Below are positions 1 to 64,000 of a stretch of DNA of 64,000 bases, piece by piece. How positions within the stretch are numbered: position 1 is the first letter of the stretch; every line of letters starts with the position of its first letter. This DNA is from Limnanthes douglasii subsp. nivea. Lineage: Eukaryota > Streptophyta > Magnoliopsida > Brassicales > Limnanthaceae. The stretch is from assembly GCA_036936605.1 (NCBI GenBank), contig JAUPFV010000001.1, positions 169,966,643-170,030,642 of the forward strand. The letters run 5' to 3'. The notes under the pieces are model-generated. The model did no database searches, was not told the origin of the DNA, and saw only the letters and a program-made list of their open reading frames with translations. A program made the translations under genes and the position numbers.

Positions 1-56
1 AAACTAAAATATTACCTCTATAGTACATTATATGGCTCAAGAGAGAAGGAATTTAG

Positions 57-960
57 TCATATGATGAGTGTCTCGTGAGTTGGCATATCAAGTATTATCA
101 TTGTTTGGTCTTGAATTAAAATATATGAATCGATATATGATCTTTGATATTGTTGATGAGAATATTGAGATTGCATGACATATCCATCATCTCTGAGATA
201 ACAAGCTGGAGCCACATGGCCAAATTTTCCACAAACTTGGCAGATTAGCCTGCTTGGACTATATCTACGTCCCATGTTCCTATAAGTATAGTTTCATCTT
301 CCTCGATAATTTAATGACTTTCTTCTGTAACCACGGTATCTAGGATAGGTATTTTTGTCTTCTTATAAATTTGTTGTTGGTTTGTGGTTGTCTGTGACCT
401 TTGGTGTCGTTGTTGATGGTAGAAGTTAGGTTTAGACTGACCATAGAATTTCGTAGACTTGAGAGTTGCTCTAATATGCTCTCAAAATTGAAGAGAGGCG
501 TTTGAAGGTCTACCAAACTAAGATATTTCATGTCAGCTAGACCTACGAATACAGGTGTATCGCTTGAGTATAACCGAGCAAGCACCCGTGAGAATAAGTC
601 ATCCATAACTACTAGACTAACAAGTACAACTTAGTTGTCTGAGATATTTTTCATCTTAGCTAGGTAATTTTCCATATTAAACTCTTCTTTCGTGGTTGTG
701 TGAAATTCTCCTTTAAAGTATAATATTTTGGCTCTCTTTGTAAGTTAGAAATATTAGTTATAGCTTCCTAGAGTTCCCTTGAGGACTAATACTCAAATAT
801 ATGTTCAACTGTTTAAGGAGAGATGATATTAAACTACCACCGAAGCATGAGTTTTCCTTCGATTTTCAGTCTTCATGTGTTGTACTTTCAGTAATACTAC
901 CAGTAGAGTCAGGTATTACCTTAGGAGGACATGGTGTGACACCTGAAATGTGACCAAACA
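57..960 (-). pseudogene. Ty1/copia gag relic (block A, copy 1)
   Basis: Remnant of a copia gag (capsid/nucleocapsid) gene on the minus strand. At 57-275 a CCHC zinc knuckle is intact (CQVCGKFGHVAPAC, spacing CX2CX4HX4C). At 340-606 and further right the UBN2-type capsid region is readable, including a stretch like NYLAKMKNISDN just right of 606. Stops and frame breaks between these pieces rule out a working gag, and no protease or integrase follows to the left before the window edge. The same relic occurs at 48424-49340 with a few percent difference and the same breaks, so it decayed before the block was copied. What is seen: motif and capsid-like segments. Inferred: assignment to copia rather than another gag-bearing element. 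Confidence 0.75.
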
Positions 961-1179
961 TAATTTATTTTGATGATAAGAGCTATCATAACCTTCCATA
1001 GAAAAACTGTTGGTTCCATCCTATTTGAGAATTTTGTTAGTGTTACTTATTTGAGTAATTTGTGTTTTGTTACCTATGTTTTGATTCATGTAGGTTGCGA
1101 TCAGAGACCGATGAGTCTGAATACAAAGAAGGGGATTTGACGTTAGCCATATGAGGCCTCTAATACCGAGTTAAAACTT

Positions 1180-3536
1180 ATGAAGAAAATAAAATTAGTA
1201 GTGAAATATGTTTTTTGTATTATTTCTCTCGAATAATTTTTTTATAATGAATGGTACCATAAATATAACTATATGTTTACTATTATTATGTACAATAAGA
1301 ATATTATAAGGAGAGATGTATAAAATCATATGTGGATAAATTGTAACGTTTAATAACTGAATAGGCCAGACTTAGGTTTGAGATAATAACGAGATCTTTA
1401 CATATATGATCAAAAGAGTTGGCCTAATTTAGGATTCCTCCAGTGCAATTAAGCCTTTAAGTATTTGGGTTAGCTACATTTCGAGCTTGACTGTCTCCCA
1501 CCCATTGGATTCTTTTCTAATCATCTTTTTTTCACTCCATCCAAATCAGTATCGTTTTTCATACAAAACTCTTCGTGTGTTCATTTTCGTTTATTTATTC
1601 TATCACTCATAAAGCTTAAATAAATTCATCCAAAACCTTAAAACATAAATAAAAACAATACTAAGTATCATATGTGTTATCTAAAATTGGTTTGAAACAA
1701 AATCTTAAGGTCATTATGGTGGTTGTGTCTTGAGATTATAAAAAGTTTCAGTTTACCAGTTAATGTATAGACTTTGATTTCTCTACCCTCATGCACATAT
1801 TCAAAATTAATTTCTCTGCCCTATCGACACTATACATCAATGGAGGTACCAAATACCATAAGATCACCCTAGTTTAGTGATGCTCAATCTGGTCCATGCG
1901 CACCGCAATCAAAACAATTATCATTCCCATATATTTTGGTCAATATATCATGTATTTTTACGCTTTTTGTATGTTTTTATCGTTGTAAGTTTACAGATAA
2001 TAGTAAACCAAATCTAGGACTGATATATTCAAATGCATGCTCCCCTTTATCATTAGATTGATATCAAACAAATCATGAAAAGAACTACAATCTCAATATC
2101 AACATTTATATGTAAATGAAAAAGATTTTTGAAATATGAAAAAAAAACATTTGGGAAGAAATAATAGAAATGATTTCTGATTTTGATGAAGGATGATTTA
2201 GTTTTGTTTTAAGGTCTACATAGAATACATGGGTTTCTCTAATAATTGGCGAGATGGGCTAAAATTACACGTATTTATTTTTTACATCGACAAATTCTTC
2301 ACTAAACATTTACAAACATATAAAAAGTTAATCCACTAGAAAAAATTCACAATTAAATGTTTGATATGTTAGAAAAGTACTATAATTACCGATATGAATT
2401 TGATTTTATATATCAAAATAGGTTCCTTGCAAATTTATGTTATATACCCGTTGTTATTAATAATCGATTAACAACATATTAAATGTAGGGTCGTAAAAGG
2501 TTGTTTCTTCGGTAATGATAGTGCTTCACTATTTTAAGCTGGTCCAATCGTTGGCTCCTTATTTTTTATGGCATGATCCAACCAAGGTTCCAAGCATTTT
2601 GCTCTCTTCAATATTAGCTTGAAGTATTTTATGTTTCACTGACGTAGTTATCACTTCTAGTTTTGACTTGAGGACCCTTGACTGGAGTTCTCTCTTCCTT
2701 CCTTGTGAGACAATTTGAAAGTATGTTCCGTAACTTCAACTTTTTTCGACAGACGGTCCATCGGTATCCAAAGATTTGGTCTTCTCCTTCCACATCATCC
2801 ACGATCTACAAAACATATTTTACTTTGAGGTCTCGATGATTAATTGTCCATGCAATAAAAAAATTAATTTGTTCCTTCTTTAATTGTGACCAACTCGCAT
2901 AATTTCAGTACGATGCACTACACAAGCTTTTGATGCCAAATATTGTCCATCGACATATTTCATCTCTAACTTCTCGGTAGATTAAATTTCTCTCTTAAAT
3001 TTGACATTAACTAGTTTGAACTTATATTTTGCTCTTGTTTCTTAAGAAAAAAAGCTTTATTCCCAGAGATAGTATCAATTGATATGGGAAAATAAACTAA
3101 GTTTGATTTGAAACCTAAAATAATATATAAAAAGATTATAAGAATGGATATATAATACTAGTCATTTGTTTATTTATTTTGAAAAACTTACTTGATGATT
3201 ATTCATATTAAGATAATGTAAAATTGTTGATCTATAATGTGTGGTTAAACTTAATTTATTTATTTACTGTTGTGTTTATAGTTTTTTATTAATATCAGAA
3301 AAACAACATAAACTATAAAATTATTAATGATATAAGTTTTTAGAAAGAAAAAAAAATAACAGTATAAATATATTTAAAAAGAATTAAATTATATAGCGTA
3401 TTATTACAATAACAAAGTACTTTTTAGAATCTAAATTGTATCTAGAAATTATTTAAAATAATAGGAAAAATAATTAAAATAAAATTTAGATCTCATAAAA
3501 ATTGAAAACAAATTTTTGTTTTAGAATGTTATCTAT
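1180..3536. other. AT-rich non-coding part of block A
   Basis: No open frame with recognisable content on either strand. The sequence is AT-rich with many stops. It is conserved in the second copy (about 49560-51910), but only as part of the whole block. A possible LTR or 5' leader of the adjacent gag relic should lie here, but I could not define its ends. Confidence 0.6.
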
Positions 3537-4480
3537 TTGTCAATGGGTGAAGCTATTTCCTCCAAAAGATTTTTTATTTCCTTCATATTTCAAAAAGACT
3601 CGACTTTGTTATTTATTCAATAAGTGAAATTATTAATTTACCTTTTTTTTTAATTTTACTCCAAAGACTCATATTTACCTTCTTCTCAAGCAACCACCCA
3701 AACACTACATCTACCTTTTGTTTTTCAGAAACCTTAGATCCACCATATTTACTTGAACCCATAAACTATAATCCTATCAATATAAATACACAGCCATCAA
3801 CTCTTTTAACACAGAAAAAAAACATAGCTACCACTTTTGATTGAAGCAATCTATCAAAGGTAAAATTCTCTCGTAAATCCATTTTTTAATCTATCGGTTG
3901 GAAAGAGTTCTAGGAAGTCGTTTGTACTCTACACAAGAATTTGCACTTCCAAGAACTCTATTGCTATAAATTTTTTATTTTATTTTATTTCCAGTATATT
4001 GAGTTCCATGAACATATTTATGGATTTTTTTTAGTATCATATTACTTTTATAAAACTTTGGAAATTTGTTTTTGATTTGTTTATTTAAAAAAAGATTAAC
4101 TTGTTTTTTTATTCATGACTCTCTATTTTTGTTTGTTTCCATTTTTAAAAGATAAAATTATCTTGTTGGTTGATTGAGTGATGTTTTGTGGTGTTAATCT
4201 TTGGTTTGGGGGTGTTCCTTGTCTATGTTTATTTTTTTAGAAATTTATTTTTTTTAGTTTTTAAGGTTTAATTTTAGAAGTCAAATGATTTATGTTGGAT
4301 GTAATTTGACTTAATGATGTGTTTGTTGGAATAATGGTTAGTGCGTAGTGACATCAAAATATAAATTAGAAAATAAATTAAGAACAAAAAGGTAAAAGCA
4401 AGTGTTAAATATTTTTTTCTCGAAATTTGAGATAGAAGAAATAATGAATCTTATGGGGAAATAACTTCACCCTTTGTCAA
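3537..4480. mobile_element. Non-autonomous inverted-repeat element carrying promoter/leader-like DNA
   Basis: The ends are inverted repeats: left TTGTCAATGGGTGAAG and, reading inward from the right, TTGACAAAGGGTGAAG, each continuing into TATTTCC. In the second copy (51911-52857) the inner 16 bases GGGTGAAGCTATTTCC match perfectly between the two ends. The arms stay recognisably similar for some 60 bp. No clear target duplication was found, so superfamily is open (MULE-, hAT- or Harbinger-like are all possible). The inside has no transposase but a promoter-like stretch at 3775-3861. Confidence 0.6.
3781..3861 (+). promoter_or_regulatory. Putative captured promoter, 5' leader and splice donor
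   Basis: A TATAAATA box at 3781-3788 is followed, at the usual plant distance, by a CA/A-rich leader and then CTATCAAAG|GTAAAA at 3851-3865, a good splice donor. A pyrimidine-rich tract ending TTTCCAG near 3990 could be the acceptor. The arrangement is that of a plant housekeeping-type promoter with a leader intron. It is repeated at 52152-52231 in block A copy 2. No coding exon follows, so it is likely a captured fragment. Function is inferred only from the signal order. Confidence 0.4.
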
Positions 4481-4730
4481 TTCTTACCGTGGAGTTTGGT
4501 GTTTTTGTTTGTATGTTTAATACAAAAATATTAATTTTATTAATTTGTGTTAAATACGACAATAAAATTTCAAATAACTAATATATTTACTGATGGAGTT
4601 AATTTTAATTGATGTCAAAAAAATTTACAATGTGAATAATGAATAGAAAAACTTGGAAACTATAAAATTAAAAAAAATGGTAATTTGTTTCAAAAATAAA
4701 ATATATAAATATATATAATATTACAAAAAC

Positions 4731-7700
4731 GTATCGCGTGGTTTCAGATTATAATAACTTATATACAGAACTGAACATCTTGATAATTTTAAATCAATTA
4801 ATATGAATGTGGAGAATACTGATATCATAAACGAGGATGAAAATCAAGCCTTATTTGTTATGAGATCGTTACCAACTTTCTATGCGAATTTCGTGGATAC
4901 CTTTGGTGGGTGTCACAAGATCGCTAAAATGAAACGAGTTGATACAGTTGCACCTGAATAATCAAGCAGAAGAGAAATATCTTACGACCATACAAAAATC
5001 TAGCAACAAGATGCTTTAATCTTCAAAGAAGAAGAATTGGACGCCAACCAAATCAAAAACCAAGAATTCAAACTGTTATGATGTTGTGAGCATGATCATT
5101 ACCTGCAACAATATATAAACATGAAAGGTACGAAAGGGAATCGAAACGGAAATGCTGCAAATCTACCAAAAATGTGAACGATTATGATGATAATGAAAAT
5201 AATGGTACATAATATGTATTGTATGTGAGTTTAGATTGTGGTAAAACTATTAGGCACTCGATACTTGCGCTACATCTCATATGTGTCAGTTCAAGCAACG
5301 GTTTCATATTTATAAGCCAATGCAAGAAAGGTTTTATTTGGGGAATAATTGTTTGGTTGTTTTGGAAGGATTGATAACGTCTAAATCAGAATGTTTGATG
5401 GTATTGTCAATATGGTGACGTGGTGGCATGTTTTGAGGTTGAAAATAACCTGATATATTTTGAGACATTAGATTCCCGATGATACAAGCATCATGTAAAT
5501 GATGTGTAATCAAGATTTCAAAGGGCTTGAGGGTCGGTATGAAAGGAAGTTTGTAAAAGGGGGCCTACATTCTCTAGAGAAGTGTTTTTATGAGCTGTGT
5601 TGCAGTAGCATCATCTGAGAGTAACATCCAAAGTAGACAATATCATAATACATTATGTCATTGGCGTCTCGGTCACATAAATGAATGAAGATTAGTTATT
5701 TGAGGAAAATATATTTTTTTAAGGGATAGTGGATTATATTTATGAAAGAGTTGAGCCAAGTACTACATGAGTTTAATCGATGATTACTCAGGGCTGGTGT
5801 GAGTTTATTTTTTTTTTAAAGAAAGATGAGGAATATTCAACATTTTTAAATAGAAGACGCTGATTGAGAAGAAGACATGAAGAAATATCAAGCATTTTAG
5901 GACTAATAATGTGTTAGAATTTTGTATTCGTGAGTTGAACAAGTTTTACGAAGCTCAATGAATAGTATGTCATCGCACTTGTTCAAGAATATCACAACAT
6001 AATGTGGTCGCATAAATAATAAACATAATGCTTTGTGACAAGGCACGAAGCATGCTCGTATATTTTGGCATGAGAAATGATTTTTAGAGTGAAGTTATAT
6101 ATATATATACAGTGTGTTACTTTGTCAATCATTATCCATCAATGACTATTGATTGTAAGAATACTTCTAAGATTTGAACAGGCGTGTTGGGCGGTTAAGA
6201 ATATTTGATGGTCTTCGAATATCTTGTGTGTGCTCATGTGAGAGATGGTCAACTTGAGCTGATGGAAAAGGGGTGCATATTTCTAGGATATTCTATAAGA
6301 GTGAATTATATATGTTATGATACATCTCTTCTAAGTCACCAATTTTTATAATGAGTAGGGACGTGAATTTTAATGAAGCTATTTCACTAGACAGTTAGAA
6401 GAATGTAGGGGAAATGGTCGAATCATGATCGGTTGTTAGTAAATAAGTAGAAATTAAACTACAATTGGTTTTTCGTAGGTCCAATAATTCGAATGGTTAT
6501 AAGATGGATCAGGGATCATAAGGTGAAGAGCCAACATTGGATGATATTAACGTTGCTTTTGCTAGACCGGAATAACAACCTTATAACATAGAATTAGACA
6601 TATAAATAAATCAAATTAAACCACCAAAGAGGTATACAAAGCTAGTTGCATATGCTCTGTCATTTGTGGAATAAGTTTAGATACGAAATCCTAGGAAGCT
6701 GTATCAATTTCAGAAGCAGATTGGTAGATATGTGTTATGGGGTAATATACAAAATATGTTCATAAGAGTTAGACATGGAAGCTTGTTCACTTTCTTAAAG
6801 GACATAAGGTAGTAGGCTGTAACTGGGTATTCAATAAAAAAGAAGGTAACTAAGGGTTTGAGGCACCTCAAATCATGACAAGACTTGTCGTTAAGGGTTC
6901 TACTCAAAAAGAAGGAATCGACTTTAGGAAGGATTTTTTCTAGTGGTGAAACACAACTCGATTCGAGTTTTGTTAGTCATAATAGTTTTTCAAGACATAG
7001 ATATTAAGTAATTGGATATGTATACTTCATTTCTACATGTTGCATTAGAGGATATTATCTATATGAGACAACTAAAGGTATTTATTGAACCTAAAAGTGA
7101 GGGCAAGGTTTGGTCATTGAAGAACTCATTGTATCGTTTGGAACAATCACCAAGGCTATGGTACAAATAACTTGTTATGTTCATAGTGTTAATAGGGTTG
7201 ACAAAGAGTTCATATTCCATTTGTGAAGTATGTTATACATTGTGAAGATAAAGAAACAACTTATAGTCAAGTGTGAGATGAAGGGCCCGCGTAAAGAAAA
7301 TAATATTATTGGGATACAGATTACTAGGAACGTATATGATCTTTACACTTTAGTCTGTGAAGCTACATTGAGAAAGTGTCACAACGATTCAACATGTTTG
7401 ACACCAAGGCAGTCAAGTGCACATATGATGCATTGGGAAGTAATACTTGCAGACAATGAAATCGATACTTCAGTATCTCTGAACAATTGCGAATGTTGAC
7501 TTGTTTTAAAATAGACCAAAATTGATTAATGGTTAAACAATCTGGCAAAATCAGTGGTTGGTTTTGTTGATTCTCATTTTACACGTGATATGGATAAAAA
7601 TAGATATTTTTCAGGATATGTGTTTATTCTACCTGGAAGTACAATCAATTAAAAACAACTGCAAGCTACTTTAGTTTTGTCTACATTGGAGGCAAAATAC

Positions 7701-8010
7701 ATGGTTTTAAAGGAAGCAATGAATAATGCAATATGGTTGAACGGTTTGATGGAAGATTTGAGCTTGGATATGACTACTACAAAACTATTTTGTAACACTC
7801 AAAGGCAAATACACCTTCTAGAGAACTAAATATACCACGAGCTTTCACGTATCATTCTATTCGTGATATTATATAAAAGATAATTGTTGATGTAAAGAAA
7901 AGTATCTACAAACGACAATCCAACACATATAATGACCAACACAATATCACTTCAGAAATTTAGAGAGCACCTAAACTGGAATGGTGTTTAGAGCATCAAG
8001 TGAACGCCTC
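4731..8010 (+). pseudogene. Decayed Ty1/copia gag-pol relic
   Basis: A whole copia polyprotein can be followed in order through many frameshifts and stops. Gag is near 4770-4900 (like SINMNVENTDIINEDENQAL). The protease neighbourhood is near 5255-5330 (DTCATSHMC in place of the DSG triad). The end of integrase is near 6190-6300 (LRIFGCLAYVHVRDG and IFLGYS). Reverse transcriptase is at 6780-7170 (NWVFNKKEG, RLVVKGSTQKEGIDF, SLYRLEQSPRLWYK) and about 7200-7350. RNase H is near 7550-7900 (like TLEAKYMVLKEA). No frame exceeds about 90 residues, so this is an old dead copy. LTRs were not found. A relative of the same family lies at 40113-43215. Confidence 0.85.
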
Positions 8011-8084
8011 AGGGATATTTAGTGAGTTAGATGGACCATACTAAACCGTAATTAAAGCGAATCATGACCATGATTGTTTTTTTA

Positions 8085-8570
8085 ACATTTTCAAATTAAT
8101 TGTTTTTACTGTTTTTTTTATATTTTTTTTATCACTTTTCAGTAAATTAGTTCTTTTGTAACTCTAACTCTAGTATTATAATAAATTTAGGATTTATAAA
8201 ATTTAGCCCCATATTAGTCTATAACAATTAGTTTATTTTATTTTGATTCTAAATATAATTTTATCATTAATAATTTGTTTTTTTGTTTTTATTATTTTAA
8301 AATAGTTTACTTCATATCATATACGAAAAAAACTCAAATTAACAAATTAAGTTTCATGTGTATCCCAACTGGACAATTATAAACAATTATGATATATGCA
8401 ACGACAAGATTTTAATTTAATATCAACACATATTAAGTTATCTTTTTAGAAATTTCTTATTATAAATAGAAAATAATATGTTTATTTTAAAATATATAAA
8501 TATTGGAAATATTTTAAGATAAAAAAAATCCATTACAAAAAATACTAAAATTAGCCACATTATTTATCGG
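8085..8570. repeat. Direct repeat, left copy (candidate 5' LTR of gypsy relic)
   Basis: Matches 11165-11660 in the same orientation through several shared words, for example a pair of segments reading roughly AAGTTTCNTGTGTANNCCAA followed by AACTGGACAATTATAAAC here and ATTGGATAACTATAAACG there. The repeats bracket a plus-strand gypsy RNase H and integrase relic, so they are candidate LTRs. The two copies are strongly diverged and TG/CA ends are not certain. Confidence 0.4.
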
Positions 8571-8639
8571 TTATGTATCATAATATAAAAAACTAAATAT
8601 GTTATAAAAAACCAAATATAATTTATTCTTACTATTTTG

Positions 8640-9180
8640 ACAAGATAAAATAGTTATGCATAACGTTTCATTATAATATGTTTACCTCCTGAAACATACT
8701 TACCATTTTAATATATTTATTTATATTATACGGTAGATTCATCAAAGTTAAAGAACAAAACTATCCTAGATTAAAATTAGGTATTGTGTTAAACTAAAAT
8801 AATAATTTACAATTGATATGAATATTTAATATATTATTAAAAATAAATTAAAAATATATTAAATAAACAAATAAATAAAAATGTTTATAATTACATAAAG
8901 CATATCCTGAGCAATAAAATTAGATATAAAAAAAGAATTCGATGAAAATTGACCAAAATGTAGCCAAACAAGTACAATAAAACAAATTGAAAGAGCTAGG
9001 AACAAAAAGATAAAATAGGCAAAACATTAACGTCGTAATCGAGCAAATACAAATAATAGTAGAGGTACATGTCTCTTGCAAACAATAACAAAAAGAGAAT
9101 TAACTTGAAAATTTAAAGGAAATGGATTTGCTAGACAACCTTGGTACCGAAGATTAGAGATCATAAAGAATGCAATAACA
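8640..9180 (-). repeat. Old copy of the LINE 3' region
   Basis: Diverged but colinear with 45110-45480: both have a segment around ATTCATCAA(A/G)(A/G)TTAAAGAACAAAACTAT, a following ATTAGGTNATTGT, and AACCTTGGTA at 9138. At 45096-46990 this sequence is the 3' end of a minus-strand LINE, so this is probably a fragment of an older member. Confidence 0.4.
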
Positions 9181-9229
9181 TATGATAGAGGTTAGTTTTC
9201 GAGATGAGGTAAATATTCTAGCAGAATAA

Positions 9230-10880
9230 CTAGAAGCCAAAGTTTTATACTATGTAATTAAATATTTATTGCCAGCAGAATCCAGATATTTGTAATTACA
9301 AAAATTAGTTCTAGTATTGGTAGTAGCGGCTAGGAAATTTAGACTGCATTTTCAAGGACACAACATCTCGAGAAGATTAATAAAAGTCCAAGCTTTACGA
9401 GACTTCCTCATATAATTTCCATTTTGAAAGACCAATCATCATAAATGGTGATTCGCAAAATACATGGAGTGTTAAAACCGATAGGGAAATTAATAATCAA
9501 GATCGTGGGTAGAAATATAACTTATCTCCCCAAACGATGATATTTTGAACCACTTTATACGGTTTAGATTCTCAACATGAAATAATGGAGAAAGAATATA
9601 AGACTGTCATTACAAGACTTTGTCTGGAAACAATCTTTAGAAAAAGAAAGATAATACCTCAAACTGACTGCCTAATAGTAGTTAGCCAAAGTACAGGTCA
9701 TAACGAAGTAAAAAATGAAACTATTATCCAATAGTTAAAAGAGGGATAAAAAACACCACAGGTCCTCCATGTTTGTCACTTGTAACACATCAGTCTCTAT
9801 TCTTCGTCTCTGTAATAAACGGGTCCCTTACGTTTTAAAAATATAACAAACAGATCTTTTTTGTAGTAAATAGGTCCTTCATATCTGTAATAAACAGGTC
9901 CCTCACGTTTTCAATTTGTAATAAATAGGTCCCTCAAATTTTCAGAAAATGATCTGTTTGTTGCGTTTTTAAAACATAGGGGACCGGTTTATTACAAAGA
10001 CAAAGAATTGAGACTGATGTGTTACAAGTGACAAAAATGGAAGACCTGTGGTGTTTGTAATCCGTTAAAAGAGATACAACTCATTGCTTCTAAATTCTAG
10101 CATGTTAAATTTAAACAAGTGTTGATGGCACAAATTGCAGTCGTGTATATCCATCTTGAACATCAAACGTACTAGTACAATCATTATTACTATGTTTAAG
10201 AATGAACATAGCATTCTTCGTAATGGAAGAGTTGAATGAGGAAGAAGAAGATGCTCATTGCCGATATAAAGATCTAACCAAACTAATACTTATACAAGGC
10301 TATTATTGGCAAACAACAATGCAAAACGCAAAAACAAAATGAAAGCATATGATACATGACAAGGTTTCTAAATTCGATCCAAGTTCGAAAAATGTTATTG
10401 GCAACACTAACAGATTACTTCTCGAAAACTGTGGAAGCAAACACAATGCAACACATAACGACATGACATGGATTTTATTTTAATAACCAGTATATGTTGC
10501 AGGTACGATACTCTAAAAGTTAATACTACCGATAATTAAACACAATTACAAAATGATTTTGTCACACAATATTGCACATAAAATATAATTTCGGAAATAT
10601 TATATTATCATTTTCATCCTCAAACAAACGGACAAGTCAAAGTCAATATTACAACGTTGATCATGTGCATCAAAAAGAGTTTCGATGAAGCAACATGAAA
10701 TTGGCTGGTGAATTTAACACGCCCTGTGGTCATACCAAACACAGACAAAAACTTTTATAAAAAGAACACCATTTTCTATGGCATATGGTATGAACGCAAT
10801 AATACCAATAAAGATATCTAAACCATTATACAGATAACAACATTGCATTTATGTAATTATGGATAATATTTGTGATAGAT
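9230..10880 (+). pseudogene. Ty3/gypsy (Tat-like) RNase H and integrase relic
   Basis: Plus-strand remnant of gypsy pol. RNase H shows near 9260-9400 (like KLVLVLVVAARKF). The integrase zinc-binding side shows near 10290-10370 (like GYYWQT), the catalytic-core segment LTDYFSKTVEA near 10400-10440, and FHPQTNGQVKVN near 10610-10655, which is the conserved YHPQTNGQVE block. Stops and frameshifts are frequent. A MITE interrupts the relic between RNase H and integrase. Direct repeats at 8085-8570 and 11165-11660 may be its LTRs. The upstream part (gag, protease, most of RT) is missing. Confidence 0.75.
9734..10073. mobile_element. Mutator-type MITE with 10-bp target site duplication
   Basis: The element spans 9744-10063 (320 bp). 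It is flanked on both sides by exactly GTTAAAAGAG (9734-9743 and 10064-10073). The ends are inverted repeats: GGATAAAAAACACCACAGG and, from the right, GGATTACAAACACCACAGG. The inverted arms extend over more than 100 bp each, so the single strand can fold almost completely. The inside repeats a word like GTAATAAACAGGTCCCTCA several times. Size, long inverted repeats and a 10-bp duplication fit a Mutator-derived MITE. It has no coding capacity and interrupts the gypsy relic around it, so it inserted later. Confidence 0.92.
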
Positions 10881-11164
10881 ATTCATATTACATTTTGGAA
10901 TATTTTGATATCATATAATATTTTGTATAATATTTTTTTAATAAATACTTTTTAAAAAAGGCTGCAAGTGGACTGGGTTTATGTGTTTAAACTGACTACG
11001 ATCAAAACTTCAACAAAAAAAAGGGCGACCCATTATAAAATTTTACTCTATTATTCATCAACACATAATATAACAACGTATATGTATTGTTACAGGTTAA
11101 ACCTACAACTAAAACATCTGAACCTTAGAGAATAATTCCTCAAATTAGAATGAGTCACGACGAA

Positions 11165-11660
11165 GATTGATTTTAACATTTTGAAATCCAAAATTTAATT
11201 TTTGTTTGTATTATCACTTTTATGTATAGGTTTAGAATCATTAATAATTGCAAATCTAATATTATAATATAAATAGTATTTATATAATTTAGTACATTTA
11301 TAATCTATATTATTGTTTTTAAATTTAAAAAATATATTTGTATCATTGCTATTCTTATATTTTAGTATACTATTTAATTTTTTTTAACATAATATCACAT
11401 TGAAGCACTAAATTATAAAGTAAGTTTCTTGTGTAGTCCAATTGGATAACTATAAACGATTATAATATATACAATGATCACCTATTTTTAATAGTAATAG
11501 TTGCAGGTATTATGATATTTTTTAAAATTTTGTTATTAAAATTAGTAAAATAATTTTTTATTTTAATATGTATAGTGAATATTAGGAACTATTAAAAATA
11601 AAATTTATCTTTTTTATTTAATAAAAAACTCATAAAAAATACTAGAATTATCTATCTTAT
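11165..11660. repeat. Direct repeat, right copy (candidate 3' LTR of gypsy relic)
   Basis: Partner of 8085-8570. The part near 11605-11660 (TTTATTTAATAAAAAACTCA and following) is also similar to 44915-44975, so at least this portion belongs to a wider repeat family. Heavily diverged, no coding sequence. Confidence 0.4.
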
Positions 11661-11698
11661 ATCTTAGTCTTATTTTTTTCTTTTGTCTTTCTATTTTA

Positions 11699-12194
11699 GA
11701 AAGTCTCTATCGTTCAAACCATTAAAAAAGTCTGAAAGTACCATCGACTTTGTTTATTTAAGACGAACAAAACTAGATCCATTGATGATATTTTTTGAAA
11801 TTATTTTTCGTAAGTAACACGCGAGACCAGGCATAACAACCATGTCTGACTAGGCTTAAAATAATGCGAGACCATGCATAAATAAATATGCGAAACCAAA
11901 CATAACCAAACATACGATATCAAGCATTAACTAAACAAGTGAGAGCAGACATAACCAAAAATGTGAGACAAGGCATAAATAAACATAAGAGACCATAATA
12001 AACATGTATGGTCTCACATGTAATTTATGTTTGTTCTCGCATGTTTGGTTATGTCTAGTCTCACGTGTTACTGGTGAAAACAAAAATATAAAAGTAAAAA
12101 AATATCATCATTGGATCTATTTTTGTTTGTCTTAAAAAACAAAATTGATGATACTGTAGGATTGTTTTGATGGGCTGAAAGATACTGACCTTTC
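11699..12194. mobile_element. Long-terminal-inverted-repeat element with internal minisatellite
   Basis: The left end GAAAGTCTCTATCGTTCAAA pairs with GAAAGGTCAGTATCTTTCAG read inward from the right end, and the arms stay alignable for about 200 bp, including an ACAAAACTAGATCCATTGAT-like block. Between them lie degenerate repeats of a roughly 30-bp unit containing GCGAGACCANGCATAA. No target duplication is visible. The right arm is clearly homologous to 44600-44743. Non-autonomous, probably a MULE-like or foldback-type element. Confidence 0.7.
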
Positions 12195-12878
12195 AAAAAA
12201 TAAAATAAAAAGAATGAGAAATGTTTATGTGGTCGTTAATGAAGCATAGATAATTAAGATATTATTAGAGAATTTGGTATTAAATGTGAGTTGTTTACTT
12301 AAAATTGGTATTAGCTAATCATTAATAAAAGTTAATATATCACATTATAAAAAAAAATCTAAAAATCTTATAGAAGTTGAAATAGTATCTCAAGTATTTG
12401 TATTCTTAATATTACATGTTGTATAATTAAAGACTAGTTGTACGAGATAAAATAATTATATAAGACTGTTGAATACAATTTGCTGACTACCACCCTAAAA
12501 TTATACGGTGGATTCTCTAACTATTTCGGCAGTTACCTCTGTAAAGCCCACAATCTTCCGATCTAACTGAAGGATACTTAAGGAGATCTCTATTTGTTCT
12601 TAACTTGTCATGAACAAAATTTTGGTTGAGCTACATGTGTCAATAAATAACCTTCACATCTTATCCCTTATGATAAGCGCCAGAAGTACCACCAGATCCT
12701 CGTGCGGTCCTGCAACCTCCCTCATATCATCTTTGTTGAAGCATAAAACCAAAGATAGGATCTGTATAGATGCGGCGAATGCCATACCTTTAACTGTGTT
12801 GCCAAACTGACAATGTGTAATTTACAAGAAAAACATGTTATTCTTGAAATAATATCCCCATCAAAAGTGGTTAGTGAC
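12195..12878. other. AT-rich spacer, no gene
   Basis: 12360-12480 is related to 44990-45100 (shared AGACTAGTTGTAC and flanks). The rest up to 12878 lies downstream of the gypsy gag relic on the minus strand and may be decayed pol, but no domain is readable. Confidence 0.5.
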
Positions 12879-14004
12879 CTAAAAAAATTTACACATCTCA
12901 CTAACCTTTCTTTTAGCTTTGGGCTCTTCTACCATTATTACAACTCTTCGATGAGTCTTGTGATCCAAATATTTCGAATGGACATCGAGTGAATCGACAT
13001 AAGCTAAAATCATCAGGGTATTGTTTTGCTTTGGGGCCATAACAACCTCTTTCCTCGTCGGATTCTTTTGATAATACTTCTTAATAAACGTGGTCAAATT
13101 TCCATTTTCAATTAGAACTTAGATTTATTCTTTTAGGGCTATAAAGTGTATTGTATCATGCCCAATGTCTTCGTGATACTTACGGTATCTGGTTCTCCTA
13201 ACTTTCCTTGAGGTTTTGATTGGAGAAGGTTTGTAAAACTATTATTGATTTTGAGGTTTGTCAAAAGTTCTAGCCACACACTAAGTCAACTCAGAAAAAT
13301 GGAAAGGTCGAAGCTATTTGTTAGATATCTGTATAGCTGTTTGTTGGGTATTCCAACCTGTTGAGTCCTCAATGTTAGTGAAAATCGGTTCGAAACCCTA
13401 AATCGTAAACTAGTTGTTAGATGATAAGTCAGAATAGGTTGTGGTTGAGGGAAATTTGTAGGTGCTTGTTGGTAGATGACTACTGAAGACTGCTTTTTCT
13501 ACTCTTGCTGAGCCATAGAAGCCAAATCTGATGTTTGCGTTCTTCCATTAAAATTCAATTCTCGACTTGAACCAATAATTCTTAAAACATAATAACTTGT
13601 TTCTTTTCATCATTATCCTTTAAAATACCATGATGAAGTCCCATTCTGAATGTTTCTAATGTCACATTATCTTCACAATATTGCAACTCACTTTTCGTCT
13701 TAAGGAATCGCATGTCATACTCCATAGGGCTCTCTCCAAATGTTTGCCTACAATAAATAAACATGTTATCATTTGGACGTAACTTTTTACTTCCCACAAA
13801 CTATAGTAAAAACATGTTCTAGAACATATCAAAATTCTTGTTGCAACCTTGCATCAAACGGTCATACCATTTCAAAGCACCATTCTTAAATGTTTGAGAG
13901 AATTCCCTACACAGGAGCATGTCATCATCATTGAAGTTTATCATAAAGTTGTTGAACTGTTCTATGTGGCTGTCTTGGTCCTGTGTAACATCAAACTTCT
14001 CCAA
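12879..14004 (-). pseudogene. Ty3/gypsy (Tat/Ogre-like) gag relic, capsid and zinc-knuckle part
   Basis: Minus-strand gag of the large Tat-type gypsy group. The capsid part reads at 13819-14004 (FKNGALKWYDRL, matching the A-x-x-WY block of Retrotrans_gag) and 13582-13797 (YCRQTFGESPMEYDMRF), separated by a break. Further left, 13140-13200 reads YRKYHEDIGHDTIHF, the degenerate C-x-F/Y-H-x4-GHDT-x2-C motif of Tat gags. Both Cys are replaced (Y and F), so metal binding should be lost. It continues to 12879 without a long frame. No LTR pair could be assigned. Confidence 0.75.
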
Positions 14005-14149
14005 TCTATAAATATTGAAACACCTTTGACATATCTCCAGACATGATCTTAACAGACAAAAGAAATGAATGTTAATTATGCTTGGTTTAATACAGAATGC
14101 CCCGGAGGTCTTCGTATATAATTGTGTTTAAACCCTTATAAAAAGGTTC

Positions 14150-14830
14150 ACGAATTGATTACTTACACGCGATTTAAAATATTTACTTCCAGATGACAAC
14201 TGAACATGGTGTATTTGTTGTTCTCCTTTTCAAATTATTATCACCCTCTCTCCTTCATCGAACCCAAATGTCTTTTTGTGATAATTAATTCTTCTTCTTT
14301 TGAATTCATGGCTCATTGAGAGGCTTGATGACTGTGTGTGCGTCTTGCTGAAACATTTTTAGATGTGTTCATCTTGTTTTGATAATATTCATCCGGGGTA
14401 GAAGATGCATCCTAGTTGTAGACAAATTAATCGCTAGGCTCCGTTGAACGATACCGACGTATGGGTTTTATTTGTCTTTTCGAAGAGTAACGACCTCGGC
14501 GTCTATTTCTATCGTTCTTATTGTTAGACCGAGGGTTATCACCGAATTTATTTTCCTCTGACGATCGCTCCTTTTGGACATCCAACCTGAGCTTCTTAGC
14601 CACCAGTGTTACATATTTCTCAGAGTTCAACTTAGCAATGTATTCTAATAATTCTTTTCTTAGTGCCACCAAGGCAGACTGTTCAAACTGCTTCTCGACA
14701 AACTAATCGTTGTAATGTTGTTCTTTGAAACGGTGATATTCAGACGCAGCTATGATCACCAAACCCTCCACCTTTGCATCAGATTCCTCTTGAAGCTCTA
14801 TGTTCATATCTACCAAAAATCTTGAAATTG
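14150..14830 (-). pseudogene. N-terminal gag region of the gypsy relic
   Basis: Continues upstream of the capsid piece on the minus strand. A frame at 14427-14672 encodes a basic, Arg/Ser/Asn-rich stretch preceded by a helical Glu/Lys-rich part (KELLEYIAKLNSEKYVTLV), as is common at the start of plant Tat gags. One in-frame stop separates it from further readable residues to about 14810. Assignment rests mainly on position next to the capsid relic and on composition. Confidence 0.4.
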
Positions 14831-15310
14831 AAATAATAGTTTTGGAGAAATCACTGCGGATACCGACTCTCTTTCATTATGGTCACCAATGATAGTTCTA
14901 AATATATTCGAAGTAATATAGCACCCAGATTTCCTTGCTACAAATTTTAGAGAGATAAACATGAGAGGTAGAGAAATAAAATTCCAAATGTTCTAATATT
15001 ATAATAATTATTCACCTTCCCAAAAAAGGGAATGTTGCTCTCTATAGTAAAGATGGTGGACCCAAATCCACAAGGTTGACCCATTTAAGGTTATTCCATC
15101 CCACTATTCTACTAATCTCACTCATGCACATTAACTATTATATCATGTGTGCTATTTTATCTAATATCTACCTCTACAAGCGTCATTTAAGGTTATTTTA
15201 CCTCTCAATGTTACACATTTGTGTTATTTTATATTACAAGATTTATATTAAATCATTCCATTTAGTATTCAACCAACCCGGACCGGGTTTGGACAAATCA
15301 CACCTTTATC
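14830..15310. other. Non-coding DNA upstream of gypsy gag relic
   Basis: Expected position of the 5' leader and LTR of the minus-strand gypsy relic. I could not find a second copy to prove an LTR, nor a convincing tRNA primer-binding site. No gene seen. Confidence 0.4.
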
Positions 15311-15690
15311 ACAGATAACCAAACCAAATGTACGCATACAATATATCTTTATCTTCCATTCACTGGGTACATTCTTATGTCATTGATAGTTGTTAATAGT
15401 GTATTTTCTTATAAACTCATTATACCTGTTATCAAAAAAAATTATTTATCCTATATAAATCTAATGTTAGGGTTACACAAAATAGATATTGAAATTTGTA
15501 ATCGTTTTCTATCATAATGAAACGTTTTTCTATAACGGTCCTTGTAGAGATAGACATTATTGTTCAACCATGTGCAATTATATATGTTTCTTTTCATATT
15601 TTTACGTTATTTTGTGTTTAAGCCATTTCTGAAACTATTTTATTTAAATTTTACAACAAAAATATTAGTGGAAACCAACAAATTACTAAT
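15310..15690 (+). repeat. Degenerate copia LTR (solo or orphan)
   Basis: Diverged match to the candidate LTR at 39774-40108. Shared order: a TTGATAGTTGTTAATAGTG-like block, TATAAAT(C/A)TA followed by a T(T/A)GTAA(T/C)C segment, then TTTCATATTTTTACG(T)TATTTTGTGTTTAAGCC near 15590-15625 against its counterpart near 40040-40075. No internal copia sequence follows, so this is a solo or orphan LTR. Confidence 0.5.
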
Positions 15691-15699
15691 AAGCCCTCA

Positions 15700-16033
15700 T
15701 AAAAAACAAAAAAAATTATATGCCAATCACGACAAAGTGTGAGTTTATTAGAATAACTAAACTAAAACATGTTAGGAGTGAACTGAAGCATGTTAGGACG
15801 TCCGTCCTAACACTGATAAACAACTACAACAAAATAAGTAAGCTCAGTTTGCAAAAGGATATTTAGACAACGTTGTTGACTATAATTAACTAAAAACGAC
15901 GGATATTTGAGAGAATAAAATCTAAAAGAGGATTTAGAAAAATAAAATCGGAAAAATAAAAATTTGCAAGATTGATGTAAGAGAAAGTTCATTTACTCAA
16001 ATCCGCTACTTATTCATATCAATTTTTAATCTT

Positions 16034-16070
<37 letters not shown>

Positions 16071-18180
16071 TATTTCATGATTATTATTTATAAATTCCAC
16101 ATATGATATTTTTCAATTATAATTTTGTGTATATTTTTAGTCGTATCTTTCTAATTATTGTAATATTAATAATAAATATTAAATTTAAAATTATATAATA
16201 ATCAAATAATTAATAAATGGATGGACCGGATAATACATATTTAGACTGTAAGCTTAAATATGAGAAATAGTCAATCGACTATTGCGTTTTTTATATATTT
16301 GGTTCGTCCATCTTAAAATAACGGGTGTCGGTTTATAAGTTTGGTAAAATCTATAAATTTAATACATAATTTGGAAAATTTAAAAATGTCTCAAGTGATA
16401 TTTTTTTTGGCATCATAGAGTAGATTTATTGATTTGCTAAATTCAAGGAATAAATTTATAAATTTTCCAAATAATGAACTCCTTATTTACGAAGTCCAAA
16501 AATATTCAAAAATAATTTTGAATCGAAAAACTAAATAAAAAATCGAGATAATCGACTGACAGTTTAGACTATATATACTTTCAATTTATATAAAACATTT
16601 CGCCACATGGTTGAATATTGTATTAATTTGTCTAAAACAAAATTAAATCAAACTTGTTTAAAAACCCAATAATTTATTTATTTTATTATTATGATATTGG
16701 ACCATAGAAAATTATCTCAATATATAAACATCAGATTTAATCACTCATAGCGAATGAATAGTGTGCAATATCACACATGAACATAGATACCGATCGACTA
16801 CTCCATGGTGATGAGGAGCCTGGGTACACATGCATGTACCAGTACCAATCCTATCATCACTATATGAACGTCTAAATTCTTGCAAACAGAAGTGCGTGTG
16901 GTCGATGTGATCGTTACATGTACCATTATACACGAGAGATTCTGCACGCCATACATATCTTACAGATGCGTGAACTGTACAACGATAACAACAATGGTGA
17001 AATACTTATACATTATTAGAAAAAACATTAATTATCTATATATTATTAAGTAACTCAAAAAGATTAACTAATACAAACATTGAAACTTTGAAAATTTATT
17101 TATTAAGAGAAAAATATTTACATAGATTTTTAAAGTATGCAAATCCTATATCAAATTGATCATAACTATCGTTTGAGTATTATAACATCAACTAATTTAT
17201 ATGATTTCGAGGATGTTAAAAGGTGTTATTCTATTGTTATGTTTAACTTATAATAGAGAACAAGTAATACTATACAACAGAATAACACATTTAGAAAGCA
17301 AAATTGAAAATTTGGAATACCTCCATACATAGCCAATAAAGAGTACAAAGCAAACGAGAGTATCAAAATCGATATAATCTCAGATTTCAACATTTCTTTT
17401 TCTATTTTCGTTTTTTTGGTTAACAACAGCTTGAAACTTCTTGATATTTATAATGAATTTAGAATATATTCGTTTTAATTTATTTTAATTTATAACATTT
17501 TATATATATATATTTTTAATATATAATATAATATAATATGTTTTAATTCAAAAAAGGGTTTTACTTTTTATTAGAGTTAGTAAATTAAGATCCAAGATCA
17601 AATTATTATCTATCTAAATTTTTTGTTTTCATATATTTCGAACAAAGACTCATATGACACCACAATCACGATTGGTTTGCCATCAATGGAAAATTAGTGT
17701 GTCATAAGGAGGAAAGACACTTGAAACAGTACGCCTCCTATATCTATCAATATAAGATAAAGTAAAAAATATTCAACTATTAAGGCTATAGTTCTTTATT
17801 GGCATGAAATCAATACTCTAACTGATTATTCGTTGAATTTTGAAAATTATGTTTAGAGATGCAATATAGACTCCAAAGAGAAGCTTAATAGTATGAATAA
17901 GTACGTAAATATTTTAGAATCTCAACTTATGAAGTCATGTTTTGCTTCAAATTTTAATTAACAAGCTGATCAAAGATCTTATAATTCGGTTCCAAGAAGA
18001 AACCCGCTTAAGAGTATATCACCCTTCTGTATATAACATATTCATGTATTAATGATTAGCTCAGTTATTTGGAATACAATGAGATCAAAGGTAAAGATAA
18101 ATTTTCATACTTAATTGGTATATATATATATAATTTACATATGATTGTAATCCTTGAACATAAAGATAAGTCGAACTCGA
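15700..18180. other. AT-rich stretch without genes, with a TA microsatellite
   Basis: No coding content recognised. 16037-16067 is an almost pure (TA)n run. 16660-16735 resembles 43455-43510, a short dispersed repeat. 17650-18180 may hold the eroded front of the LINE that becomes recognisable at about 18230, but I cannot show it. Confidence 0.55.
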
Positions 18181-20540
18181 TTTCTACTATTGCATGACGT
18201 CTTAAGTTTGATAGTTACTTAGCTGGTGAAGATGTCAATTCTAACATATGGATTTTATAAGATAGTTGCATCCAAATTCCACGATATGATGTTTTTTCTC
18301 AACAAATTACGTGTTTGATAGAGGTGGTAGAAAAGTATTTTTTGGCTAGTTTTGTTTATGCAAAATTTGATAGAAATTTAAGAAAATTATTATTGCATGA
18401 GCTTTTGTATATTATGCGGGAGTACGGTGCTGCCTTGGTTGGTTGGGGAAGATTTCACTGTGTTTCTAAATATATAGAAAGCAATCTGACCATACTATTT
18501 TGTTGATATAATGTACTCTTATTATTGAAAAGTTCTCTAGGTTCACATTTATGTCCATGTGGCTTGAGTATGAATAATTTATGTCTACGTTTAGCATTCA
18601 TCGAAATAACTTTCTTTTAGATCCTCTATGCTTTTTTTGCAGATCAAACTCAAAAGGCTCCGCAGATCTTTGAAAGATTGGAATTGGAATATTTTCAAAC
18701 AATTAGAAGAAGTTGAATTTAAAAACTAGCTCCAACTCTTCTTAGGCGGGATACAACTTTTTGTTCTTGTTAGAACTTCCATACAACTCTTCTTGGGCAG
18801 GACGAAACTCTTTTTAGAGATAAATAGCAAGTGATATGGTTGGAAGGTGGGGATAAAAACTCTAAAAAAATCATGTTATGCTTAAAGGACTCTCAAGAAA
18901 TCATCACTTAAACTTGTTGTCAATTGTGTTATGCTCTCACTTGATGATTTGGGTAATGAGGGGGCTAAGTTTACTCCAAAGTTTTAGGCTCATCTATCGT
19001 TCATGGTAACACCCAAGATTGAAACGATATCATGCTTCATGGGGGTTCTATTCTGATCAAGGGAGTATTAAACTTAGTGAGGTCCCCATGGTAGATAAAG
19101 TTTGGTAAAAAGTTAAAAATATGAAGGTGTCAAGTTCTTTGGGTCCTAATGGGGTTATAATGGTGTTTTTTTTAAAAATGTTGGTCAATGGTTGGGGTAG
19201 ATGTTGTGGCTGCAGTTCGGGAAGATTTGTTTGTTCCAAATGGCCTAAAAAGGTATACCTCGTTACTTCTTACACCGATTCCTAAGAAGCAACAACCGTC
19301 TTCTTTTAATGATATGAGTCCAATAATCTTATCTAACTTTTCATGCAAAAATATATAAAAAATATTAAACAAAAGGTTGTCTTATTTTACTCGCTAAGAT
19401 TATTAGGAAAGAGTAGTTTAGTTTCATTAAAGATAGTGGAACTATGACTATACTTCATTAGCTAATGAAATGAAAGATGATCTTGAAGATAAAATATGGA
19501 AATTCAATTATGAAACTAGACATGGAGGAAGCTTACGATCAATTGTCTTGGGAGTTCTTATATGTTTCTCTTGAGAATAGGTTTCACAAATCACTTAATT
19601 GAATGTAGAAGGGAAGTAATACGGTTTCTTCAAATCTATAAGAGGGATAAGATACAGAGATCTGATATCTTCTTCTTCTTCTTTATCTTGGTATTATAGA
19701 GGTTTTTGAGGAGATGGAAAATATTGTTTGAAACGAAAAAAATCATGCCTTATAAATATGTTAAATAAAAAGTACACATTACTCAGATTTGTTAGGCGTA
19801 CGATCTTCTTTTATTTGTGAATTGGGGATATTATACTATTAAAGAAATAAAAACACTGTTAGAGACGTATAAGGTGTTAGCGGGTCAAAAGGTTAATAAC
19901 AACAAAACATCTATATTTGTTTTTCAAATCCACCACTCATCAAAATAAAGAAAACATCATTTGTCTTAGTAGTATGAAAATGTCATATTTCCAGCCTCGT
20001 GTTGAAAAACTTAAGGCTCGCTTGGAAGGTTAGGTTGCGGCTATGCTTTCTCCTGCTGGTAAAATTGTTCTTATCAACTCTGTTTTATCCTCAATCCTTA
20101 TTCATACTTTCAGGATTCTTCTTGTGCCCAAAAGGGTTTGAAATATCTTGAAAACATCATGAAAAGTTTTCTATCATTGGCGACACTTATAAATCCTAAA
20201 AAACACGGTAGATTTGGTATTACTTCTTTGTTGGACATAATAGAAGCTTTGCATTGTAAGATGGCTTTAAAATTCATCAAAGGTCAAGGCCCATATGCTG
20301 AATTTATGGAAATAAATTAGGAATATGGGATTTGTCATTGTATTCTAGCATATCTAAACACAACCATATAAAGCTTGATCATATTGATAAAGTATCTGAG
20401 TTTTCGGCTTGGCGTTTGGGTAAAAGCGATACATCAATTTGGCATTCTTGATGGTTGTCTAACCCTTTGTTAGCGCTTCGAATATTCATACATTGATACA
20501 TGAGCTTACCTTCTTATAACGATCAAAACCGTTAGGTATG
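18180..20540 (+). pseudogene. L1-like LINE ORF2 relic (endonuclease and reverse transcriptase)
   Basis: Plus-strand non-LTR retrotransposon relic. The endonuclease side shows at 18290-18500 (SFVYAKFDRNLRKLLL, then WGRFHCVSKYIE, where the usual GDFNC block has lost its Asp). At 18645-18720 LKRLRRSLKDWNWNIFKQL matches the linker between endonuclease and RT. RT blocks follow at 19100-19200 (SSLGPNGV and FFLKMLV), 19265-19345 (TPIPKKQQPSSFNDMSPI, ILSNFSCKN), 19500-19560 (KLDMEEAYDQLSWEFL) and about 19990-20130 (GKIVLINSVLSSILIH). 20200-20290 reads like the GLGIKSL...ALLLK tail segment. Frames are broken throughout. No poly-A tail or target duplication was found. Confidence 0.8.
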
Positions 20541-21166
20541 GTAAGGAAAACATGCGATAAATCACTAGGCACTAGGCATGCCACTAAGTCTAATAATTTT
20601 AATAGGTGTCACATTATCTCTCAGCAAGAAACCGCTTGATATTCTACCGAGTCATTGTTACCACCTCTTTCACTTCTCTGACCCTTCTCTCTATTCCCTT
20701 TCTTCTATAAATACTTCTCTCACACACTTCTTGTGTTTTACAAACACCTACTAGTGAGAGAAAGCTCATCAAACCCAGTGAATCCTTAGCTACCTTCATC
20801 TGAACACCCAATCTCTTGGCTAATTTGACGAGAAAATTCATACTTTCGAGTCAATTTTCAACCTTTTCGAACTAATTTGATGATTCTTCTTCAACTTAGT
20901 ATTTGAAAAAAAACCCGAAAACCAAAAAACCATTTTCCCCAAAAACCAAAAATCCAGTTTTTGGTACTTACGATTAGTTTTGTATTAGCGAAAGGGCTGA
21001 CGAGTACAGAGCTGCATGATTGATAAGAAATTCTCATTGATTCTCTACCAAAACCATGTGATACTATAATTTCAACCCAAATAGAAGCTCTCTTGTTTTT
21101 CACATTCATGCAGCCTAGAATCTCAACAACGAACGCTTCGAAATTCTTCTCCAGTATCTTCATCTA
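20541..21166 (-). other. Unassigned frames beside the gypsy 3' LTR
   Basis: On the minus strand two short frames (20891-21163, 20644-20841) give proteins I do not recognise. The first begins just left of the LTR and holds a GTAAGT after TCGCTAATACAAAACTAATC that could be a splice donor. This may be a fragment of a host gene hit by the gypsy insertion, or chance. Low confidence either way. Confidence 0.25.
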
Positions 21167-21525
21167 TGATACAAAGTAAACGTAGAGAAGCTAATATAGG
21201 AGAAACCCTAATTTTCTTTATCAAAATTAAACTCTCTTACATTTTAAACAAAGTCGGTTTAAATAAGAGTTTGAATGAAAAACCTAATACGAAAATACGA
21301 AAAATACCATAAAAAAAAATTGAAATAAAATATTAAATGACTCCGAATGCCCAAAAAACGACATATGTCACAAGAATACCTGGTGACTTGTAATCGTGGC
21401 GTTATTCCCTTCGAAATAAGGTGCTGTGGGTCAAAACCGGACACAAGAACATCCGAAAATATCAATTTGCTGCATTCTTCGGGTGATCGCCTGTCATCAT
21501 AAATTCTAGCGCTAATCTGTCTGCA
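21167..21525 (-). repeat. Gypsy 3' LTR
   Basis: 359 bp, begins TGATACAAAG and ends GTCTGCA on the plus strand. Shares with the other LTR the blocks GAAACCCTAATTTTCTTTAT and TGCATTCTTCGGGTGATCGC. It is longer than the partner because it keeps about 76 bp (around 21335-21425) that the other copy lacks. Confidence 0.85.
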
Positions 21526-21760
21526 TTATCCCGTCCGGGGTAGAGAAGATTCGCCCTTGAATCAGAACCAGTCTCTTGGTCAGAAGTTTCACCTGCATAA
21601 GGAATCAGATGCTTAACATTAAATACATCAGACGTACATACATGGCTAGGCAAGCACAGCCGATAAACATTCGGGTTGATCCTCTCCACAATCTCCACAG
21701 GGCCAATATTCTGGGCGGCCAGTTTGTGGTACTCACCGGCAGGGTACCGAGCCTTCTCCT
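21462..21760 (-). pseudogene. Gypsy integrase C-terminal tail
   Basis: Minus-strand residues ARYPAGEYHKLAA, then GPVEIVERINPNVYRL and DVFNVKHLIPY, the GPF/Y module and tail at the end of gypsy integrases. It follows RNase H after only a few residues and one stop, so the zinc-binding and catalytic core that normally separate them are deleted. The tail itself is in a good frame. Confidence 0.8.
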
Positions 21761-22250
21761 AGTTGCCAAGATACTTCAAAGAGTCATGATCAGTATATAG
21801 CACAAATTTACGCTGAAACAAATAATGGCGCCAATGCTTGATAGCCTGAACCACAACATAAAATTCAATGCCATATGTACTAAATCGCAGCTTAGCACTC
21901 GCCAGTTTCTCACTGAACAAAGCCACAGAACGCCCTGACTGGGAAAAAACTGCCCCAATACCAAATTTAGACGCATGACAGTGAAGCTCAAATGGATGGG
22001 AAAAGTCGGGCAGCACGAGAATAGGTGCAGTGGTGAGACGCCGTTTAATCTCTGCAAACGCCGCATCAGCATCCTCAGACCATTCAAATTTTGTGCCCTT
22101 CATGCAGTCCGTAATCGGGGCCATAACACTGCTGAAATGGGGAATGAAACGCCAATAAAAAGAAGCTAAACCATGAAAACTGCGAACCTCGGTGATGGAA
22201 GTAGGTCGAGGCCACTGGTCCACTGCAATAACTTTGCTTGGATCAGCTCA
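21759..22250 (-). pseudogene. Gypsy RT connection and RNase H domain
   Basis: Reads ADPSKV...QWPRPTSITEVRSFHGLASF at the RT thumb, then an RNase H with APILVLPDFSHPFELHCHAS, LFSEKLASAKLRFSTY and YTDHDSLKYL. The first acidic residue of RNase H (usually D in LxCDAS) is H here (ELHCHAS), while the TDHDSL motif is kept. Same frame as the RT to its right, from which it is separated by one TGA at 22248-22250. The frame ends where the integrase deletion begins. Confidence 0.85.
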
Positions 22251-23255
22251 TAACCCTTCAACAGAGACAATATACCCCAAATATAGGACAGATGGGGATG
22301 TAAACGAGCATTTGGCAGGAGCAACATAGAACTTGTCCCGACGCAGCACCAATAACACCTCACGTAAGTGGGACAAGTGCACAGAAGGGTTAGCGCTATA
22401 GATCAGAATATCATCGAAGTAAACTACAACAAATTTACCGATGAAAGGAATCAATGCCTGATTCATGATACGCATGAAAGTTCTCGGCGCGTTAGACAGG
22501 CCAAACGGCATCACCAGCCATTCGAACAGTTCCTCACGTGTCTTAAACACCGTCTTCCACTCATCATCAAGACGAATTCGAATCTGATGGTATCCACTCT
22601 TTAAATCAAGCTTGATGAACAGAGAATCACCACCCAACTGGTCTAAAAGATCAGCCAGACGAGATATAGGAAACCTGTAACGAACAGTGGTCTTGTCAAT
22701 AGCTTGGCTGGCCACACACATAAGCCAAGAACCATCTTTCTTTGGTGTCAGCAACGCCAGAACTGCACATGGACTTAGACTTTCTCGAACATGCCCCTTC
22801 TCCAACAAATCCTCCACCTATCGACGTAATTCCGCATGCTCTTTCGGGTTCATACGATATTGGGCCTGATTTGGGAGAGCAGCACCAGGAACCAAGTCGA
22901 TTTGATGTTGAATATCCCTCAGAGGAGGTAACTCGGGGGGCAAAGTCCGAGGAAACACATCTGCAAACTCATGCAAAAGAGACTGAACTGCAGGGCTAGC
23001 AACAGGAAACACATCTGCAAACACATCAGTCACAACGGGATCACAAAACAAAAAGAAGACCACACCAGCTTCTTCCATGGCCGCCTGAAAAGGAGGACGG
23101 GACAGCAAGGTCGTTGTACAAGGACCATATCCAATGCTGAGGGACCGAGGCTTTGGCGGTACTAGAATAATCTTCTTACCTCGAAAAAAATAATGAATAA
23201 GTATTTGCACGACCATCATGCACAACAGACAAATCATACTGTTAAGAGCGGCCAA
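22248..23255 (-). pseudogene. Gypsy reverse transcriptase
   Basis: RT with all core blocks: [29 protein letters not shown], the catalytic [12 protein letters not shown], and YLGYIVS. Upstream residues (FADVFPRTLPPELPPLRDIQ, then YRMNPKEHAELRR) are the usual RT lead-in. A TAG at 22818-22820 cuts this lead-in from the RT body. The catalytic residues are intact, so the body looks less decayed than the protease. Confidence 0.88.
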
Positions 23256-23548
23256 GCAATAAGTGACAAGCGTCCATAGGGATTACATCACAAAACATCT
23301 CATCCCGCTATGTTTGCCCTACATAAAATGATACAAGCACACATTAAGACACAGTGATAGCAGTACCTTTACTCAGCCAGGCCAGCTTGTATGGTTTGGG
23401 GTGCGACTTTAATTTCAGCCCGAGCTTTAAACCCGCTGTCTTGGAAATTACATTCTCACAGCTACCAGCATAAACAATGAAGGTGCACACCTTACCGCCA
23501 ATCGTACAAGTGGACTGAAACACGTTATTCTGTAGCCAGTCACTCTGA
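23256..23548 (-). pseudogene. Gypsy protease region with lost active-site Asp
   Basis: The minus strand reads VCTFIVYAGSCENVIS where gypsy proteases have a DSG-type triad (FIVDSGS...). Here the Asp is Tyr and the Ser is Ala, so proteolysis should be dead. It continues into GLKLKSHPKPYKLAWL, typical of the chromovirus-like relatives, and is interrupted by two stops before the RT lead-in. Confidence 0.75.
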
Positions 23549-24480
23549 TCAAGAACACGAGGGAAAAAAAATGCGTCGTACCATCAAAATTGCACCAACA
23601 TCACCAGTCACAACCTCCGCCGTGACCTCAGTCACATCATCATCATATGTATCAAACTTCGGGAGACCATCAGGAACAATGGGGACCGGTTTAAACGCCT
23701 CGTGAGAAAAAAGACCCCTAGCACCCCCAGCATTCGGACATTCTACTTGACGATGCCCTAACTCACCACAGCCAAAGCAACGTAACTTACCAGCAGAACG
23801 GTTGGTCGTACCAATGGGAACAATGGGAACGGTTGAAAGTGGAACTGGTGCGGGCGCTGAGGTCCCTATAGGAGCACCAGTTCGTATGCCAATCTGGGTC
23901 CGACGAGCCAACTGTTTTTCTGCCTAGAGGGCACACCGATGTGCTTCAGAAACAGACAACGGGTCGAACATGTTCAATACATCCTGGAGTTGAGGGTGCA
24001 ACCCCCCAATATAGCGGGATACCCGCTGACGTGATGACTTGTTCACCTCCGTACGAGCAAGCAACTGATAGAACTCCTCCGTATACTCGTTCACAGAGCG
24101 TGGTCCATGACGAAGATTATGGAAACACTGGAATACTTCTTGCTCGAAATTGTAAGGTAAGAATGCCTTGCGTATTTTATTCTTGAACTTCTCCTAACTA
24201 CGTACTTGTTCCTTGCCTTCACGCGCACAGATCGTTTTCACCTACTGCCACCAAGCTTGTGCCCTGCCGCAGGTGGATGGTAACCAAAGCTACCCGTCTC
24301 TCCTTAGGAACTTCCTTGAAATCCAGAACCTCCTCAACTTGGGATAACCAATTAACAAACTTCTGCTCGCGAAGGCTACCATCAAAGTCAGGCGTTTTGA
24401 CCTTAAATCCATGCTCTCAGCGGCGGGCCGGATTAGCGTTCCGTTCTGGCTTTTTGCCAAAAGGGTTATCGGGACCTGCA
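23549..24480 (-). pseudogene. Gypsy gag
   Basis: The zinc knuckle CFGCGELGHRQVEC (CX2CX4HX4C) sits at about 23720-23780 with a basic, Pro-rich stretch before it. To the right the capsid domain is readable through breaks: REQKFVNWLSQVEEVLDF near 24310-24375, then NTQGILTLQF and similar pieces. A TAG in the sequence HRCAL-stop-AEKQLA lies near 23922. At least three further breaks occur. The frame at 24290-24724 on the same strand is out of register with the gag and is not the gene. Confidence 0.75.
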
Positions 24481-24666
24481 ACCTCCACACCGGGTTGTCT
24501 GGCAGTAAGTTCAGCCATCTGACGGACAAGATACTAGACCTCACGGCGCAGGTCAGCATTCTCACGATCTCCGAAATCACTCGCATCTCCTTCCACAACA
24601 ACGCCGCTGCGACCTCTGGTTCTTCCTCGCACCATATGGCAGGACTACCCGTGTCTGATACCAATA

Positions 24667-24949
24667 TGATACAGAGTAAACGCAGAGAAGCCAATATATG
24701 GGAAACCCTAATTTTCTTTATCAAAATTAAACTCCCTTACATTGTAAACAAAGTCTGTTTAAATAAGAGTTCAAATGAAAACCCTAATACGAAAATACCA
24801 AAAATGCCCTAAAGTAATAAAAATTCGAAATAAAATATTAGCGCTAATATTCGGTCAAAATCGGACATCGGAAGCTCCGAAACTGTCAATTCGCTGCATT
24901 CTTCGGGTGATCGCGTGTCTTCATAAATTCTAGCGCTAATATGTCTGCA
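24667..24949 (-). repeat. Gypsy 5' LTR
   Basis: 283 bp, partner of 21167-21525, with a deletion of about 76 bp near its middle. Adjacent TATTGGTATCAGACACGGG on the minus strand contains the initiator-Met tRNA primer-binding site one to three bases from the LTR end. Confidence 0.85.
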
Positions 24950-25110
24950 TCAGTCTGTTCCTCCTCATAATAATCGTAAAACAACTCCATTCTCCTCTAC
25001 TGAAATAATTCCAGAAGAAGTTACATCACTTACAAATTCTAGTCCTCCTCGAACATCATGTTCATTTCTCTTGTAGTTGTTCTGTAAAAAAAGAAGACTT
25101 TTTATAACTA

Positions 25111-26730
25111 TGAGCGACTTCGAATGTGACACCTCTTCACAAAACAACAGCAATAACCCTACACCATCATCTTATCCCCCGAGGGATATTGTTGAGACCA
25201 TCACAGAGTCTCAAAAAACTTACTCGCGTACTAAAAAATAAAAATTAGTCTCAACCTCTATTCCTCCTCAATTAATAGACGGAGCGTCTGAGAAAGAAGT
25301 TGATTTAGAAGCAACAAAATCAAATTTCAAGGCCAAGGAAAGTGGTCTTGCATCTGACAGAGAAGTCGATGTCTCGACAAAAGGAGCGGCAAAGATAAGA
25401 AGAAATAAAAATAAAGCTCCAGTTGAGATTCCCGAGGACGTTGATGCCTCAATCACTGGAAACTTGAAACCACTCATCCATGAATACATCATGCCGCTAA
25501 AAAATATGTTATGCATTTGTTATAAGGAACCTCATGCTGATTGTTTGAAGAAACCATTGGGGATGGCAGAGACCATCACACTTCGACTTCCCAAAGAAGA
25601 TAATCAAAGAGAAACGACAGCAGAAAATTATTGGGGAGATGACCACTTCTTTCCTGATGAACCTACTGGTGAAGAAGAGCTTTAAGCTCTCTAACAGGAT
25701 ATGAATCCAAAGGTTCAACAAATCTAGGAACAACTTCGAAAAATTGGCCATCAGGTTATTGGGGAGATGACAACTTCTTTCCTGATGAACCTACTGGTGA
25801 AGAAGAGCTTTAAGATCTCTAACAGGATATGAATCCAAAGGTTCAACAAATCTAGGAACAACTTCGAAAAATTGGCCATCAGGTTACTACACCTCTTTTT
25901 CATGAACACATGCCTTCTTAAGATGCTCCCCTGGCTTCCTTATCTGCTTTCATGCCTTACAATAATCAATGGTTTATTCCTCTCCAAGAGCCATCCGAAG
26001 AGGTCTTAGTTTCACGGTCACCTTTTTCCAACCTTGAGGCATCGGTAAAATCACAATGAACGTAAGTTAATTCTTCTCGAAACCATTTAGGAAAAAATGT
26101 CTAAAGATATGGTCTGTTATAAAATAATGTTGTTGTAGAAAAAAGGATGAGAGAGATATTTGGCAAACAATTTGAGCAGTAATTTCTTGTATTACAAGTT
26201 GACAAGTCGCAAAATATCTATAGAGCCATCCAAGTCAAACATTATCTTTGCTTCGTGCATGATCAACAAATAGAAGAACTCAAGACTTCTAATCAAGCTA
26301 GGATGGATGATCTTAAGAACAAACATGTTAAGAAATTATCCGAGGGGCAGCGAAAATACTCAACTCTTCAAAAATCTTTAAACAAGAGCGAAGAAGAAAA
26401 GAAGAAGCTGAAAATGATATGGTTGATCTCAAGACTAAACTTGAGAAAGAAAAAGAAGTTGATATGGAAGCTACCAAGACTAAGCGTGGAAAAAACACAC
26501 TAACTGCAATAAAAAATGTCGAGGAGCATAACTCAATTAATTTGCTTCGTGAAATCCATGCAAAATTCCCTACGGTAAACTTGGCTAGCTTATGGGAATT
26601 AATACCGATAGACAATTGACCCAACGAGGCCTTCGATCCTGTCCTCAGTGACTTCTCCGAAGCGATGGAGTCAATAGAAAATGATATTGATCAAAGAGAT
26701 TCTTCCGAAGAGAACTCTGAAGAAAACTAA
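25111..26730 (+). pseudogene. Antisense ORF of a Tat-like gypsy element (Ser/Glu-rich, coiled coil)
   Basis: Plus-strand coding relic starting at ATG 25111 (MSDFECDTSSQNNSNN). The frame runs to 25685 with one in-frame TAA near 25237. After a tandem duplication it resumes at about 26255-26620 as a long coiled coil (Lys/Glu-rich: KHVKKLSEGQRKYSTLQK, KTKLEKEKEVDMEA) with one frameshift near 26400, then LLREIHAKFPTVNLASLW and an acidic end (DQRDSSEENSEEN). Function unknown. Coiled-coil proteins with a FP-x-V/I-D/N-x-S/A-x-L end are, as I recall, common in extra ORFs of plant gypsy elements. It lies downstream of, and antisense to, the gypsy integrase at 27600-28300, the position of extra ORFs in Tat elements such as Grande. 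Confidence 0.6.
25628..25883. repeat. 128-bp tandem duplication inside the antisense ORF
   Basis: Units 25628-25755 and 25756-25883 are nearly identical (two or three differences, for example GACCACTTC against GACAACTTC). The duplication copies the end of the first frame with its stop codon, so it helped to break the ORF. Confidence 0.95.
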
Positions 26731-27600
26731 TTGTTGTTTTCGGTTTTTGTCCAAATCGTTTGATGTTTTGTTACGACTTGTTTTTTGTTAATGCTTACTT
26801 GTTTAACATTCCAAACATCTTTTCTAAGATCAAATTAGTTTTTATAATTATTACTTTTCCTTTCTCTATATTCATTTTCCTTATCATAAAACCTATAATT
26901 TCATGAACAAAATCGTTTTCACCTCCAATTCCAACATATATCATAAACAAACTTGAAATTTATCGGATAATAATTCTGCCCATAGAAGGTGTTAGCACCT
27001 CGAATAAAATTGTTGTGTTTAAATAATGTTAACACTGTAAATGTATATACTGCATTTAGAGAATGTAGCACAACGAATATATACAGTGCGTTTAAATAAT
27101 ATATTACCTTGAATATATACAATGCATTTAGAGAATGTAGCATCTCGAATATGGTTGTTTCTTCAAAAAGTCTTGATAATAAATGTATAACACTTTGGAT
27201 TAATTAATCTTGGTGGAAAACTTCAAAGATAATCAGTATTTGACTAGTTACCAAAATTATTTATATACTTATGTTTAAAACCATCATTGGAAAAAAACTA
27301 CTTGTATTAATATCTTCGAATATTTAAATGACACATCATTAAAACCTCCCTTGGCCAACACGGTAGAATAGAGTATGTCAACTATTAAAAGAAGACTCAA
27401 AATTTGGGGCCATCTTTCTGAGGAATTTGTCCTTTGTATGGGAGAATATTTTCCTTAAGACTTTGTCTCCTACTTTGAAATCCCGCCTTCTTACCTTTTA
27501 ATTATAGCAACTCCTCATCAAAGTCCGATAATGAGTTATATTCAAATGAGCTCTAACTCTTTTCTCTTTGATCAAGTCTAGTTTTGTTCTCTTTGCCTCT
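26731..27600. other. Spacer between antisense ORF and integrase, with a degenerate repeat
   Basis: No gene. 26985-27145 contains two to three copies of a roughly 69-bp unit around GCATTTAGAGAATGTAGCA (27054 and 27124) with TATATACNNTGC beside it. The expected 3' part of the gypsy pol downstream region. Confidence 0.6.
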
Positions 27601-28300
27601 TTATTCACCTATTCGGAATATTAAAGTAACTTATAAGAAGATGGAGTAGATTCTACAGGACTAACAACATCCATACCATACACCAAAGCCAAAAGGGTAT
27701 CTTCAGTAGCCTCTGTGAGAGTTGTACGATAAAACCACAACACCTCTTTAAAATAGTTAGGCCATTTCCCTGCAGCGCCTATTAAATTCTTTTTCACACC
27801 CTCCAAAATTGTTCAATTGGTCATTTCTACTTGACCACTTCTTTGGGATGAAATTCCATAGAAAACATTGTGTTATTCCCCTCAAAGCGCAAAAAAAAAT
27901 CATTTCTATGTTGTTAAACTAAGGACCATTACCTGTGGTGGTTTTTGGAGGAACCCCAAGGCGACAATAAATATTATTCACCATGAACTTTTTAACATCC
28001 TTTGGCTTTTTTCCAGAAAATGGTGCAGTTTCTGCCCATTTTGAAAAGTAATCCACTTCCACAATGATCATTTGACATCCTACAAAAGCCATAGGAAATG
28101 GTCCTACCAAGTCTACCGATCTGTCAAAAGGGATGGCTTCAGATATAAGTGGTACAACTAGTTTGTGAATAGAATGGGAAAAACGTTGACAAGTATCACA
28201 ACCTCGAACTCGAACTTTAGAATCATTCATAATTGAAGATTTGAAACAAAAATGTGTCGAACTCTCACCATCATGCATCTCAAATAAGATCTCTTAAGAT
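27600..28300 (-). pseudogene. Ty3/gypsy (Tat-like) integrase relic
   Basis: Minus strand. The right piece (27919-28278) reads RGCDTCQRF (the CC half of the HHCC zinc finger), SVDLVGPFPMAF (first catalytic Asp in VDLVGP), and VDYFSKWAETAPF, then RLGVPPKTTTGNGP, where the second catalytic Asp (TDNGP) has become Gly. The left piece (27621-27806) reads KWPNYFKEVLWFYRTT and LALVYGMDVVSPVE, the usual region after the core. Between them the frame is broken, so the catalytic Glu block is not readable. Probably the same element as the antisense ORF to its left. The rest of pol is cut off at about 28300 by a MULE end fragment. Confidence 0.85.
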
Positions 28301-28328
28301 ATTATTTTCCAAAACAACATAACAATGA

Positions 28329-28575
28329 TCTACTCAGATATTTCTTGTGTAACACTCTAATTTTGGAGCTGATTTTGCAAGGTTGTAGTAGTTTGGAAAT
28401 GAGAGAGAAAGTTGAGTTGGAGCTGGTTTAGATTTGGGAATGGTTAGTGTTTAGGGTTTTGAGTTAGTAAAAAATGAAACGGTGTTTTGGGTATAATGTT
28501 GAGGCTACTTAAAATTTGTTTGGGTATGGTTAAAATTGGGGTTGGTTAGCCAATTGTGCCCTAATTTAGCCAAAC
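28329..28575. repeat. Truncated right end of a MULE (same family as 29341-39209)
   Basis: Direct-orientation match to 38965-39209, starting near GATCTACTC and ending GCCCTAATTTAGCCAAAC. It keeps the terminal inverted-repeat sequence but none of the genes. It is a separate, truncated insertion that ends only 765 bp before the left end of the large MULE. Confidence 0.8.
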
Positions 28576-29330
28576 CCCTAGAGTATGAGTCAACTTTTAT
28601 TTGTGACAACAACATCCGAACGATGTACATGAATTAGAAAAATATAAATATTTTGAAAAATAATTTTTTTTAGATTATACAATTGCTTAAAATGCCATTT
28701 TTATGTTTATTATTATTTATTTTTTTTATTTTGTGATGATCTATTGCAACAATTGTATAAACCTAGACATAATAGGAAGAAGTGATAACTAAAAAAATAT
28801 AAACATCAAAATAATTAATGACTTTTTTTTATTTGTTTAATTATAATTTCTCGTATATTGGTAATTTTAGTAAATCAAAGATTGATATATTTTTAGTTTA
28901 TTATATATTTGAGTGATTATTTTTTACATTGATCTTAATTGATTTTTTTATATTATATATCTATTTAATTTCCAAAAAAAATAGTCTTTATCTTTTATTA
29001 TTGCTATTAAATATTATTTTTACCAACTTTTTATGTTCTTTTTTATTGTTTCTAAATTTTTGACATCAATAGATTTTTTAGAACCAAACTCTATTTATTA
29101 TTTTATTTTTATTTATTTTGGATTCGAGTTAATTGTAGTGACAAATAATTTATTTTTGATCGGTAGTAATTAGTCAAATTAACGTGAATTAATATAAAAA
29201 AGACTGACATATAAAAACTATACACATATTAGACAAAAAAACGTTTTTTTTTACACTTTTTGGATCTAAAATTTAAATTGTATAAATATTTTAAATAGTG
29301 TTTAAATAGAATTAGGATATTACATGGCTT
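28576..29330. other. AT-rich spacer, no gene
   Basis: Very AT-rich (long T and A runs) and without readable coding content. It lies between a MULE end fragment and the large MULE, and contains the left target duplication copy at its right edge (29331-29340). Confidence 0.6.
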
Positions 29331-29340
29331 AATATTTTTA

Positions 29341-29814
29341 GGTTTTTGGCTAAATTAGGGTAAAAAAAACTTTAACCATTCCCAAATTCTGGAATATCTT
29401 TTTTAATAAATAGTCAAAGATGGTTTTGTCATTTGACTAAGAATCTTTAATTTTCTCTTCTAGTGCATTGTGGGTATAGTTAACCAAATATAGAAAAACA
29501 CAAAATTACTCATTCCAATAATCCTTTTTATACTAAAAATTTAACCAAAAATTCAAAAACTCAAAATAATTCTGAAACTCCAAAAAATTCAAAAACTCAG
29601 AAATCACTAAGAAACTCCATACACTCTCAAACCTCCAAAAATCAACTAATTTTTCGAAAAGAATTCAAATCATTGAAGAATGGATTAAACACGTGAGAAG
29701 GTTGATGAAGAGCGTGGAACTGCAAACATGGTACTTGTTCTGACCAATCTTTCGAAAAAAGTTTCCGTTTTTGTAGATTTTCAATATTTAGAAAGTTGGA
29801 CCCGAACTACCCAA
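29341..29814. other. Left end and AT-rich subterminal region of the MULE
   Basis: Terminal inverted repeat followed by AT-rich DNA with CCAAAAATTC-type words; no gene. Confidence 0.6.
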
Positions 29815-30225
29815 AGTTGGACCCGAACTACCCCGCCGGGAGAAGCATCATCAACCAGCGGGGTTGAAGAACATTCAACTTTGAGGAAGAATGTTCTCCG
29901 CCGGTCGACGTCATGCCCAACCGGCTGTAGGATCGACTTCCAGCCGCCGACTGTATTATTAGTGTCCCGGCGGGTTATAGTGTCGTCACCGGCGGGGGCG
30001 AATCCTTAGAAATATTTACAAATTGGTGAAAAATTGTTATGGTCAACCCCGCCGGTTGGGTAATTGTCAACCGGGGGTCGACAATGCCCCTGTCGGTTCG
30101 AGTATTTTCACCCGTGTAGGTCATTACCGACCGATTTGTTTTGTCCAACCCGCCGGTTGGACAATTATCAACCGACGGTTGATAACATCCCCGGCGGTTT
30201 GGTATTTTTAAACCGGCGGGGAAGG
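29815..30225. repeat. GC-rich palindromic repeat cluster 1
   Basis: Alternating CCGCCGGTT and AACCGGCGG words about 15-20 bases apart, for example CAACCCCGCCGGTTGGGT at about 30045, CCAACCCGCCGGTTGGACA at about 30149 and a CCGGCGG pair near 30192-30221. Each pair can form a hairpin. Sharp contrast to the AT-rich surroundings. It lies between the left end and the transposase start, so it could be in the leader. Open frames here are repeat-derived and not taken as genes. Confidence 0.85.
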
Positions 30226-30330
30226 CGTTAATTAATATTATAATCTAATATTTTTTTTACGTAGATCGAAGATTTAAAGAATGAAAATTTTAAGGAGGAA
30301 GATTTTAAGGTCGAAGATTTTAGTTCGTGC

Positions 30331-33130
30331 ATGGTGAAGAAGGAGGAAACGCCGGTGTCTTGCTTGGTCGATTATAACCATTTGTTCGACACCAAATGTC
30401 ACTACTCTCAAGTGGAGTTGATCGAATGGGTGAAGCAGACCGCAACAGATAACGGGTTTGTGGTAATATTACGACGATGCGATAGACTTGATAGAAAAAC
30501 TCCGAGAATCGAGTTTGTATGTGAAAGATCTAGAGTTTACAAAAAATTAGTAGATCCGAAGCATCTAAAGAGGAAGTCAATCGGCACGAAAAAATGCGGA
30601 TGCCCTATCACCCTAAAAGGAAATAAGTTAGGTGATGATTTGTGGGTTTTAGAGGTCGAATGCGGCGTTCACAATCACGATATTACATCGTACAAAGAAG
30701 GTCATTCTTACTTGGGACGGTTGAACAAAGAAGATATGGATTTCGTAGTTACTTCTATGAAAATGGGATCCCATCCTCGAGACATTCTCGGTGGGGTTAA
30801 GAAGTTGAACCCCAAGAATTCTTCCTCAATGTGCATCGTCTACAACGCTCAACTAAAATATCGGAAGCTCGAGAAAGGTGGTCGGTCGAGATTTCAATAC
30901 TTGTTGGGCGAACTTAAGCGGCTAAACTACTATGAATTTTATATAAAGTCCGGAGACGGAAGCGATGTCATAGGCGAGCTTTTCTTTGCGCACCCGGTTA
31001 TTTTGGATTTTTTATGCACATTTCCAAACGTGATTGAAATGGATAACACGTACATGGTAATAAAATACGGGATGCCATTGTACGAGGTCGTCGGAGCCAC
31101 TTGTACGGAGAAGACTTTCTACATTGGATTCGCGTTTATGTTGGGAGAAAATTCGAGAGCTACAAATGGGTGTTACAGTGCTTACATTCTTTGATGGTAA
31201 CTCACTCCATCGAATTACCATCCATCGTTTTGAAGAATAGAGACTTGGAGCTTGTGAAGGTAGTCGAGGATGTGTTCCCCAATGCAACACACATGAACGT
31301 CCTAGGGAAAACAAAAAAAAATCATAAAGGATAAGAAAGTATCCAACGCATTCTTGAAAGTGTGGAATGAAATGATGTTGGCTGAAACAGAAATAGCGTT
31401 CAACGACTACCGAGCTGAATTGCACCGTGATTTCAAAGAGTATCCGGAAGCAATTGAGTATGAAAAGTTGGTTAGGGCTTTACGGTGACAAATTTTTGAC
31501 GTAGAGAACCAACAAGTGGATGCATTTTGGTAACCAAACCACAAACCCCGTGGAGAGCGCTCATTCGAACCTCAAATGTTTCATCGGTGCGAGCAAAGGT
31601 AACTTTGAATCTTTTTGGTTAAAGTTGCATAGCTTGATAGAATTACAGCACAGGGACATAAAGGGTTCATACGAAAAGAGTCGCTTGTTAGCCCTACACA
31701 AGTTCGTAAACAAGGTGTACGACAAACTAAAAACCAACGTCTCACACTATGCCTTGGCTATTTTGTCCGGCGAAGTAGATTGTGCTCGCAACATGACAAT
31801 CGCGGGTTGTATGCCTTGCGGTTTCTCAATACAAAGTACGCACGGTATCCCTTGCGCACACGAAATCTACGAGTTTGTTGCTATAGGGTTAAAGGTGCCG
31901 CTAGAGTTGTTTAACAAACATTGGAAGAGGTTGGAAATTTTAGTCCGTACAAACCACACGATTGTGGAAGAACTAAAAGTGAAGCTTGACAAACTACTAT
32001 GTGATGTCATGGAATCCAAAGATGAAGCGCGAATAGAGCACGTCTACAAAAAAATGGTTTTCCGTCGTTCATCTGTAAACAACTACCATTTTTGAGCCAT
32101 TGGTGAAGCCAAAAGCGTGCGGTCATCCACCTAACAAGGGCAAACTTTCTATTTTCGTTGATGATACATCCACTAAACGCGACAAAAGTGCGCACGAGTA
32201 TGTTCTTCAATCGGAATATTCTAGTTCTCCTTCATTTGCTAATGAATTCAAATCTCCTTCGGCAACGTCAAGTAAAGGGAAAACAATCCGGGGAGTAAAA
32301 TTAGTTCTGATAGTGGTGCCGCTCGTAAGAAAGGTAGTCTGATTCCAACCCAAGTAGGTGGAACGATGCGTTCTAGTGGAAAGGTTGGTTGTAGGTTAAG
32401 ATTAATGTTTCCGGCCAAGGTAAGTTTTGTAGACCCTAAAGGATACTTAATACAATTCCTCATCTACTTTAGACCATTTGTGGAGTCAATTAATGACGTA
32501 AATGCCAATGGCCATTGCAGGTACCGCTCGATAGCGTATGCGTTGAGCGGGAAACAAGATGAGTGGAGGTTGATAAGGGATTCCCTTTACAACGAGCTGA
32601 TGGATTATGCATCCGTCTTTGTTAAAATATTTACAAGCATTGAGGAACTGATTGATGTTGCGGAGTGTGTGAAGTGCTCTAGTAACGTGGGTACTAAATC
32701 CCATTGGATGTCCATACCTGAGATGGGGGTGGCAATTGCATCTGCGTTTAACTGCGTACTCCATTTTGTTTGACTGTACCGAAATATGGACATCATCTTC
32801 ACTTTTCTCCCCCTAAATGGTGCATCGCCTCCAATGTCAAACCGGGTGGAAATCGGATTGGGCTGGGTCAACTCCAACCATTTTGTTAACGTAAGTATTT
32901 TTTGACCTTCATGATTAGTTCTAACATTAAGACATTTATTTTATCGACGTTTCATTTTGTAGCTTGGGATTAGGGTGGACGCCCCTTGCGCTAGGATACA
33001 TCCATCTTGGCTAAAGTTGCATTCACATGAAGCAGAGGGTTGGGCATTGCCGATTGTCTCTCGTTGCAAAAGATATCAAGAACTAAAAAATGGTTGCCCC
33101 GATGTAATAGATTTATCTGCTTTTGCTTGA
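30331..33130 (+). pseudogene. MULE transposase with FAR1-like N-terminus, SWIM finger and C-terminal OTU protease domain
   Basis: Starts at ATG 30331. A FAR1-type DNA-binding region comes first (residues about 20-120: RIEFVCERS, GTKKCGCP, VECGVHNHD). The MULE catalytic core follows: FPNVIEMDNTYMVIKYGMPL (first Asp), then NRDLELVKVVEDVFPNATHM, where the second Asp is Asn, and FGNQTTNPVESAHSNLK (Glu). A SWIM-like STHGIPCAHEIYEF lies near 31840-31880. After about 32100 comes a basic linker, then an OTU domain at about 32470-32890: NANGHCRYRSIA with the catalytic Cys, and NSNHFV with the catalytic His. A 72-nt GT-AG intron (32891-32962) leads to a last exon ending TGA 33128-33130. Breaks: frameshifts near 31150, 31320, 31500 and 32090, TGA near 31486 and near 32772. 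Normally nuclear; cuts and moves the element. Confidence 0.85.
32366..33130 (+). pseudogene. OTU-type cysteine protease domain of the MULE protein
   Basis: Listed separately because it is the unusual part. Readable residues: FVESINDVNANGHCRYRSIA (Asp and Cys of the OTU Cys box), DEWRLIRDSLYNELMDY (the helix following it), WMSIPEMGVAIASAFN, and after one TGA (about 32772) the His box VNSNHFVN directly at the splice site. The last exon adds LGIRVDAPCARIHPSWLK and a tail. OTU proteins are known deubiquitinases or deSUMOylase-like proteases; which substrate this one had cannot be told. The frame agrees across the TGA, so it was once one exon with the transposase or its immediate follower. Confidence 0.8.
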
Positions 33131-33394
33131 TTACTATGTTATTGTAATGCGCATGCATGCTAACTTTTGATGTTTTTTAAGTTGATGTTTGTAATAAAAA
33201 CACAAAAAATTTATGTTTGAGTTTGTCGTTTATTTTATGTTTTCCTTTGTGCTAATTTATGCTTCTTACTGACGTATGGATGTTCCTCGAACGTTAACAA
33301 CATACAAATAATATATACCCTCTTGTGGCATACGTAGATCGTACGAAAGATGCAAGTTAATTGTAAAATAAAACACTACGATTGGACCACTCCG
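33131..33394. other. 3' flank of the transposase-OTU gene
   Basis: AT-rich, contains AATAAA-like words (GTAATAAAAAC near 33190) that could be the polyadenylation region. No gene. Confidence 0.5.
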
Positions 33395-33850
33395 AGGGTT
33401 GAGAAGTTTTCAACGGGCGGGGGACGTGGCTTGTAATGAAAGAAACAGCTTATGAAACTTTCATGTTTATCCCCGCCGGTTTGAATTTTTCATACCGGCG
33501 GGTGGAATACTCAACCGCCGGTGTAAAAACGTCACCGGCGGTGTACAATATTGATACCTGCGGTTTACCTAGGTAGGCATTAAGGATAAAATGAATTTTA
33601 ATTTCATGTTAGTCAACCGCCGGGTGAATATTTTCATACCGGCGGTTGGAATACTCAACCGCCGGTTGGAATACTCAACCGCTGGTGTTAAAACGTCACC
33701 GGTGGTTGGGAATTTTTACACCGGTGGTTTTAACGCACCCTTATTTCGCCTCATGTAATTTACTTTAGGTTCCCACTAGTTGAGCATTTGTCAACCGGCG
33801 GTTCACAACTGCTCCGGCGGTGTAGAATTTTCAAATCGACGGGGTGGGCA
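33395..33850. repeat. GC-rich palindromic repeat cluster 2
   Basis: Runs of AACCGCCGG and CCGGCGGTT words, with a local tandem copy of TTGGAATACTCAACCGC (two in a row near 33648-33680). Located between the transposase-OTU gene and the minus-strand ORF, both of which end toward it. Confidence 0.85.
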
Positions 33851-33977
33851 TTAAATGAAAAACAATAACACTTGAACTTCGTTTTAAGTCGATTGCATTA
33901 AAACATTACACTTAAATCAAAAGCATTGCATAATTAGAAATACATAAGAAAATAAGTTAAAACATATGATAGATAAG

Positions 33978-34457
33978 CTAACACTGAGTAAACATAGCGC
34001 ACTTAGTTTCATGGAGACGGATAGTTCCATCCATGCTAATAGCAATTGTCAAATGGATATTCCTCTTCCTCACTACTTCCTCCGGGACTTGTGTGTTAGT
34101 ATCAACGGCACTGGCAATTGATTCGGCTATTTCTTGCTCCATTTGTTGCTCCGCATGTGACACCATCTCCTGCGTAATTGTACTTTGGAATCCCATGTTG
34201 AATAATTTTCGGACATGGCTTCAGACTTCATAAGGAAGTGACTCAATCTGTATAGTCATTGTTTTAAGATAAGCTAACCTATCGGCCACATCTTCGCTTC
34301 CGCGTGGTCGGGGCATTAAGCATCCTAGACACGATGCCTCCCTACCGTGGTTGAAGAACATTCTGCACAAAACCGCATTGACGAAACCAGGAATCTCCTT
34401 TTGCATCGTACCTCTGATGAAGTCAAATGCGCTTAGGAGGTTTGCATCTTCGTGCAT
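33978..34457 (-). pseudogene. Unknown MULE-borne ORF, one nonsense codon
   Basis: One continuous minus-strand frame from ATG at 34457 to 33978, cut by a single TGA at 34221-34223 between IQIESLPYEV and SHVRKLFNMGF. About 159 residues. The N-terminal half is mixed and contains LLSAFDFIRG and CLMPRPRGSEDVADR; the C-terminal half is helical and acidic (MVSHAEQQMEQEIAESIASA). No family recognised. It is divergent from the SANT-like ORF at 34796 with a shared 300-bp upstream region, and convergent with the transposase-OTU gene. A role in transposition is only inferred from its place in the element. Confidence 0.55.
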
Positions 34458-34795
34458 GTTCCAGCCTGAATCAGCCTTAATTATAACTTAAATGTTTAGT
34501 TTCATACTCAGATTCTAGTATTTATAGACTCGAAGTTGGTGGTTCAATTCTAAAATAATTAGCGGGAAATAGTGTTTTTATTCCCGCATAAAACGTTTCG
34601 AAGTGGGAGTTTCATTTGGCTGGAGACTCATTTGGCAGGAGTTGGAATTTGGCGGGACTTATTTTGGTGGGATTTTATGTGGCAACGTTTTTGGCGGGAG
34701 TTTATGTGGCAAAGTTTTTGGTGAGAATTTAATGTCTATAAAATAAATTTTCTATCCACACATTGAAGGGTAAACAACTTGAAAACCCAAAAAAA
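34458..34795. promoter_or_regulatory. Divergent intergenic region with E2F-like sites and TATA box
   Basis: Between two divergent ORFs. TTTGGCGGGA occurs at 34648-34657 and 34690-34699, fitting the plant E2F consensus WTTSSCSS, with near-copies (TTTGGCAGGA at about 34631, TTTGGTGGGA at about 34663) between and before them. TATAAAATA at 34737-34745 stands about 55 bp before the plus-strand ATG at 34796. Binding is inferred from consensus only. Confidence 0.5.
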
Positions 34796-35154
34796 ATGTG
34801 TTCGTGGAATGAGTTAGAAGATCTATATCTGATGAAAGCATCAATCGAAGTTGGTAACACGCACATGGAAGAGGGGTGTAAAGCGTACTGGGAGGCATTG
34901 CTATGTCAGATGTACTTCTTATACGAAAGGGATGGTGTCCAACCGGCAAGAATTTCAAGGCGTGTTGATGAGGTGAAGGCTAGGTGGTCATCCTACTCAC
35001 ACTCCGTCTTCATCCGGTTTCTGGCCTCACCGAATTAGAATGTCGTGTTGCGTGCAACCGGTTCAACTGCCAGGTCACGGATTCGATAACGGAGGATCAG
35101 CTGGATAGGGTCTGTTCTAACATTATCGACATCCGCTTACAGGAAAGGAGTGAT
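34796..35154 (+). pseudogene. SANT/Myb-like small ORF carried by the MULE
   Basis: Start chosen at ATG 34796 (MCSWNELEDLYLMKAS), downstream of a TATA box; an upstream in-frame TTG is unlikely. The protein starts with W-x2-LED-x2-L, continues GCKAYWEALLCQM, then RISRRVDEVKARWSSYSH, with the Trp spacing of the SANT/Myb-like DNA-binding family seen in Harbinger partner proteins and related plant proteins. The frame ends at a stop at 35036. One base away a second frame (LTELECRVACNRFNCQVTD) runs to TGA/TAA near 35154, so a 1-nt frameshift near 35020 is likely. About 118 residues. Assignment to SANT-like rests on the Trp pattern and is tentative. Confidence 0.5.
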
Positions 35155-35194
35155 TAACTGGATAGTTTCAGTTTGTATCAGTTTGTCTTTCGGT

Positions 35195-36150
35195 TTGTCA
35201 ACCGTCGGTTGGAAAATGCTCAACCGGCGGTGTAGAGCCTTTCGTGCTAATTTTGTTTAGATGAATGTATCTTCTATTGTATGAGGTTTAATGATGAATG
35301 TATCTTCTTAGATTAATGTATCTTCTTAGATGAATGGGGTGAAAACTTCCCCAACGGTGTCAAATTTTCATCTCGGCGGGGTGATTCTCAACAAGAGACT
35401 TAGAATGGGTAAACAACTGTAGTTGTAATACATATGACATAAGAGCCTTTCCAAAAATGCTTCTTTCCTATCTTCATCCAACTCAGCGGGCGAATCCTTC
35501 ACTGCTATAAGCATATAGTAGTCTTCATTAGGCGTAAACTCCATTTGTTTTTTAGTGTTTGATGGATGTCATGTTCCTTGATAATACTTGTATATTTATA
35601 ATGGTATTCTGATGTTGGCGGAAGTCTCATTTTGCGGGAGAGTCACTCAGTTTGTTCGTAGTAGTTCCCCGCAGGGTCAGACATTTTCAACTGCTGGTTG
35701 AAAAATCCCCCGGCGGTGTAGAATTTTCAAGAGGCCGGGGTGATTGCGAACAATTGACTTAGAATGGGTATGGCACATAGGCCTTGGACCCCGTCGGGTC
35801 ACACATTTTCAATCGCCGGTTGAAATACTACACCGGGAGGGTGAAAAAAATCCCCCGGCAGTGTAAAATGTTTATCCCGACAGGGTGATTCTAAGCAATA
35901 GACTTAGAATTTGTATGGGACATTGGACTAGGACACCGTCGAGCCACAAATTCTCAACCGTCGGTTGACAATGTCCCCGGTGGTGAACTAATTGTCACCC
36001 GGCAGGGTTGATGAATAGAAAATTCAAATTTTCTTCTCGCCACCAACCAGTGGGTGAAAATATGTCGACCGCCGGGTGACATAGTTTCACCCGGCGGGGT
36101 AGTTTTCAACCGGGGGGTGGAAAGTGTTCCATCGCTGGGGTGAAGGAATT
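35195..36150. repeat. GC-rich palindromic repeat clusters 3 (several islands)
   Basis: Islands at about 35200-35240, 35345-35390, 35665-35745, 35785-35890, 35930-36010 and 36050-36150. Typical pairs: CCGTCGGTTGG with CAACCGGCGG (35206-35240), and CCGCCGGGTGA with CACCCGGCGGGG (near 36070-36100). Between the islands a phrase close to GACTTAGAATGGGTA recurs (about 35396, 35757, 35900), so a larger unit of about 120-360 bp was duplicated too. Confidence 0.85.
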
Positions 36151-36391
36151 CCAAACACAAATAAATATACACTTGTACAATATGTCGACCGCTTCTTCCA
36201 TGTTTACAGTTTAAATGGAAAACGTGTTTTGGTTGAATTCATGGTACAAGGACAAACAATACACAAAATGACATTATATCACGCGAACAATGTAGTTAAC
36301 AACAAATTGAAAACAAGAGTATTGTGATCATGGTACAACAACACAAAATGTAAAACATGGAAAACACAATCCACAAAATGTAGTTCACAAA
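36151..36391. other. 3' flank of the PMD gene
   Basis: AT-rich with repeated ACACAAAATG words (about 36262, 36342, 36370). Likely the 3' untranslated region of the minus-strand gene. No other gene. Confidence 0.45.
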
Positions 36392-38372
36392 CTAAAACAA
36401 CATGCTAATGACGAATGCGACTACCATAATCAAAAGCCACGGACTAGTGATCTCCAACACCTTCTTTGCAAACGACATGAGATCGTCGGGGGAATTGTCT
36501 AACGGCCAAACATGATTAATCGTGTTGATCGCATCAACGGCGGACCTCTCGGTAAGAATACAAGGCGTGATGTAAACCAACCGTACCTCTTCACAGACTC
36601 CTTGTACAGTGCGGATGACGTGTGGCTACTCCCTTCCAAGGAGTACCTATCGATAATGTAAAGGTGCTCTCTCGAGTTCGTCCAGTGCCTCCCATGCAGC
36701 GCATAACAGAGATGGTCTCCTCTTTCTAGACCGGTTCTAGCCAAAAGGGGGTCCAGCGGCTTTTCCTGGATCCAACCAAACTGCCTCATCACTCGGTCCG
36801 GGTGATATGCTTCGCTTACTAGCATAAGGCGACTAGGGTTCCGATAAAACCCTATTTCCTGCTCCGACCACACTTCACGTCCATCCTCGTAAGGTCGGAA
36901 TATCACCTACAAAAAAGCAATTACTCATAAAATCATATAATTAATAGACAAATAATAATATACGTAAACAACAATACTTACTTCCGTCTCTCCTTGCGCC
37001 GTGAGGATGTCATGGTAGTAAGGCTTCTTGCGAACTACTGATCCCGTGATTCTTTTGGGCAACCACGCTACCATTTTTGGGTTGGTCGGACTATAACCCT
37101 GTTAACCGCCGCCCGGAAGATGGGAAAGTGGTCGTAGATCCAACATTCCATCATGGCAAAAAACCCGACCAAGCTCTTCAACGAGTGCTTTGAAATACCT
37201 CCCAAGGTTTTGTAAAACCACACGAGTGCACATATACCCCATGCATACTTACGTCAGTCAGACAAATCCTCGAGGAAGTGGAAAAAATCACACTGGATGT
37301 TCTTCTGGCTCGTGTTTGCGAAGACGGTACACCCAAGGAAGAACATGATGTATGCCCTAACAGCTGATTTCTTCATCTCCATAGTGAGGTCGGCATTGGA
37401 ATCCAAATACTCCTCCCCGCAAAACGTCGTTCGTAGCCATCGGAGGCCGAACCCACTCCCGTCATGCGCCTCCATATCCTCTCGCACAACATCCGCCGAA
37501 ACTCCCAACAACGTGCATATGTTGCACCTATATCCTCCATCCTAAATGCGTCGATAATTATCCCCTCGACCGGGAGGCCAATGATGACATACACTTCATC
37601 TATCGTGATGGTCATCTCCCCAAACACAAACTGGAAGGTGTTGGTCTCTTGGGGCCACCTCTCAATGAACACCTCCGCCAACTATACGTGCGTGTTAAAA
37701 TTCGGAAGATGGCGCATTAGTGGCCAGAACGGTGTCTCTTCCAACAAAGCTTTGACACCCAAATGCTTGCTAAGGTCCCACTAACCGAGCAGACCGTACT
37801 TCGACTGGACGGTGATACTAGATCGTGGCTGCAAAAAACCCAAACACAGATTTAATTTTAACAAAATAATTTCACAAATAAAACAGTTAAACTAATAACA
37901 AAATATAAGTTAATCCAAAATTCAAAAACTTACGTCGTCCATGAATGTGCAGTACGCCTAATGCTGCGCGTACTCCGGGAACAGAAGGATATTGTTTTTG
38001 GATAAAAACAAGTTCCTCCATCCTTCCGGATCAGTAGGAAGTCCGACCGTACCCTCTCTTCGAGGTGGTGGCATTGGGACCTCCGTTTCCTCCTCCGTCT
38101 CGACCTCGTCTATTAGCGCACGGCATGGAGGAGAAGATCGTACTCCGGGCTCCCTTGGGGCATCACGATCCCTTGTGGCTTCATATTTTCTATGCCGCAA
38201 GGATCGTTCCCCGGGGCTCAGGCGCACCTCACACTCGGTATGTTCTTTTTGTTCGAGGTGATCAACCGCCGACCGTCGGCTACCTCCTTCGCCTTTCTTT
38301 GGGGGAGGGACTTCCCGTTCTCGCCTTAGGATTTTAGACGCCTTCTCTTTCGCGGGGCAAGGTGCTTTGTGT
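36392..38372 (-). pseudogene. Plant mobile domain (PMD) gene with introns and C-terminal hydrophobic tail
   Basis: Minus-strand gene in three readable exons: 38372-37934, 37828-36982 and 36906-36392, separated by GT-AG introns of 105 nt (37829-37933) and 75 nt (36907-36981). An acceptor-like GCCGCAG at 38373-38379 suggests one more upstream exon. Exon 1 is basic, Pro/Glu-rich. Exon 2 has the PMD core: FIERWPQETNTFQFVFGEMT, ITIDEVYVIIGLPVEG, RAYIMFFLGCTVFAN and RKYAWGICALVWFYK. Exon 3 has VIFRPYEDGREVW and YHPDRVMRQFGWIQ, and ends in WLLIMVVAFVISMLF, a possible membrane anchor. PMD proteins such as MAIN/MAIL1 act in the nucleus in silencing; many PMDs are transposon-borne. Breaks: stops near 37785, 37690 and 37252, frameshifts near 37100 and 36585. 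Confidence 0.82.
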
Positions 38373-38424
38373 CTGCGGCAACAAATAGAACAAAATAAGT
38401 TAGAATTTCTACAAAATTAACTAG

Positions 38425-38692
38425 GTCCCCGTCGGGTGAACATTTGTCATCCTGCGGGGAAATATATTTAATTCTTGAAATTAATTTCAACCCCGCCGGT
38501 TTAACTATTTTCACCCGGCGGGGAAATATATTTAATTTTAAAAATTAATTTTCACCCGACGGGGAAATATTTTTAATTTCAATTTTATTTGTTGCCCCGC
38601 CGGTTCAAACAGTGCATACCCGACGGGGATGAAGCATTTTCTAGAAAAAAAATATCTTCCCCGCCGGTATGAGTATGCTCACCCGGCGGGGG
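38425..38692. repeat. GC-rich palindromic repeat cluster 4 (hairpins in AT-rich spacers)
   Basis: The most regular cluster. CCCCGCCGG is followed after about 11-15 bases by CCCGGCGGGG or CCCGACGGGG, at 38491-38523, 38595-38628 and 38659-38691, plus 38427-38460 in weaker form. GC-only stems are separated by AT-only spacers such as AAATATATTTAATTTTAAAA. It lies between the PMD gene and the right end. Confidence 0.88.
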
Positions 38693-39209
38693 GTCTCAAA
38701 CAGACCCTCAACCTCCATTGACAACCTGAAACCAAAACTCGAAAATCTAACCTAAAACACCAAATCAAATCAGTCACACCAACTCTACCTTAGCATCAAT
38801 ATACAACTAAAAACAACTAAATAAACATACTTCGCCTATTCTAACAGCCAATGTATATCAAAATCTTCAAAACTTAAGAAAAATTAAATTTAGCAAAAAA
38901 CTATATTTAAGTGTATAAACTTACTCTTTTCTTTTTTCCCATTGTTGTTCCTGACTGGGTATGGATCTACTCGAGTTCTTGAAATTTGAATTTGGGGCTG
39001 ATTTTGGAAGATTGTAGTAATAGAGAAATGAAAGGGAAACTTGGGGTTGGTTTTAATTTGTTTTTGTTTTGGGGATGGTTAGTGAATAGGGTTAGGACTT
39101 AGTAAAAACGAAAGGGTGTTTTTGGTATAAAATTGGGCTACTTAAAATATGTATGGACATGGTTAAAATTGGGGCTGCTTATCCAAGAAAGCCCTAATTT
39201 AACCAAAAC
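38693..39209. other. Right subterminal region and end of the MULE
   Basis: Non-coding. Ends GCCCTAATTTAACCAAAAC, the right inverted end. 38735-39209 is present again at 53060-53523 and, from about 38965, at 28329-28575. Confidence 0.8.
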
Positions 39210-39219
39210 AATATTTTTA

Positions 39220-39773
39220 TTGTTATTCCAGAAAAATATGTAGTTAGTAATTTTACGAGATTGTGTTGTTATTTTAAATTACGATAACAAATAGAAACAA
39301 AATACAAAATAAATTTCATATCACATGTGTTGGTGTTTGGACAATTTTAACTTGTTCTATTATAAGTAATTGTAAGATGGTTTTATATTAATAGTAAGAT
39401 AATTGTTTTATCCGTATACATAAAATTGAGTATCGTTATATTTGATGGAAATTTTTTTATCTAATAAAAATAATCATCATATCATTATCAATCTTTTTTA
39501 ACAATTCATCTTTCAGAAATATTGAAAAAATGTTCAAAAAGTTACAAAACAAATGTCTCATATTATTTTTATTTTAACTATGTGAATGTTTGATGCTACA
39601 ATTATGTATAACATTACCAACGACTCTTCGTAATTATAAATACGAAGACAATGAATTTTAGTATAGACGAATATTATTTAAAAAGATAGAGAAACACTAG
39701 CTATAACAATAAGTTCAAACTTAAAACTGAAATGGTCTGCCTGATAAAAATTAAAATAAGAACCTATATAGCC
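39220..39773. other. AT-rich flank with the empty copia target site
   Basis: No gene. CAATT at 39599-39603 is the uninterrupted target corresponding to the duplicated CAATT around the copia element in copy 2. Confidence 0.7.
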
Positions 39774-40108
39774 ATGTTGAGAATAACTCGAATAACATAC
39801 CTTGTGATTCGTGTATTCAAAATATAAATTAAGATGCAATAGTAGTACATTATTGTATTATTGGTAGTTGTTAATCGTGTTTTTTTATGAATCCATTAGG
39901 CCATTTATATAGAAAGTTTTATTTCTCTTCTATAAATATAGTATTATGGTGAAAAAAAAGACACTCAAATTTGTAACCATTTTGTATTACATCGTTCGTG
40001 GACGTAGAGTTATTGTCAAATATTAAATGTTGTGTTATTTTATTTTCATGTTTTTATGTAGTTTTGTGTGTGAGCCATGTGTAAAAATATTACATCTTAT
40101 TTTATAAT
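39774..40108 (+). repeat. Candidate 5' LTR of the copia relic
   Basis: Begins TGTTGAGAATAA. In copy 2 (about 59367-59693) it ends TTATAACA, giving TG...CA. It is followed within a few bases by TTGGTATCA at 40112-40120, the initiator-Met primer-binding site. No 3' LTR is recognisable. Confidence 0.55.
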
Positions 40109-40112
40109 AGAT

Positions 40113-43100
40113 TGGTATCAAAACATAAGTTTTTTTTTAAAATTAGCATTTATAATGGTGTTTACATCAACAAAATCAAAATAAAAATCAAAATATTTGA
40201 TAAAGGGATACAACTTTATGTTGTGGAAGATTAAGTTGTAATACTCTATAGTAATGCAAAGGTTGTGGAAGAATGTGGTGAATAAGTTACTAGTACACAT
40301 GAAAAAGAAGAGAGGCAAGATTTTCAAGAAAGGGCTCTATGTTGAATTTTAAGAAGTGTAAATGATAATGTTTTTTGAGATTATTGGTGACAAGACTGTC
40401 TGCGCATAAAAGAAGTCGCGAGAACTTTACTAAAAGAAATCAATTGTGGACCGGTGATTTTGGAAAAAATGCTCGTATGAGTTTAGATTGAAAGAAGGTA
40501 TATTCCTAACTTAACATATTGATAATCTTAAGTCAATTATTATCGATCTGGAGAATATTGATATCATAATAAAAAACGAGTATAAAACCTTATTTATTTG
40601 AGACAACTATCCACTTTCTATTGAAATTTCATCGATACCATCACATATGGTAGTGACAAGTTATCTTTGGAGGATGTTAAATGGTCGATCAAATCAAAGG
40701 AGTTGAGACAGTTGCAGCCAAAAAATCAGGCAGAAGACGACCGTCTTATGATCATAAGAAGATCTAGAAAAAGGTGAGTTCTTAAAATGAGAAGAATTTT
40801 AAGGTGATCCAAATCAAAATTCAATAATTCAAATTTTTATGGTTTGGTGAGCATGATCATTACATGAAACATTATTCAATGCTGAAAGGTAAGGGGAGAA
40901 ATCAAAAGGAAAATACGGTGAACCTAACGGAAGGTATGAACGATTTTGATTGTAGTGAAAACAATGGTAAATGATATGTGTTTTTGTGAGTTCATATTAT
41001 GGTCAAAACTATTCGGTACTCTATATTGGCTCTAATTTCCATATGTGTCACTTTAAGGAGAGTTACTATATTACAAACAAATGCAAGAAATTCTGTATTG
41101 GAGAATAATCATTTTTATACGTTTGCTGGTGTTCTCAGAATGGTGAAGTGTTGGCATGTTCCCACGTCGAAGAGGAACTTGATATCTCTTGAGACACTGG
41201 AATCTTGAGGATACAAGTATTATACAAAATATAGTGTAATTAAGATAACAAAGAGCTCGAATATGGGCATGAAAGGTAGTTTTCAAAAGGTGTTATGCAT
41301 TCTTCACAGAAGTGTTGTTGTGGACAATGCTCCAGTAACATCATCTAGGAGTAACCACCAAACTCACTAGGATCATAACCAATAATGGAATTGCAATTTT
41401 TTCACTTAAATGAAAGATGATTAGTTTTTTTAGGCAAAATAGTAATATTGAAAATTATAATGAATTATACTCACTAAGATATGTAGGGTTTGAAAACACA
41501 AGGTGGGCATATTCAACCTTTGTCAACTAGAAGACGATGATTGAGAAGAATATAAGAATAAATAGCAAGTGTTTTAAGAGAAATATTGGGTTAGAATTTT
41601 TGCAGTCGTGTGTTCAACCAGTTCTACGATACTAAGCAAAAAGTGTAATTCTAGCACACCACAACATAATGAGGTTGCACAAAGAATGAACATAATACTT
41701 TGTGACAATTTATGAAGCTTCCTCTTGTATTTCGATGAGGGAATGAAGTTTTAGGATACAACTATCAATATATTGTGTGTTACTTAGTGAATCAGTCACC
41801 AATATCTATTAATTGTAAGAATGCCTTTGAGATTTGGTCTGGATCTTTGCATGATTAAGAGAAATTGATCGTGTCCGGTTGTCTTCTGTACGTTTAATAA
41901 TTGTTTTATCAAGTCGTGAAACATAGTTCAATTCGAGTTTTTTTAACCATAATAGTTTTGGAAGATTTGGATCTTGAGTAGTTGGATGTGAAGATTACAA
42001 TTCCACATGGTGAATTGGAGAAACTAATCCACACAAAACAAATATAGCTATTTATCTAATAAATTGGAGGGTAATGTTTATCTACAATCACCAAGACAGT
42101 GATACAAATAAATTGATACATTCATAATGTCAATATGGTTCACAAATAATGCATCTCGAATTTGTGGTATCATCAGAAGATGTCACATAATTCTTATATT
42201 TGGTTGTTGTTGTGTATAGATGATATGCTCATCACTGCTTGTAATATGTCATACATCGTGAAGATAAAGAAATATCTTAGTGTCGAGTTTGAGAAAAAGT
42301 ATTTATGTATGGGAAATAAGATTGTTGAGATGAATATTACCAGGAATACTTACGATCATCACACTTTACTCAACGAAACTACATTGAGAAAATGTTATAA
42401 TGATTCACCATGTTTGATGCTACGGTAGTTGGCATCTCGTTCGCTATTTATTTTAAGATGTCTCGACCAGGTTCGGTCAATGATGATATTTAGTTGGAAC
42501 AAATGCCAAAGGTTCCATACTCAAGTGAAGTTGGAAGTATCATGTACGCTATTTAGTATACATGTCATATTTCACATGCAGATAGTGTGGTCAACATGTA
42601 CATGAGATGTCTTCGGAAAGAACACTGAGATGTAGTGAAATAGATACTTTAGTATTTTAAAAATACTGCAAATGTTATCTTGATTTTCAACTACACCAAC
42701 GTTGATGAATCGTTGAACAATATGACAGGATTAGTGGTGGGTTTTATTAATTCTTATTCCACATGTGATATGGATAAATGAGTTCTTTGTCAGGATATGT
42801 GTTTACTCTATATGGAAATGCAATCAACGAGAAAGCACAACTGCAATCTATTGTAGCTTTGTATATAAATGAGGTATAATACATGGATTTAGCATAAGAA
42901 ATTAAGGACAAAATATGGTGGAATGTTTGATGGCATATTCGAGCAAGGATAAGACTACTACAAAAAACATTTCTGACACTCAAAGCGACACACACCTTAT
43001 TGGGAACCAGATCTACACGAGCGTATAAATCACATACATGTCATGTATCATTGTATTAGGATATAATATAAAAGAGAGTTGTTGATGTAAAGAAAGTATC

Positions 43101-43215
43101 TACACACGACAATCCAATAAATATAAGATATAAGACCAAGGAAATATTAGTTTAGTACCTAAACTAGATTGGTGTTCGGAGCATCAAGTGAATGACTTTT
43201 AGATATTTGGAGAGT
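40113..43215 (+). pseudogene. Decayed Ty1/copia gag-pol relic, same family as 4731-8010
   Basis: Starts at the primer-binding site TGGTATCAAAAC (40113). Gag is near 40240-40600 (IDNLKSIIIDLENIDIII). Protease and pre-integrase follow near 41000-41200, integrase pieces at 41330-41850, RT near 42160-42400 with LLLCIDDMLITACNMSYIVK, a damaged YVDDM (here CIDDM), and RNase H near 42720-43060. The end is close to 43215, where both relics share CGGAGCATCAAGTGAA-like sequence. No long frame survives. It lacks parts of the integrase and RT compared with 4731-8010. Confidence 0.8.
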
Positions 43216-43589
43216 CAGATGAAAATAAGTTTCATTGTTGATAGTGAAGAAAATATATTCGTTTCAAAACGAAAATTTGTTAAACATAAGTCAAATAGTA
43301 TATCTTATGACTCTTGTGTTAAAATCGTAGCTTATATTCACTATATACATTATTATAGTTTTGATATTTATTAATTTATGAAACTATTAAATTTATTATT
43401 TAAAAATTTAATTTATCTCTATAAATAAATTTTTAGAATAACAAAAAACTAACAATTTATTTATTTAATTATTATTATAATTCTAGACCATACAAATTCA
43501 TCACACTATATAAATGTTATACCTAATAATTTTAGGTTGAGGGAGTATTGTGCTTAATCATACATAAAAAGAAATACTGAGGGAAAATT
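43216..43589. other. AT-rich flank of the copia relic
   Basis: No gene. GGTTGAGGGAG near 43533 could be a polypurine tract, but no LTR follows. 43455-43510 matches 16660-16735. Confidence 0.4.
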
Positions 43590-44743
43590 CGCAGTAACAT
43601 GCGAGTTCAACAATGAGAGTTCTATACATTTTTAACCATGCGAGTTTATTGAATATTAGACATGAGAGTTCTTCATTATAATCAAACAATGAGAGTTCTT
43701 CATTAGATATTTATGGTTCAAACCATGAGATTTCTGTACATTTTAAACCAGAAATGTGTATGTACATTATGTTTCCAATCACGAGAATTCTGTACATTTT
43801 TAACCATGCGAGTTTATTGAATATTAAACATTAGAGTTCTATATTATACTCTAACCGTGCGAGTTCTTGTATATTATTAAACCATATGATTTTAACAATG
43901 AGATTTTAACCATTAGAGTTCTGTACATTTTTAATCATGCGAGTTTATTGAATATTAGACATGGGAGTTCTTCATTATAATTCAACTGTAAGAGTTCTTC
44001 ATTAAATCCTTATGTTTCCAACCATGAGAGTTTTGTACATTATGTGTCCAACCAACAGAGTTATGTACATTTTTAACAATGCGAGTTTATTGAATATTTA
44101 ACATCAAAATTCTTTATTATAATTAAACTTTGAGAGTTCTTGTATATTAAACCATTAGATTTTAACCACGAGAGTTCAACAATGAGAGCGCTATACATTT
44201 TTAACCATGAGATTTTATTGAATATCAAACATGAGAATTTTTTATTATAATCCAACCATGAGAGTTCTTAATTAGAACCTTATGGTTTCAACCATGAGAG
44301 TTCTGTATATTTTTAATGATGAGAGTTTTATACATCATGTTTCCAACCATGAGAGTTCTGTATATTTTTAACCATGCGAGTTTATTGAATAATAAACATG
44401 AGAATTCTTTATTATAATGCAATCGTATGAGTTCTTTGTATACCCTAGCAAAATAAAACCATGTGAGTTCTTCGTACTACAGCTAAAGAAAATACGAGTT
44501 CAATGTATTTTTAGAGGATGAAGATGTGAGTTTATTGTTACTTTAAGATGTACATTGATAGAAAATTAAAAATAGAGTCTCGCATGGTTGATTACGCATC
44601 ATCTCGCATGTTATGACGAAAACAAATTTACAGTAATTCAAAAAACATTCATTAATGGATCTAGTTTTGTTCGTCTTCAAAACAAACCGATGGTACTTTC
44701 AGATTTTTTTTCCGAGCTACAGTTTGAAAGATACTGAGTTTTT
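43590..44743. mobile_element. Minisatellite-bearing inverted-repeat element (relative of 11699-12194)
   Basis: The right arm (44600-44743) is homologous to the arms of 11699-12194 (ACAAAACTAGATCCATTAAT and CTGAAAGTACCATCG on the minus strand). The left arm is mostly missing; only a short GCAGTAACATGCGAG match at about 43591 remains. The interior is a 0.9-kb tandem array. No transposase. Confidence 0.6.
43600..44530. repeat. Degenerate minisatellite with higher-order period
   Basis: A unit near AACCATGAGAGTTCTGTACA (about 25-35 bp) repeats throughout. A larger unit (GTACATTTTTAACCATGCGA, then GTTTATTGAATATTAAACAT, then a GAGTTCTT(C/T)ATTATAAT part) recurs at about 43616, 43793, 43916, 44058, 44190 and 44355, spacing 120-180 bp. 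Confidence 0.9.
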
Positions 44744-45095
44744 ATAATAAAAATATAAAATAAAAAGTAAGAAAAATAAATTTAGTTCAAAGAAGGACAA
44801 AGGGTTACTTGTGGTTTTTCATTATGGTGGAGGTATCTATTGGAAGTACGCACTTTTGGGTATTAGGTGGTAATGAGATAGTTAAGTGTGTATTTATGAG
44901 TACGTTTCTTTCTTGTTTTATTTAACAAAAACCTCATAAGGATAAAATACTAAAATATTCATCTCTTATTACGAGGTATGTGTTATAATATTAAAGAAAA
45001 CTAAAAGTACTATCGAAGTAGAAATATCATCTAACAGTGTGTACTTTTACTCTTATATATTTTTAAGATTTAAGACTAGTTGTACAAGACAAAAA
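44744..45095. other. AT-rich spacer
   Basis: No gene. Parts resemble 11605-11660 and 12360-12480, so the surroundings of the two minisatellite-type elements are themselves related. Confidence 0.5.
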
Positions 45096-46990
45096 AATTG
45101 TAGAAAGGTTTGAATATAATATGTTTATTATCTTCTTGAAACATGTTTAACATTATTTTACTGTACAGTGGTGAATTCATCAAGATTAAAGAACAAAACT
45201 ATACTAGATCAACATTAGGTTATTGTACAGGATTGGAAAAATAATTTTAGATTTATATCAACATTTAATAGATTTTATGAAGGATTGCCAAAATGGTAAA
45301 AACTATGACCAAAATGAAGACTTGGTCAAACAAGTACAATAACGCAAAGCAATAAAGCTATGACCAAACTGATAAAAGAGACTAGACATCAACGTTTTCA
45401 TCGAAGGATTGGTTGGTTTAACTTGATTGATTGTGGAATCTAGAAGGATTGACTGGCCTGATAACCTTGGTATCAAGGAATCTGAATCGGGGGATCATAA
45501 ATTATGTGGAAATATATCAAATAGGCTATGGTTGGAGAGGAGCCAAATATTCTAACATTACTCTCACCCCAAACATGGTAGACAATATCACCGAAGCAGA
45601 CACGCTAAAAGTGTCGTAAACTGGATGAAGGTCAATTGGACGCCTCATAGATACAAGACACCCGATTGAAGTTGTATCTTAAAGATAAACAAATATTGGA
45701 GCTGCAAAAACCCCATATACTTTGGGTAATCGTGTAGTCATAAAGGATATGATTAATGGTTTCAGATGAGAAATTGCGTAAGACACAATTCGGGGAGGGC
45801 GTTTTTCAACCCTAACTTAGGATCTTATCACATATGGAGAGTGCTCATTGGATACCGATCCATATAATGAAAGCATAACGGGGAATATTGAATTTTTTCC
45901 ATACTAAACCTGGCATAATGGGTGATCATACGAATGTCATTGTAAGTATCATTGATAGTAAACTTGATGATTCGTTTATTAGCATTCTAGTATTGGACGT
46001 CATTGATGGTGGTGATTCGCGTACTAGCATTCCAGTATTAGAATGAGTCAGCCAATTTTAGAGAACATCCCGAGTGAAATCAAAAACCTTAAGGTTTCTC
46101 CCCAAACCAAAATCATGAACAATACAAATCTCCTAGTGGTTAACCAAATAGGTTAAGATCAACCGCACGTCGAACTTGAATGATTTCTTTTTCCAATTAC
46201 CAATCGTAACCCAATACAATTGCTTAACGAGATGCCTAAGATTTAAAATTTTCCCCCAAATCCAGTGGGTGAAAAATTAGTCTTTAAATACATAATATTT
46301 TTGTCTCTAATCTTTATAGAGTAAATTCACTCACATCAAACTGATTTGTCGAGTTTACTAACGATAAACCACATAAGTTTGAGGACCACCGCCTAATTCC
46401 AGGTTTTTAGGTCTAATATACAAAGGTTGTCGTCTAATAAGGGCAAGGTTATAGCTTACAATACCACTTTAGCACCAACACGCTTCAAATCGTTTCCATA
46501 CCAAAAACAAATAACGGGGATATTGTAAGTGTTGCTTAAGAACTCTACAGGAGATAATGAAGACCAAAGACGAATAAAACTACACCATGGAAATAAAATA
46601 TTTAATAAGATGGAGCCTACCCATATAAGAGAGGCGTTTGGAAGTCTATGAGACAATACGGATAGTAATTTTGATAAGAAGGAATCGTCAATCAATATGG
46701 TGACCCGAGTGCAGCAGGACTTCAAGGTATTTACAAAAGGGAACCAACGTTAAAACAAATGATATTAATCAAATTTGATTTAAGATATGGGGTAACCTTA
46801 GTGATGAAGGTGTGAATTTTAGGAGGTGTGACTTTAAGGCTCGAGAGAATAGAAAAATCATTAAGATCATCCTTTATAAAAGTGAGAGAATTGATGTCAC
46901 CACGAAAACAATCATTAGGTCGTATGCAAAACAAAGGTTGATAATCTTAAGCTTATGACACATCTAATGGAATTTAAGATCCACCTCTTT
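45096..46990 (-). pseudogene. L1-like LINE ORF2 relic, RT C-terminus and zf-RVT domain
   Basis: Minus-strand LINE relic. RT palm segment near 46930 reads KIINLCFAYDLM, where the FADD catalytic motif has become FAYD, then FRGDINSLTFIKDDLNDFSI (46731-46934). 46456-46725 continues with LSVLSHRLPNASLIWVGSIL, LSNTYNIPVICFWYG. The segment LCILDLKTWN lies near 46420. Near 45740-45800 PNCVLRNFSSETINHILYDY is a zf-RVT-type C-x-C...H remnant. Several stops and frameshifts. The 5' half (endonuclease, first RT blocks) is not recognisable to the right. Confidence 0.75.
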
Positions 46991-48490
46991 AAAATTTTAG
47001 GTCTCTTGCTCATAAAGTATACTCGGTTCTAATAGGTAACATAAAGTATACTCGGTTGATAATTTTAGGCCTCTTGCTCATAAAGTATTAACTACATTGA
47101 TGTGCATTGTTCGTTCGCTAAAATTGGGAAATTTTAAATCCGCAAGTAAAGATACTTATATACAATCGTACTCCTAACCTCATTGATGGATGGGCGAGTT
47201 TGATATGGTATAAATACAACATCATGTATCATTCTATTATCCTTTGTCTTACTATCCTATGTAAGTTCTCTATTCTGGAAAAAGTTCATTAGTTGAGGTG
47301 TAAAGTCCACTCGTATTGTGTGGTGTGCAATCTATTAACCATATCTTATATTAGTTTACTTTTACTCATGATATGTGGTTACCACCAACTCTAAGATTCG
47401 GTTAATATTCCATGGGCCTTCCTATTATAGAGAAGCTTCGAATTTTCCTCCCTTCAGTAAGCATCATAATAAGTGTGCATGTTTTGGTGCGGTCATTGAT
47501 CAAGTCTGACATGAGAAAAACTAAATAATATTTGCTCTCCTCTCGTCTTCGCCTCTGCGGTATTGCACTGTGGGTCTTTTGAGCATTGGTTTAGATTATT
47601 GTGATCCCCAACGGTTTGATCAATGTAATCTTGTTCATGTTTCTCAATTAAGGTATTTTGGTTGTAAGGTCCTCTTTGATTTTGGTGGTGCTATAGAAAT
47701 ATATTGTGTTGGTTATCCTCTCGTTGATTTATTTTGGTGCTCTCGTCTATGACTTGCCCCACCACCCTTGCAATGTTGTTCTTTCATATCCCCCTATTCT
47801 TCATGAGAAGATGAATTATTCATCTCGACTGGTGATTGTCTTCCAAGCGCTTAAATCTTGTACATTTCACTACTCTATCTTATGCTTAAAGCTTTCGTCA
47901 ACATTCATTCATCTTTTGTTTTCCATTCTCGAACCTATCTATATGTAGACCCACTATATTTATATACCACGGTCCATGATGTTTTGCTCCATATATGAAC
48001 AACACATTTTTAAATTCAATACATCTTTTACACAAAAAAGAAAATAAAAATACACATGTTGTTTATCAAATGATTTAAAATAACATTTTCATTCTACGAT
48101 ATATTTATCAACTACTATAACGTTTATTAAATTCTTTGATTCAATCAAAATAATGTTTAAACACTTCCTAATTTAATTATTATATTAATATTTTTTAATA
48201 AACAACAATTAAAACTATTTTTTTATTTTCTTAAATAATGTTTTTACAGATGTTGTAAATTTAAAGGCATAACCCTTTATCGTGTGTATCAAACAACTGT
48301 ACGTCACTAGAATTTTTGAGCTGTAATATGAGCTATGATCCCATCAAAGTTACTTGATATTAAAGAGAAAACTCATGTCCCTTTTAGTAAAAGCATAGCA
48401 GATTTCAGCAATTAGGGTTGGAGCTACTTCACATTCGTCGAGGGTAGAAGACGAGTATCGTGAAATTCAGTTGCATAATTGAGATGTTTT
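46991..48490. other. Unassigned 1.5 kb right of the LINE relic
   Basis: No family recognised. At 46990-47090 a CATAAAGTATACTCGGTT word is repeated (a roughly 45-bp tandem copy). Short frames at 47570-47948 (+) are conserved in copy 2 only by position and not as intact frames, so they are not called genes. If the LINE is complete its missing front belongs here. Confidence 0.4.
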
Positions 48491-49340
48491 TGAATTAAAA
48501 TATATGAATCGAGATATGATATTTGATATTGTTGATGAGAATATTGAGATTGCATGACATATCCATCATCTCTGAGATAACAAGCTAGACTCGCGTGGCC
48601 AAATTTTCCACAAACTTGGCAGATTAGCCTCCTTGGACTATATCTACTTCCCATGTTCCTATAAGTATAGTTTCATCTTCCTTGATAATTTATTGACTTT
48701 CTTATGTAACCACGGTATCTAGGATAGGTATTTTTGTCTTCTTACAAATTCATTGTTGGTTTGTGGCTGTCTATGACCTTTGGTGTTGTTGTTGATGGTA
48801 GAAGTTAGGTTTAGACTGACCATAGAATTTCGTAGACTTGAGAGTTGCTCTAATATGCTCTCAAAATTGAAGGGAGACGTTTGAAGGTCTACCAAACTAA
48901 GATCTTTCATGTCAGCCAGACCTACAAATACAAGTGTATAGCTTGAGTCTAAGCGATCAAGCACCAGTGAGAATAAGTCATCAATAACTACTAGAATAAC
49001 AACTACAACTTAGTTGTATGAGATATTTTTCATCTTATATAGGTAATTTTCCATATTAAGCTCTTCTTTCATGGTTGTGTGAAATTCTCCTTTAGAGTAT
49101 AATATTTTGGCTCTTTGTAAGTTAGAAATATTAGTTACTGCTTCCTAGAGTTCCCTTGAGGACTAATACTCAAATATATGTTCAACTATTTAAGGAGTGA
49201 TGATAGTAAACTACCACCCAAGCATGAGTTTTCCTTAGATTTATAGTCTTCATATGTCGTACTTTCAGTAATACTACCAGTACAGTCAGATATTACCTTA
49301 GGAGGACATTGTGTGACACCTGAAATGTGACCAAACAAAA
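48424..49340 (-). pseudogene. Ty1/copia gag relic (block A, copy 2)
   Basis: Second copy of the relic at 57-960. Zinc knuckle CQVCGKFGHASLAC at 48594-48640 (CX2CX4HX4C kept) and capsid pieces at 48719-48964 (VFVGLADMKDLSLVDL). Same broken layout as copy 1, with a few private substitutions. Confidence 0.75.
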
Positions 49341-52300
49341 TTTATTTGGATGATAAGAGCTATCATAGCCGTCCATAGAAAATATGTTGGTACCATCCTA
49401 TTTGAGAATTTTGTTAGTGTTACTTATTTGAGTAATTTGTGTTTTGTTACCTATGTTATTATTCATGTAGTTTGCGATCAGAGACTGGTGACTCTGAATA
49501 CAAAGAAGGGGATTTGACGTTAACCATATGTGGCCTCTAATACCGAGTTAAAACTTATCAAGAAAATAAAATTAGTAGTGAAATATGTTTTTTGTATTAT
49601 TTTTCTCGGATAATTTTTTATAATGAATGGTACCATAAATATAACTATATGTTTACTATTATTATGTACAATAAGAATATTATAAGACGTTGTATAAAAT
49701 CATATGTGGATAAATTGTAACGTTTAATAACTGAATAGGCCAGACTTAGGTTTGAGATAATAACCAGATCTTTGCATATATGATCAAAAGGTTTGGCCTA
49801 ATCTAGGATTCCTCCATTGCAATTAAGCCTTTAAGTATTTGGGTTAGCTGCATTTCGATCTTGAATTCTCCCACCTGTTGGATTCTTTTCTAATCATCTT
49901 TTTTCACTCCATCCAAATCAATATCTTTTTTTTATACAAAACTCTTCGTGGGTTCATTTTCGTTTTTTATTCTATCACTCATAAAGCTTGAATAAATTCA
50001 TCCAAAACCTTAAAACATAAATCAAGAATAATACTAAGTATAATATATGTTATCTAAAATTGGTTTGCAACAAAATCTTAAGGTCAGTATGGTGGTTGTG
50101 TCTTGAGATTATAAAGAGTTTTCATTTTACCAGTTAGTGTATAGACTTTGATTTCTCTACCCTCTTGCACATATTCAAAATTAATTTATCTGACCTATCG
50201 ACACTATACATCAATGGAGGTACCAAATACCATAAGATCACCCTAGTTTAGTGATGCTCAATCTGGTCCATGCGCACCACAATCAAAAAAATTATCATTC
50301 CCATATATTTTGGTCAATATATCATGTATTTTTACGCTTTTTGTATGTTTTTGTGGTTGTAACTTTCCACATAATAGTAAACCAGATTCAGGACTGATCT
50401 ATTCAAATGCATGCTCCCCTTTTTCATTAGATTGATATCAAACAAATCATGAATAGAACTACAATCTCAATATCAACATTTATATGTAAATGAAGAGGAT
50501 TTTAGAATATGAAAAACAATAGGATTTCGGGAAGAAATAATAGAAATGATTTCTGATTTTGATGAAGGTTGATTTAGATTTGTTTTAAGGTCTACATAGA
50601 ATACATGGGTTTCTCTAATAATTGGTGGGATGCGCTAAAATTACATATATTTATTTTTTACATCGACAAATTCTTCACCAAACATTTACAAACATATAAA
50701 AAGTTAATCCACTAGAAAAAATTCACAATTAAATGTTTAATATGTTAGAAAACTACTATAATAACCGATATGAATTTGATTTTATATATTAAAATAGGTT
50801 CCTTGCAAATTTATGTTATATACCCGTTGTTATTAATAATCGATTAGTAACATATTAAATGTAGGGTTGCAAAAGGTTGTTTCTTCGGTAATGATGGTGC
50901 TTCACTATTTTAAGTTGGTCCAATCGTTGGCTGCTCATTTTTTAGCGCATGATCCAACCAAGGTTCTAAACATTTTGCTCTCTTCAATATTAGCTCGAAG
51001 TATTTTATGTTTCACTAACGTAATTATCACTTTTAGTTTTGACTTGAGGACCATTGAATGGAGTTCTCTCTTCCTTCTTTGTGAGACAATTTGAAAGAAT
51101 GTTCTGTAACTTCAATTGTTTTCGACAGACGGTCCATCGGTATCCAAAGACTTTGTCTTCCCCTTCCACATCATCCACGATCTACAAAACATACTTTACT
51201 TTGAGGTTCGATGATTAATTGTTCATGCAATAAAACAAATTACTTTGTTCCTCTTTTAATTGTTGAGCAAGTCGCATAATTTCAGTACGAGGAACTACAC
51301 AAGCTTTTGATGCCAAATATTGTCCATCGACATCCTTCATCTCTAACTTCCCGGCACATTAAATTTCTCTCTAAAATTTGACATCAACTAGTTTGAGCTT
51401 CTATTTTTCTCTTGTTTCTTAAGAAAAAAAACTTTATTCCCACAGATATTATCAATTGATATGAAAAAAAACTAAGTTTGATTTGAAACCTAAAATAATA
51501 TATAAAAAGATTATAAGAATGGATATATAATACTAGTCATTTGTTTATTTATTTTTAAAAACTCACTTGATGATTATTCATATTAAGATAATGTAAAATT
51601 GTTGATCTCTAATGTGTGGTTAAAATTAATTAATTTATTTAATGTTGTGTTTATAGTTTTATTAATATCAGAAAAACAACATACACTATAAAATTATTAA
51701 TGATATTAGTTTTTAGAAAATAAAAAAAATTAACAATATAAATATATTTAAAAATAATTAAATTATATAACATATTATTACAATAACAAAGTAATTTTTA
51801 GAATCTAAATTGTATCTAGAAATTATTTAAAATAATTGGAAAAATAATTAAAATAAAATTTAGATCTGATAAAAGTTGAAAACAAATTTTTGTTTTAGAA
51901 TGTTATCTATTTGTCAATGGGTGAAGCTATTTCCTCCAACAGATTTTTTATTTTCTTCATATTTAAAAAAGACTCGACTTTGTTATTTATTCAATAAAGG
52001 AAATTATTAATTTACCTTTTTTTTAAAATTTTACTCCAAAGACTCATATTTACCTTCTTCTCGAGGAACCACCCAAACACCACATCTACGTTTTTTCAGA
52101 AACCTTAGATCCAGCATATTTACTTCAACCCATAAACTATAATCCTATTAATATAAATACACAGCTATCAGCTCTTTTAACAGAGAAAAAAACATAGCCA
52201 CCACTTTTGATTGAAGCAATCTATCAAAGGTAAAATTCTCTCGTAAATCCATTTTTTAATCTATCAGTTGGAAAGAGTTTTAGGAAGTCGTTTGTACTCT

Positions 52301-53060
52301 GCAGAAAAATTTGCACTTCCAAGAACTCTATTTCTATAAAAAAATTATTTTATTTTATTTCCAGTATATTGTGTTCCATGAACATATTTCTGGGTTTTTT
52401 TAGTATCAAATTACTTTTATAGAACTTTGGAAATCTATTTTTGATTTGTTTATTTAAAAACAGATTAACTTGTTTTTTTATTCATGACTCTCTGATTTTT
52501 GTTTGTTTCCATTTTTACAATATTAAATTATCTTGTTTGTTGATTGAGTGATTTTTTGAGGTGTTAGATCTTTGGTTTGGGGGTGTTTCTTGTCTATGTT
52601 TAATTTTTTAGAAATTTGAGTTTTTTTTTTTAGTTTTTAAGGTTTAATTTTAGAAGTCAAATGATTTATGTTGGATATAATTTGACTTAATGATGTGTTT
52701 GTTGGAATAATGGTTAGTGTGTAGTGACATCAAAATATAAATTAGAAAATAAATTAAGAACAAAAAGGTAAAAGCAAGTTTTAAGTATTTTTTTTCTATA
52801 AATTTGAGATAGAAGAAATAATAAATCTCATGGGGAAATAGCTTCACCCTTTGTCAATTCTTACCGTGGAGTTTGATGTTTTTGTTTGAATGTTTAATAC
52901 ATAAATATTAATTTTATTAATTTCTGTTAAATACGACAATAAAATTTCAAATAACTAATAAATTTACTCATGGAGTTAATTTTAAGAAAATATTGTTGAT
53001 GTAAAAAAAAATTTAAAATGTGAATAATGAATAGAAAAACTTGGAAACTATAAAATTAAA
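48491..53060. repeat. Block A, copy 2
   Basis: Colinear with 112-4671. It ends abruptly at 53060, where sequence identical in type to the MULE right end (38735 onward) begins; the shared AAAACTC/AAAACTCC at the joint is short microhomology. 49560-51910 is AT-rich without genes. Confidence 0.9.
51911..52857. mobile_element. Inverted-repeat element with promoter-like DNA, copy 2
   Basis: Counterpart of 3537-4480. The ends contain GGGTGAAGCTATTTCC and its exact reverse complement. It keeps the TATAAATA box at 52152-52159 and the CTATCAAAG|GTAAAA donor at 52230. Confidence 0.6.
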
Positions 53061-53523
53061 ACTCCAAAATCTAACCTAAAACAGCAAATCAGCCACACCA
53101 ACTCTACCTTAGCATCAATATACAACTAAAAATAACTAAATAAACATGCTTCGCCTATTCTAACAACCAATGTATATCAAATCTTCAAAACTTAAGAAAA
53201 CTAAATATAACAAAAAACTATATTTAAGAGTATAAACTTACTCTTTTCCTTTTCCCATTGTTGTTCCTGGCAGTATGGATCTACTCGAGTTCTTGAAATT
53301 TGAATTTGGGGCTGATTTTGGAAGATTGTAGTAGTAGAGAAATGAGAGGAAAAGTTGGGGCTGGTTTTGATTTGTTTTTGTTTTGGGGATGGTTAGTGAA
53401 TAGGGTTAGGACTTAGTAAAAACGAAAGGGTGGTTTTCGTATAAAATTGGGGCTACTTAAAATATGTGTGGGTATGGTTAAAATTGGGACTGCTTATCCA
53501 AATAGACCATAATTTAGCCAAAC
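53060..53523. repeat. Truncated MULE right end
   Basis: Copy of 38735-39209 without the rest of the MULE; ends ATAATTTAGCCAAAC. It marks the start of the duplicated unit. Confidence 0.85.
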
Positions 53524-53914
53524 ACATATTTTTATTGTTATTCCAGAAAAATATGTAATTAGTAATTTTACTAGATTGTGCTGGTATATAAAATTAAGAT
53601 AAAAAATAGAAACAAAATACAAAATAAATTTCACATCACATGTGTTGTTGTCCTACCGATTTTAACCTGTTCTATTATAAGTAATTGTAAGATGGCTTTA
53701 TACTAATATTAATATAATTGTTTTATCCGTATACATAAAATTGAGTATCGTTATATTTGATGGAATTTTTTTATCCAATAAAAATAACCATCATATAATT
53801 ATCAATCTTTTTTAACAATTCAAATTTCAGAAATATTGGAAAAATGCTCATAAAGTTAAAAAAATGTCTCATATTATTTTTATTTTAACTATGTGAATGT
53901 CTGATGCTACAATT

Positions 53915-54409
53915 TGTAGAATATAGTGTTTCGTTTCCGGATAATCTCTAAAGTCTTGTAAACAATTTCTTATTGAAATATTTTTGGGGTTCTCCAAAAA
54001 TTTCAATTGGATAAAATCAGAGATATATATTTTGAACAGAGAGGATGAAAATGATATAATATCCTTTTCAACAGAACCCATATTTATAAATTCGACCAAC
54101 CAAAAAACAGTTTGGAAGTTAGGGCAGTTAGGGTCTCTAAACTGGTTTTGTAATAAAACGGCTGAAATTTAAAATTTGAATAAAACGGTCAAATTTTTAA
54201 TTTCAAAATTCTGTTGACTTGCAACAATAGCCGATTTAACCAAAATAAAAAATTTCCAAGCTCGACCCGAGCCACGGGCTCCACCCCTTGACCCCGCTAA
54301 TAATGATATAATCTAACAAGCGTGCACTCCGCACTCTACGACTTGTTTGATAATATATCATGATTAAATTGGTCGACTAGTCGATCCAATTAAACTAAAA
54401 TAAATAACA
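53915..54409 (-). repeat. Copia 3' LTR
   Basis: 495 bp. I count about 25 differences from the 5' LTR (roughly 5 percent), clustered partly in the GCTCGACCC...CCCGCTAA segment. A TATAAATA box on the minus strand lies at about 54080-54090. Confidence 0.95.
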
Positions 54410-54940
54410 ATCTTCCCCAATTTTAGTGTAATTCATGATCTACTAAACACAATCATATCAAATATCAAATTTATGCATAAATGAAATATCGTAACGATTG
54501 AATTTCACATTAGTATATTACACATTCCAAATATTCGAATATTAAGGTATCACTAAGGATTGAACCTTTACTATTCATAATGAATACATGAAGATAATAT
54601 ACACATAAATTTACATTCTCACTTGTTCTTACTTGACACTATATTTTACTAGCCTTGTGTCCTTATCCTTCTTAAGCATATCAAAGCCAAGTCCTAGCTT
54701 CTTGAAGCGGCTAAACTTCATGCTCAAATAGGTAGTTCTTTTCATCTTGTACCTGCATATGCAATTTTTCAAAAGAGCTATTAAGAAGATAATCTTCAAC
54801 CTTCACAACTTGCAGTTCTGAACACATACCTTGGGATGATATACAAATGTGTTCCAATATCTTGATGTTAAGCTTTCCACATTGAATTCAACACCTAATG
54901 TCATATTAGATGGGAATTGGGTATCTCAACATGAGAGATT
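54410..54940 (-). other. Copia 3' untranslated region
   Basis: Between RNase H stop and 3' LTR; ends with the polypurine-like tract. No further ORF. Confidence 0.7.
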
Positions 54941-55900
54941 TCAAATGGACTCCAATCCCATCCCAATAGCCGATTTGTGCACAAGATCTCTATTTAACCC
55001 CTTGGTTGAATGATCGGCTAAGTTATATTGAGTTCTCACAAACTCTACTGAAATAACATCATGCGTGATACGCTCACGAATCATACTGTGTCTAACACCT
55101 AAGTGTCTAGATCTGCCTTTGTTAACTTGTCTATAAACATTGGCCAAGGCAGCCTCACTATCACATCTGATAGATATAGGTGATATCGGTTTGGGCCACA
55201 ACGGAATTTCATACATTAAATTTCTTAGCCACTCAGCTTCTTTACCCGCTGCTGCTAATGCCACAAACTCTGATTCCATTGTTGAATCAGTAATACAAGT
55301 TTGTTTCTTAGACGCCCAAGAGATAGCACCTCCCCCAAGTAGAAATACCCATCCACTTGTGGAAGAATGATCTTCCATATTGGAAATATAACTTACGTCT
55401 GAATATCCTTCAAGTACAGAAGGAAATCCGGTATAAGTTAAACCATAATTCACGGTTCCTTTCAAATACTTGAATACTCGATTTAAAGCTTGCCAATGAT
55501 GCGAACTAGGATTGCTAGTATACCTACTAATTTTTCCAACAACAAAGGCAATATTCGGCCTAGTGCTAGTCATGGCATACACAAGACACCCGATGGCTCT
55601 CGAGTATTCAAGTTGAGATATAGCAATACCTTTATTAGGTAAAAGCTTAAGACTAGGATCTATAGGTGTGCTTACCGGAGAACAATCTTTAAAATTAAAT
55701 TTATTTAATAGCTTCTCAATATAGTGAGATTGAGAAATCGATATACTATTGTTCTTTCCCTTGATTCTTATACCAAGAATCATTTCAGCTTCCCCCAAAT
55801 CCTTCATCTCAAAGTTAGATGATAAAAAATTCTTCGTTACATTAACCTGATTTTGGTCAGTACCAAAAATCAACATATCATCCACATATAGATAAATCAT
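54941..55900 (-). pseudogene. Copia RT C-terminal part and RNase H
   Basis: Open frame of 319 residues on the minus strand. Starts at the RT active site ([14 protein letters not shown]), continues [17 protein letters not shown] and [13 protein letters not shown], and through [16 protein letters not shown] to RNase H. RNase H acidic residues: Asp in GYSDVSY, Glu in [10 protein letters not shown] and Asp in IRCDSEAAL are all kept; ends with [15 protein letters not shown]. The frame is cut from the front of RT by a TGA replacing Gly just before [10 protein letters not shown] (at about 55901-55903). Confidence 0.9.
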
Positions 55901-55903
55901 AAC

Positions 55904-57115
55904 TCATTTACCAGAATTATCAAATTTGCTATATACACACTTGTCTGCTTGGTTAAGAATAAATCCATTAGACAATATCACATTATCAAATTTTTTATGC
56001 CAATCTTTTGGTGCTTGTTTCAAACCATACAAAGACTTTTTCAACTTGCATACCTTGTTTTCACAACCAGGCATCACAAACCCTTCCGGTTGTTTCATAT
56101 AAATCTCCTCATCCAAATCACCATTCAAGAATGCTGTTTTAACACCCATTTGATGAATTACAATATTGCATACATATGCAAGTGCAATCAACAATCTAAT
56201 AGTGGAAATCCTAGCAACCAGAGCATAAGTATCAAAGAAGTCAATTCCTTCTCTTTGTCTAAATCCCCGGATAACCAATCTAGCTTTATACCTTTCAATA
56301 GTACCATCTACTTTCATTTTTCGTTTAAATATCCATCTATTTCCCAATGATTTGCACCCAGGAGGTAAATCAGCCAACTCCCATGTATTATTATGCATGA
56401 TAGACTCTATTTCATCATGGATAGTTTCTTTCCCGAATGCAGCATCCCTTGATGCCATAACATCACTAAAAGTCCTTGGATCATCTTCAATAACAAAACA
56501 GTATTGATATTGATAGTCAATCTTATCTCTTGACCCTTCAACTAAATATAGTTGAAAATCAGATCCGTACGACTTAGCTTTTCTGGCTCTAGTACTTCTC
56601 CTTGGTTCAGAAGGTCGAGGTACACAATTGGTACCACTTGATATATTTTCAATTTCACTTGAGTTCCTATTCAAAGAGTTTTGAATCAAATCTCTAGGTC
56701 TAGGTATAGAAGTAAATCTCTCTTCATCAAATATTGCATCTCTTGACTCGATAACTGTGTTCACCGACACATAGTCATTAGATTCTAACACATATAACCT
56801 ATATGCAATGGAATGCGCAGCATACCCAATGAAGATACAATCTATACCTCTTTCACCCAAATTTTTCCTTTTAGGTTCAGTAAGTCTTACAACTGCTCTA
56901 CAACCCCAAACTCTCAGATAATTTAGTGTTGGAGGCTTCTTAAACCAAAGCTCATACGGGGTCATCTTATTCCTTTTATTAGGAACACGATTCAATAAAT
57001 AACAGGCTGTTAACATAGCCTCACCCCAAAATCCTTCACTCAAACCCGAATAGGACAACATGGAATTAACCATTTCTTTCAAAGTCTTATTCTTCCTTTC
57101 AGCTATACCATTTTG
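55904..57115 (-). pseudogene. Copia integrase C-terminus and RT front part
   Basis: Open frame to 57082, and in the same register to a TAA at 57113-57115. It begins with the integrase Glu block (ERKNKTLKEMVNSML), then GFWGEAMLTACYLLNRVP and LRVWGCRAVVRL, the usual integrase tail. After a variable Ser/Arg-rich stretch the RT front follows: NNTWELADLPPGCKSLGNRW, RYKARLVIRGFRQREGIDF, HQMGVKTAFLNGDLDEEIYM and KLKKSLYGLKQAPKDWHKKF. One nonsense before it and one after it. Confidence 0.92.
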
Positions 57116-58380
57116 TTATGGTGTATAAGGAGCCGTGGTTTGATGAATTATACCCGTAGACTGAAAATATATAGGATCATAATATTCACCTCCTCTATCC
57201 GTACGTAGATTTTTAATCAAATCATTCTTATGTAGCTCAACTTCTTCCTTATAGATTTTAAACTTATCAAGAGCTTCATTTTTAGCATGCAACAAATAAA
57301 TGTAGCAATATCTAGATGCATCATCAATAAAAGTAATAACATACTTTTTATTTCCTAATGAAGGTGTAGCATGGAAATCACATAAATCACTATGTACTAG
57401 TTCCAATATTTTAGAAACTCGGTTAACATTATTGAAAGGTTTTCTAGTTATCTTAGTTAACATGCAAGTTTTACATTTTTCATTATTTGCATCAACAGGA
57501 GGAATAAGGCTCATTTTAGACATGTCTTTTATTCTTTCATAATAAACATGTCCTAATCTAGCATGCCATAATTCTGTTTTACTTATATTTCTACACACAC
57601 TAGTAGAAGTCATGCAAATAGAATCATTTTCGAACGAAACATTAATATTTAACATTAACATACCATTACATAAATATCTGAATCTCATAAATACACCATG
57701 TTTTGACAATACATATTTTCCACTTTCGTACACTTGTTTGAAACCACAATTGTTTAAAACAACACCAGACAAAAGATTCTTTCGAATCCCAGGAACATAC
57801 AATACATTGTTCAATAATATGTACTTTCCATAAGTAAATAGTAATTTAACATTTCCTAGTCCTTTGATTGGTTCGGTAGCAACATTTCCCATCTTAAGTG
57901 AAGGTCCATCTTCAATCGGTTGAAAATTACTAAACCATCGAAGATCTTTACATACATGACTTGTTGCTCCCGAATCAACCCACCAAGCAACATCATCATC
58001 CTGCACATAAAATGCTTCAGATATTAGAGATATATAATTTTGACCAGAATTAGAATTGTGAAATAAAATATGACCTTGTTGCTTTTCAGGATCCTTAGAT
58101 CCACTTGAACCAGCATTGTTTCCACTTGAACCAGCATTGTTCCCACTTGGACCAACATTATTTTTTCCTTTTCCAACTCGACAATCCCTTCTAAAGTGAC
58201 CAGGTTTGCCACATTTCCAGCATGCTATTTTAGGCTTTTTGCTGTTAAAATTATTGTTTTTGTTGTTTCCTTTAAACTTTCGTTTATTCCCCTTATCTGT
58301 ATTTCCATTCTTAAAGAATCCGCTGCTTTCAGCCATATTTACAGATGAGTTTCCCACTTGGTTTTTACCCTTCGGATTAC
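57113..58380 (-). pseudogene. Copia gag C-terminus, protease and integrase core
   Basis: Open frame to about 58357. Zinc knuckle CWKCGKPGHFRRDC; a three-fold NVGPSGNNAGSSG-type repeat; protease WWVDSGATSHVC with the intact DSG; integrase zinc finger HARLGH...CKTC; and catalytic HSDLCDF (first Asp) and RTDRGGEYY (second Asp). The frame stops at PYTP followed by TAA where a CAA (Gln) is expected (57113-57115), a single C-to-T change, before the Glu block. Confidence 0.92.
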
Positions 58381-58624
58381 TTAATTCATCTTAATCCCTT
58401 AGAGACTCTTCAATCATTCTCCCACTTGTTGCGCATCCTCATTTGTTCCAATATTTCATTCTCAGTGATCTCTGGCCATGGGGTACTCAAGACATACACA
58501 ACCTTGAGTGTAGTCAACAGAAAATGCATCTTTTCTGCCATCGTCTGAAATCATTTCCTTCGAACTTGTCCAACTTAGCGAATTTACTTGTCATCTACTT
58601 CGTAGATTCTCCTCCGTTCGCCAT
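58381..58624 (-). pseudogene. Copia gag N-terminus with internal deletion
   Basis: ATG at 58624 (MANGGESTK), then TAG, then FAKLDKFEGNDFRRWQKKMH and ILEQMRMRNKWEND, the start of a UBN2 gag. At about 58414 this jumps directly into the end of the capsid (IEESLRD, out of frame), so most of the capsid (roughly 140 residues by comparison with the family) is deleted. Another TAA follows in IEESLRD-stop-DELSNPKG. Confidence 0.85.
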
Positions 58625-58663
58625 CTCTATCTTCATCAACAAGACCAGAATATTTCAATAAAT

Positions 58664-59159
58664 TGTAGAATATAGTGTTTCGTTTCCGGATAATCTCTGA
58701 AGTCTTGTAAACAATTTCTTATTGAAATATTTTTGGGGTTCTCCAAAAATTTCAATCGGATAAAATCAGAGATATATATTTTGAACAGAGAGGATGAAAA
58801 TGATATGATATCCTTTTCAACAGAACTCATATTTATAAATTCGACCAACCAAAAAACAGTGTGGAAGTTAGGGCAGTTAGGGTCTCTAAACTGGTTTTGT
58901 AATAAAACGACTGAAATTTAAAATTTGAATAAAAGGGTCAAATTTTCAATTTCAAAATTTTGTTGACTTGCAACAATAGCTGATTTAACCAAAAAAAAAA
59001 ATTTCCAAGCTCGACCCCATCCAGGGGCTCCGTCCCGTGGATCCCGCTAATCATGATATAATCTAACAAGCATGCACTCCGCACTCTACGACTTGTTTGA
59101 TAATATATCATGATTAAATTGGTTGACTAGTCGATCCTATTACACTAAAATAAATAACA
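58664..59159 (-). repeat. Copia 5' LTR
   Basis: 496 bp. Only 39 bp separate it from the gag ATG, and the sequence just after it on the minus strand (ATTTATTGAAATATTC) does not resemble the initiator-Met primer-binding site. Confidence 0.95.
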
Positions 59160-59164
59160 CAATT

Positions 59165-60401
59165 CTGTATAACATTACCAACGACTCTTCATAATCATAA
59201 ATACGAAGACGATGAATTTTAGTATAGATGAGTATTGTTTAAAAAGATAGAGAAACACTAGCTATAACAATAAGTTGAAACTGAAAACTGAGACAAAAAA
59301 ATGACCAAATGAAATGGTCTGCATGCAATACAAAGATAAAAATTAAAATAAGAATCAATATAGCCATGTTGAGAATAAGTCGACCTTGTGATTCGTGTAT
59401 TCAAAATATAAATTAAGATGCAATAGTGGTACATTATTGTATTATTGGTAGTTGTTAATTGTGTTTTTCTATAAACCCATTAGGCCATTTATATAGAAAA
59501 TTTTATTTCTCTTCTATAAATATAGTATTATGGTGAAAAAAAGACACTCAAATTTGTAACTATTTTGTATTACAACGCCCGTGGATGTAGAGTTATTGTC
59601 AAATATTAAATGTTGTGTTCTTTTATTTTCATATTTTTATGATATTTTGTGTGTGAGCCATATGTAAAAATATTACATCTTATTTTATAACAGATTGGTA
59701 TAAGAACATAAGTTTTTTTTAAAATTAGCATTTATAATGGTGTTTACATCAACAGAAATAAAAATCAAAATCAAAAGATTTGATAAAGAGATACAACTTT
59801 ATGTTGTGGAAGATTAAGTTGTAATATTCTGTAGTAATACAAAGATTGTGGAAGAATGTGGTGAATAAGTTACTGGTAGAGATGAAAAAGAAGACAGGCA
59901 AGATCTTCAAGAAAGGGCTCTATTTTGAATTTTAAGAAGTGTAAATGATAACGTTTTTTGAGATTATTGGTGACAGGACTGCATGCGCATAAAAGAAGTT
60001 GCGAGAACTTTACTAAGAGAAATTAATTGTGGACCGGTGATTCTTAAAAAAAATGCTCGTATGAGTTTATATTGAAAGAAGGTATATTCCTAACAGAACA
60101 TATTGATAATCTTAAGTCAATTATTATCGATCTGGAGAATATAGATATCATAATAAAAAACAAGTATAAAACCTTATTTATTTGAGACCACCATCCACTT
60201 TCTATTGAAATTTCATCGATACCATCACATATGGTAATGACAAATTATCTTTAGACGATGTTAAATGGTCGATCAAATCAAAGGAGTTGAGATAGTTGCA
60301 GCTAAAAAACCAGGTAGAAGACGATCGTCCTATAACCATAAGAAGATCTAGAACAAGGTGAGTTCTTAAAATGAGAAGAATTTTAAAGTGATCCAAATCA
60401 A
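59165..60401 (+). pseudogene. Truncated copy of the copia LTR and gag relic
   Basis: Second copy of 39604-40818: candidate LTR at about 59367-59693 with TTGGTAT beside it, then the gag relic near 59840-60190. It ends at 60402, where the deletion joins it to the LINE relic. Confidence 0.75.
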
Positions 60402-60886
60402 ATGCAAAAACTCCATATGCTTTGGGTAATCGTGTAGTCAGAAATGATATGATTAATGGTTTCAGATGAGAAATTGCGTAAGACACAATTCGGGGAGGGC
60501 ATGTTTCAACCCTAACTTAGAATCTTATCACATATGGAGAGTGCTCATTGGATACTGATCCATATAATGAAAGCATAACGGGGAAATATTGAATTTTTTC
60601 CATACTAAACCTGACACAATGGGTGATCATACGAATTTCATTGTAGGTATCATTAATAGTAAACTTGATGATTCATTTCTTAGCACTCTAGTATTGGACG
60701 TCATTGATGGTTGTGATTCGCATACTAGCATTCCAGTATTAGAATGAGTCAGCCAATTTTAGAGAACATCCAGAGTGAAATTAAAAACCTTAAGGTTTCT
60801 CGCCAAACCAAAATCATGAACAATACAAATCTCCTAGTGGTTAACTAAATAGGTTAAGATCAACCGTACGTAAAACTGGAATGAAT
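60402..60886 (-). pseudogene. LINE zf-RVT fragment, extra copy
   Basis: Matches 45703-46186. Out of place relative to the block order; the next base block (60887) returns to the match of 45096. Minus-strand LINE remnant without a usable frame. Confidence 0.7.
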
Positions 60887-62880
60887 AATTGTAGAAAGGT
60901 TTGAATATAATATGTTTATTATCTTCTTGAAACATGTTTAACATTATTTTACTGTACAGTGGTGAATTCATCAAGATTAAAGAACATAACTATACTAGAT
61001 CAACATTAGGTTATTGTGCAGGATTGGAAAAATAATTTTAGATTTATATCAACATTTAATAGATTTGATGAAGGATTGACCAAAATGATAAAATCTCTGA
61101 CCAAAATGAAGACTTGGTCAAACAATTACAATAAAGCAAAGCGATAAAGCTATGACCAAAATGATAAAAACTATGACCAAAATGAAGACTTGGTCAAACA
61201 AGTACAATAAATCAAAGCGATAAAGCAATGACAAAAATGATAAAAGAGACTAGACATCAACGTTTTCATCGAAGGATTGGTTGGTTTAGGTTGATTGATT
61301 GTGGTATCTAGAAGGATTGACTGGCCTGATAACCTTGGTATCAAGGAATCTGAATCGGGGGATCATAAATTATGTGGAAATATATCAAATAGGCTATGGT
61401 TGGAGAGGAGCCAAATATTCTAACATTATTCTCACCCCAAACATGGTAGACAATATCACAGAAGCAAACACGCTAAAGGTGTCGTAAACTGGATGAAGGT
61501 CAATTGGACGCCTCATAAATACAATAGACTCGATTGAAGTTGTATCTTAAAGATAAACAAAGATTGAAGCTTCGAAAACCCCATATGCTTTTGGTAATTG
61601 TGTAGTCATAAAGGATATGATTAATGGTTTTAGAGGCGAAATTGCGTAAGACACAATTCGGGGAGGGCGTTTTTAAACCCTAACTTAGAATCTTATCACA
61701 TATGGAGAGTGCTCATTGGATACCGATCAATATAATGAAAGCATAACGGGGAATATTGAAATTTTTCCATACTAAACCTGACACAGGGGATGATCATACG
61801 AATGTCATTGTAGGTATCATTGATAGTAAACTTGATGATCGTTTATTAGCATTCTAGTATTGGACGTCATTGATGGTGGTGATTCGCGTACTAGCATTCC
61901 AGTATTAGAATGAGTCAGCCAATTTTAGAGAACATCCCGAGTGAAATCAAAAACCTTAAGGTTTCTCCCCAAACCAAAATCATGAACAATACAAATCTCC
62001 TAGTGGTTAACCAAATAGGTTAAGATCAACCGCACGTCGAACTTGAATGATTTCTTTTTCCAATTACCAATCGTAACCCAATACAATTGCTTAACGAGAT
62101 GCCTAAGATTTAAAATTTTCCCCCAAATCCAGTGGGTGAAAAATTAGTCTTTAAAGACAAAAAATATTTTTGTCTCTAATATTCCTAGAGTAAATTCACT
62201 CACATCAAACTGATTTGTCGAGTTTACTAACGATAAACCACATAAGTTTGAGGACGACCGCCTAAGTCCAGGTTTTTAGGTCTAATATACAAATGTTGTC
62301 GTCTAATAAGGGCAAGGTTATAGCTTACAATACCACTTTAGCACCAACACGCTTCAAATCGTTTCCATACCAAAAACAAATAACGAGGATATTGTGAGTG
62401 TTCCTTAAGAACTGTAGAGGAGATAATGAAGATCAAAGACCAATAAACCTGCACCATTAAAATAAAATATTTAATAAGATGGAGCCTACCCATATAAGAG
62501 ACGCGTTTGGAAATCTATGAGACCATAGGATTAATAATTTTGATAAGAAGGAATCGTCAATCAATATGGTAAATTCGACCCGGGTGAAGCAGGACTTCAA
62601 GGTATTTACGAAAGAGAACCAACGTTAAAAAAATGATATTGATCAAATCTGATTTAAGATGTGGGGTAGCCTTAGTGATGAAGGTGTGAATTTTAGGAGG
62701 TGTGACTTTAAAGCTCGATAGAATAGAAAAATCATTAAGATCATCCTTTATAAAAGTGAGAGAATTGATGTCACCACGAAAACAATCATTAGGTCGTATG
62801 CGAAACAAAGGTTGATAATCTTAAGCTTATGACACATCTAATGGAATTTAAGATCCTCCTCTTTTAAATTTAAGGCCTCT
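60887..62880 (-). pseudogene. L1-like LINE ORF2 relic, copy 2
   Basis: Second copy of 45096-46990. RT residues RGDINSLTFIKDDLNDFSI at 62557-62808, again with FAYD for FADD just right of it, and the zf-RVT remnant near 61640. A 76-bp tandem duplication (61078-61153 and 61154-61229) containing GACCAAAATGAAGACTTGG lies in the 3' part. Confidence 0.75.
61078..61229. repeat. 76-bp tandem duplication
   Basis: Two units with seven or eight differences, each with GACTTGGTCAAACAA; a partial third follows to about 61245. Copy 1 of the block has a single unit. Confidence 0.9.
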
Positions 62881-64000
62881 TGCTCATAAAGTATACTAAG
62901 TTCTAATAGGTAACGTAAAGTATACTCGGTTGATAATTTTAGGCCTCTTGCTCATAAAGTATTAACTACATTGATGTGCATTGTTCGTTCGCTAAAATTG
63001 GGAATTTTAAATCCGCAAGTAAAGATACTTAAATACAGTCGTACTCATAACCTCATTGGTGGGTGGGCGAGTTTGATATGGTATAAATACAACATCGTGT
63101 GTCATTCTCTTATCCTTTGTCTTACTATCCTCTGTAAGTTCTCTATTCTGGAAAAGTTCATTACTTGAGGTGTAAAGTCCACTCGTATTGCGTGTTGTGC
63201 AGTTGTAGTGATGAATCTATTAACCATATCTTATATTAGTTTACTTTTACTCATGATATTTCGTTACTGCCAACTCTAAGATTCGGTTAATGTTCCATGG
63301 GCCTTCCTATTATAGAGAAGCTTTGAATTTTCCTCGCTCCAGTAAGCATCATAATAAGGATGCCTGTTTTGGTGCGGTCATTAATCAAGTCTGGCATGAG
63401 ATAAACTAAATAATTTTTTTCTCTCCTCTCGTCTTCACCTCTGTGGTATTGTACTGTAGGCCTTCTGAGCATTGGTTTAGATTATTTTGATCCCCGACGG
63501 TTTGATCAATGTAATCTTGTTCATGTTTCTCAATTAAGGTATTTTGGTTGTAAGGTCCTCTTTGATTTTTGTGGTGCTATAGAAATATATTGTGTTGGTT
63601 ATCCTCTCTTTGATTTGTTTTGGTGCTCTCGTCTATGACTTGCCCCATTCCCCTTGCAATGTTGTTCTTTCATATCGCCCCCTATTCTTTATGAGGAGAT
63701 GAATTATTCGTCTCGACTGGTGATTGGCTTCCAAGTGCTTAAATCTTGTACATTTCACTAGTCTATCTTATGCTTACAGCTTTTGTCAACATTCATTCAT
63801 CTTTTGTTTTCCATTCTCGAACCTATCTATATGTTGGACCACTATATTTATATACCACGGTCCATGATGTTTTGCTCCATATATGAACAACACATTTTTA
63901 AATTCAATACCTCTTTTACACAAAAAAGAAAATAAAAATACACATGTCGTTTATCAAATAAATTAAAATAACATTTTCATTTTACGATATATTTATCAAC
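62881..64000. other. Unassigned sequence right of LINE copy 2
   Basis: Copy of 46991-48112; no gene recognised. The homology runs to the last base. Confidence 0.5.

What the first reader, a model, noticed from the sequence alone, without database searches (positions are those of the whole stretch)
29331..39219. A 9.87-kb MULE that carries transposase-OTU, an unknown ORF, a SANT-like ORF and a PMD gene
Seen: exact 10-bp direct repeats AATATTTTTA next to matching inverted ends, and four different protein relics inside one unit. Known: MULEs make 8-11 bp duplications, some encode an extra protease (ULP1 in Kaonashi), and PMD genes are often transposon-borne. Inferred: the cargo travels together and may serve the element, for example PMD against silencing, OTU for processing or ubiquitin removal, SANT-like for DNA binding. 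This combination is the best candidate for an undescribed system in the window.
Basis: partly seen in the sequence, partly recalled or inferred. Interest (0 to 1): 0.88.

Follow-up and report, generated by a model that had tools for sequence, protein, structure and literature searches.

The report
Dead plant MULE with motif arrays
A long-dead plant jumping gene carries a transposase and a second well-known passenger gene, and its spaces between genes are packed with evenly spaced copies of one short DNA motif found almost nowhere else nearby, which looks like a docking strip for a protein that may once have kept the element switched on.

Summary
A 9.87-kb Mutator-like element (MULE) lies at 29341-39209 with an exact 10-bp target duplication and short inverted ends, the best such pair of 8148 tested. 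It is old and dead: transposase and PMD genes are broken. The OTU-like part is not separate cargo but the C-terminus of a FAR1-MULE transposase that exists as one open protein in several dicots. A PMD gene on the opposite strand is certain (Pfam 6.4e-42), but PMD genes, often antisense, are already described in plant MULEs (PMC6446971, PMC5418596). The SANT-like and unknown ORFs match nothing in Pfam. So the gene set is a variant of a known kind.

The four larger non-coding blocks carry CCGNCGG at about 20.7-bp period: 33 exact copies in 4.2 kb of non-coding element, against 1 in 5.7 kb of coding sequence and 1 in the other 54 kb of the window. The layout, not the sequence, resembles VANC-target arrays of Arabidopsis VANDAL elements. 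My best reading, inferred, is a binding platform for an element-encoded protein, possibly for anti-silencing. No second full copy could be examined: home-genome search did not complete.

The parts
29331..29340 (.). left target-site duplication AATATTTTTA
39210..39219 (.). right target-site duplication AATATTTTTA
29341..29360 (+). left terminal inverted repeat
   Evidence: 16 of 17 matches to the right end
39192..39209 (-). right terminal inverted repeat
   Evidence: homology of the 28.4-kb relative stops here
29833..30219 (.). array 1 of CCGNCGG sites, between left end and transposase reading frame (perhaps a 5' intron)
30265..33130 (+). broken transposase gene: FAR1, MULE, SWIM-like (by eye, no Pfam match) and OTU-like parts; candidate intron about 32891-32962
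32489..33130 (+). OTU-like C-terminus; catalytic Cys and His kept, the Asp before the Cys reads Asn
33392..33842 (.). array 2, between the 3' ends of transposase and unknown ORF
33978..34457 (-). unknown ORF, 159 codons of which one is a stop, no Pfam match
34458..34795 (.). divergent promoter region without exact CCGNCGG sites; four TTSSCGS (E2F-like, recalled) matches, in part in a 27-bp repeat
34796..35157 (+). short ORF called SANT-like; seems to change frame once; no Pfam or database match
35202..36116 (.). array 3, between the 3' ends of the short ORF and PMD; includes a 145-bp tandem repeat
36499..38942 (-). broken PMD gene; candidate exons, from splice-like motifs, 38942-38925, 38372-37934, 37828-36982, 36906-36499
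38429..38689 (.). array 4, inside the candidate first intron (38924-38373) of the PMD gene
28362..28577 (+). solo right end of a related MULE, 78.5% identical; not part of this element
53058..53524 (+). tandem-duplicated right end (about 91%), with its flank; not an independent transposition

Best explanation
This is an old, inactive MULE of a plant, laid out like MuDR. Shown: ends, target duplication, a FAR1-MULE transposase gene with an OTU-like C-terminus reading inward from the left, a PMD gene reading inward from the right, two short ORFs between them, and arrays of CCGNCGG in the four larger non-coding blocks. Inferred: when alive, the left gene made the transposase that cut the element out. 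One of the element's own proteins (PMD, the short ORF, or the transposase itself) bound the CCGNCGG arrays cooperatively, one site about every two turns of the helix. That binding marked the element's own DNA out from the host's and kept it expressed against silencing, as VANC does on VANDAL elements.
For: Sites: 33 exact CCGNCGG in 4205 bp non-coding, 1 in 5664 bp coding, 1 in 54111 bp outside. The motif was picked from these same data; as a control, of all XXXNYYY patterns it is the most enriched in the element (34 v 1), and none of five other segments of the window has a comparable one. Spacing: 35 of 52 neighbour gaps are 19-23 bp, against a mean of 7.8 and a maximum of 18 in 2000 random placements; best period 20.7 bp. 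Arms of the 20 pairs 22 bp apart do not covary (7.8 of 11 v 7.68 for shuffled partners, 1641 of 5000 reach it), which fits single sites rather than hairpins. Layout match: VANC21 sites are short motifs arrayed in introns and upstream non-coding parts of VANDAL21 (PMC5735166 passages; PMC10398659 passages). Array 4 sits in the candidate PMD intron 1. PMD in MULEs has been proposed as anti-silencing (PMC5418596).
Against: One dead copy only; no binding, expression or methylation data. No array-bearing relative was found: the two other right ends in the window hold no CCGNCGG, though neither reaches the array positions. VANC21 motifs lie in one orientation; these sites are palindromic and often in inverted pairs. 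The only PMD-linked motif I came across, DOWN (CATGCAGTTT in the MORC1 promoter, PMC9899485), is unlike CCGNCGG. Arabidopsis PMD proteins MAIN and MAIL1 support silencing rather than oppose it (PMC7156037, PMC5418596). The link of PMD to VANC's DUF1985 is a sub-threshold match (17.1 bits, cut-off 35.1).
Confidence: 0.42

Rival explanations
1. The arrays are by-products: a short GC-rich minisatellite that spread through the non-coding parts of the element by slippage and local copying, without function. Coding parts lack it only because insertions there were removed while the element lived.
For: Local tandem duplications are visible: 145-bp (77-78%), 64-bp (83%) and 20-bp units (81%). Minisatellites are listed in some other MULE groups (PMC6446971 Table 1).
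Against: The same core recurs in four blocks, mostly kilobases apart, near-evenly (9, 9, 7 and 8 exact sites); cores are kept at 86-96% per position while the flanks are not, though sites were chosen for at most one core mismatch. The divergent promoter and the last 267 bp have no exact site.
Confidence: 0.28
2. The arrays are sites for the transposase itself (subterminal sites), used for excision rather than for expression.
For: Two of the four arrays lie about 0.5 kb from each end; the transposase has a FAR1-like domain.
Against: The other two arrays lie 3 kb or more inside, where a cut-and-paste enzyme has no evident need of them.
Confidence: 0.13
3. The arrays act as RNA or DNA hairpins, for example as transcription stops between convergent genes or as a source of small RNAs.
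For: Single strands fold far better than shuffles: z -9.6, -6.0, -9.9 for the three of four arrays folded. Arrays 2 and 3 lie between convergent genes.
Against: No covariation between arms of the 20 pairs 22 bp apart, a weak test in a decayed element; nine further neighbour pairs are spaced 19-20 bp in mixed orientation. Fold scores follow from any array of palindromes.
Confidence: 0.1
4. A host transcription factor that favours CCG-rich sites binds the arrays.
For: Host factors with CCG-containing sites are known in plants (recalled).
Against: Only 1 exact site in the other 54 kb of the window; no host factor with a 7-bp CCGNCGG palindrome is known to me. Not tested against a motif library.
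Confidence: 0.07

Closest known systems
VANDAL21/VANDAL6 elements of Arabidopsis and their VANC proteins
   Same: MULE with extra genes; short element-specific motifs arrayed in introns and non-coding parts, in part as tandem repeats (PMC5735166, PMC10398659, passages)
   Different: Motif unrelated (YAGTATTAY or AGTTGTCC v CCGNCGG), palindromic here; no VANC gene found here, only a sub-threshold DUF1985 resemblance in PMD
MULE groups 42 and 45-50 of PMC6446971 with PMD, often antisense
   Same: Transposase plus a PMD gene on the other strand; group 42 also an unknown ORF
   Different: The table names no OTU and no FAR1 for the plant groups with PMD (FAR1 stands with groups 1, 35, 36 and an oomycete sub-group of 50); no motif arrays mentioned in the section read. 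I did not place this transposase in their tree
MuDR of maize (mudrA and mudrB)
   Same: Two main genes read inward from the two ends (recalled for MuDR)
   Different: Here the right-hand gene is PMD, not mudrB, and two further short ORFs lie between
FAR1-MULE-OTU-like proteins of dicots (Actinidia, Prunus, Malus, Melia, Diospyros; P0002-P0006)
   Same: Match 82-97% of the query at 32-34% identity; OTU Cys and His kept in the four aligned (P0002, P0003, P0005, P0006)
   Different: Those are open proteins, some with FHA or SET domains; this one is broken, with Asn in place of the Asp before the OTU Cys

Membership tests
Mutator-like element (MULE) | 8-11 bp target duplication | tested here: met
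   10 bp exact
Mutator-like element (MULE) | terminal inverted repeats | tested here: met
   short: 16 of 17 anchored bases; clear similarity does not extend into a long TIR
Mutator-like element (MULE) | MULE transposase domain | tested here: met
   PF10551, E 3.2e-7 on one open piece, 2e-14 on the read-through
OTU protease family | Asp-Gly-x-Cys box and catalytic His | tested here: inconclusive
   Cys and His invariant over 5 aligned sequences, Asp is Asn here; profile of the five hits OTUD5 at 4.7e-4; Pfam OTU below cut-off, in 1 of 5 C-terminal pieces and in 0 of 8 full relatives
PMD (plant mobile domain) | match above Pfam cut-off | tested here: met
   144.4 bits v cut-off 34.9 on the read-through, 47.0 bits on one open piece
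VANDAL/VANC anti-silencing system | VANC gene with DUF1985 domain | tested here: not met
   DUF1985 17.1 bits v cut-off 35.1, within PMD; not filed as VANDAL
VANDAL/VANC anti-silencing system | short element-specific motif arrayed in non-coding parts | tested here: met
   CCGNCGG, within this window only; sequence and orientation differ from VANDAL
VANDAL/VANC anti-silencing system | element protein binds the motif and removes methylation | not testable with these tools
   needs binding and methylation data
SANT/Myb-like protein | family match or three-helix fold | tested here: inconclusive
   no Pfam match up to E 10, no homologue at that tool's word-based sensitivity, only three chance-level hits in solved structures (best E 0.75), model pLDDT 54 with four helices
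ULP1-bearing MULEs (Kaonashi) | ULP1/C48 protease | tested here: not met
   no such match; the protease-like part is OTU-like

The most novel reading that the evidence does not exclude
A second, independently evolved sequence-specific anti-silencing system in a plant MULE: an element-encoded protein, most simply the PMD protein, binds phased CCGNCGG palindromes in the element's introns and intergenic parts and shields only its own family. It would give the transposon-borne PMD domain, whose function is unknown, a concrete DNA target.
Probability: 0.18. Interest if true: 0.85.

Novelty: new variant of a known kind. Interest (0 to 1): 0.5.

Why it matters
PMD genes ride in many plant transposons and their host cousins MAIN and MAIL1 act in silencing, yet what PMD does on a transposon is unknown. 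An element with a PMD gene and a dense, phased, element-specific motif gives a direct binding target to test. If relatives carry their own arrays, the VANC-like strategy would not be a peculiarity of Arabidopsis and its kin.

Tried and rejected
Other copies: the genome search on the home assembly was asked 17 times and never answered. Viral contigs gave nothing; genome contigs gave 23 pattern matches, none confirmed; these hold viruses and prokaryotes. Within the window the only other similar ends are 28362-28577 and 53058-53524; a fifth TIR-like match at 58978-58994 has 3 mismatches, and about one such match is expected by chance.

The unanchored TIR test did not put this pair first; the anchored test was designed afterwards. 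The arm test was out of register by one base and was replaced. The division into coding and non-coding stretches used for counting is mine and rough.

Models of the short ORF (pLDDT 54) and of P0005 (pLDDT 35) were too poor to use. A search of solved structures with PMD gave nothing relevant. Rfam at gathering threshold: 0 matches in the window. Three of the ten literature searches sought motifs or arrays: VANC and VANDAL; motif letters; 15 of 209 listed; MULE with subterminal or palindromic repeats; one listed. Their listings and abstracts show nothing on this motif in a plant MULE; most subscription papers are not held. The DOWN motif of PMD-dependent genes was compared and does not match.

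CpG and CHG counts were considered as evidence for anti-silencing and rejected as such: CpG is not depleted in the element (o/e 1.03 v 0.71 outside, though the 499-bp copia LTR has 1.16), but CWG is, so the two point in different ways.
Full report
What is there. The window holds a plant MULE of 9869 bp at 29341-39209 between two copies of AATATTTTTA. In an end-anchored test over all 8148 exact 10-mer pairs lying 1-20 kb apart in the window, this pair has the best inverted ends, 16 of 17 bases; the next have 14. An earlier unanchored score did not single it out. The long-range similarity of the two ends is weak, so the inverted repeats are short. The G+C content rises from about 0.3 to about 0.42 inside.

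Other ends in the window. The TIR pattern recurs at 28559-28575 (1 mismatch) and 53507-53523 (2 mismatches), and with 3 mismatches at 58978-58994, which chance could give. Self-comparison shows why. The window carries an old tandem duplication with a period of about 48.4 kb: 111-4673 matches 48490-53061 at 93%, 38734-39614 matches 53058-53924 at 90.6%, 39598-40818 matches 59159-60402, and 45288-48112 matches 61156-64000. A copia element with 95% LTRs (53911-59159) sits in the second copy. The 53-kb piece is therefore the duplicated right end with its flank, the rest of the MULE being absent there. I infer that the MULE inserted before the duplication. The 28362-28577 piece is a separate relative (78.5%); its homology stops at the TIR end, which supports the right boundary. 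Neither shows the interior, so gene order in other copies is untested.

Genes. From the left end inward runs a transposase gene: a FAR1 match below Pfam's cut-off and a MULE match above it (2e-14 for MULE on the read-through), a SWIM-like stretch (seen by eye; no Pfam match) and an OTU-like C-terminus. One open piece alone found one protein (P0001). A read-through found 11 proteins, among them open proteins of Actinidia, Prunus, Malus, Melia and Diospyros. The alignment of the C-termini of four of these with this one keeps the OTU Cys and His in 5 of 5; the Asp before the Cys is Asn here. Pfam calls OTU weakly here, in 1 of 5 of these pieces and in 0 of 8 full relatives scanned. A profile of the five hits OTUD5 at 4.7e-4 and, more weakly, OTUD1, VCPIP1 and OTUD3 among 27 matches, many of which are ribosomal proteins at E 0.13 or more. 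So transposase plus OTU-like part is a known single protein, not two cargoes. The gene changes frame at least five times, read by eye. Where 3 of 5 relatives have Asp in the TDREL-like motif, this copy has Asn.

From the right end inward runs a PMD gene (144.4 bits, E 6.4e-42 on the read-through), with splice-like motifs that I read as bounding four exons. Its candidate first exon lies at 38942-38925. In this copy the phase of that exon does not fit the long open frame of exon 2; in the 53-kb duplicate, whose exon differs in length, it does. This gene is broken too. Between the two lie an unknown ORF (33978-34457, minus, one internal stop) and a short ORF (34796-35157, plus, apparently one frame change). 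Neither matches Pfam; the short one has no homologue in the protein collection at that tool's sensitivity. The name SANT-like rests on nothing that I could confirm.

The arrays. Repeat search showed GC-rich units in the larger gaps between genes. The core is CCGNCGG, a palindrome; I picked it from these same data. Counting exact cores and all cores with at most one mismatch: non-coding element 33 and 60 in 4205 bp; coding 1 and 17 in 5664 bp; rest of the window 1 and 26 in 54111 bp. Fifty-seven non-overlapping sites lie in the non-coding parts. For the two commonest forms, CCGGCGG and CCGCCGG, 26 are seen, against a mean of 0.57 and a maximum of 4 in 200 dinucleotide shuffles of the element, and none outside. 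Among all XXXNYYY patterns CCGNCGG is the most enriched in the element (34 v 1); gypsy, copia and three other segments show nothing similar. Sites are phased: 35 of 52 neighbour gaps are 19-23 bp, against a mean of 7.8 and a maximum of 18 in 2000 random placements with a minimum spacing of 11; the best period is 20.7 bp over 287 distances.

Where the arrays lie. Exact sites per block: 9 between the left end and the transposase frame, 9 between the convergent 3' ends of transposase and unknown ORF, 7 between the convergent 3' ends of the short ORF and PMD, 8 in the candidate first intron of PMD; 0 in the divergent promoter region and 0 in the last 267 bp. So the arrays fill both halves of the element. 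That argues that the PMD half and the transposase half have long shared one regime, and against a late nested insertion.

What it may do. Three readings were tested as far as possible. Hairpins: three of the four arrays were folded, with z -9.6, -6.0 and -9.9, but the 20 pairs lying 22 bp apart show no covariation of their arms (7.8 of 11 v 7.68), so folding is likely a side effect of palindromes. This test is weak in a decayed element. Transposase sites: two arrays are too far inside. By-product minisatellite: tandem duplications exist, but cores are kept at 86-96% per position while flanks are not, over four blocks; note that the sites were chosen to have at most one core mismatch, which favours this. 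A binding platform fits best, with VANC on VANDAL as the model: VANC21 binds a 9-bp motif arrayed in introns and upstream parts (PMC5735166, passages), and both silencing and anti-silencing act on such non-coding parts (PMC10398659, passages). VANC proteins carry DUF1985. The PMD read-through gives a DUF1985 match far below cut-off (17.1 v 35.1 bits, E 0.0055): a lead, not a result.

Against this reading. There is one dead copy. The motif linked to PMD proteins in Arabidopsis, DOWN, is CATGCAGTTT in the MORC1 promoter (PMC9899485, passages), unlike CCGNCGG. MAIN and MAIL1 help silencing (PMC7156037, passages; PMC5418596). Which protein binds, if any, is open.

What is known already. PMC6446971 (section 6 with Table 1 read) lists PMD in groups 42 and 45-50 of plant MULEs, often antisense, with an unknown ORF in group 42, and an ovarian tumour gene in a cnidarian MULE. 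In that table FAR1 stands with groups 1, 35, 36 and an oomycete sub-group of 50, so no plant group lists both FAR1 and PMD. PMC5418596 (passages) describes PMD in MULEs and suggests anti-silencing. Kaonashi and MuDR details are recalled. Of the ten literature searches, sought motifs or arrays; listings and abstracts, and passages or a section of the six papers named here, showed nothing on CCGNCGG arrays in a MULE.

Verdict. The phased element-specific motif arrays are the part worth following. Interest 0.5; if an element protein is shown to bind them, much higher. The odds are as I first set them; mending the text did not require a change.

Noticed in passing
window 111-4673 / 48490-53061, 38734-40818 / 53058-60402, 45288-48112 / 61156-64000: Old tandem duplication of about 48.4 kb, 90-94% identical, with large differences in content between the two copies.
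   Followed up: partly
window 53911-59159: Copia element (named by eye) with 95% identical LTRs and open frames of up to 424 codons, inserted in the second copy of the duplication.
   Followed up: no
window 30265-33130: CAG/CTG is depleted in the transposase gene (21 seen, 64 expected by first-order Markov) with a matching excess of CTA/TAG and CAA/TTG (about 20 and 22), while CpG is not depleted. Looks like loss at CHG sites without loss at CG sites. Most of the other DNA is also CWG-poor (0.55-0.97 by segment; one other 2-kb bin reaches 0.34), so this may be less special than it looks.
   Followed up: partly
window 34458-34795: Four of the 17 TTSSCGS matches of the window (E2F-like consensus, recalled) fall in this 338-bp divergent promoter region, in part within a 27-bp tandem repeat.
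   Followed up: no
P0002, P0003, P0004: Proteins with MULE and, in P0002 and P0003, an OTU-like C-terminus that also hold an FHA domain (Actinidia) or AWS and SET domains (Prunus, Malus): possible host-transposase fusions.
   Followed up: no
window 43595-44442: Diverged tandem repeats of several hundred bp (68-83% identical).
   Followed up: no
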